From Gammaproteobacteria bacterium (lineage in GTDB: Bacteria > Pseudomonadota > Gammaproteobacteria > Ga0077536), in contig JAJFJQ010000046.1 of the NCBI GenBank assembly GCA_021773835.1, positions 1 through 64,000 of the forward strand: a DNA stretch of 64,000 bases, given 5' to 3'. This document shows positions 1 through 64,000 of this stretch, in pieces (within the stretch, counting starts at the first letter, position 1; every line of letters starts with the position of its first letter). The notes beneath the pieces are model-generated. The model saw only the letters and a list, made by a program, of their open reading frames with translations. It was not told where the DNA came from and did no database searches. Position numbers and translations under genes: made by a program.

Positions 1-77
1 TCAGCTTCAGTTTTGATGCCTTTTGCGATCTCTTCGGCTAATGCACGGACCTTTGATTTGTCCATCGTTGCTTCCAT
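1..77 (-). CDS. Partial small CDS of the mobile element, N-terminal 25 residues
   Basis: Start of a minus-strand gene that runs off the left edge. An ATG at 77-75 is preceded by a clear AGGAG Shine-Dalgarno 7 bases upstream. The readable part begins MEATMDKSKVRALAEEIA and is a lysine/glutamate-rich amphipathic helix. I do not recognise the product. It follows the other element genes on the same strand after a gap of about 190 bases with no evident gene. Confidence 0.5.
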   Translation of the reverse strand, partial: MEATMDKSKVRALAEEIAKGIKTEA

Positions 78-267
78 GATTGTTCTCCTCTGATAGGATA
101 TTTAAAATCATGGCCGCTTACACAATTTCGTGGACAGTCTCGATCTGAGCCATCATAAACGTTGATTTGAGACTACTGTGAGTGTCCGCAAAGGATGGTT
201 TCCAACTAGACTGACACTGTCCGTCAAGTCAAGTCTGAGCTATTACACGTAAGAAAACACTAAGCCT

Positions 268-618
268 CTACGAGACCAACCCCTCACGTAACCCCCTCTT
301 TGCGCGATTCAAAGCCCGGTAATACGAACTCGTGGGCATATCCGCCGCAGCCGTCTTAGCCCGCACGTCACCGCCTATCACGAACTCTGTAATAAGCACT
401 CGCTTTAACTTGTCAGGCAAGGCAGCTATTCGCCTGTCCGTGTCTATGAACATATCGTTGACACAGAAACCCTCGGGCCGCCATGGAATACTCAAGCGTA
501 CCTTTCCGGCCATGGCTCGGTATAAAGTCGTCTCGCGAGACAGAGAAAGCCCCGAATGCTGGTTGCGACGCCATTCGCCCCAACGCACGAGCCAATAATT
601 CAGGTCCGCGTCGTCCAC
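268..618 (-). CDS. Phage-type regulator with sigma-like helix-turn-helix (antiterminator-Q-like)
   Basis: A 116-residue basic protein. The C-terminal third (about residues 80-115, RAKTAAADMPTSSYYRALN then an Arg/Lys-rich helix) has the pattern of a sigma-region-4-like helix-turn-helix seen in phage late-gene regulators. The N-terminal part is rich in W and R (NYWLVRWGEWRR). The start overlaps the end of the upstream zinc-ribbon gene by about 19 bases, which suggests one transcript from the element. A late-transcription or antitermination role is inference from motif and position. I see no match that fixes the family. Confidence 0.5.
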   Translation of the reverse strand: MDDADLNYWLVRWGEWRRNQHSGLSLSRETTLYRAMAGKVRLSIPWRPEGFCVNDMFIDTDRRIAALPDKLKRVLITEFVIGGDVRAKTAAADMPTSSYYRALNRAKRGLREGLVS

Positions 619-857
619 TTACGCCATTCCGCCATAGTGCGTGCTGCAGTCTGTAGGCATTCAAAACTTGTTTCGCCTAACGCTACGCCTTCAATGTCGG
701 AGTCTGTTAATTCGGCCCGAAACTCGTCTGCCGTCAACGTCGTGCCTTCGACGGCTTTTTCCAACATGACATGTAGGGGCGGACTTAGTGGAGCGTTGCA
801 CGCTATGCAGTGAAGCCAATTGGCGTTAACGGTAGCGTTGCAGCCGGAACATTTCAT
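600..857 (-). CDS. Small zinc-ribbon protein of the mobile element
   Basis: An 85-residue protein starting MKCSGCNATVNANWLHCIAC, so two CxxC pairs form a likely zinc ribbon at residues 3-20, followed by an acidic helical tail. I chose the ATG at 857 because AAAGGA lies 9 bases upstream. The frame stays open to 1073, but that extension is translated from the GGAAAC repeat array and looks like non-coding DNA; a second ATG at 878 is possible. It sits between the repeat array and the sigma-like regulator. Function unknown. Confidence 0.55.
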   Translation of the reverse strand: MKCSGCNATVNANWLHCIACNAPLSPPLHVMLEKAVEGTTLTADEFRAELTDSDIEGVALGETSFECLQTAARTMAEWRKWTTRT

Positions 858-863
858 AGTAGT

Positions 864-1068
864 GTTTCCTTTGCTCATGGGTTGGGAAACTCGTCGGAAA
901 CTCAGGCGAGAGTTTCCATTTTCGCGGGTGGAAATTTCCTGCTCTTGTTTTTGGAAACTCTTACCGGAGAGACGCGTCATTACTGTCGTTAGGTGTTTCC
1001 TAGCGTGGAAACTCGCAGGGTAATGTTTCCATAGGTGGAAACTGTTTCCTAGGAAACTTACTGGAAAC
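864..1068. repeat. Array of 12 GGAAAC repeats in both orientations (putative iteron origin)
   Basis: The hexamer GGAAAC, usually GGAAACT, occurs 12 times in 205 bases. Forward copies start at 885, 896, 953, 1007, 1037, 1052 and 1063; GTTTCC copies start at 864, 912, 995, 1025 and 1044. Two copies abut as the perfect palindrome GTTTCCTAGGAAAC (1044-1057), and a related palindrome GGAAATTTCC lies at 930-939. The array begins 2 bases past the stop of the helicase gene and ends just before the zinc-ribbon start. Iterons beside a replication helicase and primase gene are the usual form of a plasmid or satellite origin, so that is the favoured reading. An operator for a multimeric repressor is the alternative. 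Confidence 0.6.
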
Positions 1069-1069
1069 T

Positions 1070-2071
1070 TCATGGCAACTTCAACTCTGGCCCCTGCCCA
1101 AGCCTGCCTTCGTCGCGGAGCTTTTTGGCGGCTTTGGAGACCGCGCCCTTGCTTACACCCAACTCCTCGGCGGCTTCTGTAACGTGCGCAATACCTTCCT
1201 CAACAAGGGCGAATAATCTTTCCTTGGTGCCCTCGACAATGGGCAGACACTCCCACGTCGGCGGACTGTCCTGCGTTAGGCGTGCTTCAAAGGGCGCTAC
1301 ATTGTCGCCGTACATGCCTCGGGACTTCGTGAAGTGAACGCTAAAGTGTGCGCCCTCGGTATCCTCGCCAATACGTTGCAATCGTAGCTCGGTATCGAGC
1401 GCGTCACGTCGGCTGGACGTGCCACGCTGTACTGTCGCATCCTTCCCTGAGTGGTGCACCATGACAGTGGCTAACTGGCGACGCCGAAGCCACAACAAAA
1501 ATGGCATGACACGCTGCGCCCACTCGTCACGCTTGTCTTCGCGTACTGTAGGGAGCAGGCAACTCAAGTTGTCCATAATGACGCAGCCTATGTCGCGGCG
1601 ACTTTCAAGGAAGGCTTGCACGCGGCTCTGCATATAAGGGTCACACAGCACCAAGTCCGTTTCTTGTTTCTGAAAGAAGTACTCATGGCTGAGTAACTCC
1701 AGCGGCGCAGAGGGCTTGCCCGGTAAAAGCGACGCCACGCGTTCCTTCATGAGCGCAAGCGGCATTTCGCCGTCAATGTACAACACACCAGTAGGGGGCG
1801 GCGCGTCCCACTTCATGAAAGGAGTACCGCACGTTAGAGAGACGGCCAGACTTAACGTGAAGTACGTTTTCCCGTGACCAGGCGGCCCGAAGATCATGGA
1901 GTTACTGGCTTGTGGCAGGAAGGGGAAAAGCAGTTTTCTCTCAGGTATGTCGAGTGCCATTAGCTCACTGGCGCTGAGTACGCTGTTGCCTATATCAGGC
2001 AGTGCGTCCAACTCGGCTGCCGTCTCGTCTACCTTTTTTGCGTCCGCTATTGCGTCTTCGACTAGAGTCAC
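1070..2071 (-). CDS. RepA/RecA-like hexameric helicase ATPase (AAA_25 type)
   Basis: A 333-residue P-loop ATPase. Walker A is GPPGHGKT near residue 62; a Walker-B-like strand GCVIMDNLS lies near 162, and VMVHHSGK follows near 202. This arrangement is typical of the RSF1010 RepA / phage replicative helicase branch of the RecA fold. A C-terminal winged-helix-like segment (EAAEELGVSKGAVSKAAKK) could bind DNA. Its start overlaps the primase stop by 4 bases (ATGA), so the two are translationally coupled. It most likely unwinds the element's origin, and the GGAAAC array begins directly after its stop codon. Confidence 0.8.
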   Translation of the reverse strand: MTLVEDAIADAKKVDETAAELDALPDIGNSVLSASELMALDIPERKLLFPFLPQASNSMIFGPPGHGKTYFTLSLAVSLTCGTPFMKWDAPPPTGVLYIDGEMPLALMKERVASLLPGKPSAPLELLSHEYFFQKQETDLVLCDPYMQSRVQAFLESRRDIGCVIMDNLSCLLPTVREDKRDEWAQRVMPFLLWLRRRQLATVMVHHSGKDATVQRGTSSRRDALDTELRLQRIGEDTEGAHFSVHFTKSRGMYGDNVAPFEARLTQDSPPTWECLPIVEGTKERLFALVEEGIAHVTEAAEELGVSKGAVSKAAKKLRDEGRLGQGPELKLP

Positions 2072-2556
2072 GTCACAGCCTCCATAGCGCGGGAAATGCG
2101 CCTGGAGGCTGTTTCTAACGCCTTCCTATCGTCCTCAGTAAGCGTGCGGCCCTCTGCTATGTCGTGGGCTGCAATGGCGACTTTTGTTGCTTCATGCTTC
2201 AGCATCAGGAGCAGTGCGCGGGCGTCGAAACGTGGCCGCTTCAGTAAAAGTCGCCTGTCGTCGAGTGGCCTTTCGTACAAGTCAGCGAGCGACAGTCCAA
2301 CGGCTGCCGTTACGTCGCCAGCACTGCACCCCGCGAAACAATATAAAAGTATCCTGTCGTCAGTTTCCTTAATGCTAAGGCTCGGACTTTTATCTTCGTG
2401 AGCAGGACAGAGTGCAGAGTATTGTCCGCCTCCCCGGTCTATGACTTTTTCTAGCCTACCCAATAGCAAGGTGGCGGGCGACGATGTATTATTTGGGATG
2501 GGAAAAGCATTTGAGGCCGCTTGAGAAAACTCAGCGGCCTTTTTATTTGCTTCCAT
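2068..2556 (-). CDS. CHC2-type zinc-finger DNA primase fragment
   Basis: A 162-residue protein with a DnaG-type zinc-binding N-terminal domain: ALCPAHEDKSPSLSI near residues 49-63 and LYCFAGCSAGDV near 71-82, giving C, H, C and C ligands. It lacks the TOPRIM catalytic core. It may act with the neighbouring helicase as a split helicase-primase, or bind origin DNA only. Its stop overlaps the helicase start, and AlpA lies 3 bases upstream. Confidence 0.75.
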   Translation of the reverse strand: MEANKKAAEFSQAASNAFPIPNNTSSPATLLLGRLEKVIDRGGGQYSALCPAHEDKSPSLSIKETDDRILLYCFAGCSAGDVTAAVGLSLADLYERPLDDRRLLLKRPRFDARALLLMLKHEATKVAIAAHDIAEGRTLTEDDRKALETASRRISRAMEAVT

Positions 2557-2559
2557 ACG

Positions 2560-2754
2560 TCACCCCCTTTGTCCTGCTTCTATGCGGGACGTTATCCAGT
2601 GCTCAACTGCGTCCGCGTCCCAAGCGACAGAGCGACCGTTCTCGGTAAGTGGGACCGGGCGCGGAAAAGCGTTTTTTGCAATGAGTGCGTATAGTCCGCT
2701 GCGGCTAAGTCCGGTGGCGGCTTGCACGTCGGGACGTCTAAGTAGTTTCTTCAT
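2560..2754 (-). CDS. AlpA-family excisionase/transcriptional regulator
   Basis: A 64-residue MerR-like winged helix typical of AlpA: LLRRPDVQAATGLSRSGLYA, then FPRPVPLTENGRSVAWDADAVEHWI. AlpA proteins activate P4-family integrase genes or act as recombination directionality factors. It is first in the primase-helicase run and lies downstream of tandem terminators that isolate it from the integrase transcript. Confidence 0.85.
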   Translation of the reverse strand: MKKLLRRPDVQAATGLSRSGLYALIAKNAFPRPVPLTENGRSVAWDADAVEHWITSRIEAGQRG

Positions 2755-2776
2755 TTCAATACCTCATACATAGAAA

Positions 2777-2795
2777 CGCCCGCGAAATGCGGGCG
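2777..2795. other. GC-rich hairpin upstream of alpA
   Basis: The perfect inverted repeat CGCCCGC-GAAAT-GCGGGCG lies about 20 bases upstream of the AlpA start codon, in its likely 5' leader. On the minus strand the T run comes before the hairpin, so it is not a terminator for alpA. It may be an operator or leader structure. Confidence 0.4.
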
Positions 2796-2818
2796 AAAAA
2801 AAAGCCGCGTTAAGCGAC
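2796..2818 (-). terminator. Rho-independent terminator, distal copy
   Basis: On the minus strand a 5-bp stem (GTCGC/GCGGC) with a TTAAC loop is followed by eight T's. It is one of two almost identical copies about 64 bases apart that close the integrase/zinc-ribbon transcript before alpA. Confidence 0.65.
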
Positions 2819-2859
2819 TTGGGATATGGCAGCGTCGCATAGTGCGACTCAGACAGGCG

Positions 2860-2882
2860 AAAAAAAAGCCGCGTTAAGCAGC
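2860..2882 (-). terminator. Rho-independent terminator, proximal copy
   Basis: On the minus strand GCTGC-TTAAC-GCGGC is followed by eight T's, about 95 bases past the stop of the zinc-ribbon gene at 2977. A further small hairpin (GTCGCA-TAG-TGCGAC, 2834-2848) lies between the two terminators. Confidence 0.65.
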
Positions 2883-2976
2883 TTGGTGGTTCGATCCTCT
2901 CCGTTGTTTAGACGAAGTAACCAAACCTAGTGAGAAATATACAAAAAACGTTCACTTTTGTAAACGCCTTTGGACC

Positions 2977-3423
2977 CTATTGAATTGAACTGGCCGCCAT
3001 TCGCACGCACCGATGGCAAAATCGTCTACGGCGACCCGGACTGGTCAGAACTACCGAGGACAATTCTGCGCTAGTAGGTTTCCTACAATTGGCGCACGTC
3101 ATTTTAGCCCCGCGTTTCTTCGGTCGCTTATTTAAAGCCTCGCATTGCTCAGTCAGTTGCTGTATTTGGTAACGACCTATATGCCCAGCACGACGGGCCG
3201 CAGGTGCCCAATAGCCGACACATTCAACGTGAAAGGCATATTCGACTGTCGGCCCGTCCCGAAACTCAGACTTTCCGTTGACGCACCACGCACGCTTGCC
3301 CTCCTCGTCCAGAACCTCAACCTTTTCTGTTACGTCTCGAACGTAATCTCCATGCTCAATACGGAGCGCTACGGGCGCCCCTTCAATTTCCTTGTCGCAA
3401 AAGTCACAAACGATGGTTGTCAT
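2977..3423 (-). CDS. Zinc-ribbon protein coupled to the integrase gene
   Basis: A 148-residue protein beginning MTTIVCDFCDKEI. A CxxC at residues 6-9, CANC in the C-terminal third and CHRC near the C-terminus suggest two zinc-binding knuckles. The chosen start overlaps the integrase stop as TAATG at 3425-3421, implying translational coupling. The frame continues about 69 bases upstream inside the integrase gene, but the coupled ATG is more natural. Function unknown; DNA binding is a guess from the zinc motifs and basic tail. Confidence 0.65.
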   Translation of the reverse strand: MTTIVCDFCDKEIEGAPVALRIEHGDYVRDVTEKVEVLDEEGKRAWCVNGKSEFRDGPTVEYAFHVECVGYWAPAARRAGHIGRYQIQQLTEQCEALNKRPKKRGAKMTCANCRKPTSAELSSVVLTSPGRRRRFCHRCVRMAASSIQ

Positions 3424-4640
3424 TAACTCGCCGCCGCTCGAAGTGCTACTACTTCCGCGCCGCTGCGCAGCCCATCCAAGTAGTCGGCCCATGCCTGCAA
3501 CATGCGCTGCCTTTCTTCCAAATGCTCGGCATAGTTATACGCAGCCCTCACCGCGTTGCCTTCAACGTGTGCCAACTGTCTTTCAATAGCGTCCCTATTC
3601 CAGCCCATTTCATTGAGTCGGGTAGACGCCATGCTTCTAAAGCCGTGCGCCACCATGTCGTTACCTGAATAGCCCATGTTGCCGAGCGCATTGTTGAGCG
3701 TGTTTTCGCTCATGGGCCTATGGCGAGTGCGAACGCTCGGGAACACATAGCGCCAGGCACCTGTTAAGGGCTGCAGCTCTTTCAAAATTTCGAGGGCTTG
3801 TATAGACAACGGCACAACGTGCGGTCTGTCCATTTTCATTTTGTCGGCGGGTATCCGCCACTCGGCGCTGTCTAAGTCTATTTCCTCCCACTCAGCTTTC
3901 CGTAGCTCTCCAGGTCGGACAAACACCAGCGGCGCAAACTTGAGTGCGCAGCGGGTGACTATGTTGCCTTTATACCTGTCTATGGCGCGGAGTAACTCGC
4001 CTATTTTCTTCGGGTCTGTAATGCTGGCGAAATGGCGCGTCTTCACGGGTGTTAATGCACCCTTCAAATCTTGCGACGGGTCACGGTCGGCACGGCCAGT
4101 AACAATAGCGTAACGAAATATTTGCCCGCAGTGGCGCCGCAGCTTGTGCGCGGTCTCAAGTGCGCCCTTGTCCTCAACTCGTCGCAGAACGCGTAATAAG
4201 TCGGACGGTGTAATGGCGTCTACTGTGTTATTACCCAACCAGGGGTAGACGTATTTCGACAGACGAGCGTATATGTCCTCAGCATACGTTGGTGTCCATT
4301 TGGGTGAATACTTCTTGCGCCATTCTTCGGCAACAGTCTTGAAGGTGTCCGCGTCCTCATGGGCTGCTTTCTTTTCCTTTCGGGCTTTTGACGGGTCGAG
4401 GCCGTCTGCTATTTGATCGCGTGCTTCGTCGCGTCGTTTGCGGGCCTTTTTCAGCTTCACGTCGGGGTAGACGCCGAGACTCAGCGTTTTCCGCTTCCCA
4501 TTCAGCCGGTAGTCGAGACGCCACCATTTCTGGCCTTTCGTGGTGACTAGCAGGTACATGCCGCCGCCGTCGGCTAGCTTGTACGGCTTTTCCTTCGACT
4601 TTGCGTTTTTAACGGAAACGTCAGCAAGTTTACCCTGCAT
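3423..4640 (-). CDS. P4-family tyrosine recombinase (integrase)
   Basis: A 405-residue site-specific recombinase. The N-terminal DUF4102 arm-binding domain (residues about 1-90, ADGGGMYLLVTTKGQKWWR), core-binding domain (about 100-185) and catalytic domain are complete. Visible active-site residues are R242 (VRPGELR), H332 and R335 (AHGFR), H358 (LAHVEG) and the nucleophile Y368. P4-type integrases insert into tRNA genes. Here the gene reads away from the 3' end of tRNA-Thr, 175 bases from it, so the element is integrated at that tRNA. Confidence 0.95.
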   Translation of the reverse strand: MQGKLADVSVKNAKSKEKPYKLADGGGMYLLVTTKGQKWWRLDYRLNGKRKTLSLGVYPDVKLKKARKRRDEARDQIADGLDPSKARKEKKAAHEDADTFKTVAEEWRKKYSPKWTPTYAEDIYARLSKYVYPWLGNNTVDAITPSDLLRVLRRVEDKGALETAHKLRRHCGQIFRYAIVTGRADRDPSQDLKGALTPVKTRHFASITDPKKIGELLRAIDRYKGNIVTRCALKFAPLVFVRPGELRKAEWEEIDLDSAEWRIPADKMKMDRPHVVPLSIQALEILKELQPLTGAWRYVFPSVRTRHRPMSENTLNNALGNMGYSGNDMVAHGFRSMASTRLNEMGWNRDAIERQLAHVEGNAVRAAYNYAEHLEERQRMLQAWADYLDGLRSGAEVVALRAAAS

Positions 4641-4641
4641 G

Positions 4642-4702
4642 TGACGGTAACTCCCGAGTCAAAAAGGACTCAAATAGGCTGTTACCGTCAAAATTACCGT
4701 CA
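4642..4702. promoter_or_regulatory. TGACGGTAA repeats in the integrase control region
   Basis: TGACGGTAA occurs three times: on the plus strand at 4642-4650 and on the minus strand at 4690-4682 and 4702-4694. The first two form a 9-bp inverted repeat (GACGGTAAC/GTTACCGTC) around an inner hairpin GAGTC-AAAAAG-GACTC. This lies directly upstream of the integrase start, so the copies are candidate arm-type integrase sites or AlpA/Int autoregulatory operators. Function is inferred from position. Confidence 0.45.
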
Positions 4703-4785
4703 TTAAGTCATGGCTGTCAAGGGACATACTTGGAAGAAATGAGCCCATAACATGCTGTAAAACAATGGTATTGTGGAGCACTCAG

Positions 4786-4805
4786 GAACTCGTGGGAACT
4801 TGTGG
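4786..4805. repeat. Tandem 10-bp repeat beside the attachment site
   Basis: GAACTCGTGG is followed at once by GAACTTGTGG, 11 bases from the tRNA 3' end. Short direct repeats here are candidate arm-type integrase binding sites. Confidence 0.3.
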
Positions 4806-4815
4806 GAAGGGCATA

Positions 4816-4891
4816 TGGTGCCGGCTGGAGGAGTCGAACCCCCGACCTGATGCTTACAAGGCAACTGCTCTACCAACTGAGCTAAGCCGGC
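4816..4891 (-). tRNA. tRNA-Thr (anticodon TGT), integration site of the element
   Basis: A 76-base tRNA with CCA encoded. The acceptor stem GCCGGCT/AGCCGGC, the D arm (GCTC...GAGC), a T arm with TTCGA and the anticodon loop CTTGTAA (TGT) are all readable. One pair in the anticodon stem is a T-T mismatch. In many gammaproteobacteria a tRNA cluster with tRNA-Thr follows birA-coaX, which fits the neighbours here. The mobile element abuts its 3' end; the second attachment copy must lie left of the window. Confidence 0.92.
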
Positions 4892-5060
4892 AATGGTGTG
4901 GCGGTAAGCCAGATGACTCACGCATATAAACGGATTACTGGGAGAAGCGCTCGCTGGGCGAGCCGTTCGGTGCGTATTCTAACCGGATTGGGGATCGCTT
5001 GAACATGGTGTTTGCTGGTGATCGACTTGGCTGCAAACACTGGTTTGTTATTTCTTGCGG

Positions 5061-5834
5061 CTATGGCACGAGCAATGCTTCGTCGCTCTCGCTGATAGCC
5101 GCAGCGGCCGCGATACGGCTGCATTCGATCTGCTCGACTGTTACGTCACCGGTGAGCGCACCGGACACGGTTCCTGTATCTTCCGAGCCAAGTGCCATTG
5201 TTGCGCGGACGAAATAGTTTTCGGTCGATTCGAATTTTGGTACGACTACGGGCTTGTAGCCCTGCCGATTCATTTCTGCGAGTCGTCGATTCACGGAATC
5301 TTGCGAACTAAAAAGTCCCAAGGAGATCGCGTTTTTCAAACCGCCACGTCGAACTAGCATGTAGTCTTTGACGCCACGGCGTTCGAGGTCGTTGAGGCTT
5401 CTTTTTGCGTCGGCGTCGGATACTGCCTCTAGGTAGACCCAAAAGAATTGGCGTTCGCTAACCGTCTCAACGCGTGAATGCACGGTTGTCGCACGCGAGC
5501 GGAGCCAATTTCTGAAACGATCAAGTTGCTGCTTTTCAGCGAAGGGGCCGACCTCGATACAGGTGTCTGAGGGCTCCCCAAAGCTATTTAGTTCGGTAGT
5601 AAAATCTACTACTTCGGTGGTGCTAGTCGTTTCCGATTCACGATTGGTCTTCTCCGCGGAGGCCCTCAGTGGTGGCAGTTCGGACAATTCCGAGACCAAC
5701 TTCAGGCTCGGTGTGCCCGGCGGCAACGGTGGTATTCCCGCGGCGGCGGCGGTCTCATCGTTAAGGTGCTTGTTGAATTGCCAGGCGAAAAAAATAACGT
5801 TACCGAGCAGCAAGCCAATCGTGATCCATCTCAT
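5061..5834 (-). CDS. SPOR-domain membrane-anchored protein
   Basis: A 257-residue protein with an N-terminal signal anchor (residues 4-19, ITIGLLLGNVIFFAWQ), a low-complexity linker, and a SPOR-like domain at about residues 92-205 (CIEVGPFAEK... and NAISLGLFSSQDSVNRRLAE). SPOR domains bind denuded glycan strands of septal peptidoglycan, so the protein probably faces the periplasm at the division site. Its start overlaps the coaX stop by 4 bases. The order birA-coaX-SPOR is common in gammaproteobacteria. Confidence 0.8.
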   Translation of the reverse strand: MRWITIGLLLGNVIFFAWQFNKHLNDETAAAAGIPPLPPGTPSLKLVSELSELPPLRASAEKTNRESETTSTTEVVDFTTELNSFGEPSDTCIEVGPFAEKQQLDRFRNWLRSRATTVHSRVETVSERQFFWVYLEAVSDADAKRSLNDLERRGVKDYMLVRRGGLKNAISLGLFSSQDSVNRRLAEMNRQGYKPVVVPKFESTENYFVRATMALGSEDTGTVSGALTGDVTVEQIECSRIAAAAAISESDEALLVP

Positions 5835-6562
5835 GGCGACTCACCGATTGTGAGCGCAAGGCCTTGTAGTACCAGATCTGGGAAATGCCGAAACTCTGTT
5901 GAGCACACCGCCATTACCTGCGGTGCTTCACCACCGGTAATGACCCAATGGTGGTCTGCACCAAACAATTCGTTGACCTTTCGCTGCATTCGTTCGATTC
6001 CGCCCGCCAGCGCGTCAATGCAACCCATCGATATTGCCGTCGCCGTATTCGTCGCAACGCTATCAGTGTGCGCGATCGAATCCAAGCGCAATCGCGCGGT
6101 ATTACGTGTGAGACCCTCGACCATCAGCGCTAAACCCGGCGCGATGGTGCCACCAAGATGCGCACCGCTGCTATCAACGAGGTCGATAGTTATCGCCGTA
6201 CCGGCATCGACCACCGCGACCGCACCGCCGAGCGCGTGATAACCGCCGATCGCCGCGAGCCAGCGGTCGACACCAAGTTGAGCCGGGTTGTCGTAGCGCG
6301 TCGCAACGCCGGCGGCCATTGGTTGAACTGAAGCGTAGATCGGCTCAAGCGACCAGGCGGCAGCAACCCAGGCATTAAGTTTAGCCTCCACGTCTGCGCC
6401 GGCGACATTGGAAATTGCTACACGAGTTGGGTTCACGATTGTCTGCCAGTCGCTGGGCGGCGCATCCGAGAGCGTCGCGATAGGGTTCAGATTGGAGAGC
6501 GTTTTACCATCCCACAGCGCCGACTTGATGCGCGAATTACCTGCGTCGATCAACAACATCAC
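5831..6562 (-). CDS. coaX: Type III pantothenate kinase
   Basis: A 243-residue acetate/sugar-kinase-fold enzyme that phosphorylates pantothenate, the first step of coenzyme A synthesis. Visible motifs are the N-terminal phosphate loop LLIDAGNSRIK, GVDRWLAAIGGYHA and VVDAGTAITIDLV, and the ITGGEA loop near the C-terminus. It overlaps birA upstream by 4 bases and the SPOR gene downstream by 4 bases. Confidence 0.93.
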   Translation of the reverse strand: MMLLIDAGNSRIKSALWDGKTLSNLNPIATLSDAPPSDWQTIVNPTRVAISNVAGADVEAKLNAWVAAAWSLEPIYASVQPMAAGVATRYDNPAQLGVDRWLAAIGGYHALGGAVAVVDAGTAITIDLVDSSGAHLGGTIAPGLALMVEGLTRNTARLRLDSIAHTDSVATNTATAISMGCIDALAGGIERMQRKVNELFGADHHWVITGGEAPQVMAVCSTEFRHFPDLVLQGLALTIGESP

Positions 6563-7536
6563 GGGTTTGCTTCCAGCACGATATGTCCAGCCAGGAAGGC
6601 TTCGGTGGTGCCGTCGTGCTCTATCAGCAATGTGCCATCGACAGCGACCCCGCGTGCAATCCCATGGACGACGCGCTCGGGCATTTCGAGTCGAATTTGG
6701 CGGCCGGCCAAGTAATCATGTTGCTGCCATTGTGCGCGATACGGATCAAATCCAGAAATGGAGAAGTCCTGCAGGATCAAGACCAGCTCATCGAGTATGG
6801 CTGCCGCGGCAAGGTTACGTGACGGCGTGGCACCGCTTGCCGCACTCACGTCGGTCACGCGCTCGTTGATACGTGCATGTGCGTCCGGAGATAGCCCAAG
6901 GTTCAGACCGATCCCAATCGCAACGACACACGGCCCACCGAATTCAGACCGCATCTCGATCAAGATCCCGGCGAGTTTTCGATCGGCGTGATAGATATCG
7001 TTCGGCCATTTCAAGGCAAGGTTTGATGCACCGAGTCGCGCTAAGGCTCGAACGACCGCAATACCGACCACCAAGCTCAATGCCGACATGGTCGACGGTG
7101 GCGCGTCGAAGCGCCACCCGAATGACAAACATAGTCCGCTACCAGGCGGCGCCAACCAACTACCACCGCGGCGGCCTCGTCCTTGTGTTTGATACTCCGC
7201 GAGCCAGGCAACACCGTGAATGCTCGTTCCGCCGTTCAGATCGAGCAAGCGTTGATTCGTAGAATCGGTCACTCGCTCGAGGTGTATGGCGGCGATTGCG
7301 CGTCTACTCGCATCACTCAACGCCACTTCGATTGCAGTTTGATTTAGAAACTCGTAGCCGCCCGGTATGCGATAACCTTTGCCCGGTATCGCGTGGATCG
7401 CAACACCTTCCGCTTGCAGGCGTTTCACCTGATTCCAAACGGCGGTCCGGGTGACTCCTAGTTGCTTGGCGATCTCCTCGCCGGAATGGGCGCAGCCGTC
7501 CTGCAGATGTTCCAATAACGCGAAGGCCTTTTGCAC
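6559..7536 (-). CDS. birA: Biotin operon repressor / biotin-[acetyl-CoA-carboxylase] ligase
   Basis: A 325-residue bifunctional protein. Residues 1-60 form a winged helix (GEEIAKQLGVTRTAVWNQVK). The catalytic domain carries the biotinyl-AMP loop GRGRRGGSW near residue 118, KWPNDI near 186 and AGILIEM. It activates biotin and attaches it to BCCP, and the N-terminal domain lets the holo-form act as a repressor. It is first in the birA-coaX-SPOR operon on the minus strand. Confidence 0.95.
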   Translation of the reverse strand: MQKAFALLEHLQDGCAHSGEEIAKQLGVTRTAVWNQVKRLQAEGVAIHAIPGKGYRIPGGYEFLNQTAIEVALSDASRRAIAAIHLERVTDSTNQRLLDLNGGTSIHGVAWLAEYQTQGRGRRGGSWLAPPGSGLCLSFGWRFDAPPSTMSALSLVVGIAVVRALARLGASNLALKWPNDIYHADRKLAGILIEMRSEFGGPCVVAIGIGLNLGLSPDAHARINERVTDVSAASGATPSRNLAAAAILDELVLILQDFSISGFDPYRAQWQQHDYLAGRQIRLEMPERVVHGIARGVAVDGTLLIEHDGTTEAFLAGHIVLEANP

Positions 7537-7568
7537 TGGCTAGCTAACGGAAGATCGCGTTGGGATCG

Positions 7569-10214
7569 CTACCTCAACACGGTCGGGTCTTCAGATTCGT
7601 CATCGTCGTCATCATCCGCTTCCTTCTTATGCAGCGGACTACTCGGCAATACGACCGTGTCGCCGGGCGGCAGATCGCCGGCGTCTTTCGGATCGTCGGG
7701 TACGTGCTCCGGCAGAACGGTCTCATCTTCGTTGGTGATTTCGAACATCGAGGTGCTCATAAAATCATCCAAGCTCACGCCATCGTCCGCCGCGGCCTTA
7801 GGATTAGCCGGTGGAATTGTCTCGGGCGCATCGAATGAATCCGTTTCAATGAATTCATCCAATGTTAGATCGTTCGGGTCGTCCGGCTCGCTAAGATTCG
7901 ATCTCGCCATCGTCTCCATCTCACCGAAATCATCGTCCGCCGCATCCGCTCCAGCGTCGGCGCTACCATCGATAATAGCGGTCGCCTGCTCGAGTTTCTC
8001 ATCCAACGACATCTGGTCGTCGTCGCTGGGCGTCGGATCATCATACAAATCATCATCCGGTGTCGGTCCAACGGTGATGTCTTCGAAGAACGCTGATGCA
8101 TCAGCGTCAAATTCTTCAGCCGTTTGGACAAGTGGCTCATTGAGTATCAGGCTTGAGTGCCCCTCCTCGCCAACCGTATCGAGATTGATTTCAACACCTA
8201 AGTCCTCTTCGTCCTCGTCGGATTCATCTTCGCTGCCGTCTCCTACCGTATCGAGGTTGATTTCAACACCCAAGTCCTCTTCGTCCTCTTTCGGGTGCTC
8301 CGCATCGTCGCCGCCAACGGAATCGAGATTAATTTCAACCCCTAAGTCTTCTTCATCATCGGGCTCAAAGTCCGGCGACACGTCGCTTTCCCCTAATGGC
8401 GCCTCAAATATAGCTGTCGCGTGTTCCTCAAGCGTATCGTCGCCGCTCGATTCGGCGGCAGGATCTTCGGCTGCCGCGGACATTTCCGTTTCACCCGTAA
8501 TATCGAAAACGTCGGCGTCTGCAAAGGCCGCCGAATCCGCGAAGGCGGCCGACGGGCTATCACCGGTTGCCGCAAGATCGGCCGCATCCTGTTCCGATCC
8601 GAATAAATCATCGGCATCGTCCACCGCTGGCGCCGATTCAAAGTCGCCCTTGCCACTTTGCTCGTCAATGCTCGCAGCCAACTCCATCGCCGAGGTTGCC
8701 GCCATGGTTGCGGCGCCGGCTACGATCGTCGCATCGGCCGCATTGGGATCGGCGAATACCGTGTGGGCGCCATCATCCATCTCAGGTTGAGAAAAATCGA
8801 AATCGTATTTGTGGAATCTGATCTTGTCGCCATGCTTGAGTTGTCGCTCGCCGCTGAGACGTTCACCGTTGACGAAGGTGCCGTTAACGCTTCCCTGATC
8901 GACGATCCAAAACGAAAAGTCCTTGTACTTAATTACCGCATGACGCCGCCCGACAGTGCCCTTACTCACAACAAGGTAGTCCAAGTGTTGCGTATCTGTT
9001 CCCGCGACCCGGCCGACCATTAACGGCTTTTCGCCGAGTTGAATCGCCGGGTCATTCGTATAGCCATGCACATCGTTGATAAACGCTTCCGGTATCAAAG
9101 GCGCATCATCGGCCGCCACCGCTGGCGTCGCCGCACGATCTGCGGGCGACGCTTTATTTCTCCGCCGAATGAACCAAACGACGAGTCCGACCAGTATCAA
9201 TAAACCGGCTGCCGCCGCGGCCAAGACGGCAACGCCAATGCGTTCGTCTTCCGCCGTTATCTCGTCTTCGGGGTAGGTTATGACCACACCACCATCATCT
9301 GGTGGGATGACCGTGACCCCAGTTTCAGGGCCAACAAGTTCTAGAACTAACTGGTCCATCGGTATCCCGGTTTGTTCCGAGATCTCCTCCAAGGCCTGAC
9401 GTTCGTCTGGCGATAAACCGGCGAGTAATTCCGCTGGGTCCACCGGCGGCGCCAATGGCTCAGTGGTCACCGTATCGTCCGGTATCGGTGTAATTACGGA
9501 ACCACTTGGCGTTGTTACCGGCGCTGCGATCGGCGTCTCGACAACCGACGTTGGCGGCGCCGGCGCATTTAGAATGCCCAGCACAGTGTCGAAAACGCCT
9601 GAAAGATCTGCCGGCGTCAGGGCGCGAAAATACTCACCATTCGTCTTTTTCGCGAGCGATTGAATGAGGAAAAAATCGGCATGCTCAGTGAAGGCGATCG
9701 CAAATACTTTAATCGCGTTATCGGCGGCATCGACCGCTAGCTCTTCACGCAACCATTTCGTCTTCTCGATATCCGCTTCAGGTTTGCCGGTATCGACAAT
9801 TCCGTCGGTCATAAAAACGATGTAACGCTCGGCACCATCGCGCGCATTCGTTTTCAATTCGTATATCGCCCGCTCTACGGCCGCCGGGCTATCGGTTAGC
9901 TGGCCGCGATAATTAATATTAGTCAGACTCTCGATCAACGCGGCCCGGCCGTCGTCGTCAATCGTCGTTAGTGGGACGGCTTGTTTAACCCCGTGGTCAA
10001 AGATAAGGACGCCTGCGCGCGAATCCGCATCGAGGTTGTTGATGAATGCCTCAACCGCACCGCGAGCAAGGAAGTTCGGATCGTTCTTCTTCATGCTGCC
10101 GGAATTGTCGAGGACGAGCAGCACATCTTTTTCTGTCGCGCTCGCGATCGCGGCCATCAGCATCATCGCGATACCGACAATGGCGCATAGAATGTTCGCC
10201 GACAAATTATTCAT
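7569..10214 (-). CDS. Membrane protein with periplasmic VWA, transmembrane helix, cytoplasmic FHA and acidic repeat tail
   Basis: An 881-residue protein. A signal peptide (1-27) precedes a VWA domain with an intact MIDAS start DNSGS (residues 36-40) and TDG near 136. A Pro/Thr linker, one transmembrane helix (about 335-358) and an RRR stop-transfer lead to an FHA domain (about 395-475) with GRRH and the GSVNGTFVNG motif. The last 400 residues are very acidic and contain three near-identical EEDLGVEINLD(S/T)VG repeats. VWA outside and phosphothreonine-binding FHA inside suggest a sensor that passes ligand state across the inner membrane. The domain set resembles that of the 25425-40543 cluster, but a functional link is inference. 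Confidence 0.85.
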   Translation of the reverse strand: MNNLSANILCAIVGIAMMLMAAIASATEKDVLLVLDNSGSMKKNDPNFLARGAVEAFINNLDADSRAGVLIFDHGVKQAVPLTTIDDDGRAALIESLTNINYRGQLTDSPAAVERAIYELKTNARDGAERYIVFMTDGIVDTGKPEADIEKTKWLREELAVDAADNAIKVFAIAFTEHADFFLIQSLAKKTNGEYFRALTPADLSGVFDTVLGILNAPAPPTSVVETPIAAPVTTPSGSVITPIPDDTVTTEPLAPPVDPAELLAGLSPDERQALEEISEQTGIPMDQLVLELVGPETGVTVIPPDDGGVVITYPEDEITAEDERIGVAVLAAAAAGLLILVGLVVWFIRRRNKASPADRAATPAVAADDAPLIPEAFINDVHGYTNDPAIQLGEKPLMVGRVAGTDTQHLDYLVVSKGTVGRRHAVIKYKDFSFWIVDQGSVNGTFVNGERLSGERQLKHGDKIRFHKYDFDFSQPEMDDGAHTVFADPNAADATIVAGAATMAATSAMELAASIDEQSGKGDFESAPAVDDADDLFGSEQDAADLAATGDSPSAAFADSAAFADADVFDITGETEMSAAAEDPAAESSGDDTLEEHATAIFEAPLGESDVSPDFEPDDEEDLGVEINLDSVGGDDAEHPKEDEEDLGVEINLDTVGDGSEDESDEDEEDLGVEINLDTVGEEGHSSLILNEPLVQTAEEFDADASAFFEDITVGPTPDDDLYDDPTPSDDDQMSLDEKLEQATAIIDGSADAGADAADDDFGEMETMARSNLSEPDDPNDLTLDEFIETDSFDAPETIPPANPKAAADDGVSLDDFMSTSMFEITNEDETVLPEHVPDDPKDAGDLPPGDTVVLPSSPLHKKEADDDDDDESEDPTVLR

Positions 10215-10237
10215 CGCGATTTTTTCTCCAGCGTGTG

Positions 10238-11110
10238 TCAGTCATTGAATATCTCGTCGCCCACGGCGGCGGGCCGGTCAGGATCCGCACACCACTCACT
10301 CCAAGAGCCGCAATACAGGCGCGGCTCGTCCAATCCGGCATGCATCTGCGCGAGGACATTGTGGCAGGCAGACACCCCAGAGCCGCAGTAGTGCACGCTT
10401 TCGTATCCGGGTAGTGTACCTAAACTTCCTTGGAATGCCTGTTTCAACTCGGCCGGGGCACGGAAAAATCCGTCGCCGTCTAGGTTGTCCCGGAAGAAAT
10501 GATTCTTCGCTCCCGGGATATGTCCGGCACGCGGGTCCAATGGTTCGACCTCGCCACGGTAGCGTTTCGGGTCGCGCGCATCGATGAGTTGCTCAGGTCG
10601 ACTGATTTGGTCGATCGTCACGAGATATGGCGATCGCGGGGATCCGCTAAATTCGGTGCGCGCTAGCGTGTTCTCACCCACCTCGCTCGCTGCTCCAGAT
10701 GCTTGCCAAGCACCCCAACCGCCGTCTAATAGCGCGGTCCCGTCATGACCCAAATAACGCAGCATCCACCATGCCCGCGCCGCGATCATGCCACCCGTAT
10801 CGTCATAGACCACCACCTGCTGTGTCGCCGAGATACCCAGGCGGGAAAAGGTTTCGCACATTGCCTCAAGTGATGGTAGCGGGTGACGACCGCGGTCAGA
10901 ATCGACCGGGCCACTCAAATCCTCGGCAAGGTCGGCGTAAACCGCCCCTGGAATGTGTCCCAATCGGTAGGCATTACGTCCCGCGGATGGCGCACCAAGA
11001 TCGTAGCGGCAATCGATGACCCGCACCGCGTCAGCGTCAATCAGTCGGCGAAGCTCAACGACGGCGATCAAGGTTGAGTGCATAGCGGCGCCACCATGTT
11101 TGTTTATCAT
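10238..11110 (-). CDS. sseA: Thiosulfate/3-mercaptopyruvate sulfurtransferase, two rhodanese domains
   Basis: A 290-residue tandem rhodanese. The N-terminal domain is structural (VIDCRYDLGAPSAGRNAY, GHIPGA). The C-terminal domain carries the catalytic loop CGSGVSA with Cys242, close to the mercaptopyruvate-type CGSGVTA. It moves a sulfane sulfur through a cysteine persulfide. I chose the ATG at 11110 because AGGG lies 6 bases upstream; an internal ATG at 11083 is also possible. Confidence 0.88.
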   Translation of the reverse strand: MINKHGGAAMHSTLIAVVELRRLIDADAVRVIDCRYDLGAPSAGRNAYRLGHIPGAVYADLAEDLSGPVDSDRGRHPLPSLEAMCETFSRLGISATQQVVVYDDTGGMIAARAWWMLRYLGHDGTALLDGGWGAWQASGAASEVGENTLARTEFSGSPRSPYLVTIDQISRPEQLIDARDPKRYRGEVEPLDPRAGHIPGAKNHFFRDNLDGDGFFRAPAELKQAFQGSLGTLPGYESVHYCGSGVSACHNVLAQMHAGLDEPRLYCGSWSEWCADPDRPAAVGDEIFND

Positions 11111-11185
11111 ATTCTACCCTATCAATATCGGCCCGGCTGTAGCACTGTCTGGGTGATAGACAATGCAATATAGACTCACTTTGTT

Positions 11186-12298
11186 ATGCCGGTGTGCGCA
11201 AAAAAATACCCGTTAACTCGATACCGCAAGAGCTGCTTACTCGCGGTATTCGTTTTCGCATCAGCCCTAAGCGGCTGCTCGACGCTCGGCTACTATCGAC
11301 AAGCGATTAGCGGGCACCTGGAGGTTATGCAGCGACGCGTTCCTGTCGATGATCTGATTGCCGCGTCCGATACGCCTGTAGCGCTCAAACGGAAGCTCAA
11401 ACTTGTCGTCGCAGCGCGACGATTCGCAACACGAGAATTGAAACTTCCAGACAATGACAGCTACCTAAGCTACGCAGACCTCAAACGACCTTACGTGGTG
11501 TGGAACGTATTCGCCGCGCCCGAGCTTTCGATCGAACCGGTTTCGTCGTGTTTTCTCTTCGTCGGATGCTTAAGCTACCGCGGATTTTTCGACGAGGACC
11601 AGGCGCGCGGCTTCGCCACATCCTTAGCGGCACAGGGGAACGATATTTTCGTCGGTGGGGTCGCTGCCTACTCGACGCTCGGTTGGTTCGACGATCCAGT
11701 CTTAAATACGATGTTGGTATGGGACGATGTACGCATCGTTGAGGTCATCTTTCACGAACTCGCGCATCAATTGCTTTATGCCGACGGCGATACGGTATTC
11801 AACGAGAGTTTTGCCAGCGCGGTGGCGGAGATCGGTATCGAACGCTGGCTTGCCGCAAACGACCAGCTCGACACGGGACAACGCCAAGACACCGAGCGAC
11901 AACAACAATTCTACGAACTCCTCCTCGAGTATCGAGAAAAACTAGGAGCGCTTTATGCCGGGGTGGAGGACGATGACAGCAAACGCGCGCAGAAAAAGCA
12001 GATATTCAACGAACTAGCGGCTGCCTATCTCGTGCTTAAACAGCGCTGGGGCGGGTACGACGGCTATGATGATTGGATGGCGGAAGATATGAATAACGCC
12101 AAGTTGACCTCAATCGCGACTTACCACAATTACGTTCAGCCCATCAGGTCTATACTTGAAAGTGTGGATAACGATTTGAGCCGATTTTACGCGGCGATGA
12201 TGGTTCTTGAATCATGGTCGAACGAGCAGCGCGAGCGCTGTCTCGATCCGTCAAATGATGAAATTCGGTGTCTGGACGAAATAATTGATGCGGACTAG
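11186..12298 (+). CDS. Putative zinc aminopeptidase lipoprotein (Aminopep family)
   Basis: A 370-residue protein with a lipobox LSGC (Cys31) after a hydrophobic signal, so probably anchored to the outer membrane. It contains the gluzincin signature HELAH at 189-193, followed by FNESFASAVAE as the third-ligand helix. This matches the family annotated as predicted aminopeptidase (PF10023). Substrate unknown. Its stop overlaps the start of the downstream yqgE-like gene. Confidence 0.8.
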   Translation: MPVCAKKYPLTRYRKSCLLAVFVFASALSGCSTLGYYRQAISGHLEVMQRRVPVDDLIAASDTPVALKRKLKLVVAARRFATRELKLPDNDSYLSYADLKRPYVVWNVFAAPELSIEPVSSCFLFVGCLSYRGFFDEDQARGFATSLAAQGNDIFVGGVAAYSTLGWFDDPVLNTMLVWDDVRIVEVIFHELAHQLLYADGDTVFNESFASAVAEIGIERWLAANDQLDTGQRQDTERQQQFYELLLEYREKLGALYAGVEDDDSKRAQKKQIFNELAAAYLVLKQRWGGYDGYDDWMAEDMNNAKLTSIATYHNYVQPIRSILESVDNDLSRFYAAMMVLESWSNEQRERCLDPSNDEIRCLDEIIDAD

Positions 12299-12980
12299 AC
12301 CGCAATTGCATTCACGTGGATCCGCTGCGGCGTTATTTTTCTGTTGTGCTGTAGCCGTTTGGCTTTCGTTATCTGCAACCGCGCTCGCCGGTAACCCGGA
12401 CACCCTGCCGAAAATCGTGCGCGAGCCGGCTCGGGGTATTTTCCTGGTTGCCGCAAAATCGCTCGCGGATCCAAACTTCTCCCGCTCGGTCGTGTTACTC
12501 ACCGAACACGGGCTCCAAGGTAGCGTCGGTCTCATCATTAATAAGGCAACCACCGTGTCCGTGGTCAGCATGCTTCCAGAGCTCGTGGGCCTTGAGGATG
12601 CGGACACCAAACTTCGCTTCGGCGGTCCGGTCCAAATCCGATCCGTGCGCTTGCTGGTTAACGCCACCGAAGACATTCCGTCGGCCCAACGGTTATTACC
12701 CGGGGTCTATTTCGTGAATAGCACCATAACCCTGCATTCGCTGCTGGCGGATAAAGTTGCGGCTGCCGCGCGTCCGATAAATTACTATGCGGGCTTCGCT
12801 GGGTGGTCCCCAGGGCAATTGCACGCCGAAATTGCACGCGGGGATTGGCATTTGATCGAGGCCGACGAGGCGACAATCTTTGCCGATGAGGGTGCCAGCC
12901 TATGGCTCGATTTGATGAAAACACTAGAGGGTAGGTGGGTTCTTATGGAAAATAGCGCGCCTGCCGATACCCCTTTATAG
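12288..12980 (+). CDS. yqgE: YqgE/AlgH family protein with an N-terminal signal peptide
   Basis: A 230-residue member of the UPF0301/DUF179 family: GIFLVAAKSLADPNFSRSVV, a GSVGLIINK loop, a GGPV strand and NYYAGFAGWSPGQLHAEI are all family hallmarks. Unusually, about 40 residues precede the domain and include a hydrophobic core (AALFFCCAVAVWLSLSAT) ending ALAG, a credible signal peptide. Ordinary YqgE starts almost directly at the domain and is cytoplasmic. The ATG at 12288 overlaps the upstream stop; a TTG at 12285 is in frame. Role in the family unclear. Confidence 0.85.
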   Translation: MRTRPQLHSRGSAAALFFCCAVAVWLSLSATALAGNPDTLPKIVREPARGIFLVAAKSLADPNFSRSVVLLTEHGLQGSVGLIINKATTVSVVSMLPELVGLEDADTKLRFGGPVQIRSVRLLVNATEDIPSAQRLLPGVYFVNSTITLHSLLADKVAAAARPINYYAGFAGWSPGQLHAEIARGDWHLIEADEATIFADEGASLWLDLMKTLEGRWVLMENSAPADTPL

Positions 12981-13070
12981 ACAACGGTTTGTGAATACAG
13001 TCACGAATCGACCTAATGACCGTAGGCGGTTACAAGCCGATGTCTATAATGGCCAAGTTAGGGGGCAAGG

Positions 13071-13145
13071 ATGTCTAGAGATCTATCCGGAACTAGTTTG
13101 GACCGGCGTCTGTCATCGTTGAATCGGGGTCGAAAGCTACATTGA
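13071..13145 (+). CDS. Possible 24-residue leader peptide of the FHA gene
   Basis: An ATG at 13071 with a G-rich Shine-Dalgarno (GGGGG, about 5 bases upstream) opens a 24-codon frame (MSRDLSGTSLDRRLSSLN, ending LH). Its stop overlaps the TTG start of the next gene as TTGA. The overlap suggests translational coupling that could license the weak TTG start. This may also be chance. Confidence 0.3.
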   Translation: MSRDLSGTSLDRRLSSLNRGRKLH

Positions 13146-14071
13146 ACGTGTTAAATAAACTATTTACGAAGGCCTTGTCGCTCGAGGTCGGCGGTCAAAC
13201 GATATCGTTCAGCACGCTAGCCGAAGTCGAATTCGCGCTCTCGGGCCGGACCGACGTGCCGGCAAAAAAAATCGCAGAAATGGTTGGCCTATCCCTGCAA
13301 GAACTACGCACCGAAGCCAAGGCGATCAAAAACGTCGAACAACAATTCGTCGAAGTCCTTTCAAAGTCGATCGAAGAACCCGGTAGCATCACCAAATACC
13401 TGGAAAAACTGGACACCCACGTCTTTTCTCAGGACCACAACTGGCGAGACATCATGCGTTCGCTCAGTGACAAAGACAAAAGCTACGACGAACTACGTCG
13501 GGTCGCGCTCGTAAAATACATGCAGTATCTACGCTCCCGTCAGGACGTGATTAAGCAGACCTATAAGGTCAAGAAGCGAGAACGCCAGCTGGTAGAAAAC
13601 CAAGGCGTGGAGAGCAACACTGGCGAGGGCAGCGTAGCCGATAGCGAACGCGAAGATTCACCCAATCCGAGTCTTAAAGAAACGATAATCTTCGACTCTG
13701 TGATCATCGAGCAGCAGGCCGACAAAACCAGCGAGTTCAGCCGCCTCCCGAAAGGCGAGTTGGTCAACGTCAGTCTCGGTGCCGGTCAACGGGTCAGCCT
13801 GCGATTCTCCAAGCACGACTTCCAGCTTGCCAACGACAGCGGTAATTTTCGAATAATCGACGACCAATCGCGCGATTATCCGCTGCAGGATGGCAAAAAT
13901 ATTATTGGCCGCGACAGCGTGTGTAATGTTGTCATCGATAACGTCTATCGCGATGTATCGCGTATCCATCTGATCATCGAACCATTAGACGAACAAAAAG
14001 TAAGGTTCACTGATCTGTCCTCACACGGCACCTTCCTACCACACCGATTCCTGGGCGCAACCGTAGCCTAA
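13142..14071 (+). CDS. Cytoplasmic FHA-domain protein
   Basis: A 309-residue protein without signal or membrane helix. Residues 1-150 are helical and unfamiliar, including a lysine/arginine-rich stretch (YKVKKRERQ). The C-terminus is a short FHA domain (about 225-305): NIIGRDSVCNVVID, VSRIHLII and FTDLSSHGTFL fit the GR, SRxH and SHGT signatures for phosphothreonine binding. Its frame has no ATG near the start; TTG at 13142 or GTG at 13148 must be used. A second FHA protein lies at 7569-10214. Confidence 0.75.
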   Translation: MNVLNKLFTKALSLEVGGQTISFSTLAEVEFALSGRTDVPAKKIAEMVGLSLQELRTEAKAIKNVEQQFVEVLSKSIEEPGSITKYLEKLDTHVFSQDHNWRDIMRSLSDKDKSYDELRRVALVKYMQYLRSRQDVIKQTYKVKKRERQLVENQGVESNTGEGSVADSEREDSPNPSLKETIIFDSVIIEQQADKTSEFSRLPKGELVNVSLGAGQRVSLRFSKHDFQLANDSGNFRIIDDQSRDYPLQDGKNIIGRDSVCNVVIDNVYRDVSRIHLIIEPLDEQKVRFTDLSSHGTFLPHRFLGATVA

Positions 14072-14246
14072 GCGAGCAGCCGCAACATTCGCCGGTTCGT
14101 TCACCGCCGATCCATCGGTGCGGGTCGTCGAGGCAATTACAATTATTCGTTTTTCTTATAAAAATAGATAAATATATTCTTTTTCCTAATATACTAAGAT
14201 TGCTAGCATCCGCTTCCCGTATCGTTAATTACTCAGGGTGGCGACT

Positions 14247-14558
14247 ATGCACATCACGTTTGTTAAGAAACTAACCGAGTCCGGCGACGCTTGTGCAAAA
14301 TGCGGGCAGGTCGAACAACATCTACGTGAAAACGGCTATTGGCATTTCATCGATAGCGTGTTGGTTGCCGATGAACCTATCGGCAGCAACGCCGGCACCC
14401 GATTGGCCACGCGGTATGGTATCGATACAGCGCCATTTTTCGTCGTCACCGACGAACACGCACAAACCCGGGTCTACACGATCTATTTGAAATTTGTCGA
14501 GGAAATCCTCGAGCCGTTGGAGCATGAGCAACCGGCCGATGAGCTGGCCTGCGCTTAA
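14247..14558 (+). CDS. Small thioredoxin/glutaredoxin-fold protein with CAKC motif
   Basis: A 103-residue protein: MHITFVKKL as strand 1, then ACAKCGQVEQHL with a CxxC redox pair at the start of a helix, and YGIDTAPFFVV with a cis-proline-like TAP. This is the pattern of a thioredoxin-like fold. I chose the ATG at 14247, with AGGG 8 bases upstream; a GTG at 14238 is in frame. It is convergent with cysB, 4 bases away, and preceded by an AT-rich stretch (14137-14205) that probably holds the promoter. Partner unknown. Confidence 0.65.
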   Translation: MHITFVKKLTESGDACAKCGQVEQHLRENGYWHFIDSVLVADEPIGSNAGTRLATRYGIDTAPFFVVTDEHAQTRVYTIYLKFVEEILEPLEHEQPADELACA

Positions 14559-14562
14559 GGCC

Positions 14563-15663
<1,101 letters not shown>

Positions 15664-15745
15664 CTAGAATGTCCGTCCAACATACAATATGGTTGCGCAT
15701 CCACCGGACCATCCGGCACCCAAAGAATCATCACGGAGATCGAAA

Positions 15746-16912
15746 ATGCTCAACGCCACGGCTAATAAACCGCTGACTACTGCGATGGTTGGCTCATTTC
15801 CAAAGCCATCATGGTTTACGGAAAATCTCCATGGGCGACCGTTCACCGTCGCCATGGGCGATTCGCAATATCGCGAACAATATCTCGACTCAGTGGCCTG
15901 CTATATCAGTGAACAAGAGCGTGCGGGGCTCGACGTCATTGTTGATGGCGATACACGCTTCGATCTCGAAGTCGGCGGCCGCTCATGGTTTTTCTACACG
16001 ATCGAGCGCCTCAACGGTATCACCGGATTTCGCGATTCGTCTCATTTCCTCGATTACGGCGGCATGAAGCCGGGACACATTTTGTACGAGGTACAAGAAT
16101 CTTGGACCCCGCCGATGGTGACCGACAAAATCACCCGTGGTTCGCTAGATTTTGTTGAGGTCTGGAAGACCGCACAGAAAATGACCGACCGGCCGGTGAA
16201 GTTCGGATCTATTTGCGCAACCTGTATTCCGATGATGTTGTGGAACGAACACTACGCCAACGACCACGCTATGATCATGGACATTGCCACGGCCCTGAAT
16301 GAGGAATACCGCGAACTGTCGGACGCCGGCTGCCCTATCATTCAAATCGAAGAACCGGTGCATCACTTTAACTGCAATACCGAGCCGCCGTGTTCCGACA
16401 AGGACCTCCAGTTCTACACGGAGGCCTTCAATCGCCAGGTAGAGGGTGTAGAAAGTGAGGTGTGGGCGCATACCTGTTGGGGCAATCCAAATCAACAAAG
16501 TTTCTACTGGGAGCGCCCGAGCTATGAACGGCCGCTTGAGCACTTTCTAGAAATGAATTGCGACGTCCTAATGTTGGAGTGCGGTAGCAATCAAGCACGC
16601 GATATTAAACTGCTCGAGAAATATAAAACGGACAAGAAGATCGGGATCGGTGTGGTCGACCACACGCGTACTACCGTTGAAACCCCAGAGATGGTAGCCG
16701 ACACGATCCGGCATGCACTGGAATACGTGCCAGCCGAGCGTTTAATCATCACGGCAGACTGTGGTTTTGGACGCGAGGGTTTGTCGCGTCGTATCGCGCA
16801 TTTTAAATGCGTGTCGCTAGTACTCGGTACGAATATCGTGCGGCGTGAATTAGGTCTTGAAGAAGCGCGTTGCCGTGTTGCCGATCCGACCTACGCTTTT
16901 CATAAAGCCTAG
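15746..16912 (+). CDS. MetE C-terminal-like (cobalamin-independent methionine synthase fold) methyltransferase
   Basis: A 388-residue TIM-barrel protein of the UROD/MetE superfamily without the N-terminal MetE half. Likely zinc ligands are His242 and Cys244 (WAHTCWGN), Glu278 (MLECGS) and Cys339 (TADCGFG), matching the MetE pattern. It opens with TTAMVGSFPKP, typical of stand-alone MetE-like proteins that use small methyl donors. Start chosen at 15746 with CGGAG 7 bases upstream. The divergent cysB suggests control by sulfur status; the donor is unknown. Confidence 0.8.
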   Translation: MLNATANKPLTTAMVGSFPKPSWFTENLHGRPFTVAMGDSQYREQYLDSVACYISEQERAGLDVIVDGDTRFDLEVGGRSWFFYTIERLNGITGFRDSSHFLDYGGMKPGHILYEVQESWTPPMVTDKITRGSLDFVEVWKTAQKMTDRPVKFGSICATCIPMMLWNEHYANDHAMIMDIATALNEEYRELSDAGCPIIQIEEPVHHFNCNTEPPCSDKDLQFYTEAFNRQVEGVESEVWAHTCWGNPNQQSFYWERPSYERPLEHFLEMNCDVLMLECGSNQARDIKLLEKYKTDKKIGIGVVDHTRTTVETPEMVADTIRHALEYVPAERLIITADCGFGREGLSRRIAHFKCVSLVLGTNIVRRELGLEEARCRVADPTYAFHKA

Positions 16913-16922
16913 GCGTTAGCAC

Positions 16923-16961
16923 AAAAAAAAGGCCGGGCCCGTTAGGGGGACGGGACCGGCC
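16923..16961 (-). terminator. Strong rho-independent terminator after the DUF465 gene
   Basis: On the minus strand a 12-bp stem with one mismatch (GGCCGGTCCCGT/ACGGGCCCGGCC) is followed by eight T's, 39 bases past the stop at 17000. Its position between convergent genes suggests it may also slow readthrough from the MetE-like gene. Confidence 0.75.
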
Positions 16962-16999
16962 TGTGGTGTTGCATTACTTCTTATGGTTGCGTTGAATCG

Positions 17000-17224
17000 T
17001 TAGGCGTGAGCCGAATGGTAATTTTTAATCATTTCGGCCATTTGGTCTTTCAACGAAAGTTTTTCTTTTTTCAGTTCCTCGAGGGCTAGTTGCTCCATGC
17101 TTATTGCCCCGCCATTTGCATCCTGCACTTGGGACTTTAAAGCGATGTGTTTATCGTATAAACGACGAAAGGTGTCGCTTTCTGACAGAAGCACATCGAC
17201 GGTATCCTGGTCTTGTTCGAACAT
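17000..17224 (-). CDS. DUF465 (YdcH-type) small coiled-coil protein
   Basis: A 74-residue helical protein. FRRLYDKHIALKSQVQDAN and LEELKKEKLSLKDQMAEMI match the short DUF465 family. Cytoplasmic and of unknown function. A GGGG-rich ribosome site lies directly upstream of the ATG at 17224, and a strong terminator follows. Confidence 0.8.
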   Translation of the reverse strand: MFEQDQDTVDVLLSESDTFRRLYDKHIALKSQVQDANGGAISMEQLALEELKKEKLSLKDQMAEMIKNYHSAHA

Positions 17225-17440
17225 AGGATCCCCCTTTCAGATTGACCAACATTCTATCGCTTCACACCTAAACCCTAGGATACTGACGGTCGCTCGGCAA
17301 GTGTTCCCGGAAACTTTTTGACCGGCTGTTCGATAACTGCCTGAAAACTCGACGGATTGTTTTAAATACCTTGGCTATATCGACAATTACATCATAACCA
17401 TTTGATATGTTTGACAATTTACCTCTGGGGCTGCCCTAGC

Positions 17441-18865
17441 ATGGCTGAACGTATTCTATTCATTACCGGCAAACTCGCGGAAAAGAGCTTACTGCGAACG
17501 CTCTCCGGAATGTCCGCGCCGGCCTTTGAGTATGAGGTTCGAGTGCTCGGCGTCGCGGTCGCCGCGCTAATGACCGGCGAGCTGATCAAAAAACGTTTAG
17601 ACGATGTCGCGGCCTTCGATCGGATCCTGCTCCCGGGTCGTTGTCGCGGCGACCTCGCGACCCTGAGCAACCATTTCGGCGTACGAGTGGAACGCGGACC
17701 AGAAGAACTAAAAGATCTCCCGCGCTTTTTTGGCGTCGATGGCAAGGCGCACGATCTGCGACAACACGACATGCAAATTTTCGCCGAATTGGTCGACGCG
17801 CCGCATTGCTCAATCGCCTCAATCCTCGGCCGTGCCACCGAGTATCGCGACGATGGGGCAGATGTGATCGACATCGGCTGTCTGCCGGACACGCCCTTTC
17901 CGCACCTTGAACAAGCGGTGTCTACGCTCAAAGCCGCGGGCTTCACGGTAAGCGTGGATTCACTGCTGGACGACGAGCTACTGCGCGGCGGCAAAGCAGG
18001 CGCGGATTATCTGTTTAGTCTTAGCTCAAGCACGCTTTGGATCGCCGACGAAGTCGCCTCCATCCCAATCTTGATCGGCGACGAACCTGCCGATATCGCA
18101 TCCTTGTTCCGCACGATCGAGGCGTTTAAAGGGCGGGAGCGACCTTTTTACGCCGATGCGATCCTCGATCCGATCCACTACGGCTTAACCGACTCGATCG
18201 TTCGTTATCACGCCTTACGTCAGCGCTACCCAGATGTCGACATCATGATGGGGATCGGCAATCTAACGGAATTAACCCACGCCGATACGCTCGGCACCAA
18301 CACGCTATTGCTCGGTCTAGCATCGGAGCTAAAGGTAACCGGGCTGCTCACCACCCAGGTGAGCAAACATTGTCGAAGCGTGCTTAAAGAGCTCGATCAC
18401 GCACGGCGGGTGATGTTCGCCGCGCGTGAAGATGCCAGCCCACCGCGTCATATCGATGAAGGCTTGATGGCGTTACACGACCGCCACCCCTATCCCTACG
18501 ACGCCGCTGAAATCGAAGACTTCGCGCGGCAAATAAAAGATCCCAATTTTCGTATTCAAGTGTCGGCCGATGGGATCAGTATCTACAATCGAGACGGACT
18601 TCAATTGGCCACCGATCCTTACGAACTCTTTGCAGCGCTCAAGGTGGACGATGATGGTCCCCACGCGTTCTACCTTGGCCTCGAGCTGGCGCGCGCGCAG
18701 ATCGCCTGGCAGCTTGGCAAACGCTTTGAGCAGGATGAAGAGTTGCAATGGGGGGCTGTCTACCGGCGCGGCGAAGATAAAAAGGCGCACTTTGCGAGCG
18801 AAAAATCAACGCTCAAGGCGCGTAAGGCTCGGCGCGCAAACAAACGCGACCCTTCCCGCTCATAA
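17441..18865 (+). CDS. Dihydropteroate-synthase-related protein (DUF6513 + DHPS-like)
   Basis: A 474-residue protein starting MAERILFITGKLAEKSL; an upstream ATG at 17402 would add 13 poorly fitting residues. About residues 1-120 resemble the DUF6513 domain. The rest is a pterin-binding TIM barrel (ATEYRDDGADVIDIGCLPDT, then GFTVSVDSL), related to DHPS but divergent. Such proteins occur with archaeal-type tetrahydromethanopterin C1 genes in methylotrophs and some other bacteria. No other gene of that pathway is visible here, so pathway assignment is tentative. Confidence 0.65.
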   Translation: MAERILFITGKLAEKSLLRTLSGMSAPAFEYEVRVLGVAVAALMTGELIKKRLDDVAAFDRILLPGRCRGDLATLSNHFGVRVERGPEELKDLPRFFGVDGKAHDLRQHDMQIFAELVDAPHCSIASILGRATEYRDDGADVIDIGCLPDTPFPHLEQAVSTLKAAGFTVSVDSLLDDELLRGGKAGADYLFSLSSSTLWIADEVASIPILIGDEPADIASLFRTIEAFKGRERPFYADAILDPIHYGLTDSIVRYHALRQRYPDVDIMMGIGNLTELTHADTLGTNTLLLGLASELKVTGLLTTQVSKHCRSVLKELDHARRVMFAAREDASPPRHIDEGLMALHDRHPYPYDAAEIEDFARQIKDPNFRIQVSADGISIYNRDGLQLATDPYELFAALKVDDDGPHAFYLGLELARAQIAWQLGKRFEQDEELQWGAVYRRGEDKKAHFASEKSTLKARKARRANKRDPSRS

Positions 18866-18882
18866 GCCTAGAGTGACTGCGC

Positions 18883-20109
18883 CTAAGCTGCTGGGCCGGG
18901 ATCGGTATCGCGTCTCACGCATCCGAGCGCGATGGCGATCCAAACCAGGCTGGACCAGTACGAACCATAGAATGCGAGATGTGCGTTCAGCGGGAACAGC
19001 GCGACTAGCGCGATCATCAGATAGATTGCCGCTTGGGGCTCAACGATTCGTTGGCGCCACATTTCACGGCCCAAAATAATCAGCAACAAGACATATCCAA
19101 TAAGTCCGATCACCCCGGTCTCGATCAATACTTCAAGGCCCATGAGATGGGGGTGGGTCTGGCCTTTAGTACCAAGTTTGATCCAAAAATCATCTGGGCC
19201 CGCAAACTCTCGATACACGGTTCGAAATCCCCGCGGGCCGATGCCGTTAAGCCAATTGGCGCGCACCATAGACAGTCCGGTATGCCATAAACTTAGGCGA
19301 CGCGACGTTGCCAGGTCGACCCGCTCGAAGTCTGCTGAGAATAAGCCCATCGTGTCGGTTATCTGTGTGCGCAAATTCGGGACGGATACAATCGCGATCG
19401 CAAGCGCCACTGCAGCTGCACCACCGAAACCAATAACAACGCGGAGATTCAATCTGCGCAGCCGAACAAAACACACGATATAGGCCCCGATTGCCGCGAG
19501 TCCCATGACCCAGGCGGTACGTTTCAACGAGAATAAGACGCTGACAGCTAAAGGCAGTAATAACAGCCACGCCCAAATAGAGCGCGCGGCAAGACGTTGG
19601 ACAATGTGGAGATATAACGGCGCGAACACCGCGAGGATCAGGCCGAAGCGCTGTTTCGGATAAAATACGCCTTTAAGTATCGAACCGTCATACGGGTAGC
19701 CGAAGAGATCCCGGCCGAAGACCAACTGAATCACGCCGTCGATGCACCAAAAAGCAATAACTATCGCGAAGCCGCTCCACACGATGCGTCGAACGAGATG
19801 GTCGCGTAACATATAAACGACGTAGAGTCCGGCGGGCAAAAAATGAACATAGAGAAACGTCGTTTTCATCGCGCGCGCTGGATTCACTGCGTCCGGTAAT
19901 GCCAAGAGCATTGGGACCCAGACACAGGCGAACATCGCTATTAGTAGCCGCGCGTTACTTGATCTAACGACACCTGCATAATCGCGCCACGCCAGATACA
20001 GGCCAAGCAAGCACATTATGCCAATCGGATAATGCGAGAGGTTTTCACTCGCGAGTCCGGCGATCGACAGCACAATCAACGCGGCAGGTAGGTAACAGTT
20101 AGCGAACAT
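18883..20109 (-). CDS. O-antigen ligase/polymerase-like membrane protein
   Basis: A 408-residue protein with about 10-12 hydrophobic helices and a large periplasmic loop between about residues 270 and 330 that contains LSLWHTGLSMVRANWLNGIGPRGF and TKGQTHPHLMGLEVL. The R...GxGxxxF and H...HN-like pattern is typical of the Wzy/WaaL O-antigen ligase family. It would join or polymerise surface glycans at the periplasmic face. It is divergent from the TylF-type gene at 20235. Confidence 0.8.
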   Translation of the reverse strand: MFANCYLPAALIVLSIAGLASENLSHYPIGIMCLLGLYLAWRDYAGVVRSSNARLLIAMFACVWVPMLLALPDAVNPARAMKTTFLYVHFLPAGLYVVYMLRDHLVRRIVWSGFAIVIAFWCIDGVIQLVFGRDLFGYPYDGSILKGVFYPKQRFGLILAVFAPLYLHIVQRLAARSIWAWLLLLPLAVSVLFSLKRTAWVMGLAAIGAYIVCFVRLRRLNLRVVIGFGGAAAVALAIAIVSVPNLRTQITDTMGLFSADFERVDLATSRRLSLWHTGLSMVRANWLNGIGPRGFRTVYREFAGPDDFWIKLGTKGQTHPHLMGLEVLIETGVIGLIGYVLLLIILGREMWRQRIVEPQAAIYLMIALVALFPLNAHLAFYGSYWSSLVWIAIALGCVRRDTDPGPAA

Positions 20110-20234
20110 CGAAAATCCAACGAACCTTGTTGACTCTTTATGACCGGCGGGTCTGTTGCGGTGTTATTTTGACACAAGGAACTTCGGCTGACTCAGCGCT
20201 TCAGAATTCCGGTGATTATTAGAACGAACCAACA

Positions 20235-21038
20235 ATGAGTAAACTGACAACACAATTACGCATTTGGCGAACCAACCTCGGGCGCGAAAGTTCAAAACTC
20301 GTGCGCAAAGCGCTCGCGCCGCCGGGTGTGCGCGAACTTCCACCGAAATATCCACAGGACTTTTCACCGTTCACCCGCAGCCTGTGGGACAAGGTCTGCC
20401 CGTATACCATGACCTCGCAAGCGCGGATCGCCAATCTCGAGCGCGCCGTACGCTACATCATCGCCAACAACATTCGTGGCGATTTCGTTGAGTGCGGCGT
20501 CGGTGCCGGCGGCAGCATGATGGCCGTTGCCTATACCTTGAACGACCTTCAGATCAGCGACCGCCGTCTCCTGCTATACGACACATTTGCCGGGATGGCG
20601 CGCCCTACTGACGAAGACATCAGCATTCTTGGTAAACCGGCGACCAGAAAATACGAACGCAAGACGAAAGACGGGGAGTGCACCTGGCATAACTTCCCGC
20701 TCGACGATGTCCGCGCGAATATGGCTCGCACCGCATACCCAAGCGACTGCACGTTGTTCTACAAGGGATTAGTGCAGGACACACTGCCAGCCAACGACAG
20801 CCCTGAGATCGCCTTGCTCCGTCTGGATACCAACTTATATGAATCAACCGTCGTCGAATGTGCACAGCTGATGCCGAAAATTCAAACCGGTGGGGTCCTG
20901 ATCATCGACGACTATTTCCGATGGCTAGGACAGCAAAAAGCGATCGACGAATATCTCGATAGCGCGGGCTTGCACATGCTTTTGACGCGCATCGACGACC
21001 ATTGCGCGATGGGGGTGCTAGGTACCAAGCCGAGGTAA
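20235..21038 (+). CDS. TylF/MycF-type sugar O-methyltransferase
   Basis: A 267-residue SAM-dependent methyltransferase of the macrocin O-methyltransferase family. Markers are the SAM-binding segment GDFVECGVGAGGSMMAVAYT, LLYDTFAGM with the family's catalytic-Asp region, and VLIIDDYFRWLGQQKAIDEY. Metal-dependent transfer to a sugar hydroxyl is the known family chemistry. Together with the ligase-like gene it may modify a surface polysaccharide. Confidence 0.85.
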   Translation: MSKLTTQLRIWRTNLGRESSKLVRKALAPPGVRELPPKYPQDFSPFTRSLWDKVCPYTMTSQARIANLERAVRYIIANNIRGDFVECGVGAGGSMMAVAYTLNDLQISDRRLLLYDTFAGMARPTDEDISILGKPATRKYERKTKDGECTWHNFPLDDVRANMARTAYPSDCTLFYKGLVQDTLPANDSPEIALLRLDTNLYESTVVECAQLMPKIQTGGVLIIDDYFRWLGQQKAIDEYLDSAGLHMLLTRIDDHCAMGVLGTKPR

Positions 21039-21043
21039 TAGCC

Positions 21044-21069
21044 AAAAAAAAACCCCGCTCTAGGCGGGG
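21044..21069 (-). terminator. Rho-independent terminator
   Basis: On the minus strand CCCCGC-CTAGA-GCGGGG is followed by nine T's. It could end the candidate small RNA or the AraC-family gene 400 bases upstream. Confidence 0.75.
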
Positions 21070-21263
21070 CAAATTATACTGCCGTGCGTTAGCACGACAT
21101 AGGCACTACCCGGAATTAACGGACAAGACGCGGTCGTAAACCGACCATCATGCTTCGCGCGCTAGCTCTTTGGCCGCGACTGGGTCTCCCCCTCCTCCGG
21201 AATCGACAATCGCGAACGACTGTCAGCGTTTCATATGCAAGGATTCGGCCAAGTCTTATCGAT
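21044..21263 (-). ncRNA. Candidate structured small RNA of about 220 nt
   Basis: A minus-strand unit in an otherwise empty gap. A sigma70-like promoter (TTGTCG at 21300-21295, 18-bp spacer, TGTAAT at 21276-21271) predicts a start near 21263. Local hairpins follow, including GGTCG-GTTTA-CGACC and GTCGTGC-TAA-(C)GCACGGC, and it ends in a textbook terminator at 21069-21044. Three clustered GGA motifs (GGAGGAGGGGGA) lie mid-transcript and could bind CsrA/RsmA. No known RNA family is recognised. Confidence 0.4.
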
Positions 21264-21472
21264 GCGTTCTATTACAGAAGCTTAAAGGCGCCTTCGACAA
21301 ATGAACTCGAAGCGGTTTGTTAAATTCATTGACACCGATCGCGGCGAAAATCAGCTTCGGATGCTCGGCCCGCGCCTAGAGAAGCTAAATATTCACAACG
21401 TTATGAAGGGCTTATACCAATTCAACGTCGTCTCACCGGGTGTTAAATTTCTTGACACGAAAACGGCCACGT

Positions 21473-22456
21473 TCAAGTTGCAGAAAACACCTTGGCGCGA
21501 ACGGTCTTGCGATAATCCGCCGGATTCACCGTGTGAGCGCGCGCAAACAAGCGCGCAAAATGCCCCTGATCTTGATAACCAACCCGATACGCAACTTCTC
21601 CTATCGTGAGGTTCGTTGATTCGAGTAACTCCTTGGCCGTGCGCATGCGCTGCTCCTGCAAATAAGATAGTGGCGAGCAACCAATCGCGGCGCGAAAGCG
21701 GCGTCCTAATGTGCGTGCGCTGAGACCAAATTTTGCCGCAACCCCTGGGATCTCAATCGCTTGATTGAGATGGCGCTGCATCCACAACTGAATCTCGATA
21801 ATCAATTCATCGGTGTGTTGGAGATCGTCTCCTTCCAAGTATCGATATTTTTCGTACGGCCGGCGGATCTCATGTGAAAAATTTCGCTCCACATGACTCG
21901 CTACGTCGCGCCCGTAGAAGTGCTCTATTAAATGAACGGTGACATCGGCCAGTGCGTTAACACTCGCGGCACAAAATATCGACCCAGCCTGGGTGATAAA
22001 GAAATCCCGTTTCAACATCACCTTTGGGTAATCGCTTGCGAAACGCTCAAAGTAGTGCCAGTGGGTCGTGGCGGATTTACCGTCGAGCAAGCCGGTTTCG
22101 GCCAGGAAGCAGCATCCCGTACCGACCGCGGCAAGCATGGCGCCGTTTTCGAATTGGTGGACCAACCAATCGAACATGGGCGCGTTGCGCCGGATCACCG
22201 GTCGCGGATTTCGCCACAGTGCAGGCAGATAGACGACGTCCATTACTTGCGGATCATCAAAGCTCACGTCAGGCGCGATGGCGATCCGGGCCTGTGTCGA
22301 AACCGGCGCCGGACTGGCGGCTAATAGGGTCGTTTTCAGCGGAGATTCAGACCCGCCCCGTCCGCGCGCCGTTGATTCCGCCGCGCGCCACATCTCCAGT
22401 GGTAAAAAGGTGCCCGCGGCGAGCATGTTCTCGGCCAAAACAAATCCCAATTGCAT
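21473..22456 (-). CDS. GlxA-type AraC-family regulator with DJ-1/PfpI domain
   Basis: A 327-residue protein. The N-terminal DJ-1/PfpI-like domain (about 1-165) has the GTGCCFLAETGLLDG elbow. The C-terminal AraC domain (about 215-320) has two helix-turn-helix units: AAKFGLSARTLGRRFRAAIG and IGEVAYRVGYQDQGHFARLF. I chose the ATG at 22456 with GGAG 9 bases upstream; a GTG at 22471 is in frame. It is divergent from fabY and probably binds the TGGC repeats between them. Its effector is unknown. Confidence 0.88.
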   Translation of the reverse strand: MQLGFVLAENMLAAGTFLPLEMWRAAESTARGRGGSESPLKTTLLAASPAPVSTQARIAIAPDVSFDDPQVMDVVYLPALWRNPRPVIRRNAPMFDWLVHQFENGAMLAAVGTGCCFLAETGLLDGKSATTHWHYFERFASDYPKVMLKRDFFITQAGSIFCAASVNALADVTVHLIEHFYGRDVASHVERNFSHEIRRPYEKYRYLEGDDLQHTDELIIEIQLWMQRHLNQAIEIPGVAAKFGLSARTLGRRFRAAIGCSPLSYLQEQRMRTAKELLESTNLTIGEVAYRVGYQDQGHFARLFARAHTVNPADYRKTVRAKVFSAT

Positions 22457-22487
22457 TCCGTGTTGCTCCACTCATTAAGGGGATAAG

Positions 22488-22536
22488 TGGCTATTTTAGC
22501 TAATATGGCCAATGAAATGGCTTATTTGGCCAAAAT
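22488..22536. promoter_or_regulatory. Cluster of four TGGC-type operator half-sites between the AraC gene and fabY
   Basis: TGGCTAT, TGGCCAA, TGGCTTA and TGGCCAA begin at 22488, 22506, 22518 and 22527 in an AT-rich intergenic region. Direct repeats of this size are typical of AraC-family operators. Control of fabY and of the regulator itself is inferred from position. Confidence 0.4.
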
Positions 22537-22600
22537 ACTTTGTTCTCCGACGATTACACTTCCTGCACGCGCATCGCGTTAACCGGTACCCAAGTAAATC

Positions 22601-24502
22601 ATGACAAGACTACCCGTGATCGTAGGCTTCGGCGGCGTTGGACCGGCCGGACGGTCATCGTTTCATCACGCCTATCGACGGACGATCATAGACTCCACCA
22701 CTGGGCACGAACGTGCCCAGACGTTCATGGCGCTCGCGAGCATGATGCAGCTGATCCGCTTTGACGAAGGCCGTTGCCTCACCCGCGACGGTGAAGAGAT
22801 TGAGCCTGGGGCGATCGAAGCCCGTTTTGGTCAACAAATTTTGGATGGCACCCTGATCCGCCGCATCGAGCCAGGTATGTTCGATCCAGACCGAGTTTCT
22901 GGAAACAACACGATGCCGGTCTGCAACCTGAGCGCTGCACCCGGCACCTTTCTCGTCAATAAACGGAATGTCCCGGATCCCCTACCGCCAGGCTGCGAAG
23001 CCAGGTCGATTGACGACAACTTGGTCGAATTTCGAATGGACGATACGGTAACGCTAAGTCTCGCGGGCTTTCGAAAACTGACCGTACAGGCAGCAGGACA
23101 GCTACCCAGCGGTTTCGACCCGGCGGTGTTGTACAACTCGCGTTTTCACCCCCGTGGACTCCAACTCACCATCATTGCGGCATCCGACGCTGTTCGCTCT
23201 GTCGGTATCGACTGGGACGTGATTGCGCAACAGGTGCGGCCGGATGAAATTTGCGTGTACGCAGCCAGTGCAATGGGGCAGCTCGATGTCCACGGCACCG
23301 GCGGCATGACCCAAGCACGCCTGCGCGGTAACCGTGTGAGTTCGAAGCAGCTACCGCTGGGCCTGAACCAAATGCCGGCAGACTTCGTCAATGCCTATGT
23401 GCTGGGCAATATTGGCGCTACCGGTGCGGCGGTCGGCGCCTGCGCGACATTCTTATACAACTTGCGTATGGCGAGCGACGATATCCAATCTGGGCGACGC
23501 CGCGTCGCGGTCGTTGGTAACGCCGAAGCGCCACTGCTGCCGGAGGTGATTGAAGGCTATGCCGCTATGAGTGCGTTGGCGACCGACGACAACCTATGCC
23601 GCCTCGACCAGTCAGAAACGCCAGACTACCGCCGGGCGAGCCGCCCGTTTGGTGAAAATTGCGGCTTCGTCTTATCCGAATCAGGACAATACGTGGTCTT
23701 GTTCGACGACGAGCTGGCGCTGGAGATGGGCGCCCAGATCCATGGCGCTGTCGCCGGCGTTTATGTCAACGCAGATGGGTTCAAGAAATCTATTTCTGCA
23801 CCGGGGCCCGGAAACTATGTAACCTTGGCCAAGGCCGTGGGCGCGGCACGTTCGATTCTCGGCGACGAGGCCATACGGCAACGCAGTTTTATTCAAGCGC
23901 ACGGCTCCAGCACGCCGCAAAATCGAACGACCGAGTCACGCGTGTTCGATCAAATCGCTCGCGCCTTCGGCATTAACGAATGGCCGGTGACCGCGATGAA
24001 GAGTTTTGTCGGCCACTCCCTCGCTCCGGCAAGCGCCGATCAGATGATAAGCTCGCTCGGCATTTTTCACGATGAAATTTTGCCCGGAATTAAGACCTTG
24101 GATGCGGTCGCTGATGATGTCTACGACGAAAGGCTCAATATCCCGATTCAAGACCTCGATCTCAGCGGTCGCGCAGACGTCGCTTTCTTGAACTCCAAGG
24201 GGTTTGGCGGCAACAACGCGACAGCGGCAGTGCTATCGAACAGAGTTGCCGAAGCAATGGTCAATAAACGCTTCACCAGCGCGCAAATTTCAGCCTACCG
24301 TGACAAGCGAGAAGCAGTACTTGAAGCTGCAAATGCCTATGATGAGCAATGTATGCAGGGTCCGATGAAACCGATCTATCGCTTCGGCGAGGACATGATC
24401 GACGAAGAAAAAATCGAGATCGGTGCCAAGGAACTACGCCTCCCGGGCTATGCTCACGCTATCGACTTAGACATGACGAATCCATTTGAGGATATGGTGT
24501 GA
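22601..24502 (+). CDS. fabY: FabY-type beta-ketoacyl-ACP synthase
   Basis: A 633-residue condensing enzyme matching the long FabY class known from Pseudomonas: it opens MTRLPVIVGFGGVGPAGRSS and carries PTGF-like QLPSGFDP and NSRFHPRG. Catalytic Cys281 lies in GACATFLYN, with histidines in QAHGSSTPQN and VGHSLAPAS. FabY starts fatty acid synthesis by condensing acetyl-CoA with malonyl-ACP. It is first in a compact operon; its stop overlaps the next start as GTGA. Confidence 0.9.
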   Translation: MTRLPVIVGFGGVGPAGRSSFHHAYRRTIIDSTTGHERAQTFMALASMMQLIRFDEGRCLTRDGEEIEPGAIEARFGQQILDGTLIRRIEPGMFDPDRVSGNNTMPVCNLSAAPGTFLVNKRNVPDPLPPGCEARSIDDNLVEFRMDDTVTLSLAGFRKLTVQAAGQLPSGFDPAVLYNSRFHPRGLQLTIIAASDAVRSVGIDWDVIAQQVRPDEICVYAASAMGQLDVHGTGGMTQARLRGNRVSSKQLPLGLNQMPADFVNAYVLGNIGATGAAVGACATFLYNLRMASDDIQSGRRRVAVVGNAEAPLLPEVIEGYAAMSALATDDNLCRLDQSETPDYRRASRPFGENCGFVLSESGQYVVLFDDELALEMGAQIHGAVAGVYVNADGFKKSISAPGPGNYVTLAKAVGAARSILGDEAIRQRSFIQAHGSSTPQNRTTESRVFDQIARAFGINEWPVTAMKSFVGHSLAPASADQMISSLGIFHDEILPGIKTLDAVADDVYDERLNIPIQDLDLSGRADVAFLNSKGFGGNNATAAVLSNRVAEAMVNKRFTSAQISAYRDKREAVLEAANAYDEQCMQGPMKPIYRFGEDMIDEEKIEIGAKELRLPGYAHAIDLDMTNPFEDMV

Positions 24503-24939
24503 CCACAGACAGCACTAACGATGGCGCACGCACGGATGCCGACTATTGCTTTGTGTGCGGTCCCAAAAACCCGATCGGCCTGCGCATCCCTTTTGTTTTA
24601 GAAAATGGCGTGTGTCGTGGAGAATTCGTGCCTCACAATGACCACGCAGGTTTCGACGGGGTTACTCATGGCGGTATTATTTTCAGCGTCCTCGATGACC
24701 TGATGGCCAATTGGCTGTACCTGCAAAACGGCCGCGGCTTTACCGCCAAATGCGACATCCGATTTCGTGATCCCCTGCCGGTCGGCGAAAAGATTGCGGT
24801 TGAATGCCATCTTAAGCGGCGCAAGGGCCGATTGTTGCAGCTGGAATCGAAAGCGCTCGGCCAGGACGGCCGAATTGTTGCCGAGGCCGAAGCAAGTTTC
24901 ATGATAGACGACTATGGTGATTTACTTGACCCGGCGTGA
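24499..24939 (+). CDS. PaaI-like hotdog thioesterase
   Basis: A 146-residue single hotdog-fold protein. CFVCGPKNPIGLRI and FDGVTHGGIIFSVLDDLMANW are typical of PaaI/4HBT-type acyl-CoA or acyl-ACP thioesterases. The GTG start overlaps the fabY stop (GTGA). Coupling to fabY suggests removal of acyl groups around fatty acid initiation, but the substrate is unknown. Confidence 0.8.
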   Translation: MTTDSTNDGARTDADYCFVCGPKNPIGLRIPFVLENGVCRGEFVPHNDHAGFDGVTHGGIIFSVLDDLMANWLYLQNGRGFTAKCDIRFRDPLPVGEKIAVECHLKRRKGRLLQLESKALGQDGRIVAEAEASFMIDDYGDLLDPA

Positions 24940-25184
24940 GTTCGGTTAGGCTACCGGTCGAAACCATGACTGAACAGCAATCACCCGGCGGTACAGCGCA
25001 ACGTTGTGCGCGCTGCAATAGTTCATTTGAATGCGGAATTGCGGCCGAAACCTGCTGGTGCACCGAATTACCGCCACTTGAGCTCAATCGGATTGATGCC
25101 ACCTTGCAATGCCTCTGTCCAGCCTGTCTACGCAACACAATTGAGCTGCAAACTCACAACAAGCGCGCATTATCGGAAGATTAA
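24936..25184 (+). CDS. Cysteine-rich CWC family small protein
   Basis: An 82-residue protein (72 if the ATG at 24966 is used). RCARCNSSFECGIAAETCWC and LCPACL match the Cys-rich CWC family, a probable zinc-binding module of unknown function. The GTG at 24936 overlaps the thioesterase stop (GTGA), so three genes form one operon with fabY. Confidence 0.7.
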   Translation: MSSVRLPVETMTEQQSPGGTAQRCARCNSSFECGIAAETCWCTELPPLELNRIDATLQCLCPACLRNTIELQTHNKRALSED

Positions 25185-25424
25185 TAGCCGAAATCGGGTC
25201 TTAGTAAGCCCAAGTCCGCTAGAATCACCGTATTAGACAACCCCGACGAAGCCGGAACATTGGCGCTCATTGCTGGTCGAACCTTGACCAGCGGCGGACC
25301 ACTGTGCGATGGCTAAGAAGCGGCAGTGCACTAGCGACTCCTAGCTTCGGCGCATGCGCGAGCTAGCGGGGAGCACTATGACGCGGATGGCACCATTGAT
25401 ACGGACTAGATACAAATTCGAGTA

Positions 25425-26663
25425 ATGCGTGTAAACCCGGACATTGTCTTCCGACCGCTACTCGGGCCATTGCTCGTTGGCCTATGCTGGACTGCCCACG
25501 CGGCCGACGAAGCCCCCAACGGCGTCCCGCCCAATGTTGATGTCACGCCGTATCGCCAAAATATCACCGCGATCGAAAGCGAGCACGGGGCGCTCGACTA
25601 CCGCTTGGCAGAGCATTTCTTAAGTCTTGGTCTAGCCTATCGAGCCAATGACGAACCCGAACAGGCGGTGGCTGCGTTACGCCAGGCACTCCACGTCAAT
25701 CGGATCAATAAAGGGCTGCATCATCTCATGCATGTTCCGATTGTCGACTTGTTAATCGAAACCAACGCTGGGCTTTCTGACTGGCCGGCCGTTGAGCAGC
25801 AACATCGATATCGTTATTGGATCCATCGTCGTGAAGTCGATGCGAATTCAGATGACTTTGTCGACGCAGCGATCGTTTTTTCTGCTTGGGAAACCTACGC
25901 CTACGATCTTGATACTGGAGTACCCGCTTTCCAGCAGCTCCGTGACGCACAAGATGCACTCAAAGCCGCGGCGAACACGGTTGTTGCCAAAAATGGCGAC
26001 GCCGATCCCAGGATGGTAAGGATCCTAAACCTGCAAGCAATGGCAAATCTCAATCTCGCCATCCACGTCACCAATACAGAAGTGGATCCGGTCACCGGCG
26101 GGCCGGTATCGGGAGAGACGGTTACCGACGTCATCGCGCGTAGAAATCTTATTCTTGAGTGCTTCGTTAACGGCAAGCAAGCATTGGAACAAGTCGTGAA
26201 TTTAAGCGAAGGTGAAGATACGCCAATCCAGCATGGTTTAGCATTGGCCAACCTTGCGGACTGGGAACTCATATTCGACCGACCACAATCTTCTACTCGA
26301 AACTACCGTCGCGCCTACTCATTGTTAAAATCCGCCGGTCTGTCCGAACAAGAACTGGCGCTTGAGTTCGCCGAACCGCGCAAGATGTCCCAGTTCACGG
26401 TCAAGCGACGACAAGCTGATGCTGATACCGAAGCGGTACCGGATCCCAAGGTCGCCTACGTCAAGGCGACGTTCAAAGTTACGAGCACCGGCCATGCGCG
26501 AAACGTCAAGGTCGTCGAGGCGAAGCCGGCCGGTAATTCACGCATCATCCGTCGGGCACGCGCAGCATTACGTGACGCGCGCTTCCGCCCACGGATAAAC
26601 GATCAGGGACCGGTCGAGGCCGCGTCTACGATCCGGTATATTTTCCCAGATGAAGCGATTTAA
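25425..26663 (+). CDS. Exported TPR protein with TonB C-terminal domain
   Basis: A 412-residue protein. A signal peptide (about 1-27, ending AHAA) precedes TPR-like helices (AEHFLSLGLAYRANDEPEQA) and other helical repeats. A TonB_C domain (about 335-410) follows: YVKATFKVTSTGHARNVKVV, then a basic helix and RFRPRI. It lacks the N-terminal anchor of true TonB, so it is probably periplasmic or secreted. It starts the same-strand run of envelope genes, 18 bases before the next gene. Confidence 0.75.
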   Translation: MRVNPDIVFRPLLGPLLVGLCWTAHAADEAPNGVPPNVDVTPYRQNITAIESEHGALDYRLAEHFLSLGLAYRANDEPEQAVAALRQALHVNRINKGLHHLMHVPIVDLLIETNAGLSDWPAVEQQHRYRYWIHRREVDANSDDFVDAAIVFSAWETYAYDLDTGVPAFQQLRDAQDALKAAANTVVAKNGDADPRMVRILNLQAMANLNLAIHVTNTEVDPVTGGPVSGETVTDVIARRNLILECFVNGKQALEQVVNLSEGEDTPIQHGLALANLADWELIFDRPQSSTRNYRRAYSLLKSAGLSEQELALEFAEPRKMSQFTVKRRQADADTEAVPDPKVAYVKATFKVTSTGHARNVKVVEAKPAGNSRIIRRARAALRDARFRPRINDQGPVEAASTIRYIFPDEAI

Positions 26664-26681
26664 GCGCGGGAGTCTCGTGCA

Positions 26682-27656
26682 GTGAAATACCTAACTTTAT
26701 ACTTGCGGCTGATTTCGCTGGCGATAATGGTCGTGACCCTATCGGCGTGCCAAACGGCACCGCAAAAACCATATCAGCCACAGCAGCCGCCCCGTACTCA
26801 ACCACCGCCGCCGCCACCCGCTGCGCCAAGCCAGTCGCAACAAAGTCAGCAGCAACAGCCTGCGCAATCGAGTGCCCAGTCGCAGGATGCGCAACAGCCA
26901 CAATCTGAGCCTAGTGCGACCCCGCCGCCGCCATCGGAGCAAGCGCAAAGTACGCCACCACCACCAAGCACCGACACGGCCGACGTCCAGATAACCGACA
27001 TACCGGTTGATGAACATGGCAACCCGATCATCGATCCGAACCCAACTCCTTCAAGCACCGCCGAAAGTCAGGATCCATCGCGCCAATCGACCAGTAGCGG
27101 TGCACCGCCGCCGCCCAGTGGCGATAGTGGTGGTTCGAATCCGCGCGGCTCACAAATGGCCGGCGCAGAAGGTGGGCCGAACATCAACATCGGTGCCAGA
27201 ACGGAGGCCGAGCGAGTCGCCGCATTAGAACAAAACCTTGATGACAAACTGGCTAAATTCGATGAGCTAATGCGCCGCGCCCGCGAGGACGCAGAGCGCG
27301 ATCGAGCGGCGGCTGGTGGTGGCGCGAGTGCAAGCGGTGGTCGATATGCCGGCGCACCAGCCGGCGCGCCAGATGGACAAGGTGGGCGTCAGACCCCACC
27401 GCAAAATGGGCGCGGTGCGGGCGGTCAGGCAGACACCAACTCCGGTCGCGGTCACACACCGGATCTCGCCGGCAACAGTGGTAAGGGCGAGTTCAAATAC
27501 GCCGGTGGCACAGTGCCCAACGATATTCAAAACGCGCGCGACGATGACATCGTCGCGAGGCAGTTACGCGAAGCCGCAACCCGCGAATCCGATCCGGTCT
27601 TGCGCGAAAAGCTTTGGGATGAATATCGGAAGTACAAAAAAGGAATCGGTGGTTAA
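26682..27656 (+). CDS. Proline/glutamine-rich lipoprotein
   Basis: A 324-residue lipoprotein with lipobox LSAC (Cys23). Residues 24-140 are low-complexity P/Q/S, probably an extended spacer through the periplasm. A short helical segment (about 170-205, ERVAALEQNLDDKLAKFDEL) resembles a coiled coil. A Gly-rich stretch and a charged C-terminal helix (DDIVARQLREAATRESDP) follow. The stop overlaps the next ATG as TAATG. No family recognised. Confidence 0.7.
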   Translation: MKYLTLYLRLISLAIMVVTLSACQTAPQKPYQPQQPPRTQPPPPPPAAPSQSQQSQQQQPAQSSAQSQDAQQPQSEPSATPPPPSEQAQSTPPPPSTDTADVQITDIPVDEHGNPIIDPNPTPSSTAESQDPSRQSTSSGAPPPPSGDSGGSNPRGSQMAGAEGGPNINIGARTEAERVAALEQNLDDKLAKFDELMRRAREDAERDRAAAGGGASASGGRYAGAPAGAPDGQGGRQTPPQNGRGAGGQADTNSGRGHTPDLAGNSGKGEFKYAGGTVPNDIQNARDDDIVARQLREAATRESDPVLREKLWDEYRKYKKGIGG

Positions 27657-28864
27657 TGAACCGTTGCAGCATAATTCTTAGTATCGCGTTAATTGCGGCC
27701 CTACTCCCGCTCGCTGGATGTAATTCGCAAACCGTACGTACCGCTGCGGTGGAAACGCCGAATGCCGCATTAGAGCCAATCCCGGAGCATTTGTTGCTCG
27801 ATGCAGGGGTCGACATATTCGATCCCGGTATCGAATATCTTGAAGAAGGAAAATCGCTGACGACGCCGAGCGTGCGTAAAGCCGAAGGCGTGCATGCGGC
27901 GCACAACCTCACGCAAACCCTACAACGCACCGGCAACTGGGGCGCCGTGCGCATCGTCCCGGCCGGGCAAAGCGAGACAGATGTTTATGTCAGTGGCCAG
28001 ATCGTTAAATCCGACGGTGAAACGCTCACCCTAAAAGTTACGGTAACGGATGCGGCCGGGAACAAATGGTATACACGCACCTATAGCGATAAGTTAAGTC
28101 AGTACGCCTACGATCGTACACTGCGCCAGGAGCAAGAACCGTTTCAGCGACTGTACAACGACATCGCGAACGACATGGAACAGTATATGCGTCGCCTACA
28201 ACCCAGCGAACGTGAAAAACTGCGCGTCGTCTCGAAGCTTCGATTTGCGCAACGCTTTGCGCCTGACGATTACAACGATTTTATGGAAGTCGATGGCAGA
28301 GGCAAATACACGCTCAAGCGCACACCGGCCGATGGCGATCCGGTGATGGCGCATATCGATTCGATCCGCATCCGCGACCAGATGTTTATCGATCGCCTCC
28401 AAGATTACTACGCAAACTTTAACCAACGTATGCAAGCGCCCTACGACCAATGGCGTGAGGCGAGCTATCACGACACCAAAGAGCTAAGGAAAATAAAGGG
28501 CGAATCTACGGCTCGCAAGATCGGTGGCGCACTCGCGGTCATCGCTGGGATCCTCGCGCAGGGCAGCAGCAGTAGCGCCGCGCGCACCGCTGGTGTCCTG
28601 GGGATCGGCGGCGGCGCCTATATGTTCAAAAGCGGCCTCGACCGCGGTGCAGAAGCCCGGCTCCACGAGGAAGGCTTGAAAGAAATGGCCGATTCTTTAG
28701 GCGCAGAGATCGCACCCCACACGATCGCGCTCGAAGATAAGACTGTCACTTTGACGGGAACCGTGGACGAGCAATACGCACAGTGGCGCGAAATATTAAA
28801 CGAGATCTACCTCACCGAAATTGGCCAACTACCGGCCCCGGATTATGCCGATCCGCAACAATAA
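27656..28864 (+). CDS. Envelope lipoprotein with CsgG-like N-terminal region
   Basis: A 402-residue lipoprotein (lipobox LAGC, Cys21). Residues about 50-170 (TLQRTGNWGAVRIVPAG..., VYVSGQIVKSDGETLTLKV) look like the alpha/beta domain of CsgG/FlgT-like lipoproteins that assemble at the outer membrane; this is tentative. A Gly/Ala-rich hydrophobic stretch (about 285-325, ALAVIAGILAQGSSSSAA) could insert in a membrane. It is translationally coupled to the proline-rich lipoprotein. Confidence 0.6.
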   Translation: MNRCSIILSIALIAALLPLAGCNSQTVRTAAVETPNAALEPIPEHLLLDAGVDIFDPGIEYLEEGKSLTTPSVRKAEGVHAAHNLTQTLQRTGNWGAVRIVPAGQSETDVYVSGQIVKSDGETLTLKVTVTDAAGNKWYTRTYSDKLSQYAYDRTLRQEQEPFQRLYNDIANDMEQYMRRLQPSEREKLRVVSKLRFAQRFAPDDYNDFMEVDGRGKYTLKRTPADGDPVMAHIDSIRIRDQMFIDRLQDYYANFNQRMQAPYDQWREASYHDTKELRKIKGESTARKIGGALAVIAGILAQGSSSSAARTAGVLGIGGGAYMFKSGLDRGAEARLHEEGLKEMADSLGAEIAPHTIALEDKTVTLTGTVDEQYAQWREILNEIYLTEIGQLPAPDYADPQQ

Positions 28865-28982
28865 CGCCTTCTAAATTGTACATCCTCGTCAAGTAATGAG
28901 TGATAATGCTGGAAGTGGTCTCAACGGTATCCGCGGATAGTACTGAGGCCGCTTCTAACAGCCGCAATAAAAATGACCCTGT

Positions 28983-30533
28983 ATGAGCGGAACAGAGAAC
29001 AACGAACAACCCGATCTGGAAACGCATATCGTTCCTGTTCAGTTTACTGGTACGTCAGCGAGCCACGAAGCGCTAGATGTTGAGCCCTCATCGAAACTGA
29101 AACGCACGGGCATCGTAGCCCTGTCGATCGTCTTATTTTTTACCGTCCTAATCGTTGTTTTCGTTCTACCTCGCTATGTCCAAACAACGCCCGAGCCTGA
29201 GGTCGTCACCGCGTCAGATGAAAAAGGCATAGAGCGAGTCGCCGAAGACGAGTCACCGCCATCGCCGGCCGAGACCTTCGAACCCGCCGCGGCAGCCGAA
29301 TTAAGGCGCGCAAACCAAGCCCAACTCGAACACGCATTGGCGTTAGTTGCGGGACTCGAGGATCGTCACGTCGGTCTATGGGCGGCGGATGAATTTGACC
29401 AAGCGCGACGCAATATCGAACTCGGTGAAAAAGCTTATCGTGAGCATCGTTACGATGAAGCGCGGAACTACTACGAACAAGCCACAACGACGCTAACGGC
29501 AATCGAGGCGCGTGTGGACACTGTCATCACGGAAGCAGTCGATGACGGATTCCTACAGATCGAATCAAGGGATTCGACGGCAGCAAAAAAGGCATTCGAA
29601 TTCGCGCTCAATATTGATCCGGATCACGCTCAGGCGACGAAGGGACTCGCGCGCGCGCAGACGCTCGACCAAGTGCTCGCGTTAATCAATGAGGCTGAAG
29701 GTTATGAACAACTTAATGATTTACCAGCCGCGCTTACTCGATACCACGAAGCGATAGAACTCGACGCCGAAGCGCCGGGCGCGTCAAGCGCGATTTCGCG
29801 GATCAAACGCGTTCAGCTCGATACCGAATTTCGCCGCCGGATGTCGGCTGGATTTGCGGCATTCGAAGCAAATAAGGACACCGCAGCGAAGGCCGCTTTT
29901 GAACATGCGAAAAAGCTCAAACCCAACGCAAGCGAGGTCAACGAGGCACTCGCACAAGTCAACAACCGGATCCTTGCGAACAAGATTTCCAACCATTTGA
30001 GTGCCGCGATTGCGTTTGAAAAGCAGGAAAAATGGGTCGAGGCAGGAAAAGAATTTCGTGCGGCAGTCGCCTTAGACACCGATTTGAACGGCGCAGCCAA
30101 TAGCGCAAAAAATGCGGATCGAAGGGCCAAACTCGATCGACAGTTAAATTCCATGATTGGGCGGCCCCATAGACTTAGTACAGATTCGGTCCATACCGAA
30201 GCGCAGGCCGTCCTCGCACGCGCACGCGCTATGCCCAACCCTGGGCCCCGCTTACAGCGGCAAATTACATCATTGGATCGTGCAATCGTTATTGCCCGCA
30301 CACCAATATCGGTTACCTTGATTTCAGACAACGCAACAGACGTTACCTTGTACAAGGTCGGCCAGCTTGGGCAATTCGAACGCCAATCGGTATCGATAAT
30401 CCCGGGACGTTATGTGGTTGTTGGACGACGCGACGGTTTTCGCGACGTACGCGTTGAGTTCGACGTGTCGCCTGATCATCAAGGCGCGCAGATTACGGTC
30501 CAATGTGAACAGAAGCTGGCGTTCGGAAGCTAA
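28983..30533 (+). CDS. Inner-membrane TPR protein with PEGA-like C-terminus
   Basis: A 516-residue protein. The cytoplasmic tail (1-40) is followed by one helix (about 43-62, GIVALSIVLFFTVLIVVFV) and a periplasmic region of TPR-like helices (AKKAFEFALNIDPDHAQATK and similar units up to about residue 385). The C-terminal 80 residues (PISVTLISDNATDVTLYKVG, then IIPGRYVVVGRRDGFRDV) resemble a PEGA beta domain. It probably scaffolds other envelope parts. The next gene begins 5 bases after its stop. Confidence 0.75.
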   Translation: MSGTENNEQPDLETHIVPVQFTGTSASHEALDVEPSSKLKRTGIVALSIVLFFTVLIVVFVLPRYVQTTPEPEVVTASDEKGIERVAEDESPPSPAETFEPAAAAELRRANQAQLEHALALVAGLEDRHVGLWAADEFDQARRNIELGEKAYREHRYDEARNYYEQATTTLTAIEARVDTVITEAVDDGFLQIESRDSTAAKKAFEFALNIDPDHAQATKGLARAQTLDQVLALINEAEGYEQLNDLPAALTRYHEAIELDAEAPGASSAISRIKRVQLDTEFRRRMSAGFAAFEANKDTAAKAAFEHAKKLKPNASEVNEALAQVNNRILANKISNHLSAAIAFEKQEKWVEAGKEFRAAVALDTDLNGAANSAKNADRRAKLDRQLNSMIGRPHRLSTDSVHTEAQAVLARARAMPNPGPRLQRQITSLDRAIVIARTPISVTLISDNATDVTLYKVGQLGQFERQSVSIIPGRYVVVGRRDGFRDVRVEFDVSPDHQGAQITVQCEQKLAFGS

Positions 30534-30537
30534 CATT

Positions 30538-32649
30538 GTGAACCACCGCGAAAACGACCCGAACACAAGCGAAGGTCAGGCGGACGTCATTGAGCCGATC
30601 AAGTTCCGCCCGGCAAGCGCAACGCCGCAATTGCCGCGAGTAAAACTACCTTGGGCCCACGGATTCATCGCGCTCGTAATACTCACCGGGTTGTGGGCCG
30701 CCTGGTATGTCGTGACCGCTCGGTCGGTCAGCATACTGACAGAACCGGCAGACGCGAGCGTTTCGGTGGATGAACTAATTGCGCCGAGCATAGGCGGCCA
30801 CTGGGTCCTGCGCGCCGGCCCGCGCAGTATTGTCGTTGAAGCGGAGGGCTACGTTCCGTTTCGGGATGATTTGGTGATCACCGACGAGCCTTTGCAAACC
30901 CACACAGTGAAACTAAACCCTCTACCGGGCCATTTACGCGTCGATGTTTCTCCGGTTCAAACCGCAAAGATTGTAATAGACGGTCTCATCGAAGCCGACG
31001 TGCCATCGACCGTAAACAATATTGAGGCCGGTGCGCGGGAAATCACTGTAACTGCGGATCGCTACATTCCGTTTTCAACGGTAATCGAAATACAAGGCCG
31101 CGGTATCGAGCAGTTGCTTCAAGTTAATCTCAAGCCTGCATGGGCGGATATTTCGGTGCAATCGCAGCCGACCGGCGCGACGGTTAAATTCGATAAAACG
31201 ACAGTGGGTACGACGCCGCTCGATAGTGAATTAATCCAGGGCGAGAGAGTGATTGAGATATCACTTGATGGATATAAGCCATGGAAACGGACGCTACGGG
31301 TGACGGCCGGGACTCCAGTCGATTTGCCACCTGTGCTCCTAACAAAAGCGGATGGCTATGTTGACGTCACTACGACCCCAAGAGGTGCGTCGATCACCGT
31401 CGATTCGAAGTTCAAAGGGCAAAGCCCCATCAAATTTGCCGTATCACCTGACAAGAAACATAAGATCGGCGTGCTCAAGGAAGGCTATCGCGCAGCGACA
31501 CGAACAATCACGGTAGGGTCAAGCAAGACGGAAAATGTCATCATCGAACTGAAGCCCGAACTCGCCGCAGTGCAGGTGATTTCCACGCCCGCAGACGCAC
31601 AATTATTCGTTAACGGTAAAGCACGCGGTAGTGCCAACCAAACGATCGACCTGCCGACGCATGCGCACGACATTGAAATTAGATTACCGGGCCACGTTTC
31701 ATATACCGGTTCGATCACACCGCGCAAAGGGATCAGAAAGCAACTAAAAGTTCGGTTGAAGACGCCAAGCGAAGCCGCTGCAAGCACAGCACAGCGATCG
31801 CAGCGCAGCGGTACCGCGCAAGGCACGATAACAACCTTCGTTAATCAGTCTCTAAAACTTTTTCGTGGTGGTAATGTCACCATGGGCTCCTCAAGGCGTG
31901 ATCCTGGCCGCCGTGCTAACGAAGTGCTGCATGAGGTCAAGCTGATACGTCCGTTTTATTTTGGCGTGAAAGAAGTCACCAACGGAGAATTCCGCCGCTT
32001 TCTTGCCAACCACAGTGCGAAGCCGATAAACGGCGTTGATGTTAATGGCGACAAACACCCAGTGGTTAGCGTCGGTTGGGAAAGCGCGGCGTTGTTCTGC
32101 AACTGGCTCAGTCGCAAAGATTCATTGAATGTGTTCTATCAGATCCGAAACGGGAAGGTCCTGGGGATAAATCCAGCTGCCCTTGGCTATCGTCTACCGA
32201 CAGAAGCCGAATGGTCCTGGGTCGCACGCACCGCACCAAAAGGAACAGAAGCTTTTAATTTTCCCTGGGCCGGAAAATTCCCACCACGTGGGCGCTCAGG
32301 CAACTACGCCGATCAAAGTGCGAGCAGCATATTGGGTCGGGTCATTGCAGACTATAATGACGGATTCCAAGTTACTGCGCCGGTTGGAAGTTTCTCAGCC
32401 AATCTCCGCGGAATTTATGACCTTGGCGGTAACGTGTCTGAATGGATGAACGACTTCTACACCGCGACCCCTGGACGAGGTTCGGAGGTTGAGCAAGATC
32501 CTCTGGGGCCAAGGAGCGGCGAATCACGCGTCATTCGTGGTTCCAACTGGGCGCACGCGACGGAGACCGAGTTACGCCTGGCGTATCGCGATTTTGGATT
32601 AGATGGGCGTGATGATGTCGGCTTCAGGATTGCACGTTATGCACAATAA
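30538..32649 (+). CDS. Membrane-anchored five-PEGA protein with C-terminal FGE-like (SUMF1/EgtB/PvdO) fold
   Basis: A 703-residue protein from the GTG at 30538, with GGAAG 8 bases upstream; a longer frame from 30412 overlaps the preceding gene and is not credible. One helix (about 42-60) anchors it. Five PEGA beta repeats span about 64-395 (PADASVSVDE, TGATVKFDK, RGASITVDS, ADAQLFVNG as markers). The C-terminal 270 residues have the FGE fold: GGNVTMGS, EVTNGEF, YRLPTEAEWSWVAR, GGNVSEWMND, RVIRGSNW and VGFRIAR. The cysteines that FGE uses for catalysis are absent from the last segment, so it is probably a binding module, not an enzyme. Confidence 0.85.
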   Translation: MNHRENDPNTSEGQADVIEPIKFRPASATPQLPRVKLPWAHGFIALVILTGLWAAWYVVTARSVSILTEPADASVSVDELIAPSIGGHWVLRAGPRSIVVEAEGYVPFRDDLVITDEPLQTHTVKLNPLPGHLRVDVSPVQTAKIVIDGLIEADVPSTVNNIEAGAREITVTADRYIPFSTVIEIQGRGIEQLLQVNLKPAWADISVQSQPTGATVKFDKTTVGTTPLDSELIQGERVIEISLDGYKPWKRTLRVTAGTPVDLPPVLLTKADGYVDVTTTPRGASITVDSKFKGQSPIKFAVSPDKKHKIGVLKEGYRAATRTITVGSSKTENVIIELKPELAAVQVISTPADAQLFVNGKARGSANQTIDLPTHAHDIEIRLPGHVSYTGSITPRKGIRKQLKVRLKTPSEAAASTAQRSQRSGTAQGTITTFVNQSLKLFRGGNVTMGSSRRDPGRRANEVLHEVKLIRPFYFGVKEVTNGEFRRFLANHSAKPINGVDVNGDKHPVVSVGWESAALFCNWLSRKDSLNVFYQIRNGKVLGINPAALGYRLPTEAEWSWVARTAPKGTEAFNFPWAGKFPPRGRSGNYADQSASSILGRVIADYNDGFQVTAPVGSFSANLRGIYDLGGNVSEWMNDFYTATPGRGSEVEQDPLGPRSGESRVIRGSNWAHATETELRLAYRDFGLDGRDDVGFRIARYAQ

Positions 32650-32854
32650 GAGTTTCGTCCTTGGCTTCATGCTTTGTCTCCTCGCGTTACCGGTGATTGC
32701 CCAAACGGAAGAAGAACGCGAACAAGCTCAGCAGGCGCCAGAATTAGAATCAAAGAACGCTGAGTACACTCGTCGCTCGTTACCAGCAGAATCTTTCAAA
32801 CCGAGTGAGGAAATTTCCGAAGATTTCCCAGTCCCCTTTCCAGTCGATATCTAG
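32639..32854 (+). CDS. Small exported acidic protein
   Basis: A 71-residue protein starting MHNKSFVLGFMLCLLALPVIAQ, a clear signal peptide cleaved near residue 22. It leaves a mature peptide of about 50 acidic residues ending PFPVDI. Its ATG overlaps the end of the PEGA/FGE-like gene. No homologue recognised; likely a small accessory of the machine. Confidence 0.65.
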   Translation: MHNKSFVLGFMLCLLALPVIAQTEEEREQAQQAPELESKNAEYTRRSLPAESFKPSEEISEDFPVPFPVDI

Positions 32855-32871
32855 CTCCAGATTTTACTGTT

Positions 32872-33669
32872 ATGAGACATAGCCCGTTTTTCGAATTCTA
32901 TTTCCAAATCATCGCGCTGATGGTCTCCATCATCGTGGTACACGCGGCCTATATCACGATCGTGCGGCCACAAGCCCAAGCGGAGTTCCGCGAACAACTG
33001 GAGCTACAAGCCGCCGGTGAGGTCGCCGAGATCAGTCGTTCTGGGTATGTCGTTATTAAAGATTACGAACAGGAAGCGTGCTTCATTCTCGCCTTGTGGG
33101 CAACTGCGATCATTGGCTTTAAAGCACGTCAAAGCATGCAGGAACGGCAGTATCTGAACCGTTCTCTACTAGACGTTGAGATTGGTACGCGGATACTGCC
33201 GGAGGACACGCGGAAGTTCTCGCGCGCCATTCAAGCGCTCCCGGCGGCCGAGCGCGAATATCTTGTTCCACGTTCCCTGCTGGCGGCGTTGCAGCGGTTT
33301 GGGTCAACTCGAAGTATTCAAGACGTTGCCACGGCAGTTAAAGATGTGTGTGAAACGCAGGCCGATCGCTTGGATTCAGAATTGGCAATGATCCGGTACA
33401 TTATTTGGGCGATCCCGTCGATCGGGTTTATCGGTACAGTGCGTGGTATCGGCCAAGCATTAGGGCAGGCGCATCGCGCCGTTGAGGGTGATATCGTCGG
33501 CGTCACAACCAGCCTTGGCGTCGCGTTCAATTCGACGTTCATCGCACTGGTGATCAGCCTATTCATTATGTTCATCATGCATCAATTACAACTGCTGCAA
33601 GAACGGCTGGTGCTCGATACGCAGTCGTATGTTGATGTTAATTTGTTGCGCCAACTGGCGCTGAGATAG
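32872..33669 (+). CDS. TolQ/ExbB/MotA-family proton-channel subunit
   Basis: A 265-residue membrane protein with helices at about 9-31, 67-83, 172-195 and 206-235. YIIWAIPSIGFIGTVRGIGQ is the family's signature third helix (compare GLLGTVxGI), and TTSLGVAFNSTFIALVIS the fourth. The cytoplasmic loop between helices 2 and 3 is about 85 residues. Family members form a pentamer around a dimer of ExbD/TolR/MotB helices and pass protons. Instead of an exbD gene, two VWA proteins with TolR-like helices follow. Confidence 0.87.
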   Translation: MRHSPFFEFYFQIIALMVSIIVVHAAYITIVRPQAQAEFREQLELQAAGEVAEISRSGYVVIKDYEQEACFILALWATAIIGFKARQSMQERQYLNRSLLDVEIGTRILPEDTRKFSRAIQALPAAEREYLVPRSLLAALQRFGSTRSIQDVATAVKDVCETQADRLDSELAMIRYIIWAIPSIGFIGTVRGIGQALGQAHRAVEGDIVGVTTSLGVAFNSTFIALVISLFIMFIMHQLQLLQERLVLDTQSYVDVNLLRQLALR

Positions 33670-33672
33670 ACC

Positions 33673-34998
33673 ATGGCAGCCGCGGTCATCGAATTAAACG
33701 ACCACGAACTGAGGATCGCAAAGGACGGAAAGATTGTCGCGCGCAGCCCCGCATGCGCGATCGTACAGGGCACCGAAATCAAAATCGGGGATGCTGCTTA
33801 CCGCGAGGCTTACCTACACCCACGTGATCACCACAATCGATTTTGGTATCAATTAGACCAAGCTGCACTGCGCCGGTCGTCACGCGCAGCACGTCACCAC
33901 GCAGATCTCGCGTTCAAACACCTCGAACATGTGCACAAGGCTGCCGGATCGCCAGCATTAATGGTGTTCGCGCTGCCCGGTGGATATAGCAAGGAGCAAC
34001 TTGCGCTGCTGCTTGGAATCGCGGAGGCATGCAAAATTCAGGTAGTGGCGTTGGTTGACGCAGCAGTCGCCGCCGCCGCGGATTGCGTCGCACCGGGCAA
34101 GTTCCACCACGTTGAGATCCAACAGCATCGCACGGTCATTACGGAACTCTTAGTTGACGACACCGTTACCCGCACCAAGGTCGAGACGATAGACGGGTCC
34201 GGGACCGATCACCTCATGACGCGCTTCGTTAGCGTCATCTCAGATCAATTTTTGGCGCAGGCACGCTTTGATCCACTGCATCAAGCAAATACCGAGCAAT
34301 TGCTATATAACGAATTGTCGAAATGGCTCACGCTCCTGCGTTCGCGTCGTGAAATTAAGGTGCATATTGAATTTCGCGGATCGCGCTTTGAAGCGCGGAT
34401 CTCAAAGAGCGATATTGTCGCGGTCGCCGAACAAACCTACCGCGACATCCATGATCGGATCCCACCGCATCATCGTTGCCTGATCGGAAACCGCTTGGCG
34501 GCAATGCCGGGATTCGCGGAATCACGAGCGAATCAAACCGTATTGCCCGAAAACGCCGTGTTTAATGGCTGCACGGAACTCGCGGAGCGGAGCGTGGATA
34601 AAAAACAGGGCGTTAGTCTACTTACCCGGCTCAAAGCATCGTCGCTACCGACGATCGGGACCGAAACCGCGGCAACAACATCACTACCAGCGGCTTCTCG
34701 ACCAACTGACAATGCGCCGACGCACGTTTTATCGGGGACCAACGCCTACGAAATAACCGCCACGCCACTATATCTTTTTGCAACAGGTGAGGCGTTGCGC
34801 ACGGCTAGCGAAGAAGCGGTAGCCCACCTCAGGCGTAACGGATCGGCAACGCATCTAGTGGCTGAAAATGGCGCACGGCTGCGTCTCAATGGACGGCCTG
34901 CTGGGGCAGAAACACCGCTCTCCCCGGGCGATGAAATCACCGTTGAGGGGGCCGCGTGTATTTATCTACCGATCACCGTCGTATCTTCTGATGCGTAA
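33673..34998 (+). CDS. Degenerate Hsp70/actin-like protein with beta-rich C-terminus
   Basis: A 441-residue cytoplasmic protein. IELNDHELRIAKDGK opens like an ASKHA phosphate-1 strand. GGYSKEQLALLLGIAEACKI then VALVDAAVAAAA matches the Hsp70 segment around EPTAAA. The phosphate loops lack the usual glycines, so ATP hydrolysis is doubtful. The C-terminal 80 residues (ENGARLRLNGRPAGAETPL, PGDEITVEG) resemble an FHA-like beta sandwich. It lies between the channel subunit and the first VWA gene, so a cytoplasmic regulator of the channel is a reasonable guess. Confidence 0.6.
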   Translation: MAAAVIELNDHELRIAKDGKIVARSPACAIVQGTEIKIGDAAYREAYLHPRDHHNRFWYQLDQAALRRSSRAARHHADLAFKHLEHVHKAAGSPALMVFALPGGYSKEQLALLLGIAEACKIQVVALVDAAVAAAADCVAPGKFHHVEIQQHRTVITELLVDDTVTRTKVETIDGSGTDHLMTRFVSVISDQFLAQARFDPLHQANTEQLLYNELSKWLTLLRSRREIKVHIEFRGSRFEARISKSDIVAVAEQTYRDIHDRIPPHHRCLIGNRLAAMPGFAESRANQTVLPENAVFNGCTELAERSVDKKQGVSLLTRLKASSLPTIGTETAATTSLPAASRPTDNAPTHVLSGTNAYEITATPLYLFATGEALRTASEEAVAHLRRNGSATHLVAENGARLRLNGRPAGAETPLSPGDEITVEGAACIYLPITVVSSDA

Positions 34999-36073
34999 TA
35001 GCCGCCGCGGCTTTTCTGCTTTTAGCCTTTCTTTTTTGGACATCATGTCGTGTGGGCTGGGCGCGGTCGTGCTGCTTTTTCTAATCATTAAGCACAATAC
35101 CGACGTGAAGGATCTCATGCCGGCCTACGATTTAAGCCGAGAAATCGAGATGCTCGATGGGGACATCGGCGAGGCGCGAAGTAAGACCGCGAATGCGAAA
35201 AGCCAGGCCGCGACTTTGGACGCCGAGCTCACAACTGCGCAGGGCGAAGCCGATCGGATCCGCAAACAACTCGCAGCCGCTCGAGCGGGCGCGAAAAGCG
35301 TTGCCGTATCGGTAAGCGATAAAGAAATCGATAAAATGAAATCCGATGTGAAGCGACTTGAGCAGCAGAAAAAAGCTGTTCAGGCGCAAATAAACGCTCA
35401 GTCCAACCAGATCAGAACCTTCACCGGTGCAGGCAACCGAGAATACCTCACCGGACTCAAACTCGACGGAAGGCGGATCCTGATATTGCTCGATGCGTCG
35501 GCCAGTATGTTGGATGACACGATTGTCAATATTATCCGTCGCCGTAACATGGACGATGCAGCGAAACGACGCTCATGGAAATGGCAGCAAGCGCTTGCGA
35601 CCGTGGATTGGATCAGTGCCCGGTTCCCACAGGGAAGCGAGTACCAAATATTAACGTTTAACACCTCGGTGTCACCGGTTCTACCAGCGACTAAATGGAA
35701 GTGGCTACAGGTAAACGAAATCGACCAGTTAAATCGCGCTATCGATGAAATGAAGCGTGTGATCCCTAGTGGTGGTTCGAGTTTGGCGAAGGCACTTGCC
35801 GCTATTAATCGGATGTCCCCAAAGCCGGACAATATCTATTTGATCACCGACGGGCTACCGACCCAGGGCTTAGCGCCGCCGCGCGGCACAACCGTTACAG
35901 GTCGACAACGCGTGGACTTATTCGAAGATGCCATGACTCAACTCCCGCGTGGCATACCGATTAATACGATCCTGCTACCGATGGAAGGTGACCCGCTCGC
36001 GGCATGGGCGTACTGGCAGGTAGCGCTACAGACACGTGGCGCATTTTTAACACCGGCGAAGGATTGGCCATGA
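34991..36073 (+). CDS. TolR/ExbD-like transmembrane helix + coiled coil + VWA protein (first copy)
   Basis: A 360-residue protein from the ATG at 34991, overlapping the upstream stop by 8 bases. Residues 11-34 (SLSFLDIMSCGLGAVVLLF) form one helix with Asp17 at its start, the position of the proton-carrying Asp in TolR/ExbD/MotB. Residues about 48-142 are a coiled coil. A VWA domain follows from about 163 with MIDAS D168-A-S-A-S172 and LITDG. It probably acts as the plug/stator partner of the TolQ-like subunit, with VWA as the periplasmic load or ligand-binding domain. Confidence 0.82.
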   Translation: MRNSRRGFSAFSLSFLDIMSCGLGAVVLLFLIIKHNTDVKDLMPAYDLSREIEMLDGDIGEARSKTANAKSQAATLDAELTTAQGEADRIRKQLAAARAGAKSVAVSVSDKEIDKMKSDVKRLEQQKKAVQAQINAQSNQIRTFTGAGNREYLTGLKLDGRRILILLDASASMLDDTIVNIIRRRNMDDAAKRRSWKWQQALATVDWISARFPQGSEYQILTFNTSVSPVLPATKWKWLQVNEIDQLNRAIDEMKRVIPSGGSSLAKALAAINRMSPKPDNIYLITDGLPTQGLAPPRGTTVTGRQRVDLFEDAMTQLPRGIPINTILLPMEGDPLAAWAYWQVALQTRGAFLTPAKDWP

Positions 36074-37071
36074 GCATTCGTCGGCGTGAGAACGAACCCA
36101 TAAGCATCGCGTTTCTTGATGTGATCACGTGCGGGTTCGGCGCGATCATTCTGTTGCTGATGATCGCGAAATTTGGCGACCCACCAGTAGAAGATGTCGA
36201 AGATCCTCGAGCGGCACAAATATCGAATATGCAGCGAGATTTATTTGAACTACGTCGCGATGCTCAAGCTGCGGAACAGGATCAGGTTTCGAAACAGACG
36301 CAGCTGGCGACTTGGAAAGAAGAGGCCAAACGCATGCAACGCGCATTGGCCGCACTTCGCGCCAACGAAAAAGATAAAACCGGTCACGCAACAAGGAACG
36401 CGATAACCGCCGGTGAACTTAAAACCGCGCAACAAGAACTGACAGAAGAAATGAAACGGCTATATGCCCAGCGAGACCGTAAGCAAAATCGGAACGACTT
36501 GATCGGCGGGATCCCGGTAGATAGCGAATACATAATTTTCATCATCGACACGTCAGGCAGCATGTTTCGTTATGCGTGGCCAAAAGTGGTCGACCAGATC
36601 GTGCAAACATTGGACGTCTATCCGAGAGTAAAAGGCATCCAGATCTTAAATGACATGGGTAGCTACATGTTCACCAGTTACAGCGGCAAATGGATCCCAG
36701 ATACCCCAGCTCGACGCCGCGTCGTTATCGATCGGCTATTAACCTGGAATGCGTTTAGCAACAGCAGCCCGGTCGAGGGCATCATGGCCGCAATTAGAAC
36801 GTTTTACTCACCGGAAAAGAAGATTAGTCTGTTCGTCTATGGGGACGAATTTACTGGTAGATCAATTCGCGAAGTGGTCGATTTTGTCGGCAAGCTCAAC
36901 CGCAAGGATGCATCCGGAAAACCGCGCGTGCGTATCCATGCGATTGGCTTTCCGGTCCAAGCAGCGAATCCCCCACACCTACAGATAACCGGAATACGCT
37001 TCGCCTCGTTGATGCGAGAATTAACTCGACGCAACGGCGGGACGTTCGTCGGCCTAAACCAGTTTCGATAA
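36070..37071 (+). CDS. TolR/ExbD-like transmembrane helix + coiled coil + VWA protein (second copy)
   Basis: A 333-residue paralogue-like protein, starting at an ATGA overlap with the first. Residues 12-33 (SIAFLDVITCGFGAIILLLM) again put Asp17 at the helix start and share the FLDxxxCGxGAxxLL pattern. A coiled coil (about 45-140) leads to a VWA domain with MIDAS D160-T-S-G-S164 (IIFIIDTSGSM). Two different VWA subunits could form a heterodimer in the TolQ-like pentamer. Topology N-in/C-out is inferred from the TolR analogy. Confidence 0.82.
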   Translation: MSIRRRENEPISIAFLDVITCGFGAIILLLMIAKFGDPPVEDVEDPRAAQISNMQRDLFELRRDAQAAEQDQVSKQTQLATWKEEAKRMQRALAALRANEKDKTGHATRNAITAGELKTAQQELTEEMKRLYAQRDRKQNRNDLIGGIPVDSEYIIFIIDTSGSMFRYAWPKVVDQIVQTLDVYPRVKGIQILNDMGSYMFTSYSGKWIPDTPARRRVVIDRLLTWNAFSNSSPVEGIMAAIRTFYSPEKKISLFVYGDEFTGRSIREVVDFVGKLNRKDASGKPRVRIHAIGFPVQAANPPHLQITGIRFASLMRELTRRNGGTFVGLNQFR

Positions 37072-37075
37072 TTGA

Positions 37076-37705
37076 ATGATGCCCTTCCTCAACAAGCTGT
37101 CAGTGTTGCGTAGATTCGTCATAACGATGCTCGTGACGCTTGTCGCAGGCTGCGGCCAAAGCCTTACCTTACAGGTGGATAGCGCTGTCCCGGCCGCGCT
37201 GATGCAAACCCTACCGCTAACGGCGGCGGTTTACTACGAAGACTCGTTGCGTAATCACAGTTACCGAGAGGATAGCGAAGAGCGGAAAAACTGGGCAATA
37301 AATACTGGTAGCTCCCAGATCGCGATGTTTGATCAGGTGCTGGCATCAACGTTTTCCACCGTGGTTCCGCTTGCACAACTCCCGACAGCGGACGCACCTG
37401 CTACGGCCGATCTCATCGTCGTGCCCAAGATAATGGAAATGCAATTCGGCACCCCACAGGAGACGTATTTCGACTTTTACGAAGCATGGATCCGCTACGA
37501 GATCGCGATGCTAGCGGCGGATGGGACACCGATCGATAATTGGGAGATCGTGACTTACGGAAAGGCAAATCAAAAACGTTTTTCAGGTCGCACTGCGGGA
37601 TTGAACGATGCTATCGAATTGGCCTTACGCGACGCCGGAGCGAAGCTATCGACTGGAATGTATAAACAACCCGCCGTCCATCGTTTACTCAACAAGCAAA
37701 AATGA
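37076..37705 (+). CDS. Outer-membrane-type lipoprotein of the cluster
   Basis: A 209-residue lipoprotein (lipobox VAGC, about Cys26). The body (PLTAAVYYEDSLRNHSY, ADLIVVPKIMEMQFGTP, WIRYEIAMLAADGTPIDNW) has the strand pattern of TolB-N/CsgG-like accessory lipoproteins, and ends in an Ala-rich helix. It follows the second VWA gene by 4 bases and overlaps the next gene as ATGA. Family not identified. Confidence 0.65.
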   Translation: MMPFLNKLSVLRRFVITMLVTLVAGCGQSLTLQVDSAVPAALMQTLPLTAAVYYEDSLRNHSYREDSEERKNWAINTGSSQIAMFDQVLASTFSTVVPLAQLPTADAPATADLIVVPKIMEMQFGTPQETYFDFYEAWIRYEIAMLAADGTPIDNWEIVTYGKANQKRFSGRTAGLNDAIELALRDAGAKLSTGMYKQPAVHRLLNKQK

Positions 37706-38397
37706 ACAGTCTCGGCTGGGCTCGCTTATGCTGCCGCTCTGGACGGTCGGCCTGGTCGATGATTGCTTGCGCCATCCTTCTCGGCGGTTGTCGAACCACG
37801 ACGATGGTTGACGAATACCGTGTCGCCGCCACCAACATCGCCACACAAGAATCGATAGTAGTGCTTGGTCGTCGCCACGACATGGACAAAGATACCGAGC
37901 ACGATTTTATTCAGTGCGTCGGTCGGTCGCTAGGCACCTCGACATCTCAGCTTAATGTAATACCCGAGGCTGACTTTGTCGACGCGCTTTACCCATGGTT
38001 CGAGGTTAGTACTGCACCAATGGACGTGGCGAATTTGGGCAGCTTGGTACAAAACCCCGCTGTCGCGGCGAAATTTGAAGAGCTACATATTCGGTACTTC
38101 GTTTGGATCGACGGGTTTACCGAAACGACCGATAGCGCTGGGTCTGTCACCTGTGTAGTCGGCCCCGGCGGTGGCGGCTGCCTCGGCTTCAAAACCTGGG
38201 ACGATGAGGCAAACTACGAAGCATCGATCTGGGATCTAAAGGACATCAGCGTCGCTGGAAAGATCAATACAGAAACTGAAGGGACATCTTTCGTACCGGC
38301 GGTAATTATTCCGATCCCCTTACTCGCTCGGGTTAAAGCAACAGCGTGCAACGCGATGGCAGATCAATTGCTGTCCTTTATTACTGGTGGTAGTTAA
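37702..38397 (+). CDS. Second lipoprotein at the end of the cluster
   Basis: A 231-residue lipoprotein (lipobox LGGC, about Cys30). SIVVLGRRHDMDKDTEHDFI, then VGRSLGTSTSQLNVIPEADFVDALYPWF and YFVWIDGFTE, suggest the alpha/beta domain found in CsgG/TolB-N-type lipoproteins. Cysteines in VTCVVGPGGGGCLGF could form a disulfide. It is translationally coupled to the preceding lipoprotein and is probably the last gene of the tightly packed part. Confidence 0.65.
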   Translation: MNSLGWARLCCRSGRSAWSMIACAILLGGCRTTTMVDEYRVAATNIATQESIVVLGRRHDMDKDTEHDFIQCVGRSLGTSTSQLNVIPEADFVDALYPWFEVSTAPMDVANLGSLVQNPAVAAKFEELHIRYFVWIDGFTETTDSAGSVTCVVGPGGGGCLGFKTWDDEANYEASIWDLKDISVAGKINTETEGTSFVPAVIIPIPLLARVKATACNAMADQLLSFITGGS

Positions 38398-38420
38398 TTG
38401 CTGTCGGTTAGGCTCTCAAA

Positions 38421-39047
38421 ATGATTCAAACGTCTGAGGATGTGCTCGAGTTTTGGTTCGGTGATGACCTTGAGGATCGCGACATTGTCACTTCGCGCCT
38501 GGAAATCTGGTTCGGATCAGATCCGCTCTACGACAGCCAGATCCGGGATCAATTCGCTGAGACCATTGAACGAGCCGTAGCTGGAGAACTTGATCCCTGG
38601 GTTCAATCTGCGCGGGGATCTCTCGCACTAATCATTCTGTTTGATCAATTCCCACGGAATATCTTTCGCGGTGAGGCCCGTGCGTTCGCAACCGATGGGC
38701 GTGCGCTCGCGATCGCAAACTCGGGGATCGAACGTGGACTGGATGTGGAGCTTGGTCTTATAGAACGATTATTTTTCTATGTCCCGTTCGAACACGCCGA
38801 AGATCTTGATATGCAAGACCGGTGCGCCAGCTTATTTCTCGAATTACACGACCTCGCAACGCCTGCGTTTAAGGAAATCTTCGCGAACAGCGTCAGCCAA
38901 AGCAAAAATCATCGCGACGTGATTCGCCGCTTTGGCCGCTTTCCAACTCGTAATAGCGCACTCGGACGTGCATCGAACGATGAAGAGCGAGCCTGGATAG
39001 CGGCCAATAAAGGTTGGCCTCAGAATCAGGACGTCGACGCCGATTAG
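38421..39047 (+). CDS. DUF924 family protein
   Basis: A 208-residue helical cytoplasmic protein. VLEFWFGD at the start, SLALIILFDQFPRNIFRG, ERLFFYVPFEHAEDL and FGRFPTRNSALGR are clear DUF924 signatures (TPR-like fold). Function unknown. It lies 23 bases after the last lipoprotein and may be co-transcribed by chance; the family is usually found as a stand-alone gene. Confidence 0.85.
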   Translation: MIQTSEDVLEFWFGDDLEDRDIVTSRLEIWFGSDPLYDSQIRDQFAETIERAVAGELDPWVQSARGSLALIILFDQFPRNIFRGEARAFATDGRALAIANSGIERGLDVELGLIERLFFYVPFEHAEDLDMQDRCASLFLELHDLATPAFKEIFANSVSQSKNHRDVIRRFGRFPTRNSALGRASNDEERAWIAANKGWPQNQDVDAD

Positions 39048-39235
39048 CCCTTGCGCAATTGCGCCTGTATCCGCCGCCAAACGCCAAACCTTAGGCCAAT
39101 TCACAAAATTGTGCGCCCTGCCCCTTCTCTGGCATCTAGCCAGGTGTCGTCGGTACGTGAAAACGATTGAATCGACTATGCTTGCGGTTCGAGGAATAAT
39201 TACACTTCATTGTGACGGGTGATTATAGAGCCGCT

Positions 39236-40543
39236 ATGCCACATTCAAAGCGTGGACCCGAGCGCCGTCGCGGGAACGGTGCCGCGGTGACAGATACCGT
39301 GGGGACGAACGAACACGAAGAGCGACGCGTCAATAGTGACCGGCGCCGTACCGGCTATATCTCCGATCTTGAACTCTGCCGAGGATTGCCATACGACCAA
39401 ATCGAAAACATCCTTGAGCGCTGCCCGGTACAAACCCTTGAGCCTGGAGAGGCGCTGCTCGAACCTGGACAGGCGAATCATCATTTATATTTCCTTCTGT
39501 CCGGCCGTCTCGACGTGCGTTTAAAATCCAATGATTCTCCAGTCGCCGACGTCATCGAAGCCGGAGACTGCGTCGGCGAAATGTCAATCATCGATGGGCA
39601 ACCGACTTCGGCCTATGTTGTTGCAACCGAGCTAAGTACAGTCATCGCGGTCCACGAAAGTGTTTTTTGGTCAAAGATCGCGATCAACCCAAAAGCCGTC
39701 CGTAATTTGACTCGTGTACTAGTGGAACGTATGCGCAAGCGCAACGCTGCGACGCTTCGCGCCCTAGAGCATGAGATGCGACTGCAGCAGTTAGAAAAAG
39801 AACTTCTCGCAGCGCACGAAATTCAAATCGGGATGCTACCGCAAGGGTCTAAGCTGCTCACGGAGATGCCGAGCCTAGATGTGCACGCGCGTATGGATGT
39901 CGTTACATCGGTAGGCGGAGACTTTTACGATGCGTTCTCACTCGATGATAGCAACGCCTATATCACCGTCGGCGATGTTTCGGGCAAAGGCATGCCGGCG
40001 GCGCTATTTATGGTACGTACATTGACCTTATTGCGCGCGGAACTTGCCAAGTCCGGCGACCTCGCCGCGTGCATGGTTCGCTTCAATAAAATGCTGTGCG
40101 ACACGAATATTTCACACATGTTCGTCACCTTAATTGTTCTGCGTATCGATTTAACCGACGGTACGGTTGAGTACGTCAACGCAGGGCATCCACCAATGCT
40201 GTTGTCGAGGAATAACGCGCCATTTGTCGAGGTCGATGAATCAGCAGGCTTGATCGCCGGGGTAATTGACGACCATGCCTATCAGTCACGAGCGCTACAT
40301 CTGGACTCCGGCGACCGCTTGCTCATCTATACAGACGGTGTGACCGAAGCTCGCGATCACTTCAAGCGTTTCTATAGTCAGGATCGTTTAATTGATCTCG
40401 TCTCGCAGAGCGAATCAAGCGACGCGCAACAATTAGTCTCGACAATTTTCGAAGACGCCCATGGCTATTCAGCCGGTATCCCGCAGTCCGACGATATTAC
40501 GGTTGTCGCAATCGGATATCGCGATCATATCTCAGGCACCTAA
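39236..40543 (+). CDS. Cyclic-nucleotide-binding domain + PP2C/SpoIIE-type phosphatase
   Basis: A 435-residue cytoplasmic protein from the ATG at 39236; a GTG at 39212 is in frame. An Arg-rich start is followed by a cNMP-binding domain (about 45-160; LEPGEALLEPGQANHHLYFL, GDCVGEMSIIDGQP) and a coiled linker. The phosphatase domain (about 195-430) is RsbU/SpoIIE-like: VGGDFYDAF, VGDVSGKGMPAALFM, NAGHPPMLL, IYTDGVTEA and SDDITVVAI with metal-binding aspartates intact. It dephosphorylates Ser/Thr residues. It could oppose the kinase that feeds the FHA proteins, but no kinase is seen here. Confidence 0.87.
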   Translation: MPHSKRGPERRRGNGAAVTDTVGTNEHEERRVNSDRRRTGYISDLELCRGLPYDQIENILERCPVQTLEPGEALLEPGQANHHLYFLLSGRLDVRLKSNDSPVADVIEAGDCVGEMSIIDGQPTSAYVVATELSTVIAVHESVFWSKIAINPKAVRNLTRVLVERMRKRNAATLRALEHEMRLQQLEKELLAAHEIQIGMLPQGSKLLTEMPSLDVHARMDVVTSVGGDFYDAFSLDDSNAYITVGDVSGKGMPAALFMVRTLTLLRAELAKSGDLAACMVRFNKMLCDTNISHMFVTLIVLRIDLTDGTVEYVNAGHPPMLLSRNNAPFVEVDESAGLIAGVIDDHAYQSRALHLDSGDRLLIYTDGVTEARDHFKRFYSQDRLIDLVSQSESSDAQQLVSTIFEDAHGYSAGIPQSDDITVVAIGYRDHISGT

Positions 40544-40750
40544 TCTGCCTTAAATTTCTAAGCCGCTGCGGATGGGTTTGGGTTTGGCTTCAACTTATTG
40601 ATCTAAGTGTGTCTTTTTGTCACGGAAGGCGGCGAAATCGTAGACATTGGGGTTTCGGCTGCTCTACTCTGGTCGCAGGCGATCGGCCCCTTTTGGCCGC
40701 ACTCGTTAGGCCACAAGGCCCATGCAACGACGCCAACAGGAATGGAGACT

Positions 40751-41296
40751 ATGAAAAAGCTACTCTCGTTCGTTACGACCGCGTTGCTCTGCGTGAACAT
40801 CGTCTCATCCGCCGGCGCGGTCACTGTCGAAGTTACGGTTGAAGGCACCGTTGTCGGCGGCACTTTTGACGGCACGACTGGCTCCGGAACGCTCACTTAT
40901 GACGATACTGCGTTGAACCCCGTTGGTATTGACGTCCTTTCGTGGCTGGATGGCGGACTAACGCTCGACTTCACGATTTTTGGCCAAACGTTTCATGCAA
41001 CAGACGATGCAAACTTCCCGACTGGTCCAACGCTGGAGTTCGTCAATGGTGAAATCGATATATTCGATTGGACGGTAGACGAGAATTTTGGGGCGAATTT
41101 AACCTCAATTACGATGCCGGGTGTCTTTGGTTTTTTTATGTTCGATGTGCTTGAAAGCACCGGTACCGGCGCTGAAACAATTATCAGTGGCAACATCGTT
41201 GTCGATGAGATCGGTACCGTGCCGCTACCAGCGGCTCTGCCACTGTTTATTGCAAGTTTTGGGTTATTGGGCTGGTTCGCTCGAAGATCCCCCTAA
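40751..41296 (+). CDS. VPLPA-CTERM sorted surface protein
   Basis: A 181-residue exported protein starting MKKLLSFVTTALLCVNIVSS with AGGA 9 bases upstream. The mature part is a Thr/Asp/Gly-rich beta protein (VEVTVEGTVVGGTFDGTTG). The C-terminus VPLPAALPLFIASFGLLGW plus FARRSP is a VPLPA-CTERM sorting signal: motif, hydrophobic helix and basic tail. Such proteins are processed by an exosortase encoded elsewhere. Confidence 0.82.
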   Translation: MKKLLSFVTTALLCVNIVSSAGAVTVEVTVEGTVVGGTFDGTTGSGTLTYDDTALNPVGIDVLSWLDGGLTLDFTIFGQTFHATDDANFPTGPTLEFVNGEIDIFDWTVDENFGANLTSITMPGVFGFFMFDVLESTGTGAETIISGNIVVDEIGTVPLPAALPLFIASFGLLGWFARRSP

Positions 41297-41414
41297 CGCT
41301 GGCCGCGCATGTCGTTGCTCGCTCCTTCCTCGGGGCACGCCCGCGCTTTATCCGCCGCTAGAATACCGATACAGTTAACGGGCAATAGCCGCCCGACCTG
41401 TACGAGGTATTCGA

Positions 41415-41816
41415 ATGAAAGCCTTAAAAATATTTGCGATCCTGGTCGTCGTATACGTCGGCGGCGTCGTCGTGTTCGAGTCATATCTTGGCTATGCTCA
41501 GCCTGAGAATCAACGCACACTCGTCATCACCACCACAGATGCCACAGGCGCGAGCAACGAGCGCGTCTTAGCGAGCCTTGAAAGTAACGGGCAACTCTAT
41601 GTCTCGGCCAACCACTGGCCACGGGCTTGGTATAAGCAAGCCTTAGAGAGCCCAAACGTACTGGTCGCACGGGCGGCGGAAGCGCACAAGTACCTGGCCG
41701 TGCCTATCTCTGAAGAAGAGGCACGCCGAGTAAACAACGAACACCGACATAGTTTAGGTTTTCGCATCTTGACCGGGTTTCCGCCAAGAGTTTTTCTACG
41801 CCTCGATCCTCAATGA
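41415..41816 (+). CDS. Membrane-anchored deazaflavin-dependent (DUF385-type) oxidoreductase-like protein
   Basis: A 133-residue protein with an N-terminal helix (about 3-22). RVLASLESNGQLYVSANHWP, then RAWYKQALESPNVLV, resembles the split-barrel DUF385/DDN family that binds F420 or haem. A more typical relative is at 50650-51093. Cofactor and substrate unknown. Confidence 0.55.
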   Translation: MKALKIFAILVVVYVGGVVVFESYLGYAQPENQRTLVITTTDATGASNERVLASLESNGQLYVSANHWPRAWYKQALESPNVLVARAAEAHKYLAVPISEEEARRVNNEHRHSLGFRILTGFPPRVFLRLDPQ

Positions 41817-41884
41817 AACTGCAGCAGTTGGTAATGTCGTCTCAATGGCTCTCGGTGATAGATCGCTTTTTTGGGATTAACGGG

Positions 41885-42718
41885 TTAACGGTCTACGCTT
41901 GTTAGCACCAAGACCGTTACTTCTGGCGGCACCAAAAACCGCACAGGAAGAATGCTGGTCCCGATCCCGGAACTGACAAACAAGTGCCGTCCATTTTCGA
42001 TCACGTGTCCGATCGCAAACCGCTCTTTGTATTGTGACGGAACGATGGGTCGGCCAATCGCGGGAATATAAACCTGGCCGCCGTGCGTGTGACCTGCAAT
42101 CGTTAAGGTCACTCGAGCGGGTAGCTCGGGGAATACATCAGGATTATGTGTGAATAAAATTGTCGGGGCGCCGTCGGGTACCGATTCAAAGGCTTTGTTC
42201 ACATCATGCGGCCCTTCCCAATAGTCACTCAGCCCTACTATTGAGAAAGCGCATTCGCCGTAGATAACCTGTACGGAACGGTCTTCCAGCACCGCAATAT
42301 CGGCCGCCTCCAGTGCTGTTTGGACACGTGCGGGATCGAGCCACCAATCATGGTTGCCTAATACTGCATAGACGCCGAGAGCGGCATCTAATTCACCGAT
42401 CAGTTTTGCGGCCACCTCCGGCGAAACGAAGGTACCGCCAAGCACGCCATCGATAACGAAATCACCGGGCAACAAAATAAGATCTGGCGTTGAGCGCTTG
42501 GTTACTTCAATGATATGGCGAAGATTTTCAATATCGTTAAATGGCGATCCCACGTGTAAATCCGCAAGTACCGCAATTCGCAATGGTGAGCATGTTTTAG
42601 GCCAATTCGGGATCTGTAGATGGTGCTCCGAGCTCCGGATACTTGCCGGTTCTAACCAGAATGCCCAAGTGCCGAGGAATAGGACCACGGCGAGCACTGC
42701 AATGCGGACATACTTCAA
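41885..42718 (-). CDS. Membrane-anchored metallophosphoesterase (YkuE-like)
   Basis: A 277-residue protein with an N-terminal signal anchor (about 5-21). The five metallophosphoesterase blocks are present: LADLHVG, LLPGDFV, LGNHDWW, FTHNPD and IAGHTHGGQ. The dimetal site is therefore complete. YkuE-type enzymes act on phosphodiesters or pyrophosphates at the membrane; the substrate is unknown. It lies 21 bases after the 42740-43150 gene. Confidence 0.87.
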   Translation of the reverse strand: MKYVRIAVLAVVLFLGTWAFWLEPASIRSSEHHLQIPNWPKTCSPLRIAVLADLHVGSPFNDIENLRHIIEVTKRSTPDLILLPGDFVIDGVLGGTFVSPEVAAKLIGELDAALGVYAVLGNHDWWLDPARVQTALEAADIAVLEDRSVQVIYGECAFSIVGLSDYWEGPHDVNKAFESVPDGAPTILFTHNPDVFPELPARVTLTIAGHTHGGQVYIPAIGRPIVPSQYKERFAIGHVIENGRHLFVSSGIGTSILPVRFLVPPEVTVLVLTSVDR

Positions 42719-42739
42719 AACCGTTTAACGTGATGCATA

Positions 42740-43150
42740 TCAAGTTGTGTTGCTAGTCTCCTGCCCACGGGCGTGGAAAAAGAAAACAACTGCCCCAACG
42801 TAGGCGAGGACCATAATGGCGGTTAGCGTTGGGGCAAAGTAGACGAAATTGTCTGGGGGATTTCCGTTAAACATCCAATGTAACCCCGAACCTGGCGTTT
42901 TTTGGACCCGCCCAATCTCGAGAGCGAGACTGGTGCCGTCGTGGTATGCACCAATCGTGTGCCACATACACACCATGGTAACCATACTAAAAAGCCCGAT
43001 GATAATGGCGACCATCGTACTTGTTAGCCTGGGACCCGCGACGTATCCAACGATTAATACCGCCGATAAAGTCGCTATAAACAGCTCGAAATAACTTAGC
43101 GCATGATTGTAGAAATCTAGAAATAGCGTAGCCATCTCAAACTCACTCAT
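42740..43150 (-). CDS. Small multi-spanning membrane protein
   Basis: A 136-residue protein with three hydrophobic helices (about 20-38, 44-65 and 105-127), and a conserved-looking HTIGAYHDG and WMFNGNPPDNF between helices 2 and 3. GAGGA precedes the ATG. No family recognised. It shares an operon with the metallophosphoesterase. Confidence 0.6.
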   Translation of the reverse strand: MSEFEMATLFLDFYNHALSYFELFIATLSAVLIVGYVAGPRLTSTMVAIIIGLFSMVTMVCMWHTIGAYHDGTSLALEIGRVQKTPGSGLHWMFNGNPPDNFVYFAPTLTAIMVLAYVGAVVFFFHARGQETSNTT

Positions 43151-43376
43151 ATCACTGTCCTCTACCGATTAAACGACACGGATCTGCTATGCGAACACCC
43201 AGCGACTAGTTATTTTCCTTTATCGGAAACCTATAAGATACTATGGATTAGCTTATCTTTTGCGTCGTTTGTGACCGACGCACAACCGAACTCTTGCGCC
43301 TGAATACCGATGTGAACGCCCGTCGCGACAATTACGTAAAATACCACCGTAACTGAAACGACCTGCGGAACATTTT

Positions 43377-44540
43377 ATGGATATTGCGAAAGAACTGATT
43401 GGCCGCGCGCATGAGTTGAAACCTGTCGTAGCCGCGAGGGCTGCCGATGCGGAATTGAATCGTGCGCCGCTCGACGAGACGATTGCAGATCTGGATGATG
43501 CGGGTTTTCTGCAGATGTTGACGCCGAAACGATACGGCGGGTATGAGTTGCATATTGATACGTTGGTTGAGGTTTCCCGAATTATCTCTTCGGCGTGCGC
43601 ATCCACCGGCTGGGTAACCGCGTTTTATATAGGCCACAACTGGTTTCACTCGGTGCTGGCTAAAAAATCACAAGACGAGGTGTTCGCGGACCGCCCCTGG
43701 CAAAGAAGCTCTGCCCAGATAGCGCCAAATGCGAAAGCCGTTAAAGTAGACGGAGGATACGAAGTCAGCGGCCAGCAATCATGGAGTTCTGGGGCAACGC
43801 ACGCGACTTACGTTTTCTTTACTGCAGTGCATATGGTCGATAATGCTGAGCCAGAACTTCTGCTTTTGTGTATTCCACGCAGTGAAGTAGAGCTTATCGA
43901 TAATTGGTATATCGCCGGCATGCGCGGCAGCGGCAGCTGTGACGTGAAAGTTGATGACGTTTTTGTACCCGACTATCACACGGTATCCTTCAAATCGTTC
44001 TTAGACGGCACACATTTCGGCGCGACTTTATACGAGAGTTCGCTATACCACATGCCTGCGGCTGCGATTATATTTTTTGAAGGCATGGCCGTACTGTCTG
44101 GAATACTGCGAGGTGCGGTGGAGAACTTCCAGGAAATAACGGAAACACGGATCGCCACCTACACCGGCAGCGGCGTGGCCAGCAAGCCGAGTACACAAAT
44201 GCGTTTAGCACGCGGCTGCGCCACCGCCGACGCAATCGATGACATGCTGGACGCACTGACAGCTCGAACGATAGAGAAAAGTGCACGCGGCGGGCTGACC
44301 TTGCAAGACCGAGCGGAAATCCGCATGCGCTGCGGTTTGATCAATAAACTAAGCTCGGATGCGATCAATGACATTATGCATGGCGCCGGTGGCAATTCAT
44401 TTCGCGATGACGTTGCACTGCAACGATTCTTCCGAGACGCTAACGTCTTGCGAACGCACGCGGCAATGGACTTCGAATCCGCAAGCGAAATGTACGGGCG
44501 GGTGTTGTTGGGACTCGATCCGGGGACACCGGTTCTTTAA
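43377..44540 (+). CDS. Acyl-CoA-dehydrogenase-fold flavin-dependent monooxygenase
   Basis: A 387-residue protein of the HsaA/DszC-like class: LTPKRYGGYELHIDTLVEVS, SACASTGWV, GYEVSGQQSWSSGATHATYV and MRGSGSCDVKVDDVFVPDYH. The C-terminus has MHGAGGNSFRDD followed by LQRFFRDANVLRTHAAMDF, a typical hydroxylase ending. These use reduced FMN/FAD from a partner reductase to hydroxylate aromatic or sulfur compounds. The reductase is not adjacent. Substrate unknown. Confidence 0.8.
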   Translation: MDIAKELIGRAHELKPVVAARAADAELNRAPLDETIADLDDAGFLQMLTPKRYGGYELHIDTLVEVSRIISSACASTGWVTAFYIGHNWFHSVLAKKSQDEVFADRPWQRSSAQIAPNAKAVKVDGGYEVSGQQSWSSGATHATYVFFTAVHMVDNAEPELLLLCIPRSEVELIDNWYIAGMRGSGSCDVKVDDVFVPDYHTVSFKSFLDGTHFGATLYESSLYHMPAAAIIFFEGMAVLSGILRGAVENFQEITETRIATYTGSGVASKPSTQMRLARGCATADAIDDMLDALTARTIEKSARGGLTLQDRAEIRMRCGLINKLSSDAINDIMHGAGGNSFRDDVALQRFFRDANVLRTHAAMDFESASEMYGRVLLGLDPGTPVL

Positions 44541-44637
44541 CGTTCCTAGCACGCAGAAAACACCTTGATAGCGCAAGATTACATATGCAGGTGAACTCTC
44601 CAAAGCCAATCTCAGGTAGAACTTTAGGGTGCTTGCA

Positions 44638-45408
44638 ATGACAACGATGAGCGCACAACAAACTAGGTTAAAAATTCGCTCCGGAAACCTCGACGGACCA
44701 ACTGCAAACCTAGCAGCTGGCCATGTCCAAGCAAACCTTGTTGCGTTACCTCGTGAATACGCATTGGATTTTTTGATATTCGCGACAAGAAACCCTAAAC
44801 CCTGCCCCATCATAGAAATAGTGGATACCGGTACCGAGGCAAAAAGAAGCGCACCCGGCAGTGATCTCCGCACGGACCTTCCGGGATACCGGCTTCATGT
44901 ATCTGGTAAGCACGTCGATTCAGCTACCGATGCGAGGACTTGGTGGAAAGAGGATTTCGTTTCCTTTCTATTAGGCTGTAGTTTTAGCTTCGAAGCCGCG
45001 ATGATGCGTGCAGGGATACCTGTTCGGCATCAGCAATCGGGTTGTAACGTTCCGATGTATGTTACGGATTTACCATGCGAGCCTGCGGGAAAGTTTTCAG
45101 GACCGCTGGTGGTATCCATGCGTCCAATACCTCGACAACAGGTCAAATTAGCGACCAACATTACGGAAAATTTTAGCCACGCACACGGAGGGCCGATACA
45201 CATCGGCGATCCTTCTCGGATTGGCATACGTAACTTGACGACACCTGATTTCGGTGACGCAGTACAAATTTACGAAGATGAGATCCCGATGTTTTGGGCT
45301 TGCGGCGTAACCCCGCAGATCGCGATAGAAATGGCTGAGCCTGAAATCGCCGTAACACACGAGCCCGGTAAAATGTTCATCACCGACTTCACGGATAAAG
45401 ATCCCTGA
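44638..45408 (+). CDS. DUF1445/UPF0317 family (YcsI-like) putative hydro-lyase
   Basis: A 256-residue protein from the ATG at 44638; a GTG at 44629 is in frame. HVQANLVALPREYALDFLIF, RNPKPCPIIEI, LRTDLPGYRLH, FLLGCSFSFE, IPVRH, NVPMYVTDLPC and GPLVVSMRP are hallmark blocks. Related mammalian proteins act as D-glutamate cyclases; the bacterial activity is not settled. Confidence 0.87.
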   Translation: MTTMSAQQTRLKIRSGNLDGPTANLAAGHVQANLVALPREYALDFLIFATRNPKPCPIIEIVDTGTEAKRSAPGSDLRTDLPGYRLHVSGKHVDSATDARTWWKEDFVSFLLGCSFSFEAAMMRAGIPVRHQQSGCNVPMYVTDLPCEPAGKFSGPLVVSMRPIPRQQVKLATNITENFSHAHGGPIHIGDPSRIGIRNLTTPDFGDAVQIYEDEIPMFWACGVTPQIAIEMAEPEIAVTHEPGKMFITDFTDKDP

Positions 45409-45487
45409 ATTTCTAGTGAAATTTTAAGTTAACTCCTCAGAACCGACAGTATTTAGCGGTCCCGAACCCCAACAGTATTGAGTTTAT

Positions 45488-46315
45488 CTAACAACGCCCT
45501 ATGAATGTTCGAACGCATTCGTTAAATCGCGTCGATTCTTCCCAAAACATAAAATGACTTGCAAAGGTGTAGAGAATAGGTTCGTCAAGAACACGATTTA
45601 GATATGTTGTAGCGCTCTCTACTGACGCCGCTGTAACAAAATGGGCTAGCGGTTTTTCGATCCGAGTTAAGACTGACTCATAGTCACTAAACCAACCGTC
45701 TGCCAGCAACAACAGTGCAATCTCTTGCGGGGTCTTCCTCGCTTCCGAAACCATCCATTGCAGGGTCTCGTCATCAAGCCCTTTTTCAAAGCACTGACGA
45801 ATAAAACTTTCGAGAAATTCATCCGGGTTTTCTTTAAAGCCATTGAAAAACCCCGCAAGCCCAATGATGTCCGCAAATACCCAATCATCCTTGCGGGTTT
45901 TAATCGCTTTTGGGCCTTGATCAACGAAAATCGCTCCGGCTAGATGATCATCGCCGAACTGATCTATGTAGGAGTACAAGTCATTTACGCCAAGAGACCA
46001 CGCTACGACGATAACAGGTTCGAGGTCCAACGCATCGATAATTTCAGCAAGGTCTTGTCCCCGCTGTCGAAAATTATTCCGCCCAGTTTTATCTGATTCG
46101 CCTTGGCTCCGCGGATCGAGCGTGATGACATCAAACTCGCCGCTCAAGCCAACCAATTGATGATGAAAGAAACCGCAAGTCATTGACCACCCGGGAAGAA
46201 AAACAATGGGCTTCCCTATCCCCCGGCGCTTAAAATTGATTCCGGTTCCATCGCGCAGCGTCAGTCGACAGGAGTCTAGATTTGATTTCATTGCGCTGAT
46301 CAACTGCGTATCCAT
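45488..46315 (-). CDS. Alpha/beta-hydrolase fold enzyme
   Basis: A 275-residue hydrolase: GKPIVFLPGWSM with the oxyanion region, LDPRSQGES, and the nucleophile elbow VVAWSLGVN (Ser in AWSLG). A late Asp and the His in ASHFMFWE complete a plausible triad. It resembles non-haem haloperoxidase/esterase-type hydrolases. Substrate unknown. Confidence 0.8.
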   Translation of the reverse strand: MDTQLISAMKSNLDSCRLTLRDGTGINFKRRGIGKPIVFLPGWSMTCGFFHHQLVGLSGEFDVITLDPRSQGESDKTGRNNFRQRGQDLAEIIDALDLEPVIVVAWSLGVNDLYSYIDQFGDDHLAGAIFVDQGPKAIKTRKDDWVFADIIGLAGFFNGFKENPDEFLESFIRQCFEKGLDDETLQWMVSEARKTPQEIALLLLADGWFSDYESVLTRIEKPLAHFVTAASVESATTYLNRVLDEPILYTFASHFMFWEESTRFNECVRTFIGRC

Positions 46316-46467
46316 GGCAATTTTCCGCTACCTAGATTACGAATCCCCACTATTTAAGGACGGGTCAGATGTTACTGGATTTGAAGTTGATGCAGTACAA
46401 CTCGCCGTTTCGGGGCAACATGCAACGCCAGGCGACGAGGGGACTTCGATACCTCGGCAATGGTAAT

Positions 46468-47436
46468 CTACTTTCCCGCAGTGGCCTTGCCCCAACGCGA
46501 AGGTGCCACTCCATAGACTCGCTTGAACGCGCGACTAAAAGCTGCCTCTGAATCGTAGCCGACTTCGTGTGCGATCGCCGCGATGGGCTTGCGGTCGTTT
46601 ATCAATTTATCCGCTGCTAGATACAGGCGCCACTTGGTTAAATATTGCATAGGCGGTTCGCCTAAGAAGCGTGTGAAACGATCCGCAAGCGCAGCTCGTG
46701 ACAGACCAATTTCTGCACCTAGCTTTGTCGTTGTCCATTGCTCGGTCACCCGAGCATGAATAATCGAAAGGGCACGGTTCATCATAGGATCGCGTAACCC
46801 AGCAAGCCACCCGGTTTCGCTTTCGTCAAGCGATTGGATGTGATCGCGGATGGCTTCGACAAACAGAAGTTCAGCCATACGGGCAAGCACCGCAGTATCG
46901 CCTGGGTTTTTTACCGCCTTTTTTTCGGCCGCGAATTCGAGGCAGGCCCTTATCCAACTACCCGCACCGGATCCGCTCTGAAGGACATCGAACTTTACAA
47001 CCGCAGGTAACGATGCGAACAATGGATTTCCAGAGATGGAATCGCCACCGAGAAAACCACAGACGACCTTAGTTTTATTGCCTGAACCGCCGTAGCGGAT
47101 AACATCCAGGTTGCCGTCGTTATTAAACGAGGTGACGTCTAATGCTGAAATCGGCGCGCTAGGCTCACGACCGGATAGTGTATGCGGCGGGTTTCTCGGC
47201 AAGATCGCGACTTCGCCGCGATGAAAGGTTTCCGACGACGAGTCATCTAATGTGATGATCAGCTCGCCGTCCGCGACGTAATGAAACAGCACAAGATGAG
47301 ACGCAGGCCCAATTAACGAGGCAAACGAATCCACCGACACCGCCGATTGGAGGCAAAAGGGTTCGGTCATTTCCGCATCTAGGAAAATGCCGCCTGTGAG
47401 TCGGATCATCCGTAATACGTCCGAAAGTGCATCCAA
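46468..47436 (-). CDS. AraC-family regulator with cupin N-terminus
   Basis: A 322-residue protein. The N-terminal half (about 1-190) is a cupin-like sensor (HLVLFHYVADGELIITLDDS, EVAILPRNPPHTLSG). The C-terminal AraC domain (about 220-315) has IGLSRAALADRFTRFLGEPP and IAHEVGYDSEAAFSRAFKRV. It is divergent from the methyltransferase at 47553 and probably controls it. Effector unknown. Confidence 0.87.
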   Translation of the reverse strand: MDALSDVLRMIRLTGGIFLDAEMTEPFCLQSAVSVDSFASLIGPASHLVLFHYVADGELIITLDDSSSETFHRGEVAILPRNPPHTLSGREPSAPISALDVTSFNNDGNLDVIRYGGSGNKTKVVCGFLGGDSISGNPLFASLPAVVKFDVLQSGSGAGSWIRACLEFAAEKKAVKNPGDTAVLARMAELLFVEAIRDHIQSLDESETGWLAGLRDPMMNRALSIIHARVTEQWTTTKLGAEIGLSRAALADRFTRFLGEPPMQYLTKWRLYLAADKLINDRKPIAAIAHEVGYDSEAAFSRAFKRVYGVAPSRWGKATAGK

Positions 47437-47518
47437 TTCCGCATCCCCTCTAATTCAAGCGCCTCAGCAAAGTATCCCAGCGCCTAGGTCATTCATTCGC
47501 TTCGATGTGCCCCCTATA

Positions 47519-47550
47519 GTTTTCCTCAACCTGAACAGATTGAGGAAAAC
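47519..47550 (+). promoter_or_regulatory. 11-bp perfect inverted repeat covering the ribosome binding site
   Basis: GTTTTCCTCAA (47519-47529), a 10-base loop and TTGAGGAAAAC (47540-47550) lie directly before the ATG at 47553. The Shine-Dalgarno GAGGA sits in the 3' arm, so the RNA hairpin would hide it. As DNA, the same palindrome could be an operator for the divergent AraC-family regulator. Confidence 0.55.
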
Positions 47551-47552
47551 CG

Positions 47553-48554
47553 ATGAATATACCGATGAACCAAACTGCAGCAAAGGTCGCAACAACGTAC
47601 AACGCAGTGGCCGATAACTTTGACGCACAAGCGTTGAGTTTCTGGGATCGTTGCGGTCACCGGACCATTGAGCTACTGAACCCCGTTCGCGATTCGAGGA
47701 TCCTAGACGTCGGCTGCGGTAGCGGTGCCTCTGCGTTGTGCGCAGCCCGGAGAATTGGACCCAAAGGTTACGTTGAAGCGATCGACGTCGCTGAAAAACT
47801 GTTGGGTTTGGGGCGCCGTAAAGCGGAATCAGAGGGGCTATCCAATATCGCGTTTCAATACGGGGACATGACAAACCTGCCATATGCTGACAATTCGTTT
47901 GATTATGTTGTTTCAGTTTTCTCAATATTTTTCGCCGACGATATTGTTGCCCAACTCAATGAGTTTCGCCGGGTTTTGCGCCGAGACGGCACCATCGCCG
48001 TGACCACTTGGGGTAATGACATGTTTGAACCGGGTTCGAGTTATTTCTGGGAGGCGGTGCAATCGGTTAATCCGGGATCTAAGCCCTCGCACAATCCGTG
48101 GGAGCGGCTTACTAACGCGAGAGCCATACGCCGTCTGACAGACGCAGCCAGCCTTCTACCCACAACCATACAATGTGAGCAATCCCAACAAATTCTGAAC
48201 GACGCCGAGGATTGGTGGACGATTTGCCTAGGCAGCGGCTATCGCGGCGTCGTCGACTCTTTATCGAGATCGGATCGCGAAAAAGTCAAAGGCGAATGTC
48301 TTGAATCAATCCGCCACAACCGTGTGGGCGCGATTTCCACTAGTGCAATTTTCACTTTGATGAAAAATGCGCCGGATAAAATGCGCGACCGGTCATGCAA
48401 CCTACCTCACACTAAACTGGGTGCGAAAGCTAAGCCCGGAATCACAGGGAGAACCATGATGCGTACAAACAAACCAAGCAACATGATCGTAGTCGTGCTG
48501 AGCGTCCTGCTAATATCGACGCTGTGGCGATTGAGGTCCGGAGCACGCTTGTGA
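47553..48554 (+). CDS. SAM-dependent class I methyltransferase with odd C-terminal extension
   Basis: A 333-residue protein. SAM motif I is ILDVGCGSGASALCAA near residue 50; FQYGDMTNLPYADNSFDYVV and a UbiE-like RRVLRRDGTIAVTTWG follow. The expected family end is near residue 272 (TSAIFTLMKN). The last 60 residues do not fit and include a hydrophobic helix (NMIVVVLSVLLISTLW). An ATG at 48456 with GGGAGAA upstream starts inside this tail in the same frame, so a small membrane peptide may have been fused by loss of a stop. Confidence 0.75.
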   Translation: MNIPMNQTAAKVATTYNAVADNFDAQALSFWDRCGHRTIELLNPVRDSRILDVGCGSGASALCAARRIGPKGYVEAIDVAEKLLGLGRRKAESEGLSNIAFQYGDMTNLPYADNSFDYVVSVFSIFFADDIVAQLNEFRRVLRRDGTIAVTTWGNDMFEPGSSYFWEAVQSVNPGSKPSHNPWERLTNARAIRRLTDAASLLPTTIQCEQSQQILNDAEDWWTICLGSGYRGVVDSLSRSDREKVKGECLESIRHNRVGAISTSAIFTLMKNAPDKMRDRSCNLPHTKLGAKAKPGITGRTMMRTNKPSNMIVVVLSVLLISTLWRLRSGARL

Positions 48555-48591
48555 CCGGTCCTCTTGGCCTTGCCGGGAGGCTACGTTGCAC

Positions 48592-49071
48592 CTACTCGGG
48601 ATAAAAGCCCGCGCCGATGATCCCTGGTGTACCCTCGATGTTAACAGCCGTAACATAGCTCCACTTCTGTGTTGCCTCGGGCTGCCCCGGCTTCGGAAAC
48701 ATGTAACCGACCCAACCGGATCCCTGGGCCTGAACCAATGTTACAAACTCGTCGTGAAATGCTTTGCCGTTGGCGTCTTTTTCACCGCTTGGGTTGGTCC
48801 CCACGCGCTCTGGAAATGCGGGATTCAAATACACATTAAGATTCTGGTCATAGATGAATAGATAGGTGCTACCGAACCACCACTCACTGTCGCGCTTGGT
48901 GAACTCAGCGAATGCCGCCTTACCATTCTTCTCGACGAGTGCCGCCGCCTTGTTAACCATCGCCTCAATACGTTTCGCCTGTTCGGACTGTGGTGGCGAC
49001 GCTTGCGATGTGGCGGACGTGGTCATTGTCATCGTGGCCACTGCGACGGATGTTAAGACTTGTTTGATCAT
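48592..49071 (-). CDS. Exported single-Cache-domain protein
   Basis: A 159-residue protein from the ATG at 49071, preceded by AGAGGGG. A signal peptide (about 1-27) ends SQAS. The mature part (AALVEKNGKAAFAEFTKRDS, YLFIYDQNLNVYLNP, GSGWVGYMFPKPG) matches stand-alone sCache_2 proteins, periplasmic small-molecule binders. It has no attached signalling domain. Ligand unknown. Confidence 0.8.
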   Translation of the reverse strand: MIKQVLTSVAVATMTMTTSATSQASPPQSEQAKRIEAMVNKAAALVEKNGKAAFAEFTKRDSEWWFGSTYLFIYDQNLNVYLNPAFPERVGTNPSGEKDANGKAFHDEFVTLVQAQGSGWVGYMFPKPGQPEATQKWSYVTAVNIEGTPGIIGAGFYPE

Positions 49072-49191
49072 GGCTGCCCCTCTTGTGGCGATCGGTGTGC
49101 CATCACTATTACACAAAAGGCGTACTTGAACGTATATCAAACCGCGACGGGGCCACACACGACACGGTTGTCTCACCCGAATTGGGATCAA

Positions 49192-50394
49192 TTAACTGTT
49201 TCCGGAGGCCAGCAATCCGCCGTCGATCAGTGCCTGCACGCGGGCGCCATCGTAGCCGAGTACACCGCCAAGGATGGCCTCGTTATGCTCGCCGAGCAAC
49301 GGTGCGATGCCGGCCGAGTAGTCCGTTTGCGAAGAGAATCGGAGTGGAAATCCGGGCAACTTCAGGTCGCCCAGGATTGGGTCATGGACATCGCGTAGCG
49401 TTCCACGGGACTCGAAGTACTCGTGCTCCAAAGCATCGAGCGGGCTCAACACGGGACCACTCGGCACGCGATTATGCTCCAACACATCGAGCACCGCCTG
49501 GTCACTATCGAAGGTCTGCATCCATTGCTCAATTATCGGGATCAACTCGTCTTGGCGCTCCGCGCGCAAGGAGATGTCCGAATACCGTGCGTCGTGCTCT
49601 AGGTCCGGGCGACCCAGCGAGGCGCACATGCCGCCCCACTGACTCTGGGCGCAAAGGATGGCGATATAGCCTTGCGGTCCACGGAAGACACCGCAGGGAC
49701 ACACCAGTTCGTGATGCACACCAAATCGTTTGGGTACAAATTTACCTTCAGTGATCTGATTTACCTGCAGGTTCAGTTCGTGCAGGTGAAAAAGTGAATC
49801 AATCATCGAGATGTCCATGTACTGTCCTTCGCCTGTCCGCTCGCGGTGAAATAAAGCGTATCCAATCGCCGAGAACGCATGCACGCCAGTCGAAATATCC
49901 GCCATGCCGACACCGACGGGATGCGGCGGAGCGTCGGCCGGGCCGGTCATGTGCATGATTCCGGCGAAGGCTTGAGCAATCCAGTCGAATGCGGTCTTGT
50001 GCGCGAGCGGCCCCGTCTGCCCGAATGCAGACACCGACGCCATCACCAACCTGGGATTGATTCCCTTGAGCGATTCATAATCCCAACCACGCTTTTCCAT
50101 CACGCCAGGCCCGAAGTTCTCGACGACGACGTCACATGCGGCGACGAGTTCGCGCACCACCATATCGCTTTCGCCATGATCCAGATCCAGACACAAGCTT
50201 CGCTTGCCGAGGTTTTGCTGGACGAAATAACCACTGCGACCATTCTTGATTGCCGGAAGCAGCCGCGCCGGATCTCCTCCAGGGGCGCGCTCGACCTTAA
50301 TGATGTCAGCGCCCATGTCTACCATGAGTCGCGTGATTGTCGGTCCTGCCAGATACTGGGTGAAATCGAGAACGCGTATGCCATCGAGAATCAT
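49192..50394 (-). CDS. CaiB/BaiF-type class III CoA transferase
   Basis: A 400-residue enzyme from the ATG at 50394 with AAGGA upstream; the longer frame to 50547 lacks support. MILDGIRVLDFTQYLAGPTI, a catalytic-Asp region near NPRLVMASVSAFGQTGPLAH, and the tail FSSQTDYSAGIAPLLGEHN are typical. It moves CoA between carboxylic acids without hydrolysis. With the downstream enoyl-CoA hydratase it may serve catabolism of an unknown acid. Confidence 0.88.
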   Translation of the reverse strand: MILDGIRVLDFTQYLAGPTITRLMVDMGADIIKVERAPGGDPARLLPAIKNGRSGYFVQQNLGKRSLCLDLDHGESDMVVRELVAACDVVVENFGPGVMEKRGWDYESLKGINPRLVMASVSAFGQTGPLAHKTAFDWIAQAFAGIMHMTGPADAPPHPVGVGMADISTGVHAFSAIGYALFHRERTGEGQYMDISMIDSLFHLHELNLQVNQITEGKFVPKRFGVHHELVCPCGVFRGPQGYIAILCAQSQWGGMCASLGRPDLEHDARYSDISLRAERQDELIPIIEQWMQTFDSDQAVLDVLEHNRVPSGPVLSPLDALEHEYFESRGTLRDVHDPILGDLKLPGFPLRFSSQTDYSAGIAPLLGEHNEAILGGVLGYDGARVQALIDGGLLASGNS

Positions 50395-50649
50395 GTGAGT
50401 TGATTTCCTTTTTTCTGGACGTTGGAGGGTATGAATCGATGACCGCTCAAGGCCAAATGAACTCGATGTAAAAGCTGATTTCGGATACGTGTTTCGGCTC
50501 TGCCTGCTCCTGCCGCCACAGGTCGGAGTATAAGTGACAAATCGCACATCGCCATCGCGCAGTAGGACCCTTTAGATATTAGGCTTCTATATGAGACACT
50601 GGTCCAGACATTTTAGACGCTCGACACGCACTTAGAACGAGGAGATCCC

Positions 50650-51093
50650 ATGAGCTACGCCGCACCCCCTAAACGCTGGTTCATTCGCGCCTTTGGCATT
50701 ATCCACGCGGCCGTCTTTCGGCTGAGCGGTGGCCGGCTGTCAAATAGTTTGCAGGGCGACGAAATCTGCTTTCTCGAAACGACCGGCGCCAAAACTGGCA
50801 AAAGTCGAACGGCCCCATTGATGTATGTGCCCTACAAGGACGGCGTACTGATGGTCGCTTCCGTAGGCGGCACGGAAAAGCACCCGTTTTGGTACTGGAA
50901 CATCTTGAAAAACCCCGAGGTGACTGTGACCCACCGAAATCAGGTATTGCGGCTGCGGGCGCGGCTTGCGACGGCACAAGAGCGACCTGAGTTGTGGCCA
51001 ATATGCATTGAACACTACTCGCCGTTTGGCGAATACCAAACGCGCACCGAACGAGAGATCCCGATTTTTGTTGGCGAGCCGGTGAGCAGCTAG
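50650..51093 (+). CDS. F420-type DUF385 nitroreductase-family oxidoreductase
   Basis: A 147-residue split-barrel protein. LETTGAKTGKSRTAPLMYV, then VASVGGTEKHPFWYWNILKNP, is the signature of deazaflavin-dependent nitroreductases (DDN family). GAGGAGA precedes the ATG. The next gene starts 1 base after its stop, and a LLM-class F420-type enzyme follows, so the three form a small operon. Confidence 0.8.
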   Translation: MSYAAPPKRWFIRAFGIIHAAVFRLSGGRLSNSLQGDEICFLETTGAKTGKSRTAPLMYVPYKDGVLMVASVGGTEKHPFWYWNILKNPEVTVTHRNQVLRLRARLATAQERPELWPICIEHYSPFGEYQTRTEREIPIFVGEPVSS

Positions 51094-51864
51094 ATGGCTT
51101 ACGAAACCCTCCTTATTGAAAATACGGGTCACGTCGCGACCGTAACCCTAAACCGGCCGGACAAGCTCAACGCAATCAACATGCAACTGGCCGACGAACT
51201 CCACGAAGCGCTCGCCGCCCTCGACCAAGACGATGGGGTACGCGTGATTATAATCACCGGCGCCGGCCGGGCCTTTAGTTCGGGCGCTGACCTACAGGCT
51301 GACAGAGACACGACGAGGGGTAACACAGCGCCCAGTCTCGCCGATCGACTCTTCCGCGCCCTCGACATTCAAAAACCGACCATCGCGTCGATCAACGGTG
51401 TAGCGGTTGGCGGTGGCTGCACCATGACGCTCCTATGCGACATTCGCATCGCGTCGGATGCGGCGCGCTTTCAACTGCCCTTTGCACGACTGAGCCTCTG
51501 CGCTGAGCTCGGATCAACCTACATTTTGCCCCGGCTCATCGGTCTCGGACGGGCAACCGAACTACTGCTCACCGCGCGGATGTTCGATGCGAGCGAGGCG
51601 GGTGAGATGGGCCTAGTCAATCACGTGGTGCCGGCGGCGGAACTCGCAACAACCACCTTGGAAATGGCCGAGACCATCGCCAGCTTTCCGCCACAAGCGG
51701 TCCTCGTAAATAAGAAGGCGTTGCGCCTTGGCGTTGGGTCCGATCTCGAGAGCCAACGCCAACATGAAGAGCTTGCCTTGTCGCTGTTGGGCAAGACCGA
51801 AGACGCGAAGGAGGCAGTCGCTGCTTTTCGGGAGAAAAGAGCAGCGGTTTTTCAAGGGCGCTAA
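51094..51864 (+). CDS. Enoyl-CoA hydratase/isomerase family protein
   Basis: A 256-residue crotonase-fold enzyme: VTLNRPDKLNAIN, the oxyanion loop FSSGADLQAD, INGVAVGGGCTMTLLCDIRI and the second catalytic region LCAELGSTYILPRLIG. In this last block Glu is retained, fitting hydratase or isomerase activity. It starts directly after the DUF385 stop. Confidence 0.88.
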   Translation: MAYETLLIENTGHVATVTLNRPDKLNAINMQLADELHEALAALDQDDGVRVIIITGAGRAFSSGADLQADRDTTRGNTAPSLADRLFRALDIQKPTIASINGVAVGGGCTMTLLCDIRIASDAARFQLPFARLSLCAELGSTYILPRLIGLGRATELLLTARMFDASEAGEMGLVNHVVPAAELATTTLEMAETIASFPPQAVLVNKKALRLGVGSDLESQRQHEELALSLLGKTEDAKEAVAAFREKRAAVFQGR

Positions 51865-51953
51865 CGCGTTACCACGTGTGTTGCGCTTGGGCGTGTACTT
51901 CAGTTCTGGTGATACACTTTTAACGTCTAACCATTTTATCTGGAGGAAAGAGC

Positions 51954-52838
51954 GTGACTGAGAGAAACATAAACGGCATGGGTGTCGGCGTCTTTCAGAT
52001 CACCGCGGACATACCTTCGGGCGATCCGGCGGTCATAGCAAAGCGTGCAGAGGAACTCGGCTTCGCCTCTTATTGGATGCCGGAGCACTCGGTCTTTCCC
52101 GAGGGATACTTTGAAGGCTGCCCGGCCGCAACACCGACGGAACCGTTGCCCGAGTTTCTCTACAAAATGCCCGATCCCTTCGTCGGCTTGTCGCGCGCCT
52201 CTGCGGTGACATCAACGATCAAACTAGGCACCGGCATTGCGCTGACGGCGGAGCGCAATCCACTGACGGCGGCCAATGAGATCGCGTCGCTCGACCATTA
52301 CTCCGGCGGCCGCGTTCTGTACGGCATCGGTGCAGGCTGGAACGAGGCTGTGTGCACGATCATGGGTGGTGATTTCCCGCATCGTATGACCCAAATCAAA
52401 GAAGCCGTCCAAGTTATGCGACTTCTGTGGACCGGTGAATTCGTGGAACACCATGGCAAGTACTACGACTTTCCAAAGGTCATGTGTCGGCCGAAGCCGG
52501 CACGGCCATCAGGGCCGCCGGTCTTGCTGGCGAGCGTGAACAACGATCGTGCGCATAAACGCGTCGGACAATGGGGTGACGGCTGGGTGCCTTTCGTCGT
52601 CGATCCTCAGGAGCTGGCGGACGGGAAGGCGAAGATTGCCGAGTACGCCAAGCAGGCTGGGCGCGACCCCGACAGCTTGGACATGTCGCCGTTTGTACCG
52701 ACGGGGATGTTTCGCACTCGAGCCGAACTCACGGAGCTCGCTAAAGCCGGCGCAAATAACACAGTGTTGTGGTTACAGGGCCAGGATGAAAATGAAATTC
52801 TAGCCGAACTCGAGCAACTGGCAGATGCGATTTTCTAG
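51954..52838 (+). CDS. LLM-class F420-dependent oxidoreductase-like protein
   Basis: A 294-residue luciferase-like TIM barrel. EELGFASYWMPEHSVFPEGY, KLGTGIALTAERNPLTAANE, LYGIGAGWNEAV and FPKVMCRPKPARPSGPPVL match the F420-dependent LLM subfamily. It starts at a GTG with GGAGG 7 bases upstream. Two DUF385-type proteins nearby support deazaflavin use, but FMN cannot be excluded from sequence alone. Confidence 0.82.
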   Translation: MTERNINGMGVGVFQITADIPSGDPAVIAKRAEELGFASYWMPEHSVFPEGYFEGCPAATPTEPLPEFLYKMPDPFVGLSRASAVTSTIKLGTGIALTAERNPLTAANEIASLDHYSGGRVLYGIGAGWNEAVCTIMGGDFPHRMTQIKEAVQVMRLLWTGEFVEHHGKYYDFPKVMCRPKPARPSGPPVLLASVNNDRAHKRVGQWGDGWVPFVVDPQELADGKAKIAEYAKQAGRDPDSLDMSPFVPTGMFRTRAELTELAKAGANNTVLWLQGQDENEILAELEQLADAIF

Positions 52839-52862
52839 CAATCGAGCGCGGCGATCTGACGT

Positions 52863-53429
52863 TCAATTATCCGGTACGAAAGAAAAGTCCTTACCTATTC
52901 CGCCAAGCCGCTTTCCGTCACGACCATAATAGCCCCCGCACTCGCCACTTCCGTCGGACTTCTGCGCCATTACAATCACCCGCTCCGGCCCGTCGATAAC
53001 GGCCTTGGCATAGGCTGACGCCAAGGCGGCGCACCCCGGCGCGTTACGACCGATCGATTTTTCGTTGCCGCTCGATTCCGCGTGGCAAACCAAGACTATC
53101 TCGTTCGCCACGTCCTTTGTCGCCTCCACAAAGCTCTTGCTCGTGTCATCAAATTCGCCCTGAAAGTCGAAACCTCCCAGCACGCCGGTTGCTGTGGACG
53201 CCATCATGGCGACGGTCATCACCATCGGGCTCTCACAACCGATGCCGCGCATCGCATCCGTACCTGGCGCCTGGTGCGCTTCCATCGCGACATCTAGGGC
53301 AGCAAAAAATTCCTGACCTCGATCACTTTTCACGACAAGATACACGGCGACGACCAACGCGACGATAAGGCCAACGACCACCAAGATCGCGATCAGGCAT
53401 CCAGAGGGTTTTTTCTTCGATTCCGCCAT
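52863..53429 (-). CDS. Membrane-anchored protein of unknown function
   Basis: A 188-residue protein from the ATG at 53429 (GGGGAGA upstream). A basic start precedes one helix (about 11-34, LIAILVVVGLIVALVVAVYL). The outer part contains five or so cysteines and ends GECGGYYGRDGKRLGG. No family recognised. Confidence 0.65.
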   Translation of the reverse strand: MAESKKKPSGCLIAILVVVGLIVALVVAVYLVVKSDRGQEFFAALDVAMEAHQAPGTDAMRGIGCESPMVMTVAMMASTATGVLGGFDFQGEFDDTSKSFVEATKDVANEIVLVCHAESSGNEKSIGRNAPGCAALASAYAKAVIDGPERVIVMAQKSDGSGECGGYYGRDGKRLGGIGKDFSFVPDN

Positions 53430-53615
53430 CGTTGTCTCCCCGCGTCGGCTACGTAAAAAGAGTCGCAACTCCCGCCTGGCCGATTTTCGATCCGCTATTA
53501 GCGTTAGTTTACCCAGCCTGATCGAGACTTGTAATCACCGCATTGGAAATCCGCCTGCAATTTGCTTGTTCGCATCAGCAATTGCAGTAATCTACAGAAA
53601 ATGGAAAAGATGACC

Positions 53616-54341
53616 CTACCTTAGCCTGCCGTCAGTGAAACTCTCGGGCAGCACTGTGACCAATTCTTCCATGAAACGCATTAGATCGATGAACGGTTCG
53701 ATGCCGCGGATGTGGGCAGTTTTTTCCTTGCGCCCGAATGGAACGTGATACAGACATATTGTGTCCTGATCCATCTCTAGCCAGTTCACCCGCGATTTCG
53801 AAAGCAGCAGTTTCATCACATCCGATTGGATTACCGCGCGCGCGACATTCTCTTTTGGGCACCTAACGAAGAAGCGCTTGTTGAACTCTTGCGAGATACC
53901 GCCCCCCGTGAATTCGATATCCCTCATCAATTTGTGATGAATCTCCTCCTCTACGATTATCAGCTTAGGGGTTTCGCCGAATGGCAGGCGAAGCAACACA
54001 TATGGACAGTAATCGGTCTTGTGATGCGCCCGAAAGTATCCGCTCTGTAGCTCGTATGCTTGCCCCGCAATCATCCAGTCCCCGGTTATGGTGTTTTTGG
54101 CCGCGGATGAGGTTTGGTGTTTTCTCCCAAATGGGCTAATTATCGCGAAGGCCGTAAATTGATTAAACCGAGAGACGTCGGATAGTGGCTCGGCACGAAA
54201 GTCGAAACCTTTGTTTGCGGCGTAGTCGCTTAGCGCCTCAATGCGCTTCTTTTGCATTCGGCGCGAAAGGAACAGGACAAAGATCCCAGCGACAATGCTG
54301 ACCAGGATGCCGACCGACTCTGGAGAATTGAGTATGTCCAC
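53616..54341 (-). CDS. DUF3137-like membrane-anchored protein
   Basis: A 241-residue protein with an N-terminal helix (about 10-25, GILVSIVAGIFVLFL) followed by basic residues. The soluble domain (FDFRAEPLSDVSRFNQFTAF, FNKRFFVRCPKENVARAVIQ, DQDTICLYH) resembles DUF3137-type proteins. Function unknown. Confidence 0.6.
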   Translation of the reverse strand: MDILNSPESVGILVSIVAGIFVLFLSRRMQKKRIEALSDYAANKGFDFRAEPLSDVSRFNQFTAFAIISPFGRKHQTSSAAKNTITGDWMIAGQAYELQSGYFRAHHKTDYCPYVLLRLPFGETPKLIIVEEEIHHKLMRDIEFTGGGISQEFNKRFFVRCPKENVARAVIQSDVMKLLLSKSRVNWLEMDQDTICLYHVPFGRKEKTAHIRGIEPFIDLMRFMEELVTVLPESFTDGRLR

Positions 54342-54438
54342 CAGGGGGACGCTATCATGTTGTCAGTCGACGTGACCAGACATTCGAGATGGATGCTTGA
54401 GCACTCCCATCGCCACCGCCCGGGTCAGGGTACAGATA

Positions 54439-54801
54439 CTAAATTTTTCGGCCAATTAGTCCGCGAAATAAAACTAGCGCTGAGGCGAAACAAACCCATG
54501 CTGCAGGTAACGGTACGGGTGCGCCTTGTTGCCCAAACACCCACGGAACTAACTCTCCAGACACTGAAGCGGTACTAGCAAAGCTCATAAAAGTAGTGCC
54601 CCCGTCCAAGCTATAGCTACCCATAATAATGTCTGTTGAGGGATCAACGGTTAGGGACAGGAAAATGTTTCCGGTTGCAGAACCAACTATTGCGCTTTCA
54701 ATGATCATGTTTTCATTGCCAAGCAACCCTATAACGGCGTTCCCAAGCCCATCGCTAAACACTCCCAACGTCGCTTGATTGAAAATTGCCCCATCCCCCA
54801 A
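54439..54801 (-). pseudogene. 5'-truncated VPLPA-CTERM protein remnant
   Basis: About 120 residues without signal peptide; the frame is closed by a stop just upstream, and only a TTG could start it. The end (QGAPVPLPAAWVCFASALVL, then RGLIGRKI) is a VPLPA-CTERM sorting tail. Sorting without secretion makes no sense, so this is a decayed gene that lost its 5' part. Confidence 0.65.
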
Positions 54802-54876
54802 CCCACCATTGTTGCCTCACTCGGCCTAGCCTTAGCCAGAGTTGGTTGGCGTCGAAGAAAGAATATAAGGCTCTAA
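54793..54876 (+). pseudogene. PEP-CTERM tail remnant on the opposite strand
   Basis: Plus-strand codons 54793-54876 read IPQPTIVASLGLALARVGW, then RRRKNIRL and a stop. This is the classic PEP-CTERM end (VPEP-like motif, hydrophobic helix, arginine tail). No body or start precedes it in frame. It overlaps the head of the minus-strand remnant, so two broken sorting-signal genes meet here. Confidence 0.55.
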
Positions 54877-55088
54877 ATGCCTTTGACAGAAAGCCCGCAT
54901 CGGTAGTCGGCATTCTTTTGCCTATCGACTATCTCTTGATCGCCGATACCCGTCGTCGTTGGATGCAACACCGAACGTCCGCACTCACGGCAAGCAGACA
55001 TTCGGCCATGGAAGAACTGTACTATTGTGAGGTGTCTGCGTGATTCAGTGATCAGGCTTGAATGCCTGCACGATGATAGAATCGCCTT

Positions 55089-56141
55089 ATGCCCAAACAG
55101 CAACCGAATCAGGTCTTGGTCGTCGGCACGCTCATCTCGATCACGGTTGTCGTACTGGCCGTTGCTGCATTGATGGCGGCCGAGTCCTCGAAAGGCGACA
55201 CGGGTATCGCTTTCGGACTCGTGTTCATGGTGACCTTCTATTTCGTTTCGCTGCCTCTGCATAGCGTACTCGCCCTCGGCACGGTTTTGCACAGCATACG
55301 GGTCGGTCTCAGGCCATTCCGGTGGATCTATGCTTATCTGCTGCTAGCGGTCGTCATTCATCTGTCCATCGCCGCACGGATCGGGGCGTTCGACAAGCTG
55401 GAGCAACGGCTGGTCGACTGGCAGCGCGGCCGCGACATGCCGACACAAGTCGCCCTGGAACGCGCCGTGGCCCAACCTACGGACATCGCAGCGGTTCGTG
55501 CGGCAATCGCTGCCGGTGCCAATCCCAATGCCATTCTTCCTGGGGTCCCGTTGACGCCACTATTTACCGCCGCCATGCGCGGTGACGCTGCGCTTGTTAC
55601 GGTACTACTTGAGGGCGGCGCTGATCCGAATCGTCGCGCCGCGGTCAATAGCGGCTTCGGCGGTGTTGCCATCACGAACCCCTATCCCCTGGACGCTGCA
55701 GCTTTCAGCGACAGTTCCGAACGCTTCGGAGTTGTCCAACAACTATTGGCTTTCGGCGCGGATGCGCCAGTGAGTCACGCGCGTCTAGGGGCCTGCGCGC
55801 ACGGTGATCTACCCCTGTACGAACTTGTCGTTTCAGCCGGCGCCCCTGATAAGCCGGACAACAAAGGAAACCGGTGCCTCCATTTTGCAGCGAGACGTGA
55901 TCAACCGGCGCTCGCCGCCCAAGCATTGATGGACGACGCCGATCCGAATGTTGCGAACCTCGCAAACCAAAGGCCGCTCGACGTCGCGATTATCCGCAAG
56001 AGTTTCTCGACCGCATTAGAAATTGCGCAGCGCGGCGGCATTCCCAATGACCCGGAACTCGAAGATCGCGTAGTAGACACAGAGTCGCCAGATCCCGCTC
56101 ATTCGTCGCTTCGAAAATGGATACTTGAGAACAGGCGATAG
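55089..56141 (+). CDS. Membrane protein with ankyrin repeats
   Basis: A 350-residue protein. Three hydrophobic helices in the first 100 residues (about 8-28, 39-64 and 78-96) precede ankyrin repeats from about 130 to 330: AAVRAAIAAGANPNA, PLFTAAMRGDAALVTVLLEG then GADPNRR, VVQQLLAFGADAP, and CLHFAARRDQPALAAQALMD. A protein-binding role at the membrane is likely. Confidence 0.8.
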   Translation: MPKQQPNQVLVVGTLISITVVVLAVAALMAAESSKGDTGIAFGLVFMVTFYFVSLPLHSVLALGTVLHSIRVGLRPFRWIYAYLLLAVVIHLSIAARIGAFDKLEQRLVDWQRGRDMPTQVALERAVAQPTDIAAVRAAIAAGANPNAILPGVPLTPLFTAAMRGDAALVTVLLEGGADPNRRAAVNSGFGGVAITNPYPLDAAAFSDSSERFGVVQQLLAFGADAPVSHARLGACAHGDLPLYELVVSAGAPDKPDNKGNRCLHFAARRDQPALAAQALMDDADPNVANLANQRPLDVAIIRKSFSTALEIAQRGGIPNDPELEDRVVDTESPDPAHSSLRKWILENRR

Positions 56142-56231
56142 CCGTCCCGGCGTTTGGCGCATGACAGGTGCTTTGATGGTGTGGCGGTAGTAGAAGCTTA
56201 TCGAGCGACCATCATCTAAGTGGATCGTGAT

Positions 56232-56544
56232 AAATGGGGTCGGAGTCAATTACGCGACTTCGACGGTTCGTTCGTGAGCAATATAGAGCTGTGCGACTCA
56301 CCTTCGTGTCCTTCACACGCGAGCGCTGGACGGCCAAGATGCGCACCATACTTGGCGATAGTGTGTGACCTTGCTCGAAGAGCATTTCCCCGTTGCACAA
56401 TATGGCCCGGGTTATCTGCAATGTAATTGCGCGGCTTCCTTGCCACAAGGCTTCCTCAACCGAGTCGTTGTCTGCTTACTTAGTCGTCCTTTTTATCTGC
56501 CGCAGAACATTCAAACTTTTTAATTTACTCCGACCCCATTTTTA
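56232..56544 (-). mobile_element. Deletion derivative of a Y1/REP-associated transposase with inverted ends
   Basis: Ends AAATGGGGTCGGAGTCAATT (from 56232) and the inverse copy TAATTTACTCCGACCCCATT (from 56521) match over about 20 bases with one difference. Inside, minus-strand codons from 56446 read MARKPRNYIADNPGHIVQRG, then NAL, the N-terminus of the Y1_Tnp/RAYT family. After about 25 residues the similarity stops, and the catalytic HUH and tyrosine parts are missing. It is about 310 bp, probably non-autonomous. The rest of the 56142-56666 gap holds no gene I can support. Confidence 0.65.
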
Positions 56545-56666
56545 CTAATGCGTTTCCGCAGAAACGTTTTAGTTCGCTTTTCGTTTCGGCCGCATAGCGC
56601 TTAGGTGCGGTCATTTACATACGAGAACTAGATCGACGCGAATGGCCAAGAACTAGTGGGGAGCCC

Positions 56667-57260
56667 TCAGGGTCTCCCCAAATCCTTCTTTCGTCGTGCC
56701 CAACCCAGCCAGCCGATAGCGGAAACGAAGAGCCACGCCGCTGCGGGAATCGGTACAACGCGCAAAGTTATCGTGTCGCTTGGCAGGCTCCAAACATAAG
56801 TCCCAGGCGTGAGACCTCTGCTCGCGAATGTTTCTCCAACGTATGTCGCTGTTCCGTTAAGCGGAGCACCTGGAATATATCCGCTGGGAACAAATATAGA
56901 GCCAGTCGCGCCGCCTGCTATGCCGAATATGTCTCCAGTTCCGAAGGTGGCAAAAGCGAGCGGCCCGGAACCAAAGGGTACCGACGATATTGGAGGGGAA
57001 GAGTATTGATCGGCGGACTCGAGGTTGCCTACCATGAAAAATCCGCCGGCTGGTTCAATTCTTGCCGAACCGACCATTGCTTGGTCGAAACTCATACCAG
57101 TGAGATTGAGGCTACCGCCGGCTTGTGTTGTCAACACAATGTCACCGCCGGATTCGACCGCAACGACAACTACCGCAGCGCGGGAATCCGGCGGAATTGC
57201 GCACAACAAGATCAGGCCAACAACGGTTATTGCGGTAGACCACATAGCTGATTGCACCAT
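56667..57260 (-). CDS. VPxPA-CTERM sorted exported protein
   Basis: A 197-residue protein with a signal peptide (about 1-28, ending SRAA), a Gly/Ser/Thr-rich beta region and a sorting tail VVPIPAAAWLFVSAIGWLGW then ARRKKD. It is the third sorting-signal protein in the window and appears intact. Likely processed by an exosortase-type transpeptidase encoded elsewhere. Confidence 0.8.
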   Translation of the reverse strand: MVQSAMWSTAITVVGLILLCAIPPDSRAAVVVVAVESGGDIVLTTQAGGSLNLTGMSFDQAMVGSARIEPAGGFFMVGNLESADQYSSPPISSVPFGSGPLAFATFGTGDIFGIAGGATGSIFVPSGYIPGAPLNGTATYVGETFASRGLTPGTYVWSLPSDTITLRVVPIPAAAWLFVSAIGWLGWARRKKDLGRP

Positions 57261-57474
57261 TTTGTTACCTCCGTTCTTCCTTGCTACTTGGCTAGGTCGC
57301 CCGCCGACTTATTCCGGACGTCATACAGTTAATCCGAAATTTTCGAATTGCTCGGTAACCATAAGATCTAATACTCGATATTGACATTGCGGACCTCGAT
57401 AGCCGAAACGACGTCGCGCTACGGGCGAGTGCTTGCCCCAAAAAAATCGCTGAGTATGTTCGCATCAAGTGCCG

Positions 57475-58380
57475 CTAGTTACAATCGATTGAGTCTTGAC
57501 GACCCAACCAATCGACCAGATAGGCGAGGAACGCCCGGGTCTTCGCCGCTTGATGCCGCCGCCCAAGATACATCGCCGAGACTTCCATACTATGCGGCGC
57601 GAACTCGGTATCAACGGCGACTAGATCGCCTCGGGCAATGTCGTGACGCACGGCGTAGCAGGGTACGAAGGCAATGCCGAGCCCATCGATCGCTGCTTGA
57701 ATAACCGCCTCGGTGCTCGGCGAGCGGAAATTACCATCGACGCGGATAACAACTGCTTTATCGCCATCCATAAAGCGCCACAAGTTGTTGGCCTGCACCG
57801 AGGTATCTATCAAGCAATTCAGTTTCTGCAAATCGCTATTCGCAATCGGTTGCGTGATCTTCGCGGCGAAGTTGGGAGCGACGCAAGTGACAAAGCGTGC
57901 ATCGGCGATCTTTTTCGCAACCAATGAGCTGTCTTTTAATTCACCCAAACGAATAATCAAATCCAGGCGCGCACTGATCAGATCCGGCTCGTCGTCCTGC
58001 AAGCCAAGTTCGATTTTCATTGCCGGGTTGTGCAAGATGTAATCGCTTAGCATCGGCGTCAACACATGCGTCCCAAACGACGGCGGACAACTGATCCGTA
58101 ACGAGCCGATCGGATTTGAGTTCAAAGCCGACACCGCATTCTCGGCCTCTTCAACCTGCGCCAAGATCGCTATCGCGTAATCACAATAAACCTGTCCCGG
58201 ATCCGTTAGAGAAACACCGCGGGTACTGCGTTGCATAAGCTGGACATCGAGGTGGTTTTCAATGTGTTTCACATGCTTGGAGACCATCGCCGTTGACACA
58301 GACAGCTCGCGCGCGGCGGCAGAGAAAGATCCCGTGCGCGCCACCGCCACCAATGAACGCATTGTTGTGATCGTATCCAT
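57475..58380 (-). CDS. LysR-family transcriptional regulator (CrgA/DmlR-like)
   Basis: A 301-residue LTTR. The helix-turn-helix is FSAAARELSVSTAMVSKHVK. The effector domain begins GSLRISCPPSFG and has DLIIRLGELKDSSLVAKKIA, typical of the CrgA/PA-type subgroup. The target is unknown; the divergent 59-residue gene at 58579 is a candidate. Confidence 0.88.
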   Translation of the reverse strand: MDTITTMRSLVAVARTGSFSAAARELSVSTAMVSKHVKHIENHLDVQLMQRSTRGVSLTDPGQVYCDYAIAILAQVEEAENAVSALNSNPIGSLRISCPPSFGTHVLTPMLSDYILHNPAMKIELGLQDDEPDLISARLDLIIRLGELKDSSLVAKKIADARFVTCVAPNFAAKITQPIANSDLQKLNCLIDTSVQANNLWRFMDGDKAVVIRVDGNFRSPSTEAVIQAAIDGLGIAFVPCYAVRHDIARGDLVAVDTEFAPHSMEVSAMYLGRRHQAAKTRAFLAYLVDWLGRQDSIDCN

Positions 58381-58578
58381 GGCCTTAACGGCGCCTCCTA
58401 TCGCGTTTCGTTAAAGGTGATTTTCCTCATCGTGCTATTCCGGAACGCCTAGTATCGAATTATTATTGCTGCGTCGCAACAATAAACTTCATTGGTGCGA
58501 CTTGGAAAACCGTCGGAATTTAACTAACCGACTGTTTCATATAGACATTAACCGCACTATCACAAGAGGGCAATAGAC

Positions 58579-58758
58579 ATGCGTAATCGCACAATCGAGA
58601 CCGCCGCAACGGCAATCGTCGTTGCCAGCTTAGTCTTTGGACTGGTCGTGACGATGCCGACAACGCCGAACTTCGGCGAAATCTATGCGTCGGCTGAAAT
58701 CGACCATCAATACCCCTTAGGGGCGTTTGGTCTGCCTAAGCAGCCTGAACGGATCTAA
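58579..58758 (+). CDS. 59-residue small single-helix protein
   Basis: ATG at 58579 with AGAGGG 8 bases upstream. The product MRNRTIETAATAIVVASLVF continues with a hydrophobic stretch to about residue 27, then a polar tail ending KQPERI. One membrane helix or an uncleaved signal is likely. The good ribosome site and the hairpin after the stop support a real gene. No family recognised. Confidence 0.55.
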   Translation: MRNRTIETAATAIVVASLVFGLVVTMPTTPNFGEIYASAEIDHQYPLGAFGLPKQPERI

Positions 58759-58774
58759 CCATCCCAACTGGCAC

Positions 58775-58798
58775 CCGGTCGGGCAATTGCCCGACCGG
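58775..58798. other. Perfect 24-bp GC-rich palindrome
   Basis: CCGGTCGGGC, AATT and its exact inverse, 16 bases after the small gene's stop. It makes a 10-bp stem in RNA but has no T tract on either strand. It may be an mRNA 3' end stabiliser or a protein-binding site. Confidence 0.45.
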
Positions 58799-58867
58799 AC
58801 TGTCAATACGAATCACCCGTTGGCAGGTACACTAACAATCGCCTAGCTAGAGATACGGGACACCCAC

Positions 58868-59251
58868 ATTAAACAAGTCATACTTATTCGGCGAGATCTA
58901 AAAATGCGCCGCGGTAAAGAGATCGCTCAAGGGTCCCACGCCTCAATGGCATTTCTGATCAACCGCATGCGGGCGTCACCTGCCGTTAGCACAGAGGTAA
59001 GCTTGAACTTGAAGCCGGCCGAGCTTCAATGGATCACCAAGGGTATGGCCAAAGTCTGCGTGAAAGTGAATTCCGAAGAGGAACTACTTGAATGCCATGC
59101 CAAGGCGCAGGCCGAGGGGCTCGAAAGCCATCTCATTCGAGACAGCGGCAGAACGGAATTCGACGGTGTGCCAACCTTAACCGCCTGCGCCATTGGCCCG
59201 GATGAACCGGAACGTATCGACCGGGTGACCGGTGAGCTCACCTTGTACTAA
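58868..59251 (+). CDS. Peptidyl-tRNA hydrolase 2 family protein with probable ATT start
   Basis: A 127-residue protein. KQVILIRRDLKMRRGKEIAQ then GSHASMAF is the PTH2 opening, and the end TVLAIGP-like TACAIGPDEPERIDRVTGEL fits. The family's first strand (KQVILIRRD) lies upstream of the first ATG (58904). The frame from 58847 to there has no ATG, GTG or TTG. The ATT at 58868 is 7 bases after GGGA and would give the normal length. PTH2 is mainly archaeal/eukaryotic but occurs in bacteria, where it frees tRNA from stalled peptides. Confidence 0.75.
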   Translation: MKQVILIRRDLKMRRGKEIAQGSHASMAFLINRMRASPAVSTEVSLNLKPAELQWITKGMAKVCVKVNSEEELLECHAKAQAEGLESHLIRDSGRTEFDGVPTLTACAIGPDEPERIDRVTGELTLY

Positions 59252-59395
59252 AGTGTGCTGACCGGGATCCGTCGCCTAATGATCGGAAACTGAATTTGAA
59301 AACGGTGGTCACAGAGATCGTACCCAGTTATTTACTCTCAAATCGTATTGAATCCGACTCGGCATAAAGAACGTGTTGTTACTGAGCTTGTCACT

Positions 59396-60040
59396 ATGAG
59401 ACTACCGGCGATTTGCCTACTCATTACTATTATCTCGATCCCCGCCATCGCGGCAGCGCAATCCCGTGATCAGGGCCCGGGTGCCAAGAGCCCGGAGGAA
59501 GTATTCGAGACCGCCTCGCAAAGCGTTGTAACGATTGTCGCTATTGGCAAACGCGGTCAAGCAATGGGCTTGGGCAGTGGCGTGGTCGTGCGACCGCAGC
59601 TCATCACAACCAACTGCCACGTACTAAAAAACGCCGATGCCGCGGCAGTCATGTATCAAGAGCGGCGATATCCGGCAAAAGTTGTCGACGCTATGGTCGA
59701 CCGCGACTTATGTTTGCTGTCAGTAGAAGGTTTACCGGCGCAGGTCGTTCAAACCGGATCCACAATCGATGTACGAGTTGGACAAAAAGTTTTCGCACTC
59801 GGTGCACCCCATGGCCTCGAATTAACCTTCTCGGAAGGCATGGTGTCCTCGCTGCGAAAAACCCAAGATTCTCCAATCATCCAAACCACCGCTCCCATAT
59901 CCCCGGGATCAAGCGGCGGTGCATTACTATCGAAGGATGGGGCCTTGATCGGAATAACGACGATGCAAATGATCCAGGGCCAGAATCTTAATTTTGCGAT
60001 GCCCGTCGATTGGGTATGGGAATTTCGATTTTTTAAGTAA
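59396..60040 (+). CDS. Periplasmic trypsin-like serine protease
   Basis: A 214-residue protein from the ATG at 59396; an upstream TTG at 59348 is less natural. A signal peptide (about 1-22, ending AAAQ) precedes a trypsin/DegP-like protease fold. The triad is complete: His in TTNCHVLK, Asp in DRDLCLLSV, Ser in SPGSSGGALL. No PDZ domain follows. Probably a periplasmic quality-control protease. Confidence 0.85.
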   Translation: MRLPAICLLITIISIPAIAAAQSRDQGPGAKSPEEVFETASQSVVTIVAIGKRGQAMGLGSGVVVRPQLITTNCHVLKNADAAAVMYQERRYPAKVVDAMVDRDLCLLSVEGLPAQVVQTGSTIDVRVGQKVFALGAPHGLELTFSEGMVSSLRKTQDSPIIQTTAPISPGSSGGALLSKDGALIGITTMQMIQGQNLNFAMPVDWVWEFRFFK

Positions 60041-60071
60041 ACGACGGCAACAGCATTGTCATCCGATCAAA

Positions 60072-60362
60072 CTAGTACAGTGCCCGAATACCTTCGGTGG
60101 TTTGCGTGAAGGTCGCCAGAATATCGTCGTGTAACTCAGTATGGTCGCGCACTAACCGCTGTGTATCGGCCATCTCAATATTACGCGCCGTCTCAGCGAG
60201 TTTCTCCGCCCCAATGACAAGACACGCCCCGGCGAAGGCGTGCATGGCATCGCGCGCTGCCTGTACCTTGCTCACCTCATCGCAGTCGATCAACGTAGCA
60301 ATATAGCTCGAGCCATCCGTAATAAAATCTTCAAAGAAACTCGTACGTTCCGCCTCGTTCAT
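60072..60362 (-). CDS. Stand-alone Hpt (histidine phosphotransfer) protein
   Basis: A 96-residue helical protein. MHAFAGACLVIGAEKLAETA fits the Hpt helix with the phospho-accepting His in HAFAGA (compare HxLKGSA). The frame stays open about 40 codons upstream without another usual start codon. It could relay phosphate for a hybrid kinase such as the one at 62536. Confidence 0.65.
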   Translation of the reverse strand: MNEAERTSFFEDFITDGSSYIATLIDCDEVSKVQAARDAMHAFAGACLVIGAEKLAETARNIEMADTQRLVRDHTELHDDILATFTQTTEGIRALY

Positions 60363-60816
60363 GTAGGAGACGAGTTCTTGTACTGCTGCGATAAGAATTT
60401 CCCGATACGCGCTGTAGCAGAAATGGCTCGTAGCGCCATAACTGTTCTCAATTAATGATGGTTGGGTAATCGATAGAGGTAGTCACAACGACCGAATATA
60501 TGCAGTTCACTTGGTTATCAACATATTGAGCACATGCAACGGCGTTTCTCGTGGTTGCAGTGGTTCGACAATCCTAATTGTTTACGCGGAAAGTGGTAAA
60601 TGTGGTACGAAGCAGCAAAAAGTACGCATTTGGCTGCGACAATGCGATTCGTGATTCGACCCGAATGGCGTTGAATAGTTCTCGGTAATTTTGTCCCCAA
60701 CGGAGTGGTATCATTCTAGTGTACGGATAATCGAAATTTCTCGCCGCTGAGTTCACGCGAGGCACCAGTTGGATTAGGCCGGCCACATCCACTCGTCAGC
60801 AGCGGGCATTGAGGAT
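60363..60816. other. Intergenic region without a supported gene
   Basis: About 450 bases between the Hpt gene and the radical SAM gene. Short frames on both strands show no ribosome site or family motif. It lies between divergent genes and must hold both promoters, but I cannot place them with confidence. Confidence 0.5.
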
Positions 60817-62340
60817 ATGAGAACTTTAAATGTTGTCCTACTGAAACCATCTAAGTATCTAGAAAGTGGCCACGTCCAGCGTTTTGAATCTGGATTCATG
60901 CCTAACGCGACGCTTTCCCATATCGCGTCTTTGACTCCCGATGAAATTAACGGTTTTCAAGTAACGGTTCAATTCGTCGACGAGTATGTTCGTTCCAATC
61001 TTGACTATCTAAATTTGATTCGTGGATCGAAAGGCACGGTAACACTATTAGCGGTGATTGGCGTCCAGTCGCATCAATTTCATCGAGCAATTGACCTAGC
61101 CGCATTTGCCCGAATGAATGGAGTGGAACATGTAATAATCGGTGGGCCCCACCCGATGACATGCGACACGTCATTGCTTCATGGTCGCGGGGTAAGTTTT
61201 TCACTATCAGAAGCCGAAGTCGTTTGGGTTGACGTGTTAGACGACGCGACTCGCGGAGAATTAAAACCTGTATACGGCGCTAATCGACGCTGGGCGGTGT
61301 CAATTGACGATACTAGGTTTCGGCCGCCACCACGAGAGGAGGTTGAGCGACACTGGGTGCCAATGGTTGGTTACTACCCCGTTCGAGGCTGTCCATTTGT
61401 CTGCAGCTTTTGTTCGGTAATAAAAATAGCGGGTCGACAGGTTAGGAACCCCTCCATTGATTCAATAATTTCTGCGTTAAAAACAATTAAACGTTCTGGT
61501 ATCGATTTAGTCATGTTTACGTCGGACAACTTCAATAAGTTTCCTCAGGCGACCGAGCTTCTAACTAGAATGATCGACGAGAAAGTTGGTATTCGATTTT
61601 TTTTCCAAGCCGATACCCAAATAGTCAAACAGCCGGAATTGGTCGAGCTAATTGGAAGGGCTGGCGGGTTGGAAATGTTTCTTGGTGTGGAATCATTCGA
61701 TTCAGAGACGCTGAAGAAAATGCGAAAACGACATAATAAGCCAGATACCTATGGCGAAATCGTACGATTATGCAGGCAAGCCGGACTTCGCGCGCACTTT
61801 TCAAACATTATCGGTTTTCCGGATCAGACCGAAGAAGGGATCCAAAGTCATGTCGAGGCATTAAAACAGTTGGCTCCGGAATTTGCGTCGTTCTATATTC
61901 TTACGCCGATACCTGGAACCGAACAATACAGAGAATTTCTGGATGAAGGGTTAATCTACGAAAAGAATTTAGACCGCTTCGACGCATATACACCGACGTT
62001 TTATCACGAGCATATCAGCGCTTCGACACTCCAAGATCTTCTATACGATTCATATGCGGATTTTTACAAAGACGCGATGCAGAAGCACAAATCAAGAATT
62101 GATCGTGAGACGAGAAACTATATGGTTTTTTGCCGCTGGAGCGCATCAAATAGAATGCACCCTATGTCCTCAGGTGCTGGCGATGTATTACTTGATAGAT
62201 CTAGTGACTATCTAGAATTGAGAAACCAGGTGTTTGATGTGGGATCGTTGCTTCCCCTCCCAGACAATCTAAGTTTATCCGCGTCGGACGAGGCAATTAA
62301 TCGGTCTGTTGATTGGAAGCAATCTGCCGTCGCAGAATAG
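60817..62340 (+). CDS. B12-binding-type radical SAM protein
   Basis: A 507-residue protein. The N-terminal 170 residues are Rossmann-like, with HVIIGGPHPM as in B12-binding radical SAM enzymes. The radical SAM core follows with the cluster motif RGCPFVCSFCS (CxxxCxxC), then a FTSDNFN strand and FLGVESFDSETLKKMRKRH. The C-terminal 130 residues are helical. GAGGAT precedes the ATG. Substrate unknown; the layout resembles the large B12-radical SAM methylase/ring-forming group. Its A+T content is visibly higher than the core genes. Confidence 0.8.
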   Translation: MRTLNVVLLKPSKYLESGHVQRFESGFMPNATLSHIASLTPDEINGFQVTVQFVDEYVRSNLDYLNLIRGSKGTVTLLAVIGVQSHQFHRAIDLAAFARMNGVEHVIIGGPHPMTCDTSLLHGRGVSFSLSEAEVVWVDVLDDATRGELKPVYGANRRWAVSIDDTRFRPPPREEVERHWVPMVGYYPVRGCPFVCSFCSVIKIAGRQVRNPSIDSIISALKTIKRSGIDLVMFTSDNFNKFPQATELLTRMIDEKVGIRFFFQADTQIVKQPELVELIGRAGGLEMFLGVESFDSETLKKMRKRHNKPDTYGEIVRLCRQAGLRAHFSNIIGFPDQTEEGIQSHVEALKQLAPEFASFYILTPIPGTEQYREFLDEGLIYEKNLDRFDAYTPTFYHEHISASTLQDLLYDSYADFYKDAMQKHKSRIDRETRNYMVFCRWSASNRMHPMSSGAGDVLLDRSSDYLELRNQVFDVGSLLPLPDNLSLSASDEAINRSVDWKQSAVAE

Positions 62341-62535
62341 GTTTACGCTTCGATGACTAACTCGCGCAAAAAAGGCTTCCGCTATTGCGTTTGTTCTGAA
62401 TTCTCCATTGGGTTTATTGGTCGTTGGTTAGGTATCAATTGTCGGCTGACGATGATTTTTAGAAGTGTGCCAACTTAACGGCGGGGGAAATACCTGTCCA
62501 GTTGGGCAGAATCCGTGTGACCGGATTTCGCATAA

Positions 62536-64000
62536 ATGAAAACCGATACTGCGAATATACAAGAGGTAGCAATTTCACCTTCTGACATAGGGCAATCCTA
62601 TGTGCGTATTGTAGTAGTTACGGGGCTAGGTATCTGGGCCTACGTTAATGAGCTGCCGAAGTCGGCAGCTGACATTTATTCCAACCCAATTTTAAGTAGC
62701 CACGCATTGTATTTGGCTTATTGCTTACTATTTCTACTTGTGTCTTATCGAATGGTTAGCGCACCTTTTAGATGGGGTGGATGGTTCCATGTAAAGCGCG
62801 TAGTTGGTCTATTCGGAGATCTTATAAGCTGTGGCCTTTACATTTTTTGGGCAGGCGAATACGGCCTAGCCATATACCCAGTCTACGTCACAATAATCGT
62901 CGGGTATGGACTTCGTTACGGCTTCAACTATTTATTTCTGGCGATGACTGTTGCGCTTGCTACCTTTACCGCCGCTGCGATTTATAGCCCATTGTTCCAA
63001 GAACAACGTAGCCTGATGGGTGGGTTCTATTTGGGATTAATTTTGATACCGGGATACGCGGCGTTACTGTTAAAGAAGTATCAGGATCTTCTCATTCGGC
63101 TCTCCGAAGTGAACGCGGCACGTGCGCGATTTATTGCCAACATGAGCCACGAATTGAGAACTCCCCTGCACGCCATTATTGGCAATGCGGAAGTTCTTGG
63201 CGAGAAGCTTCGAGGTCTTGAGCGTGCGGATCGAAATGTTTCACAGCTTTCGACGTCGGTCCGTATGGTTTCTGAAGCATCAGAACATTTGCGCGCCCTC
63301 GTCGACGGAGTACTTGATATAGCGTCCAGCGACGCCGGTACCTTTGTATTAGGAGATCCCGTTGAATGTGATTTGTACCGAATCATTCAATCGGCCGTCG
63401 CCATTACGAAACCAGACGGGCGCAGGAAGGATATTGATTTTAAATTGTACATTGACCCCGATACTCCCCGGCTAGTCGAAACATGGGAGCAGTTAGTAAG
63501 GGCGGTATTGATTAACACGATCGGGAATGCAGTTAAGTATACGAACGTCGGATTTATATCTGTTCTCGTTCACCGCTTAGACAGCGAGGAAGCGGGGAGC
63601 GATCAGAATATTCGGATTCGAATCGTGGATACGGGAATTGGTATATCACCTTCTCAGCTCCGGATGGTGTATGAGCCATTTATGATCGGTGATGACAGCC
63701 GGGCTCGGAGTTATGAGGGAACTGGTCTCGGCTTAACAATTACGAAGCAATACCTGACTGAGATGGGTGGGATAATCGATATTCAATCGGAGGAGATGGT
63801 TGGTACGACTGTAACCATCGAGATACCGGTCAGGTCCGTGGTGGCTGAATCAACCGAACTCCCGATGGGCGAGATATTCATAGCAATTGCGTCGCCTACA
63901 CTAGATCCGACGGGCCTTACAGCGTGGTTGGAGCAACATAATGTCGAGGTTGATACTGCCGAATGGACCGGGACACATCTGATCGCCGATTTTCCGTCGC
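62536..64000 (+). CDS. Membrane hybrid histidine kinase, partial (RpfC-like)
   Basis: The first 488 residues of a gene that runs off the right edge. About five hydrophobic helices (residues 20-175) precede the H-box NMSHELRTPLHAIIGNAEVL near 205, an N-box INTIGNAVKYTN, IVDTGIGISP and GTGLGLTITKQYL. A further domain begins at about 437 (GEIFIAIASPTLDPTGLTAW), perhaps a degenerate receiver. The membrane part and layout resemble RpfC-type sensors; the ligand is unknown. Confidence 0.82.
   Translation, partial: MKTDTANIQEVAISPSDIGQSYVRIVVVTGLGIWAYVNELPKSAADIYSNPILSSHALYLAYCLLFLLVSYRMVSAPFRWGGWFHVKRVVGLFGDLISCGLYIFWAGEYGLAIYPVYVTIIVGYGLRYGFNYLFLAMTVALATFTAAAIYSPLFQEQRSLMGGFYLGLILIPGYAALLLKKYQDLLIRLSEVNAARARFIANMSHELRTPLHAIIGNAEVLGEKLRGLERADRNVSQLSTSVRMVSEASEHLRALVDGVLDIASSDAGTFVLGDPVECDLYRIIQSAVAITKPDGRRKDIDFKLYIDPDTPRLVETWEQLVRAVLINTIGNAVKYTNVGFISVLVHRLDSEEAGSDQNIRIRIVDTGIGISPSQLRMVYEPFMIGDDSRARSYEGTGLGLTITKQYLTEMGGIIDIQSEEMVGTTVTIEIPVRSVVAESTELPMGEIFIAIASPTLDPTGLTAWLEQHNVEVDTAEWTGTHLIADFPS

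Follow-up and report, generated by a model that had tools for sequence, protein, structure and literature searches.

A predicted envelope operon conserved in Gammaproteobacteria encodes a TolQ-type subunit and two VWA proteins alongside candidate periplasmic and outer-membrane partners

The window analyzed here, a stretch of 64,000 nucleotides (positions 1 to 64,000, forward strand, of contig JAJFJQ010000046.1 in the Gammaproteobacteria bacterium assembly GCA_021773835.1), carries a predicted envelope operon whose conserved unit consists of twelve genes on one strand, named A to L and spanning 25425-38397 (Table 1). A preliminary description of this DNA had recognized an envelope operon, and this was confirmed when ORFs and gaps were recomputed. 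The unit was wider than first thought, however, beginning at 25425 instead of 28983. Of the ten genes originally counted, nine lay within 28983-38397, and the tenth that would fit gaps of 23 bases or less was a DUF924 gene (38421-39047), which begins 23 bases after L and thus outside that interval. Since tblastn found no match to DUF924 in 80 related loci (the best 80 of 569), this gene looked like a bystander and was rejected as a machine part. Several ORF starts had been listed too early, and the starts of E (a GTG), F, I, and J in Table 1 are the likely ones. With these, the intergenic gaps from D to L were 4, -11, 17, 3, -8, -4, 4, and -4 bases, and those of A-B, B-C, and C-D were 18, -1, and 118 bases. 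Promoter and terminator scans gave counts no higher than in shuffled sequences (9 versus 9.6 and 14 versus 18.6, respectively), so these scans were silent on operon transcription either way.

Table 1. Genes of the conserved unit, with the evidence on which each assignment rests
Gene	Product	Coordinates	Strand	Basis
A	TPR-like protein, TonB-type C-terminal domain	25425..26663	+	PF03544 just over cut-off
B	Putative lipoprotein rich in Pro/Gln	26682..27656	+	Lipobox
C	Lipoprotein, PelC/CsgG/FlgT/TolB-D1-type domain, long C-terminal helices	27656..28864	+	Lipobox, AF2 fold
D	TPR protein, one predicted membrane helix	28983..30533	+	PF07719, hydropathy
E	Protein with five PEGA domains and an FGE-like fold, one predicted membrane helix	30538..32649	+	Pfam; GTG start assumed
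F	Small protein, hydrophobic segment at N-terminus	32639..32854	+	Hydropathy
G	TolQ/ExbB/MotA-family subunit	32872..33669	+	PF01618
H	Pseudo-Hsp70, probable FHA-like C-terminal domain, presumably cytoplasmic	33673..34998	+	AF2/Foldseek/profile
I	VWA protein 1; Asp17-bearing N-terminal helix, then coiled coil and VWA	34991..36073	+	VWA_2
J	VWA protein 2, plan as in I; ATGA overlap with I	36070..37071	+	Orthologue and profile matches
K	Lipoprotein, family not identified	37076..37705	+	Lipobox
L	Lipoprotein, family not identified	37702..38397	+	Lipobox; no Pfam match

The genes G, I, and J make up the core of the candidate motor. G had been called a TolQ/MotA-family subunit, and it matched MotA_ExbB (PF01618) at 50.9 bits against a cut-off of 22.9. 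By profile it matched TolQ/ExbB moderately (57.8% probability, E 1e-4, four template sequences) and a solved TolQ at E 0.084, and a crude hydropathy scan placed only two helices in it (13-31 and 217-235). Residues P182, T189, and T222 were invariant in 96/96 alignment rows (alignment A1 uses a subset of 29 of these rows, and A3 and A4 use 27 rows), and T189 and T222 aligned with threonines of the TolQ encoded in the same genome. I matched VWA_2 at 33.4 bits (cut-off 27) and had a hydropathy-predicted helix at 15-33; its Asp17 and its intact VWA metal motif, D168/S170/S172, were present in 72/72 rows. J had a corresponding helix at 13-31, with D17 in 78/79 rows (the orthologue in locus L063 carries Ser instead) and the metal motif D160/S162/S164 in 79/79. 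The window copy of J matched no VWA model at E 0.1, and its assignment was made because 17/27 of its orthologues matched PF00092 at E 0.1 or better and because J matched I by profile (E 1.8e-23). Both proteins had also been credited with TolR-like helices. The arrangement agreed, with a positive N-terminus and one helix bearing an Asp, but the profiles did not: hhalign of I and J against the six ExbD/TolR proteins of this genome gave probabilities below 1%, so that homology to ExbD/TolR was rejected and the term is kept for the arrangement only. PF02472, MotB, and OmpA families were likewise unmatched in I and J at E 0.1. The genome gave six ExbD (PF02472) matches at E 0.01, none of them on the contig of the window. 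With NCBIfam, G, I, and J matched neither a GldL nor a GldM model.

The remaining genes encode parts predicted to reach from the cytoplasm to the outer membrane, as had been proposed. Two descriptions were borne out, that of E as a five-PEGA protein with an FGE-like fold (PEGA, 155.4 bits over 5 stretches; FGE, 138.7 bits; Pfam) and that of D as a membrane TPR protein (PF07719, 37.9 bits, cut-off 27), each with one hydropathy-predicted helix (43-61 in E, 44-62 in D). The best NCBIfam model for E was GldK, with 93.4 bits and the cut-off of 350 not reached. E had no Cys in its last 110 residues in 71/72 rows, and the catalytic cysteine pair of FGE presumably lies in the C-terminal end, the region matching these residues; with the pair absent, FGE enzyme activity was disfavored for E. 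C carried a lipobox in 62/64 orthologues, and its AF2 model (pLDDT 79) found PelC by Foldseek at E 5.6e-4. In VIA comparisons this model aligned with FlgT (Z 11.3, rmsd 3.7 over 132), PelC (Z 10.2, rmsd 2.1 over 111), and the first domain of TolB (Z 9.1), and structure comparison of the model placed the same fold in PelC, CsgG, LptE, and TolB. C possibly forms a ring, an idea drawn from this moderate model and from moderate Z values. A matched TonB_C (PF03544) at 25.7 bits, against a cut-off of 24.6; TIGR01352 (20.9 bits) stayed under the NCBIfam cut-off of 27.1, and the Pfam TPR matches of A were all below cut-off. The signal-like N-terminus of A, judged by eye, predicts export, and the hydropathy scan found no segment above threshold in it. 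A lipobox was present in the window copy of B and in 32/61 of its orthologues, in 59/64 of K, and in 53/63 of L. Profile searches of the PDB yielded nothing usable for C, K, or L, and no outer-membrane barrel was recognized among A-L.

H matched no Pfam family. Its AF2 model (pLDDT 91) matched the Hsp70 nucleotide-binding domain by Foldseek at E 3.5e-17 and, in the VIA comparison, with Z 29.1 and rmsd 2.5 over 306 residues. D-hyd-G-[GT], which we take to be the ATP phosphate-binding motif of Hsp70, was found in 0/80 H orthologues. Together, the model and the missing motif upheld the earlier view of H as a degenerate Hsp70-like protein. The C-terminal end of H matched the FHA domain of KIF13B by profile (E 0.0018), which suggests that the protein probably ends in an FHA-like domain.

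We further compared the locus with its relatives. Because the best 80 of 569 confirmed relatives were taken, these loci are biased to the closest relatives; 57 of them had enough flank for an order count, and the order B-C-D-E-G-H-I-J was kept in 54 of the 57. The cluster recurred in marine Gammaproteobacteria, other genera included and culturable hosts such as Microbulbifer and Halioglobus japonicus among them, so that the gene order was widely conserved and not confined to this genome. Among these full-context loci, complete ORFs were found for A in 45/57, B in 56/57, C in 55/57, D in 56/57, F in 40/57, K in 52/57, and L in 52/57, F being the least conserved gene of A-L. ORF extraction skipped minus-strand loci among L010-L038 (15/29 kept) as well as incomplete ORFs, and the tblastn counts include copies lying elsewhere on the other strand, namely A of L042, L043, L045, and L047 and both K and L of L086 and L111. 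A Peptidase_M48 gene followed L in 37/61 loci by flank clustering and Pfam (38 matches, with L041 left out as far from L). In E. coli, the M48-family protein BepA serves outer-membrane integrity (PMC8423444).

The preliminary description had proposed searching for co-occurrence of the TolQ-like protein with the VWA proteins, and the search was made in a sample of 370 genomes from the class. G was matched at E 1e-20 in 36 genomes; four of these, which matched weakly (E 1e-22 to 1e-29) and lacked J, were excluded, leaving 32 with a strong match. All 32 carried a VWA partner, and in 31 of them G and I/J shared a contig and strand and lay within about 2.6 kb of each other, the exception (G012) having G on another contig than I/J. 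The I/J search itself returned 33 genomes; in G117, G126, and G306 the match came through I, and in G010 it came from a J fragment only. The hypergeometric P for co-occurrence was about 2e-45, a value overstated because genomes were treated as independent. E (at E 1e-60) was found in 30/32 strong-G genomes and in 0/338 others, and C (at E 1e-10) in 28/32 and in 1/338, respectively; of the motor genomes, some of them fragmented, four had no detected C and two no detected E. The single genome with C outside this group, G211, had an in-frame stop at codon 217 of C, no match to G, I/J, or E, and D in pieces adjoining transposase-like ORFs (by eye). Other parts varied. In 15 motor loci from the sampled genomes, A was found in 3 and H was not found in 7, and a locus in a MAG titled Colwellia (L113) had the operon with H not found. 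A, K, L, and the M48 gene were of restricted distribution, confined to part of the class. The ordered recurrence in other genera and the co-occurrence of G with I/J indicated that the set is more than chance.

A motor of this kind has been predicted before. A 2025 report in Mol Biol Evol (PMC12204202) used AF3 to predict TolQ-like pentamers with a heterologous vWA pair inside, found in Proteobacteria without tolR/exbD, with a proton-binding Asp on the vWA transmembrane helix and a function described as not known. The present locus shares with it one TolQ-like gene adjoining a pair of dissimilar vWA genes whose products have a single N-terminal helix, the conserved helix Asp (D17 of I and J) and channel threonines (T189/T222 of G), and the lack of an adjoining tolR/exbD. 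Judged by these described features, G-I-J and the published motor, for which an Idiomarina protein served as seed, look like the same family. In contrast, the section of that report on these motors, legend included, mentions nothing like the PEGA/FGE protein, the pseudo-Hsp70-FHA, the C-type lipoprotein, K, L, or the M48 protease. The operon had been called undescribed, which was only partly right, since the engine had been predicted. PMC12204202 was the one paper found to describe a TolQ-vWA motor, and for the rest of the operon no published account was found, preprints, most subscription journals, figures, and supplements lying outside the scope of the search; the accessible parts of PMC7159879, PMC9389320, PMC12505986, and PMC12905483 do not describe the operon.

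The direct results, namely conservation, co-occurrence, domain identities, invariant residues, and the two predicted folds (C and H), led us to favor, on balance, a trans-envelope, proton-driven machine in which five copies of G surround an I-J pair and act on periplasmic and outer-membrane parts, probably in outer-membrane upkeep. Five G subunits would form a channel in the inner membrane, and the N-terminal helices of I and J would enter its lumen as a heterodimeric axle, whose Asp17 residues would pass protons along the threonines of G. The two metal-binding VWA heads would be held in the periplasm by the coiled coils of I and J, and rotation or a shift in conformation there may let them grip and release a partner, likely the periplasmic PEGA/FGE protein E and the TPR protein D. 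E and D would link to an outer-membrane assembly with lipoprotein C, which in part of the class would also include A, K, L, and the M48 protease, and H would assemble or regulate the motor from the cytoplasm. The most likely job would be the outer-membrane upkeep or assembly that Tol-Pal performs with other parts, and the action on peptidoglycan or the outer membrane suggested at the outset is plausible. This reading draws support from the co-occurrence and the invariant residues, and also from the location of all ExbD matches on other contigs, the Cys-free C-terminal end of E (PorK, next to the PorLM motor, lacks the FGE cysteines too), the fold of C, the M48 gene with its family member BepA, and the earlier prediction of a paired-vWA motor. 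Against it count the profiles that do not connect I or J with ExbD/TolR, the moderate link of G to TolQ/ExbB, the Ser for Asp17 in L063, the four genomes with weak G matches and no J, the motor genomes in which C or E was not detected, G012 with its G on another contig, the patchy occurrence of A, H, K, L, and the M48 gene, and the failure to recognize an outer-membrane barrel. We infer this job, the membrane topologies, and how C, D, E, H, K, and L would contact the motor.

The strongest competing explanation, though an unlikely one, is a secretion or surface-transport machine like the type IX system (T9SS) of Bacteroidota or the gliding apparatus of Myxococcus, in which the motor would drive a C/E outer-membrane ring that moves substrate. 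As in GldLM/PorLM with GldK/PorK, a candidate PMF motor here stands beside an FGE-fold protein without the catalytic cysteines; PorK, the ring hub adjoining the PorLM motor, is likewise an FGE fold lacking them (PMC12421860). GldK is moreover the best model for E, and the fold of C is common to the export lipoproteins PelC and CsgG. On the other hand, E fell short of the GldK cut-off and has PEGA repeats and, near its N-terminus, a predicted membrane helix; GldK, by contrast, is a lipoprotein of the outer membrane (PMC8986121). AglRQS of Myxococcus also combines one TolQ-type with two B-type proteins, but AglQ and AglS are called MotB/TolR/ExbD homologues (PMC4488436), models that I and J do not match. 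No outer-membrane translocon, adhesin, or dedicated substrate gene was recognized among A-L, nor by eye in 14 recurrent flanking clusters, of which only the M48 cluster was scanned with Pfam.

It is improbable that the operon encodes a device for sensing or signalling, with the ion flux of G altering the VWA heads or H without mechanical work, perhaps in phospho-signalling. The probable FHA-like end of H would suit such a role, and so would locus L161, where a weak G relative adjoins genes for FHA, PP2C, and trypsin-FHA proteins as well as for a VWA protein whose N-terminal helix is similar, and loci L162 to L164, with FHA-like neighbors by eye. Yet Pfam found no kinase or phosphatase in A-L, part of the family lacks H, and conservation extends to many of the parts predicted for the periplasm and outer membrane. 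Slightly less credible still is co-regulation of envelope genes that form no single physical machine. It would accommodate the coming and going of A, F, H, K, and L and the putative status of the machine contacts; the gene order kept in 54 of 57 loci, the presence of G in all 30 E-bearing genomes, and the broken C and D of G211, a genome with no motor match, all speak against it.

A diverged Tol-Pal, Ton, Mot, or Zorya member, to which the MotA/TolQ/ExbB superfamily membership of G might point, is very improbable and was already disfavored, as G, I, and J fell short of the models tried, in agreement with the preliminary description. Tol-Pal shares a TolQ-superfamily channel, outer-membrane lipoproteins, and, in the first domain of TolB, a fold like that of C, but G scored 21.1 bits against the TolQ cut-off of 221, whereas a bona fide TolQ elsewhere in the genome scored 288 bits, and I and J have VWA domains and no profile match to TolR. 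Zorya ZorAB also has an A subunit of this superfamily; G reached only 11.9 bits (E 0.019) with ZorA, compared to 471.8 bits for the genome's own ZorA, and ZorB, ZorC, and ZorD were unmatched at E 0.1 in the nine proteins scanned. The same genome encodes a separate type I Zorya (281 to 1093 bits with the best models), and assignment of the operon to Zorya or another PADLOC defense system was rejected.

Within the favored reading of a trans-envelope machine, a bolder version is possible but doubtful, namely a gammaproteobacterial rotary machine independent of T9SS, in which a heterodimeric VWA axle (5:1:1 with G) would drive a PEGA/FGE hub and a C ring in the outer membrane, performing an envelope task unlike that of any known motor and controlled by a dead Hsp70-FHA protein. 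Should the coupling hold, an inactive FGE fold would serve as a motor-coupled hub outside Bacteroidota. The kind of motor predicted in 2025 is now tied to predicted periplasmic and outer-membrane partners, E, C, and D, that travel with it, and with these candidates, the role of TolQ-vWA motors becomes a testable question.

The window came from contig 41 of a genome of 6.1 Mb, and in it the twelve genes A to L formed one conserved plus-strand unit, with intergenic gaps of -11 to 18 bases except for the 118 bases between C and D; the likely starts of E, F, I, and J were corrected. The preliminary description had recognized a real operon but started it at D instead of A. GC content was 0.544 in the unit versus 0.536 in the window, and base composition therefore gave no sign of recent import. 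Past the operon lay genes for a cyclic-nucleotide-binding and SpoIIE phosphatase protein and for a protein whose C-terminus (VPLPAALPLF..GLLGW..RR) resembled a PEP-CTERM sorting signal.

Coordinates of the operon and of other loci (L numbers, fetched loci; G000, genome of the window)
Feature	Sequence	Positions	Strand
Conserved unit A to L	window	25425-38397	plus
DUF924 gene	window	38421-39047	
Cyclic-nucleotide-binding and SpoIIE gene	window	39212-40543	
PEP-CTERM-like gene	window	40607-41296	
Type I Zorya ORFs (L204)	G000:C68:210000-222224	2869-10457	
TolQ-like tandem (L203)	G000:C53:149000-164000	6266-8126	
FHA sister arrangement (L161)	G070:C218	8078-14446	
Decayed copy (L211)	G211:C1	8373-11263	

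Relatives were sought with G, the TolQ/ExbB/MotA-family subunit, in one-genome-per-species contigs, and the best 80 of at least 569 loci were kept; their record titles included Microbulbifer, Halioglobus, Porticoccus, Parahaliea, Kineobactrum, and Exilibacterium. In these 80, cut contigs included, tblastn matched G in 80, H in 78, E in 77, I and J in 74 each, D in 71, K in 67, C in 66, L in 65, B in 64, A in 57, and F in 40. The three neighbours upstream of A were matched in 2, 2, and 1 of them, and the DUF924 gene and the two genes after it, the SpoIIE gene among them, in none. The order B-C-D-E-G-H-I-J was kept on a single strand in 54 of the 57 loci with enough flank, so that the gene order reported earlier was not confined to the window's genome. 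H was not universal: when 15 loci with the motor were fetched from sampled genomes, 8 contained it and the remaining 7 had G directly next to I. One locus (L160, G011:C51) had the order H-I-J-G with the genes still adjacent. Two loci (L086 and L111) had homologues of K and L upstream on the opposite strand, and in L086 a frame upstream of E resembled an FHA domain by eye.

Of 35 relatives from the window's own family, 31 had a match to G, and J was detected in 13 of 397 genomes sampled phylum-wide, ten of them from one family of another class. Across an even sample of 370 Gammaproteobacteria, G had a strong match in 32 genomes and a weak one in four more. I or J occurred in all 32 strong-G genomes, bearing out the pairing of TolQ-like and VWA proteins drawn in the preliminary description, and in one other, G010, as a J fragment only (33 in total). 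In 31 of the 32, G and I/J stood no more than about 2.6 kb apart on a shared contig and strand; in G012 they lay on different contigs. Of the 32, 30 had E (threshold 1e-60) and 28 had C (threshold 1e-10); in the rest of the sample E was not found at all, and C in a single genome, G211, which had no match to G, I/J, or E. There, L211 held the operon in decayed form: B was still present, C had one in-frame stop (possibly an assembly error), D was in pieces with transposase-like ORFs adjoining (by eye), and none of E to J was detected in the stretch. The breakage of both C and D in a genome where no motor was detected hints that the two work together with the motor.

G scored 50.9 bits against MotA_ExbB and 21.1 bits against the TolQ model (cut-off 221); a bona fide TolQ gene lay elsewhere in the genome. 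In an alignment of G with four proteins of the TolQ/ExbB family from its own genome (probability 57.8%), T189 and T222, invariant in 96/96 rows, coincided with the threonines in GTV and VATA, and we take them to be the equivalents of ExbB T148 and T181. The paralogues I and J had the same plan: a positive N-terminus, one predicted helix, a stretch resembling a coiled coil, and a VWA domain. Asp17 in the helix was conserved in 72/72 rows of I and 78/79 of J. Cys21, Gly22, Gly24, and the MIDAS residues D-x-S-x-S were conserved in both proteins as well. The TolR-like helices ascribed to them earlier thus held in plan (charged N-terminus, single helix, Asp17), but neither protein matched an ExbD/TolR profile. 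Since the window's contig had no ExbD match, I and J are the likeliest axle candidates.

Tight linkage of tolQ-like genes to heterologous vWA gene pairs, whose products have a transpore helix bearing a conserved Asp, at loci with no tolR/exbD and a function given as not known, is described in section 8 of PMC12204202, whose AF3 models place the Asp inside the threonine ring of the pentamer. The G-I-J trio agreed with that account in every feature that could be tested; the section and its legend name none of the operon's other genes. The machine earlier called undescribed therefore has an already predicted motor core, whereas no operon-wide set was found in the literature searched. Relative to that literature, the contribution here lies in the operon-wide gene set, the inheritance of its genes together, and the G211 copy with its broken genes.

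Other motor-like loci were also seen. A reading of A to L as Zorya was rejected; the type I Zorya system of the same genome (L204; best models ZorA 472, ZorB 281, ZorC 343, and ZorD 1093 bits) is distinct from the operon. L203, with a lipoprotein-like gene, a TolQ-like protein, and a DPFTDLLFNALLGF-type-helix protein in tandem and only a weak ZorA match, is possibly another motor of the same general kind. L161 showed a sister arrangement, in which a TolQ-like gene stood among FHA genes together with two trypsin-FHA genes and the genes for a PP2C phosphatase and a VWA protein; the VWA protein (VWA_2 26.7 bits against a cut-off of 27) likewise had an Asp in its N-terminal helix. In L162 to L164, G relatives of a similar kind were flanked by genes that looked FHA-like by eye.

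Among the partners, E had one predicted N-terminal helix, five PEGA stretches, and an FGE domain; its best NCBIfam model was GldK, well under cut-off. E is unlikely to be an enzyme, because its last 110 residues lacked Cys in 71/72 rows. H had no Pfam match and no phosphate motifs; its model adopted the fold of an Hsp70 nucleotide-binding domain, and an FHA-like domain is probable at its end (E 0.0018 by profile). C was modelled as a PelC/CsgG/FlgT/TolB-D1-type domain with long helices; PelC is a dodecamer according to its structure entry title, CsgG is a ring, and C may be a ring former. In A, TPR-like repeats and an end of the TonB type were recognized at marginal scores, and no family was found for the lipoproteins K and L. 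A Peptidase_M48-family gene, so assigned from one scanned representative, followed L on the same strand in 37 of the 61 loci with room, its start lying anywhere from 49 bases ahead of L's end to 478 bases beyond it. The window had no match to it, and its genome had seven M48 matches elsewhere.

We propose that G forms a proton-driven motor with I and J at 5:2 (5:1:1), a step supported by conservation and by the models of others, and that the VWA heads would act on E, D, and C. This coupling is suggested by joint conservation and by analogy with the T9SS, where PorK, the hub of a ring beside the PorLM motor, has an FGE fold without catalytic cysteines (PMC12421860, in excerpt), as E lacks C-terminal Cys. 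A secretion role like that of the T9SS is the main rival for the job of the machine. We infer instead that it would serve outer-membrane upkeep, because it includes lipoproteins, because A has a TonB-type end, and because an M48 gene neighbours it in many loci; BepA, of that family, supports outer-membrane integrity in E. coli (PMC8423444, in excerpt).
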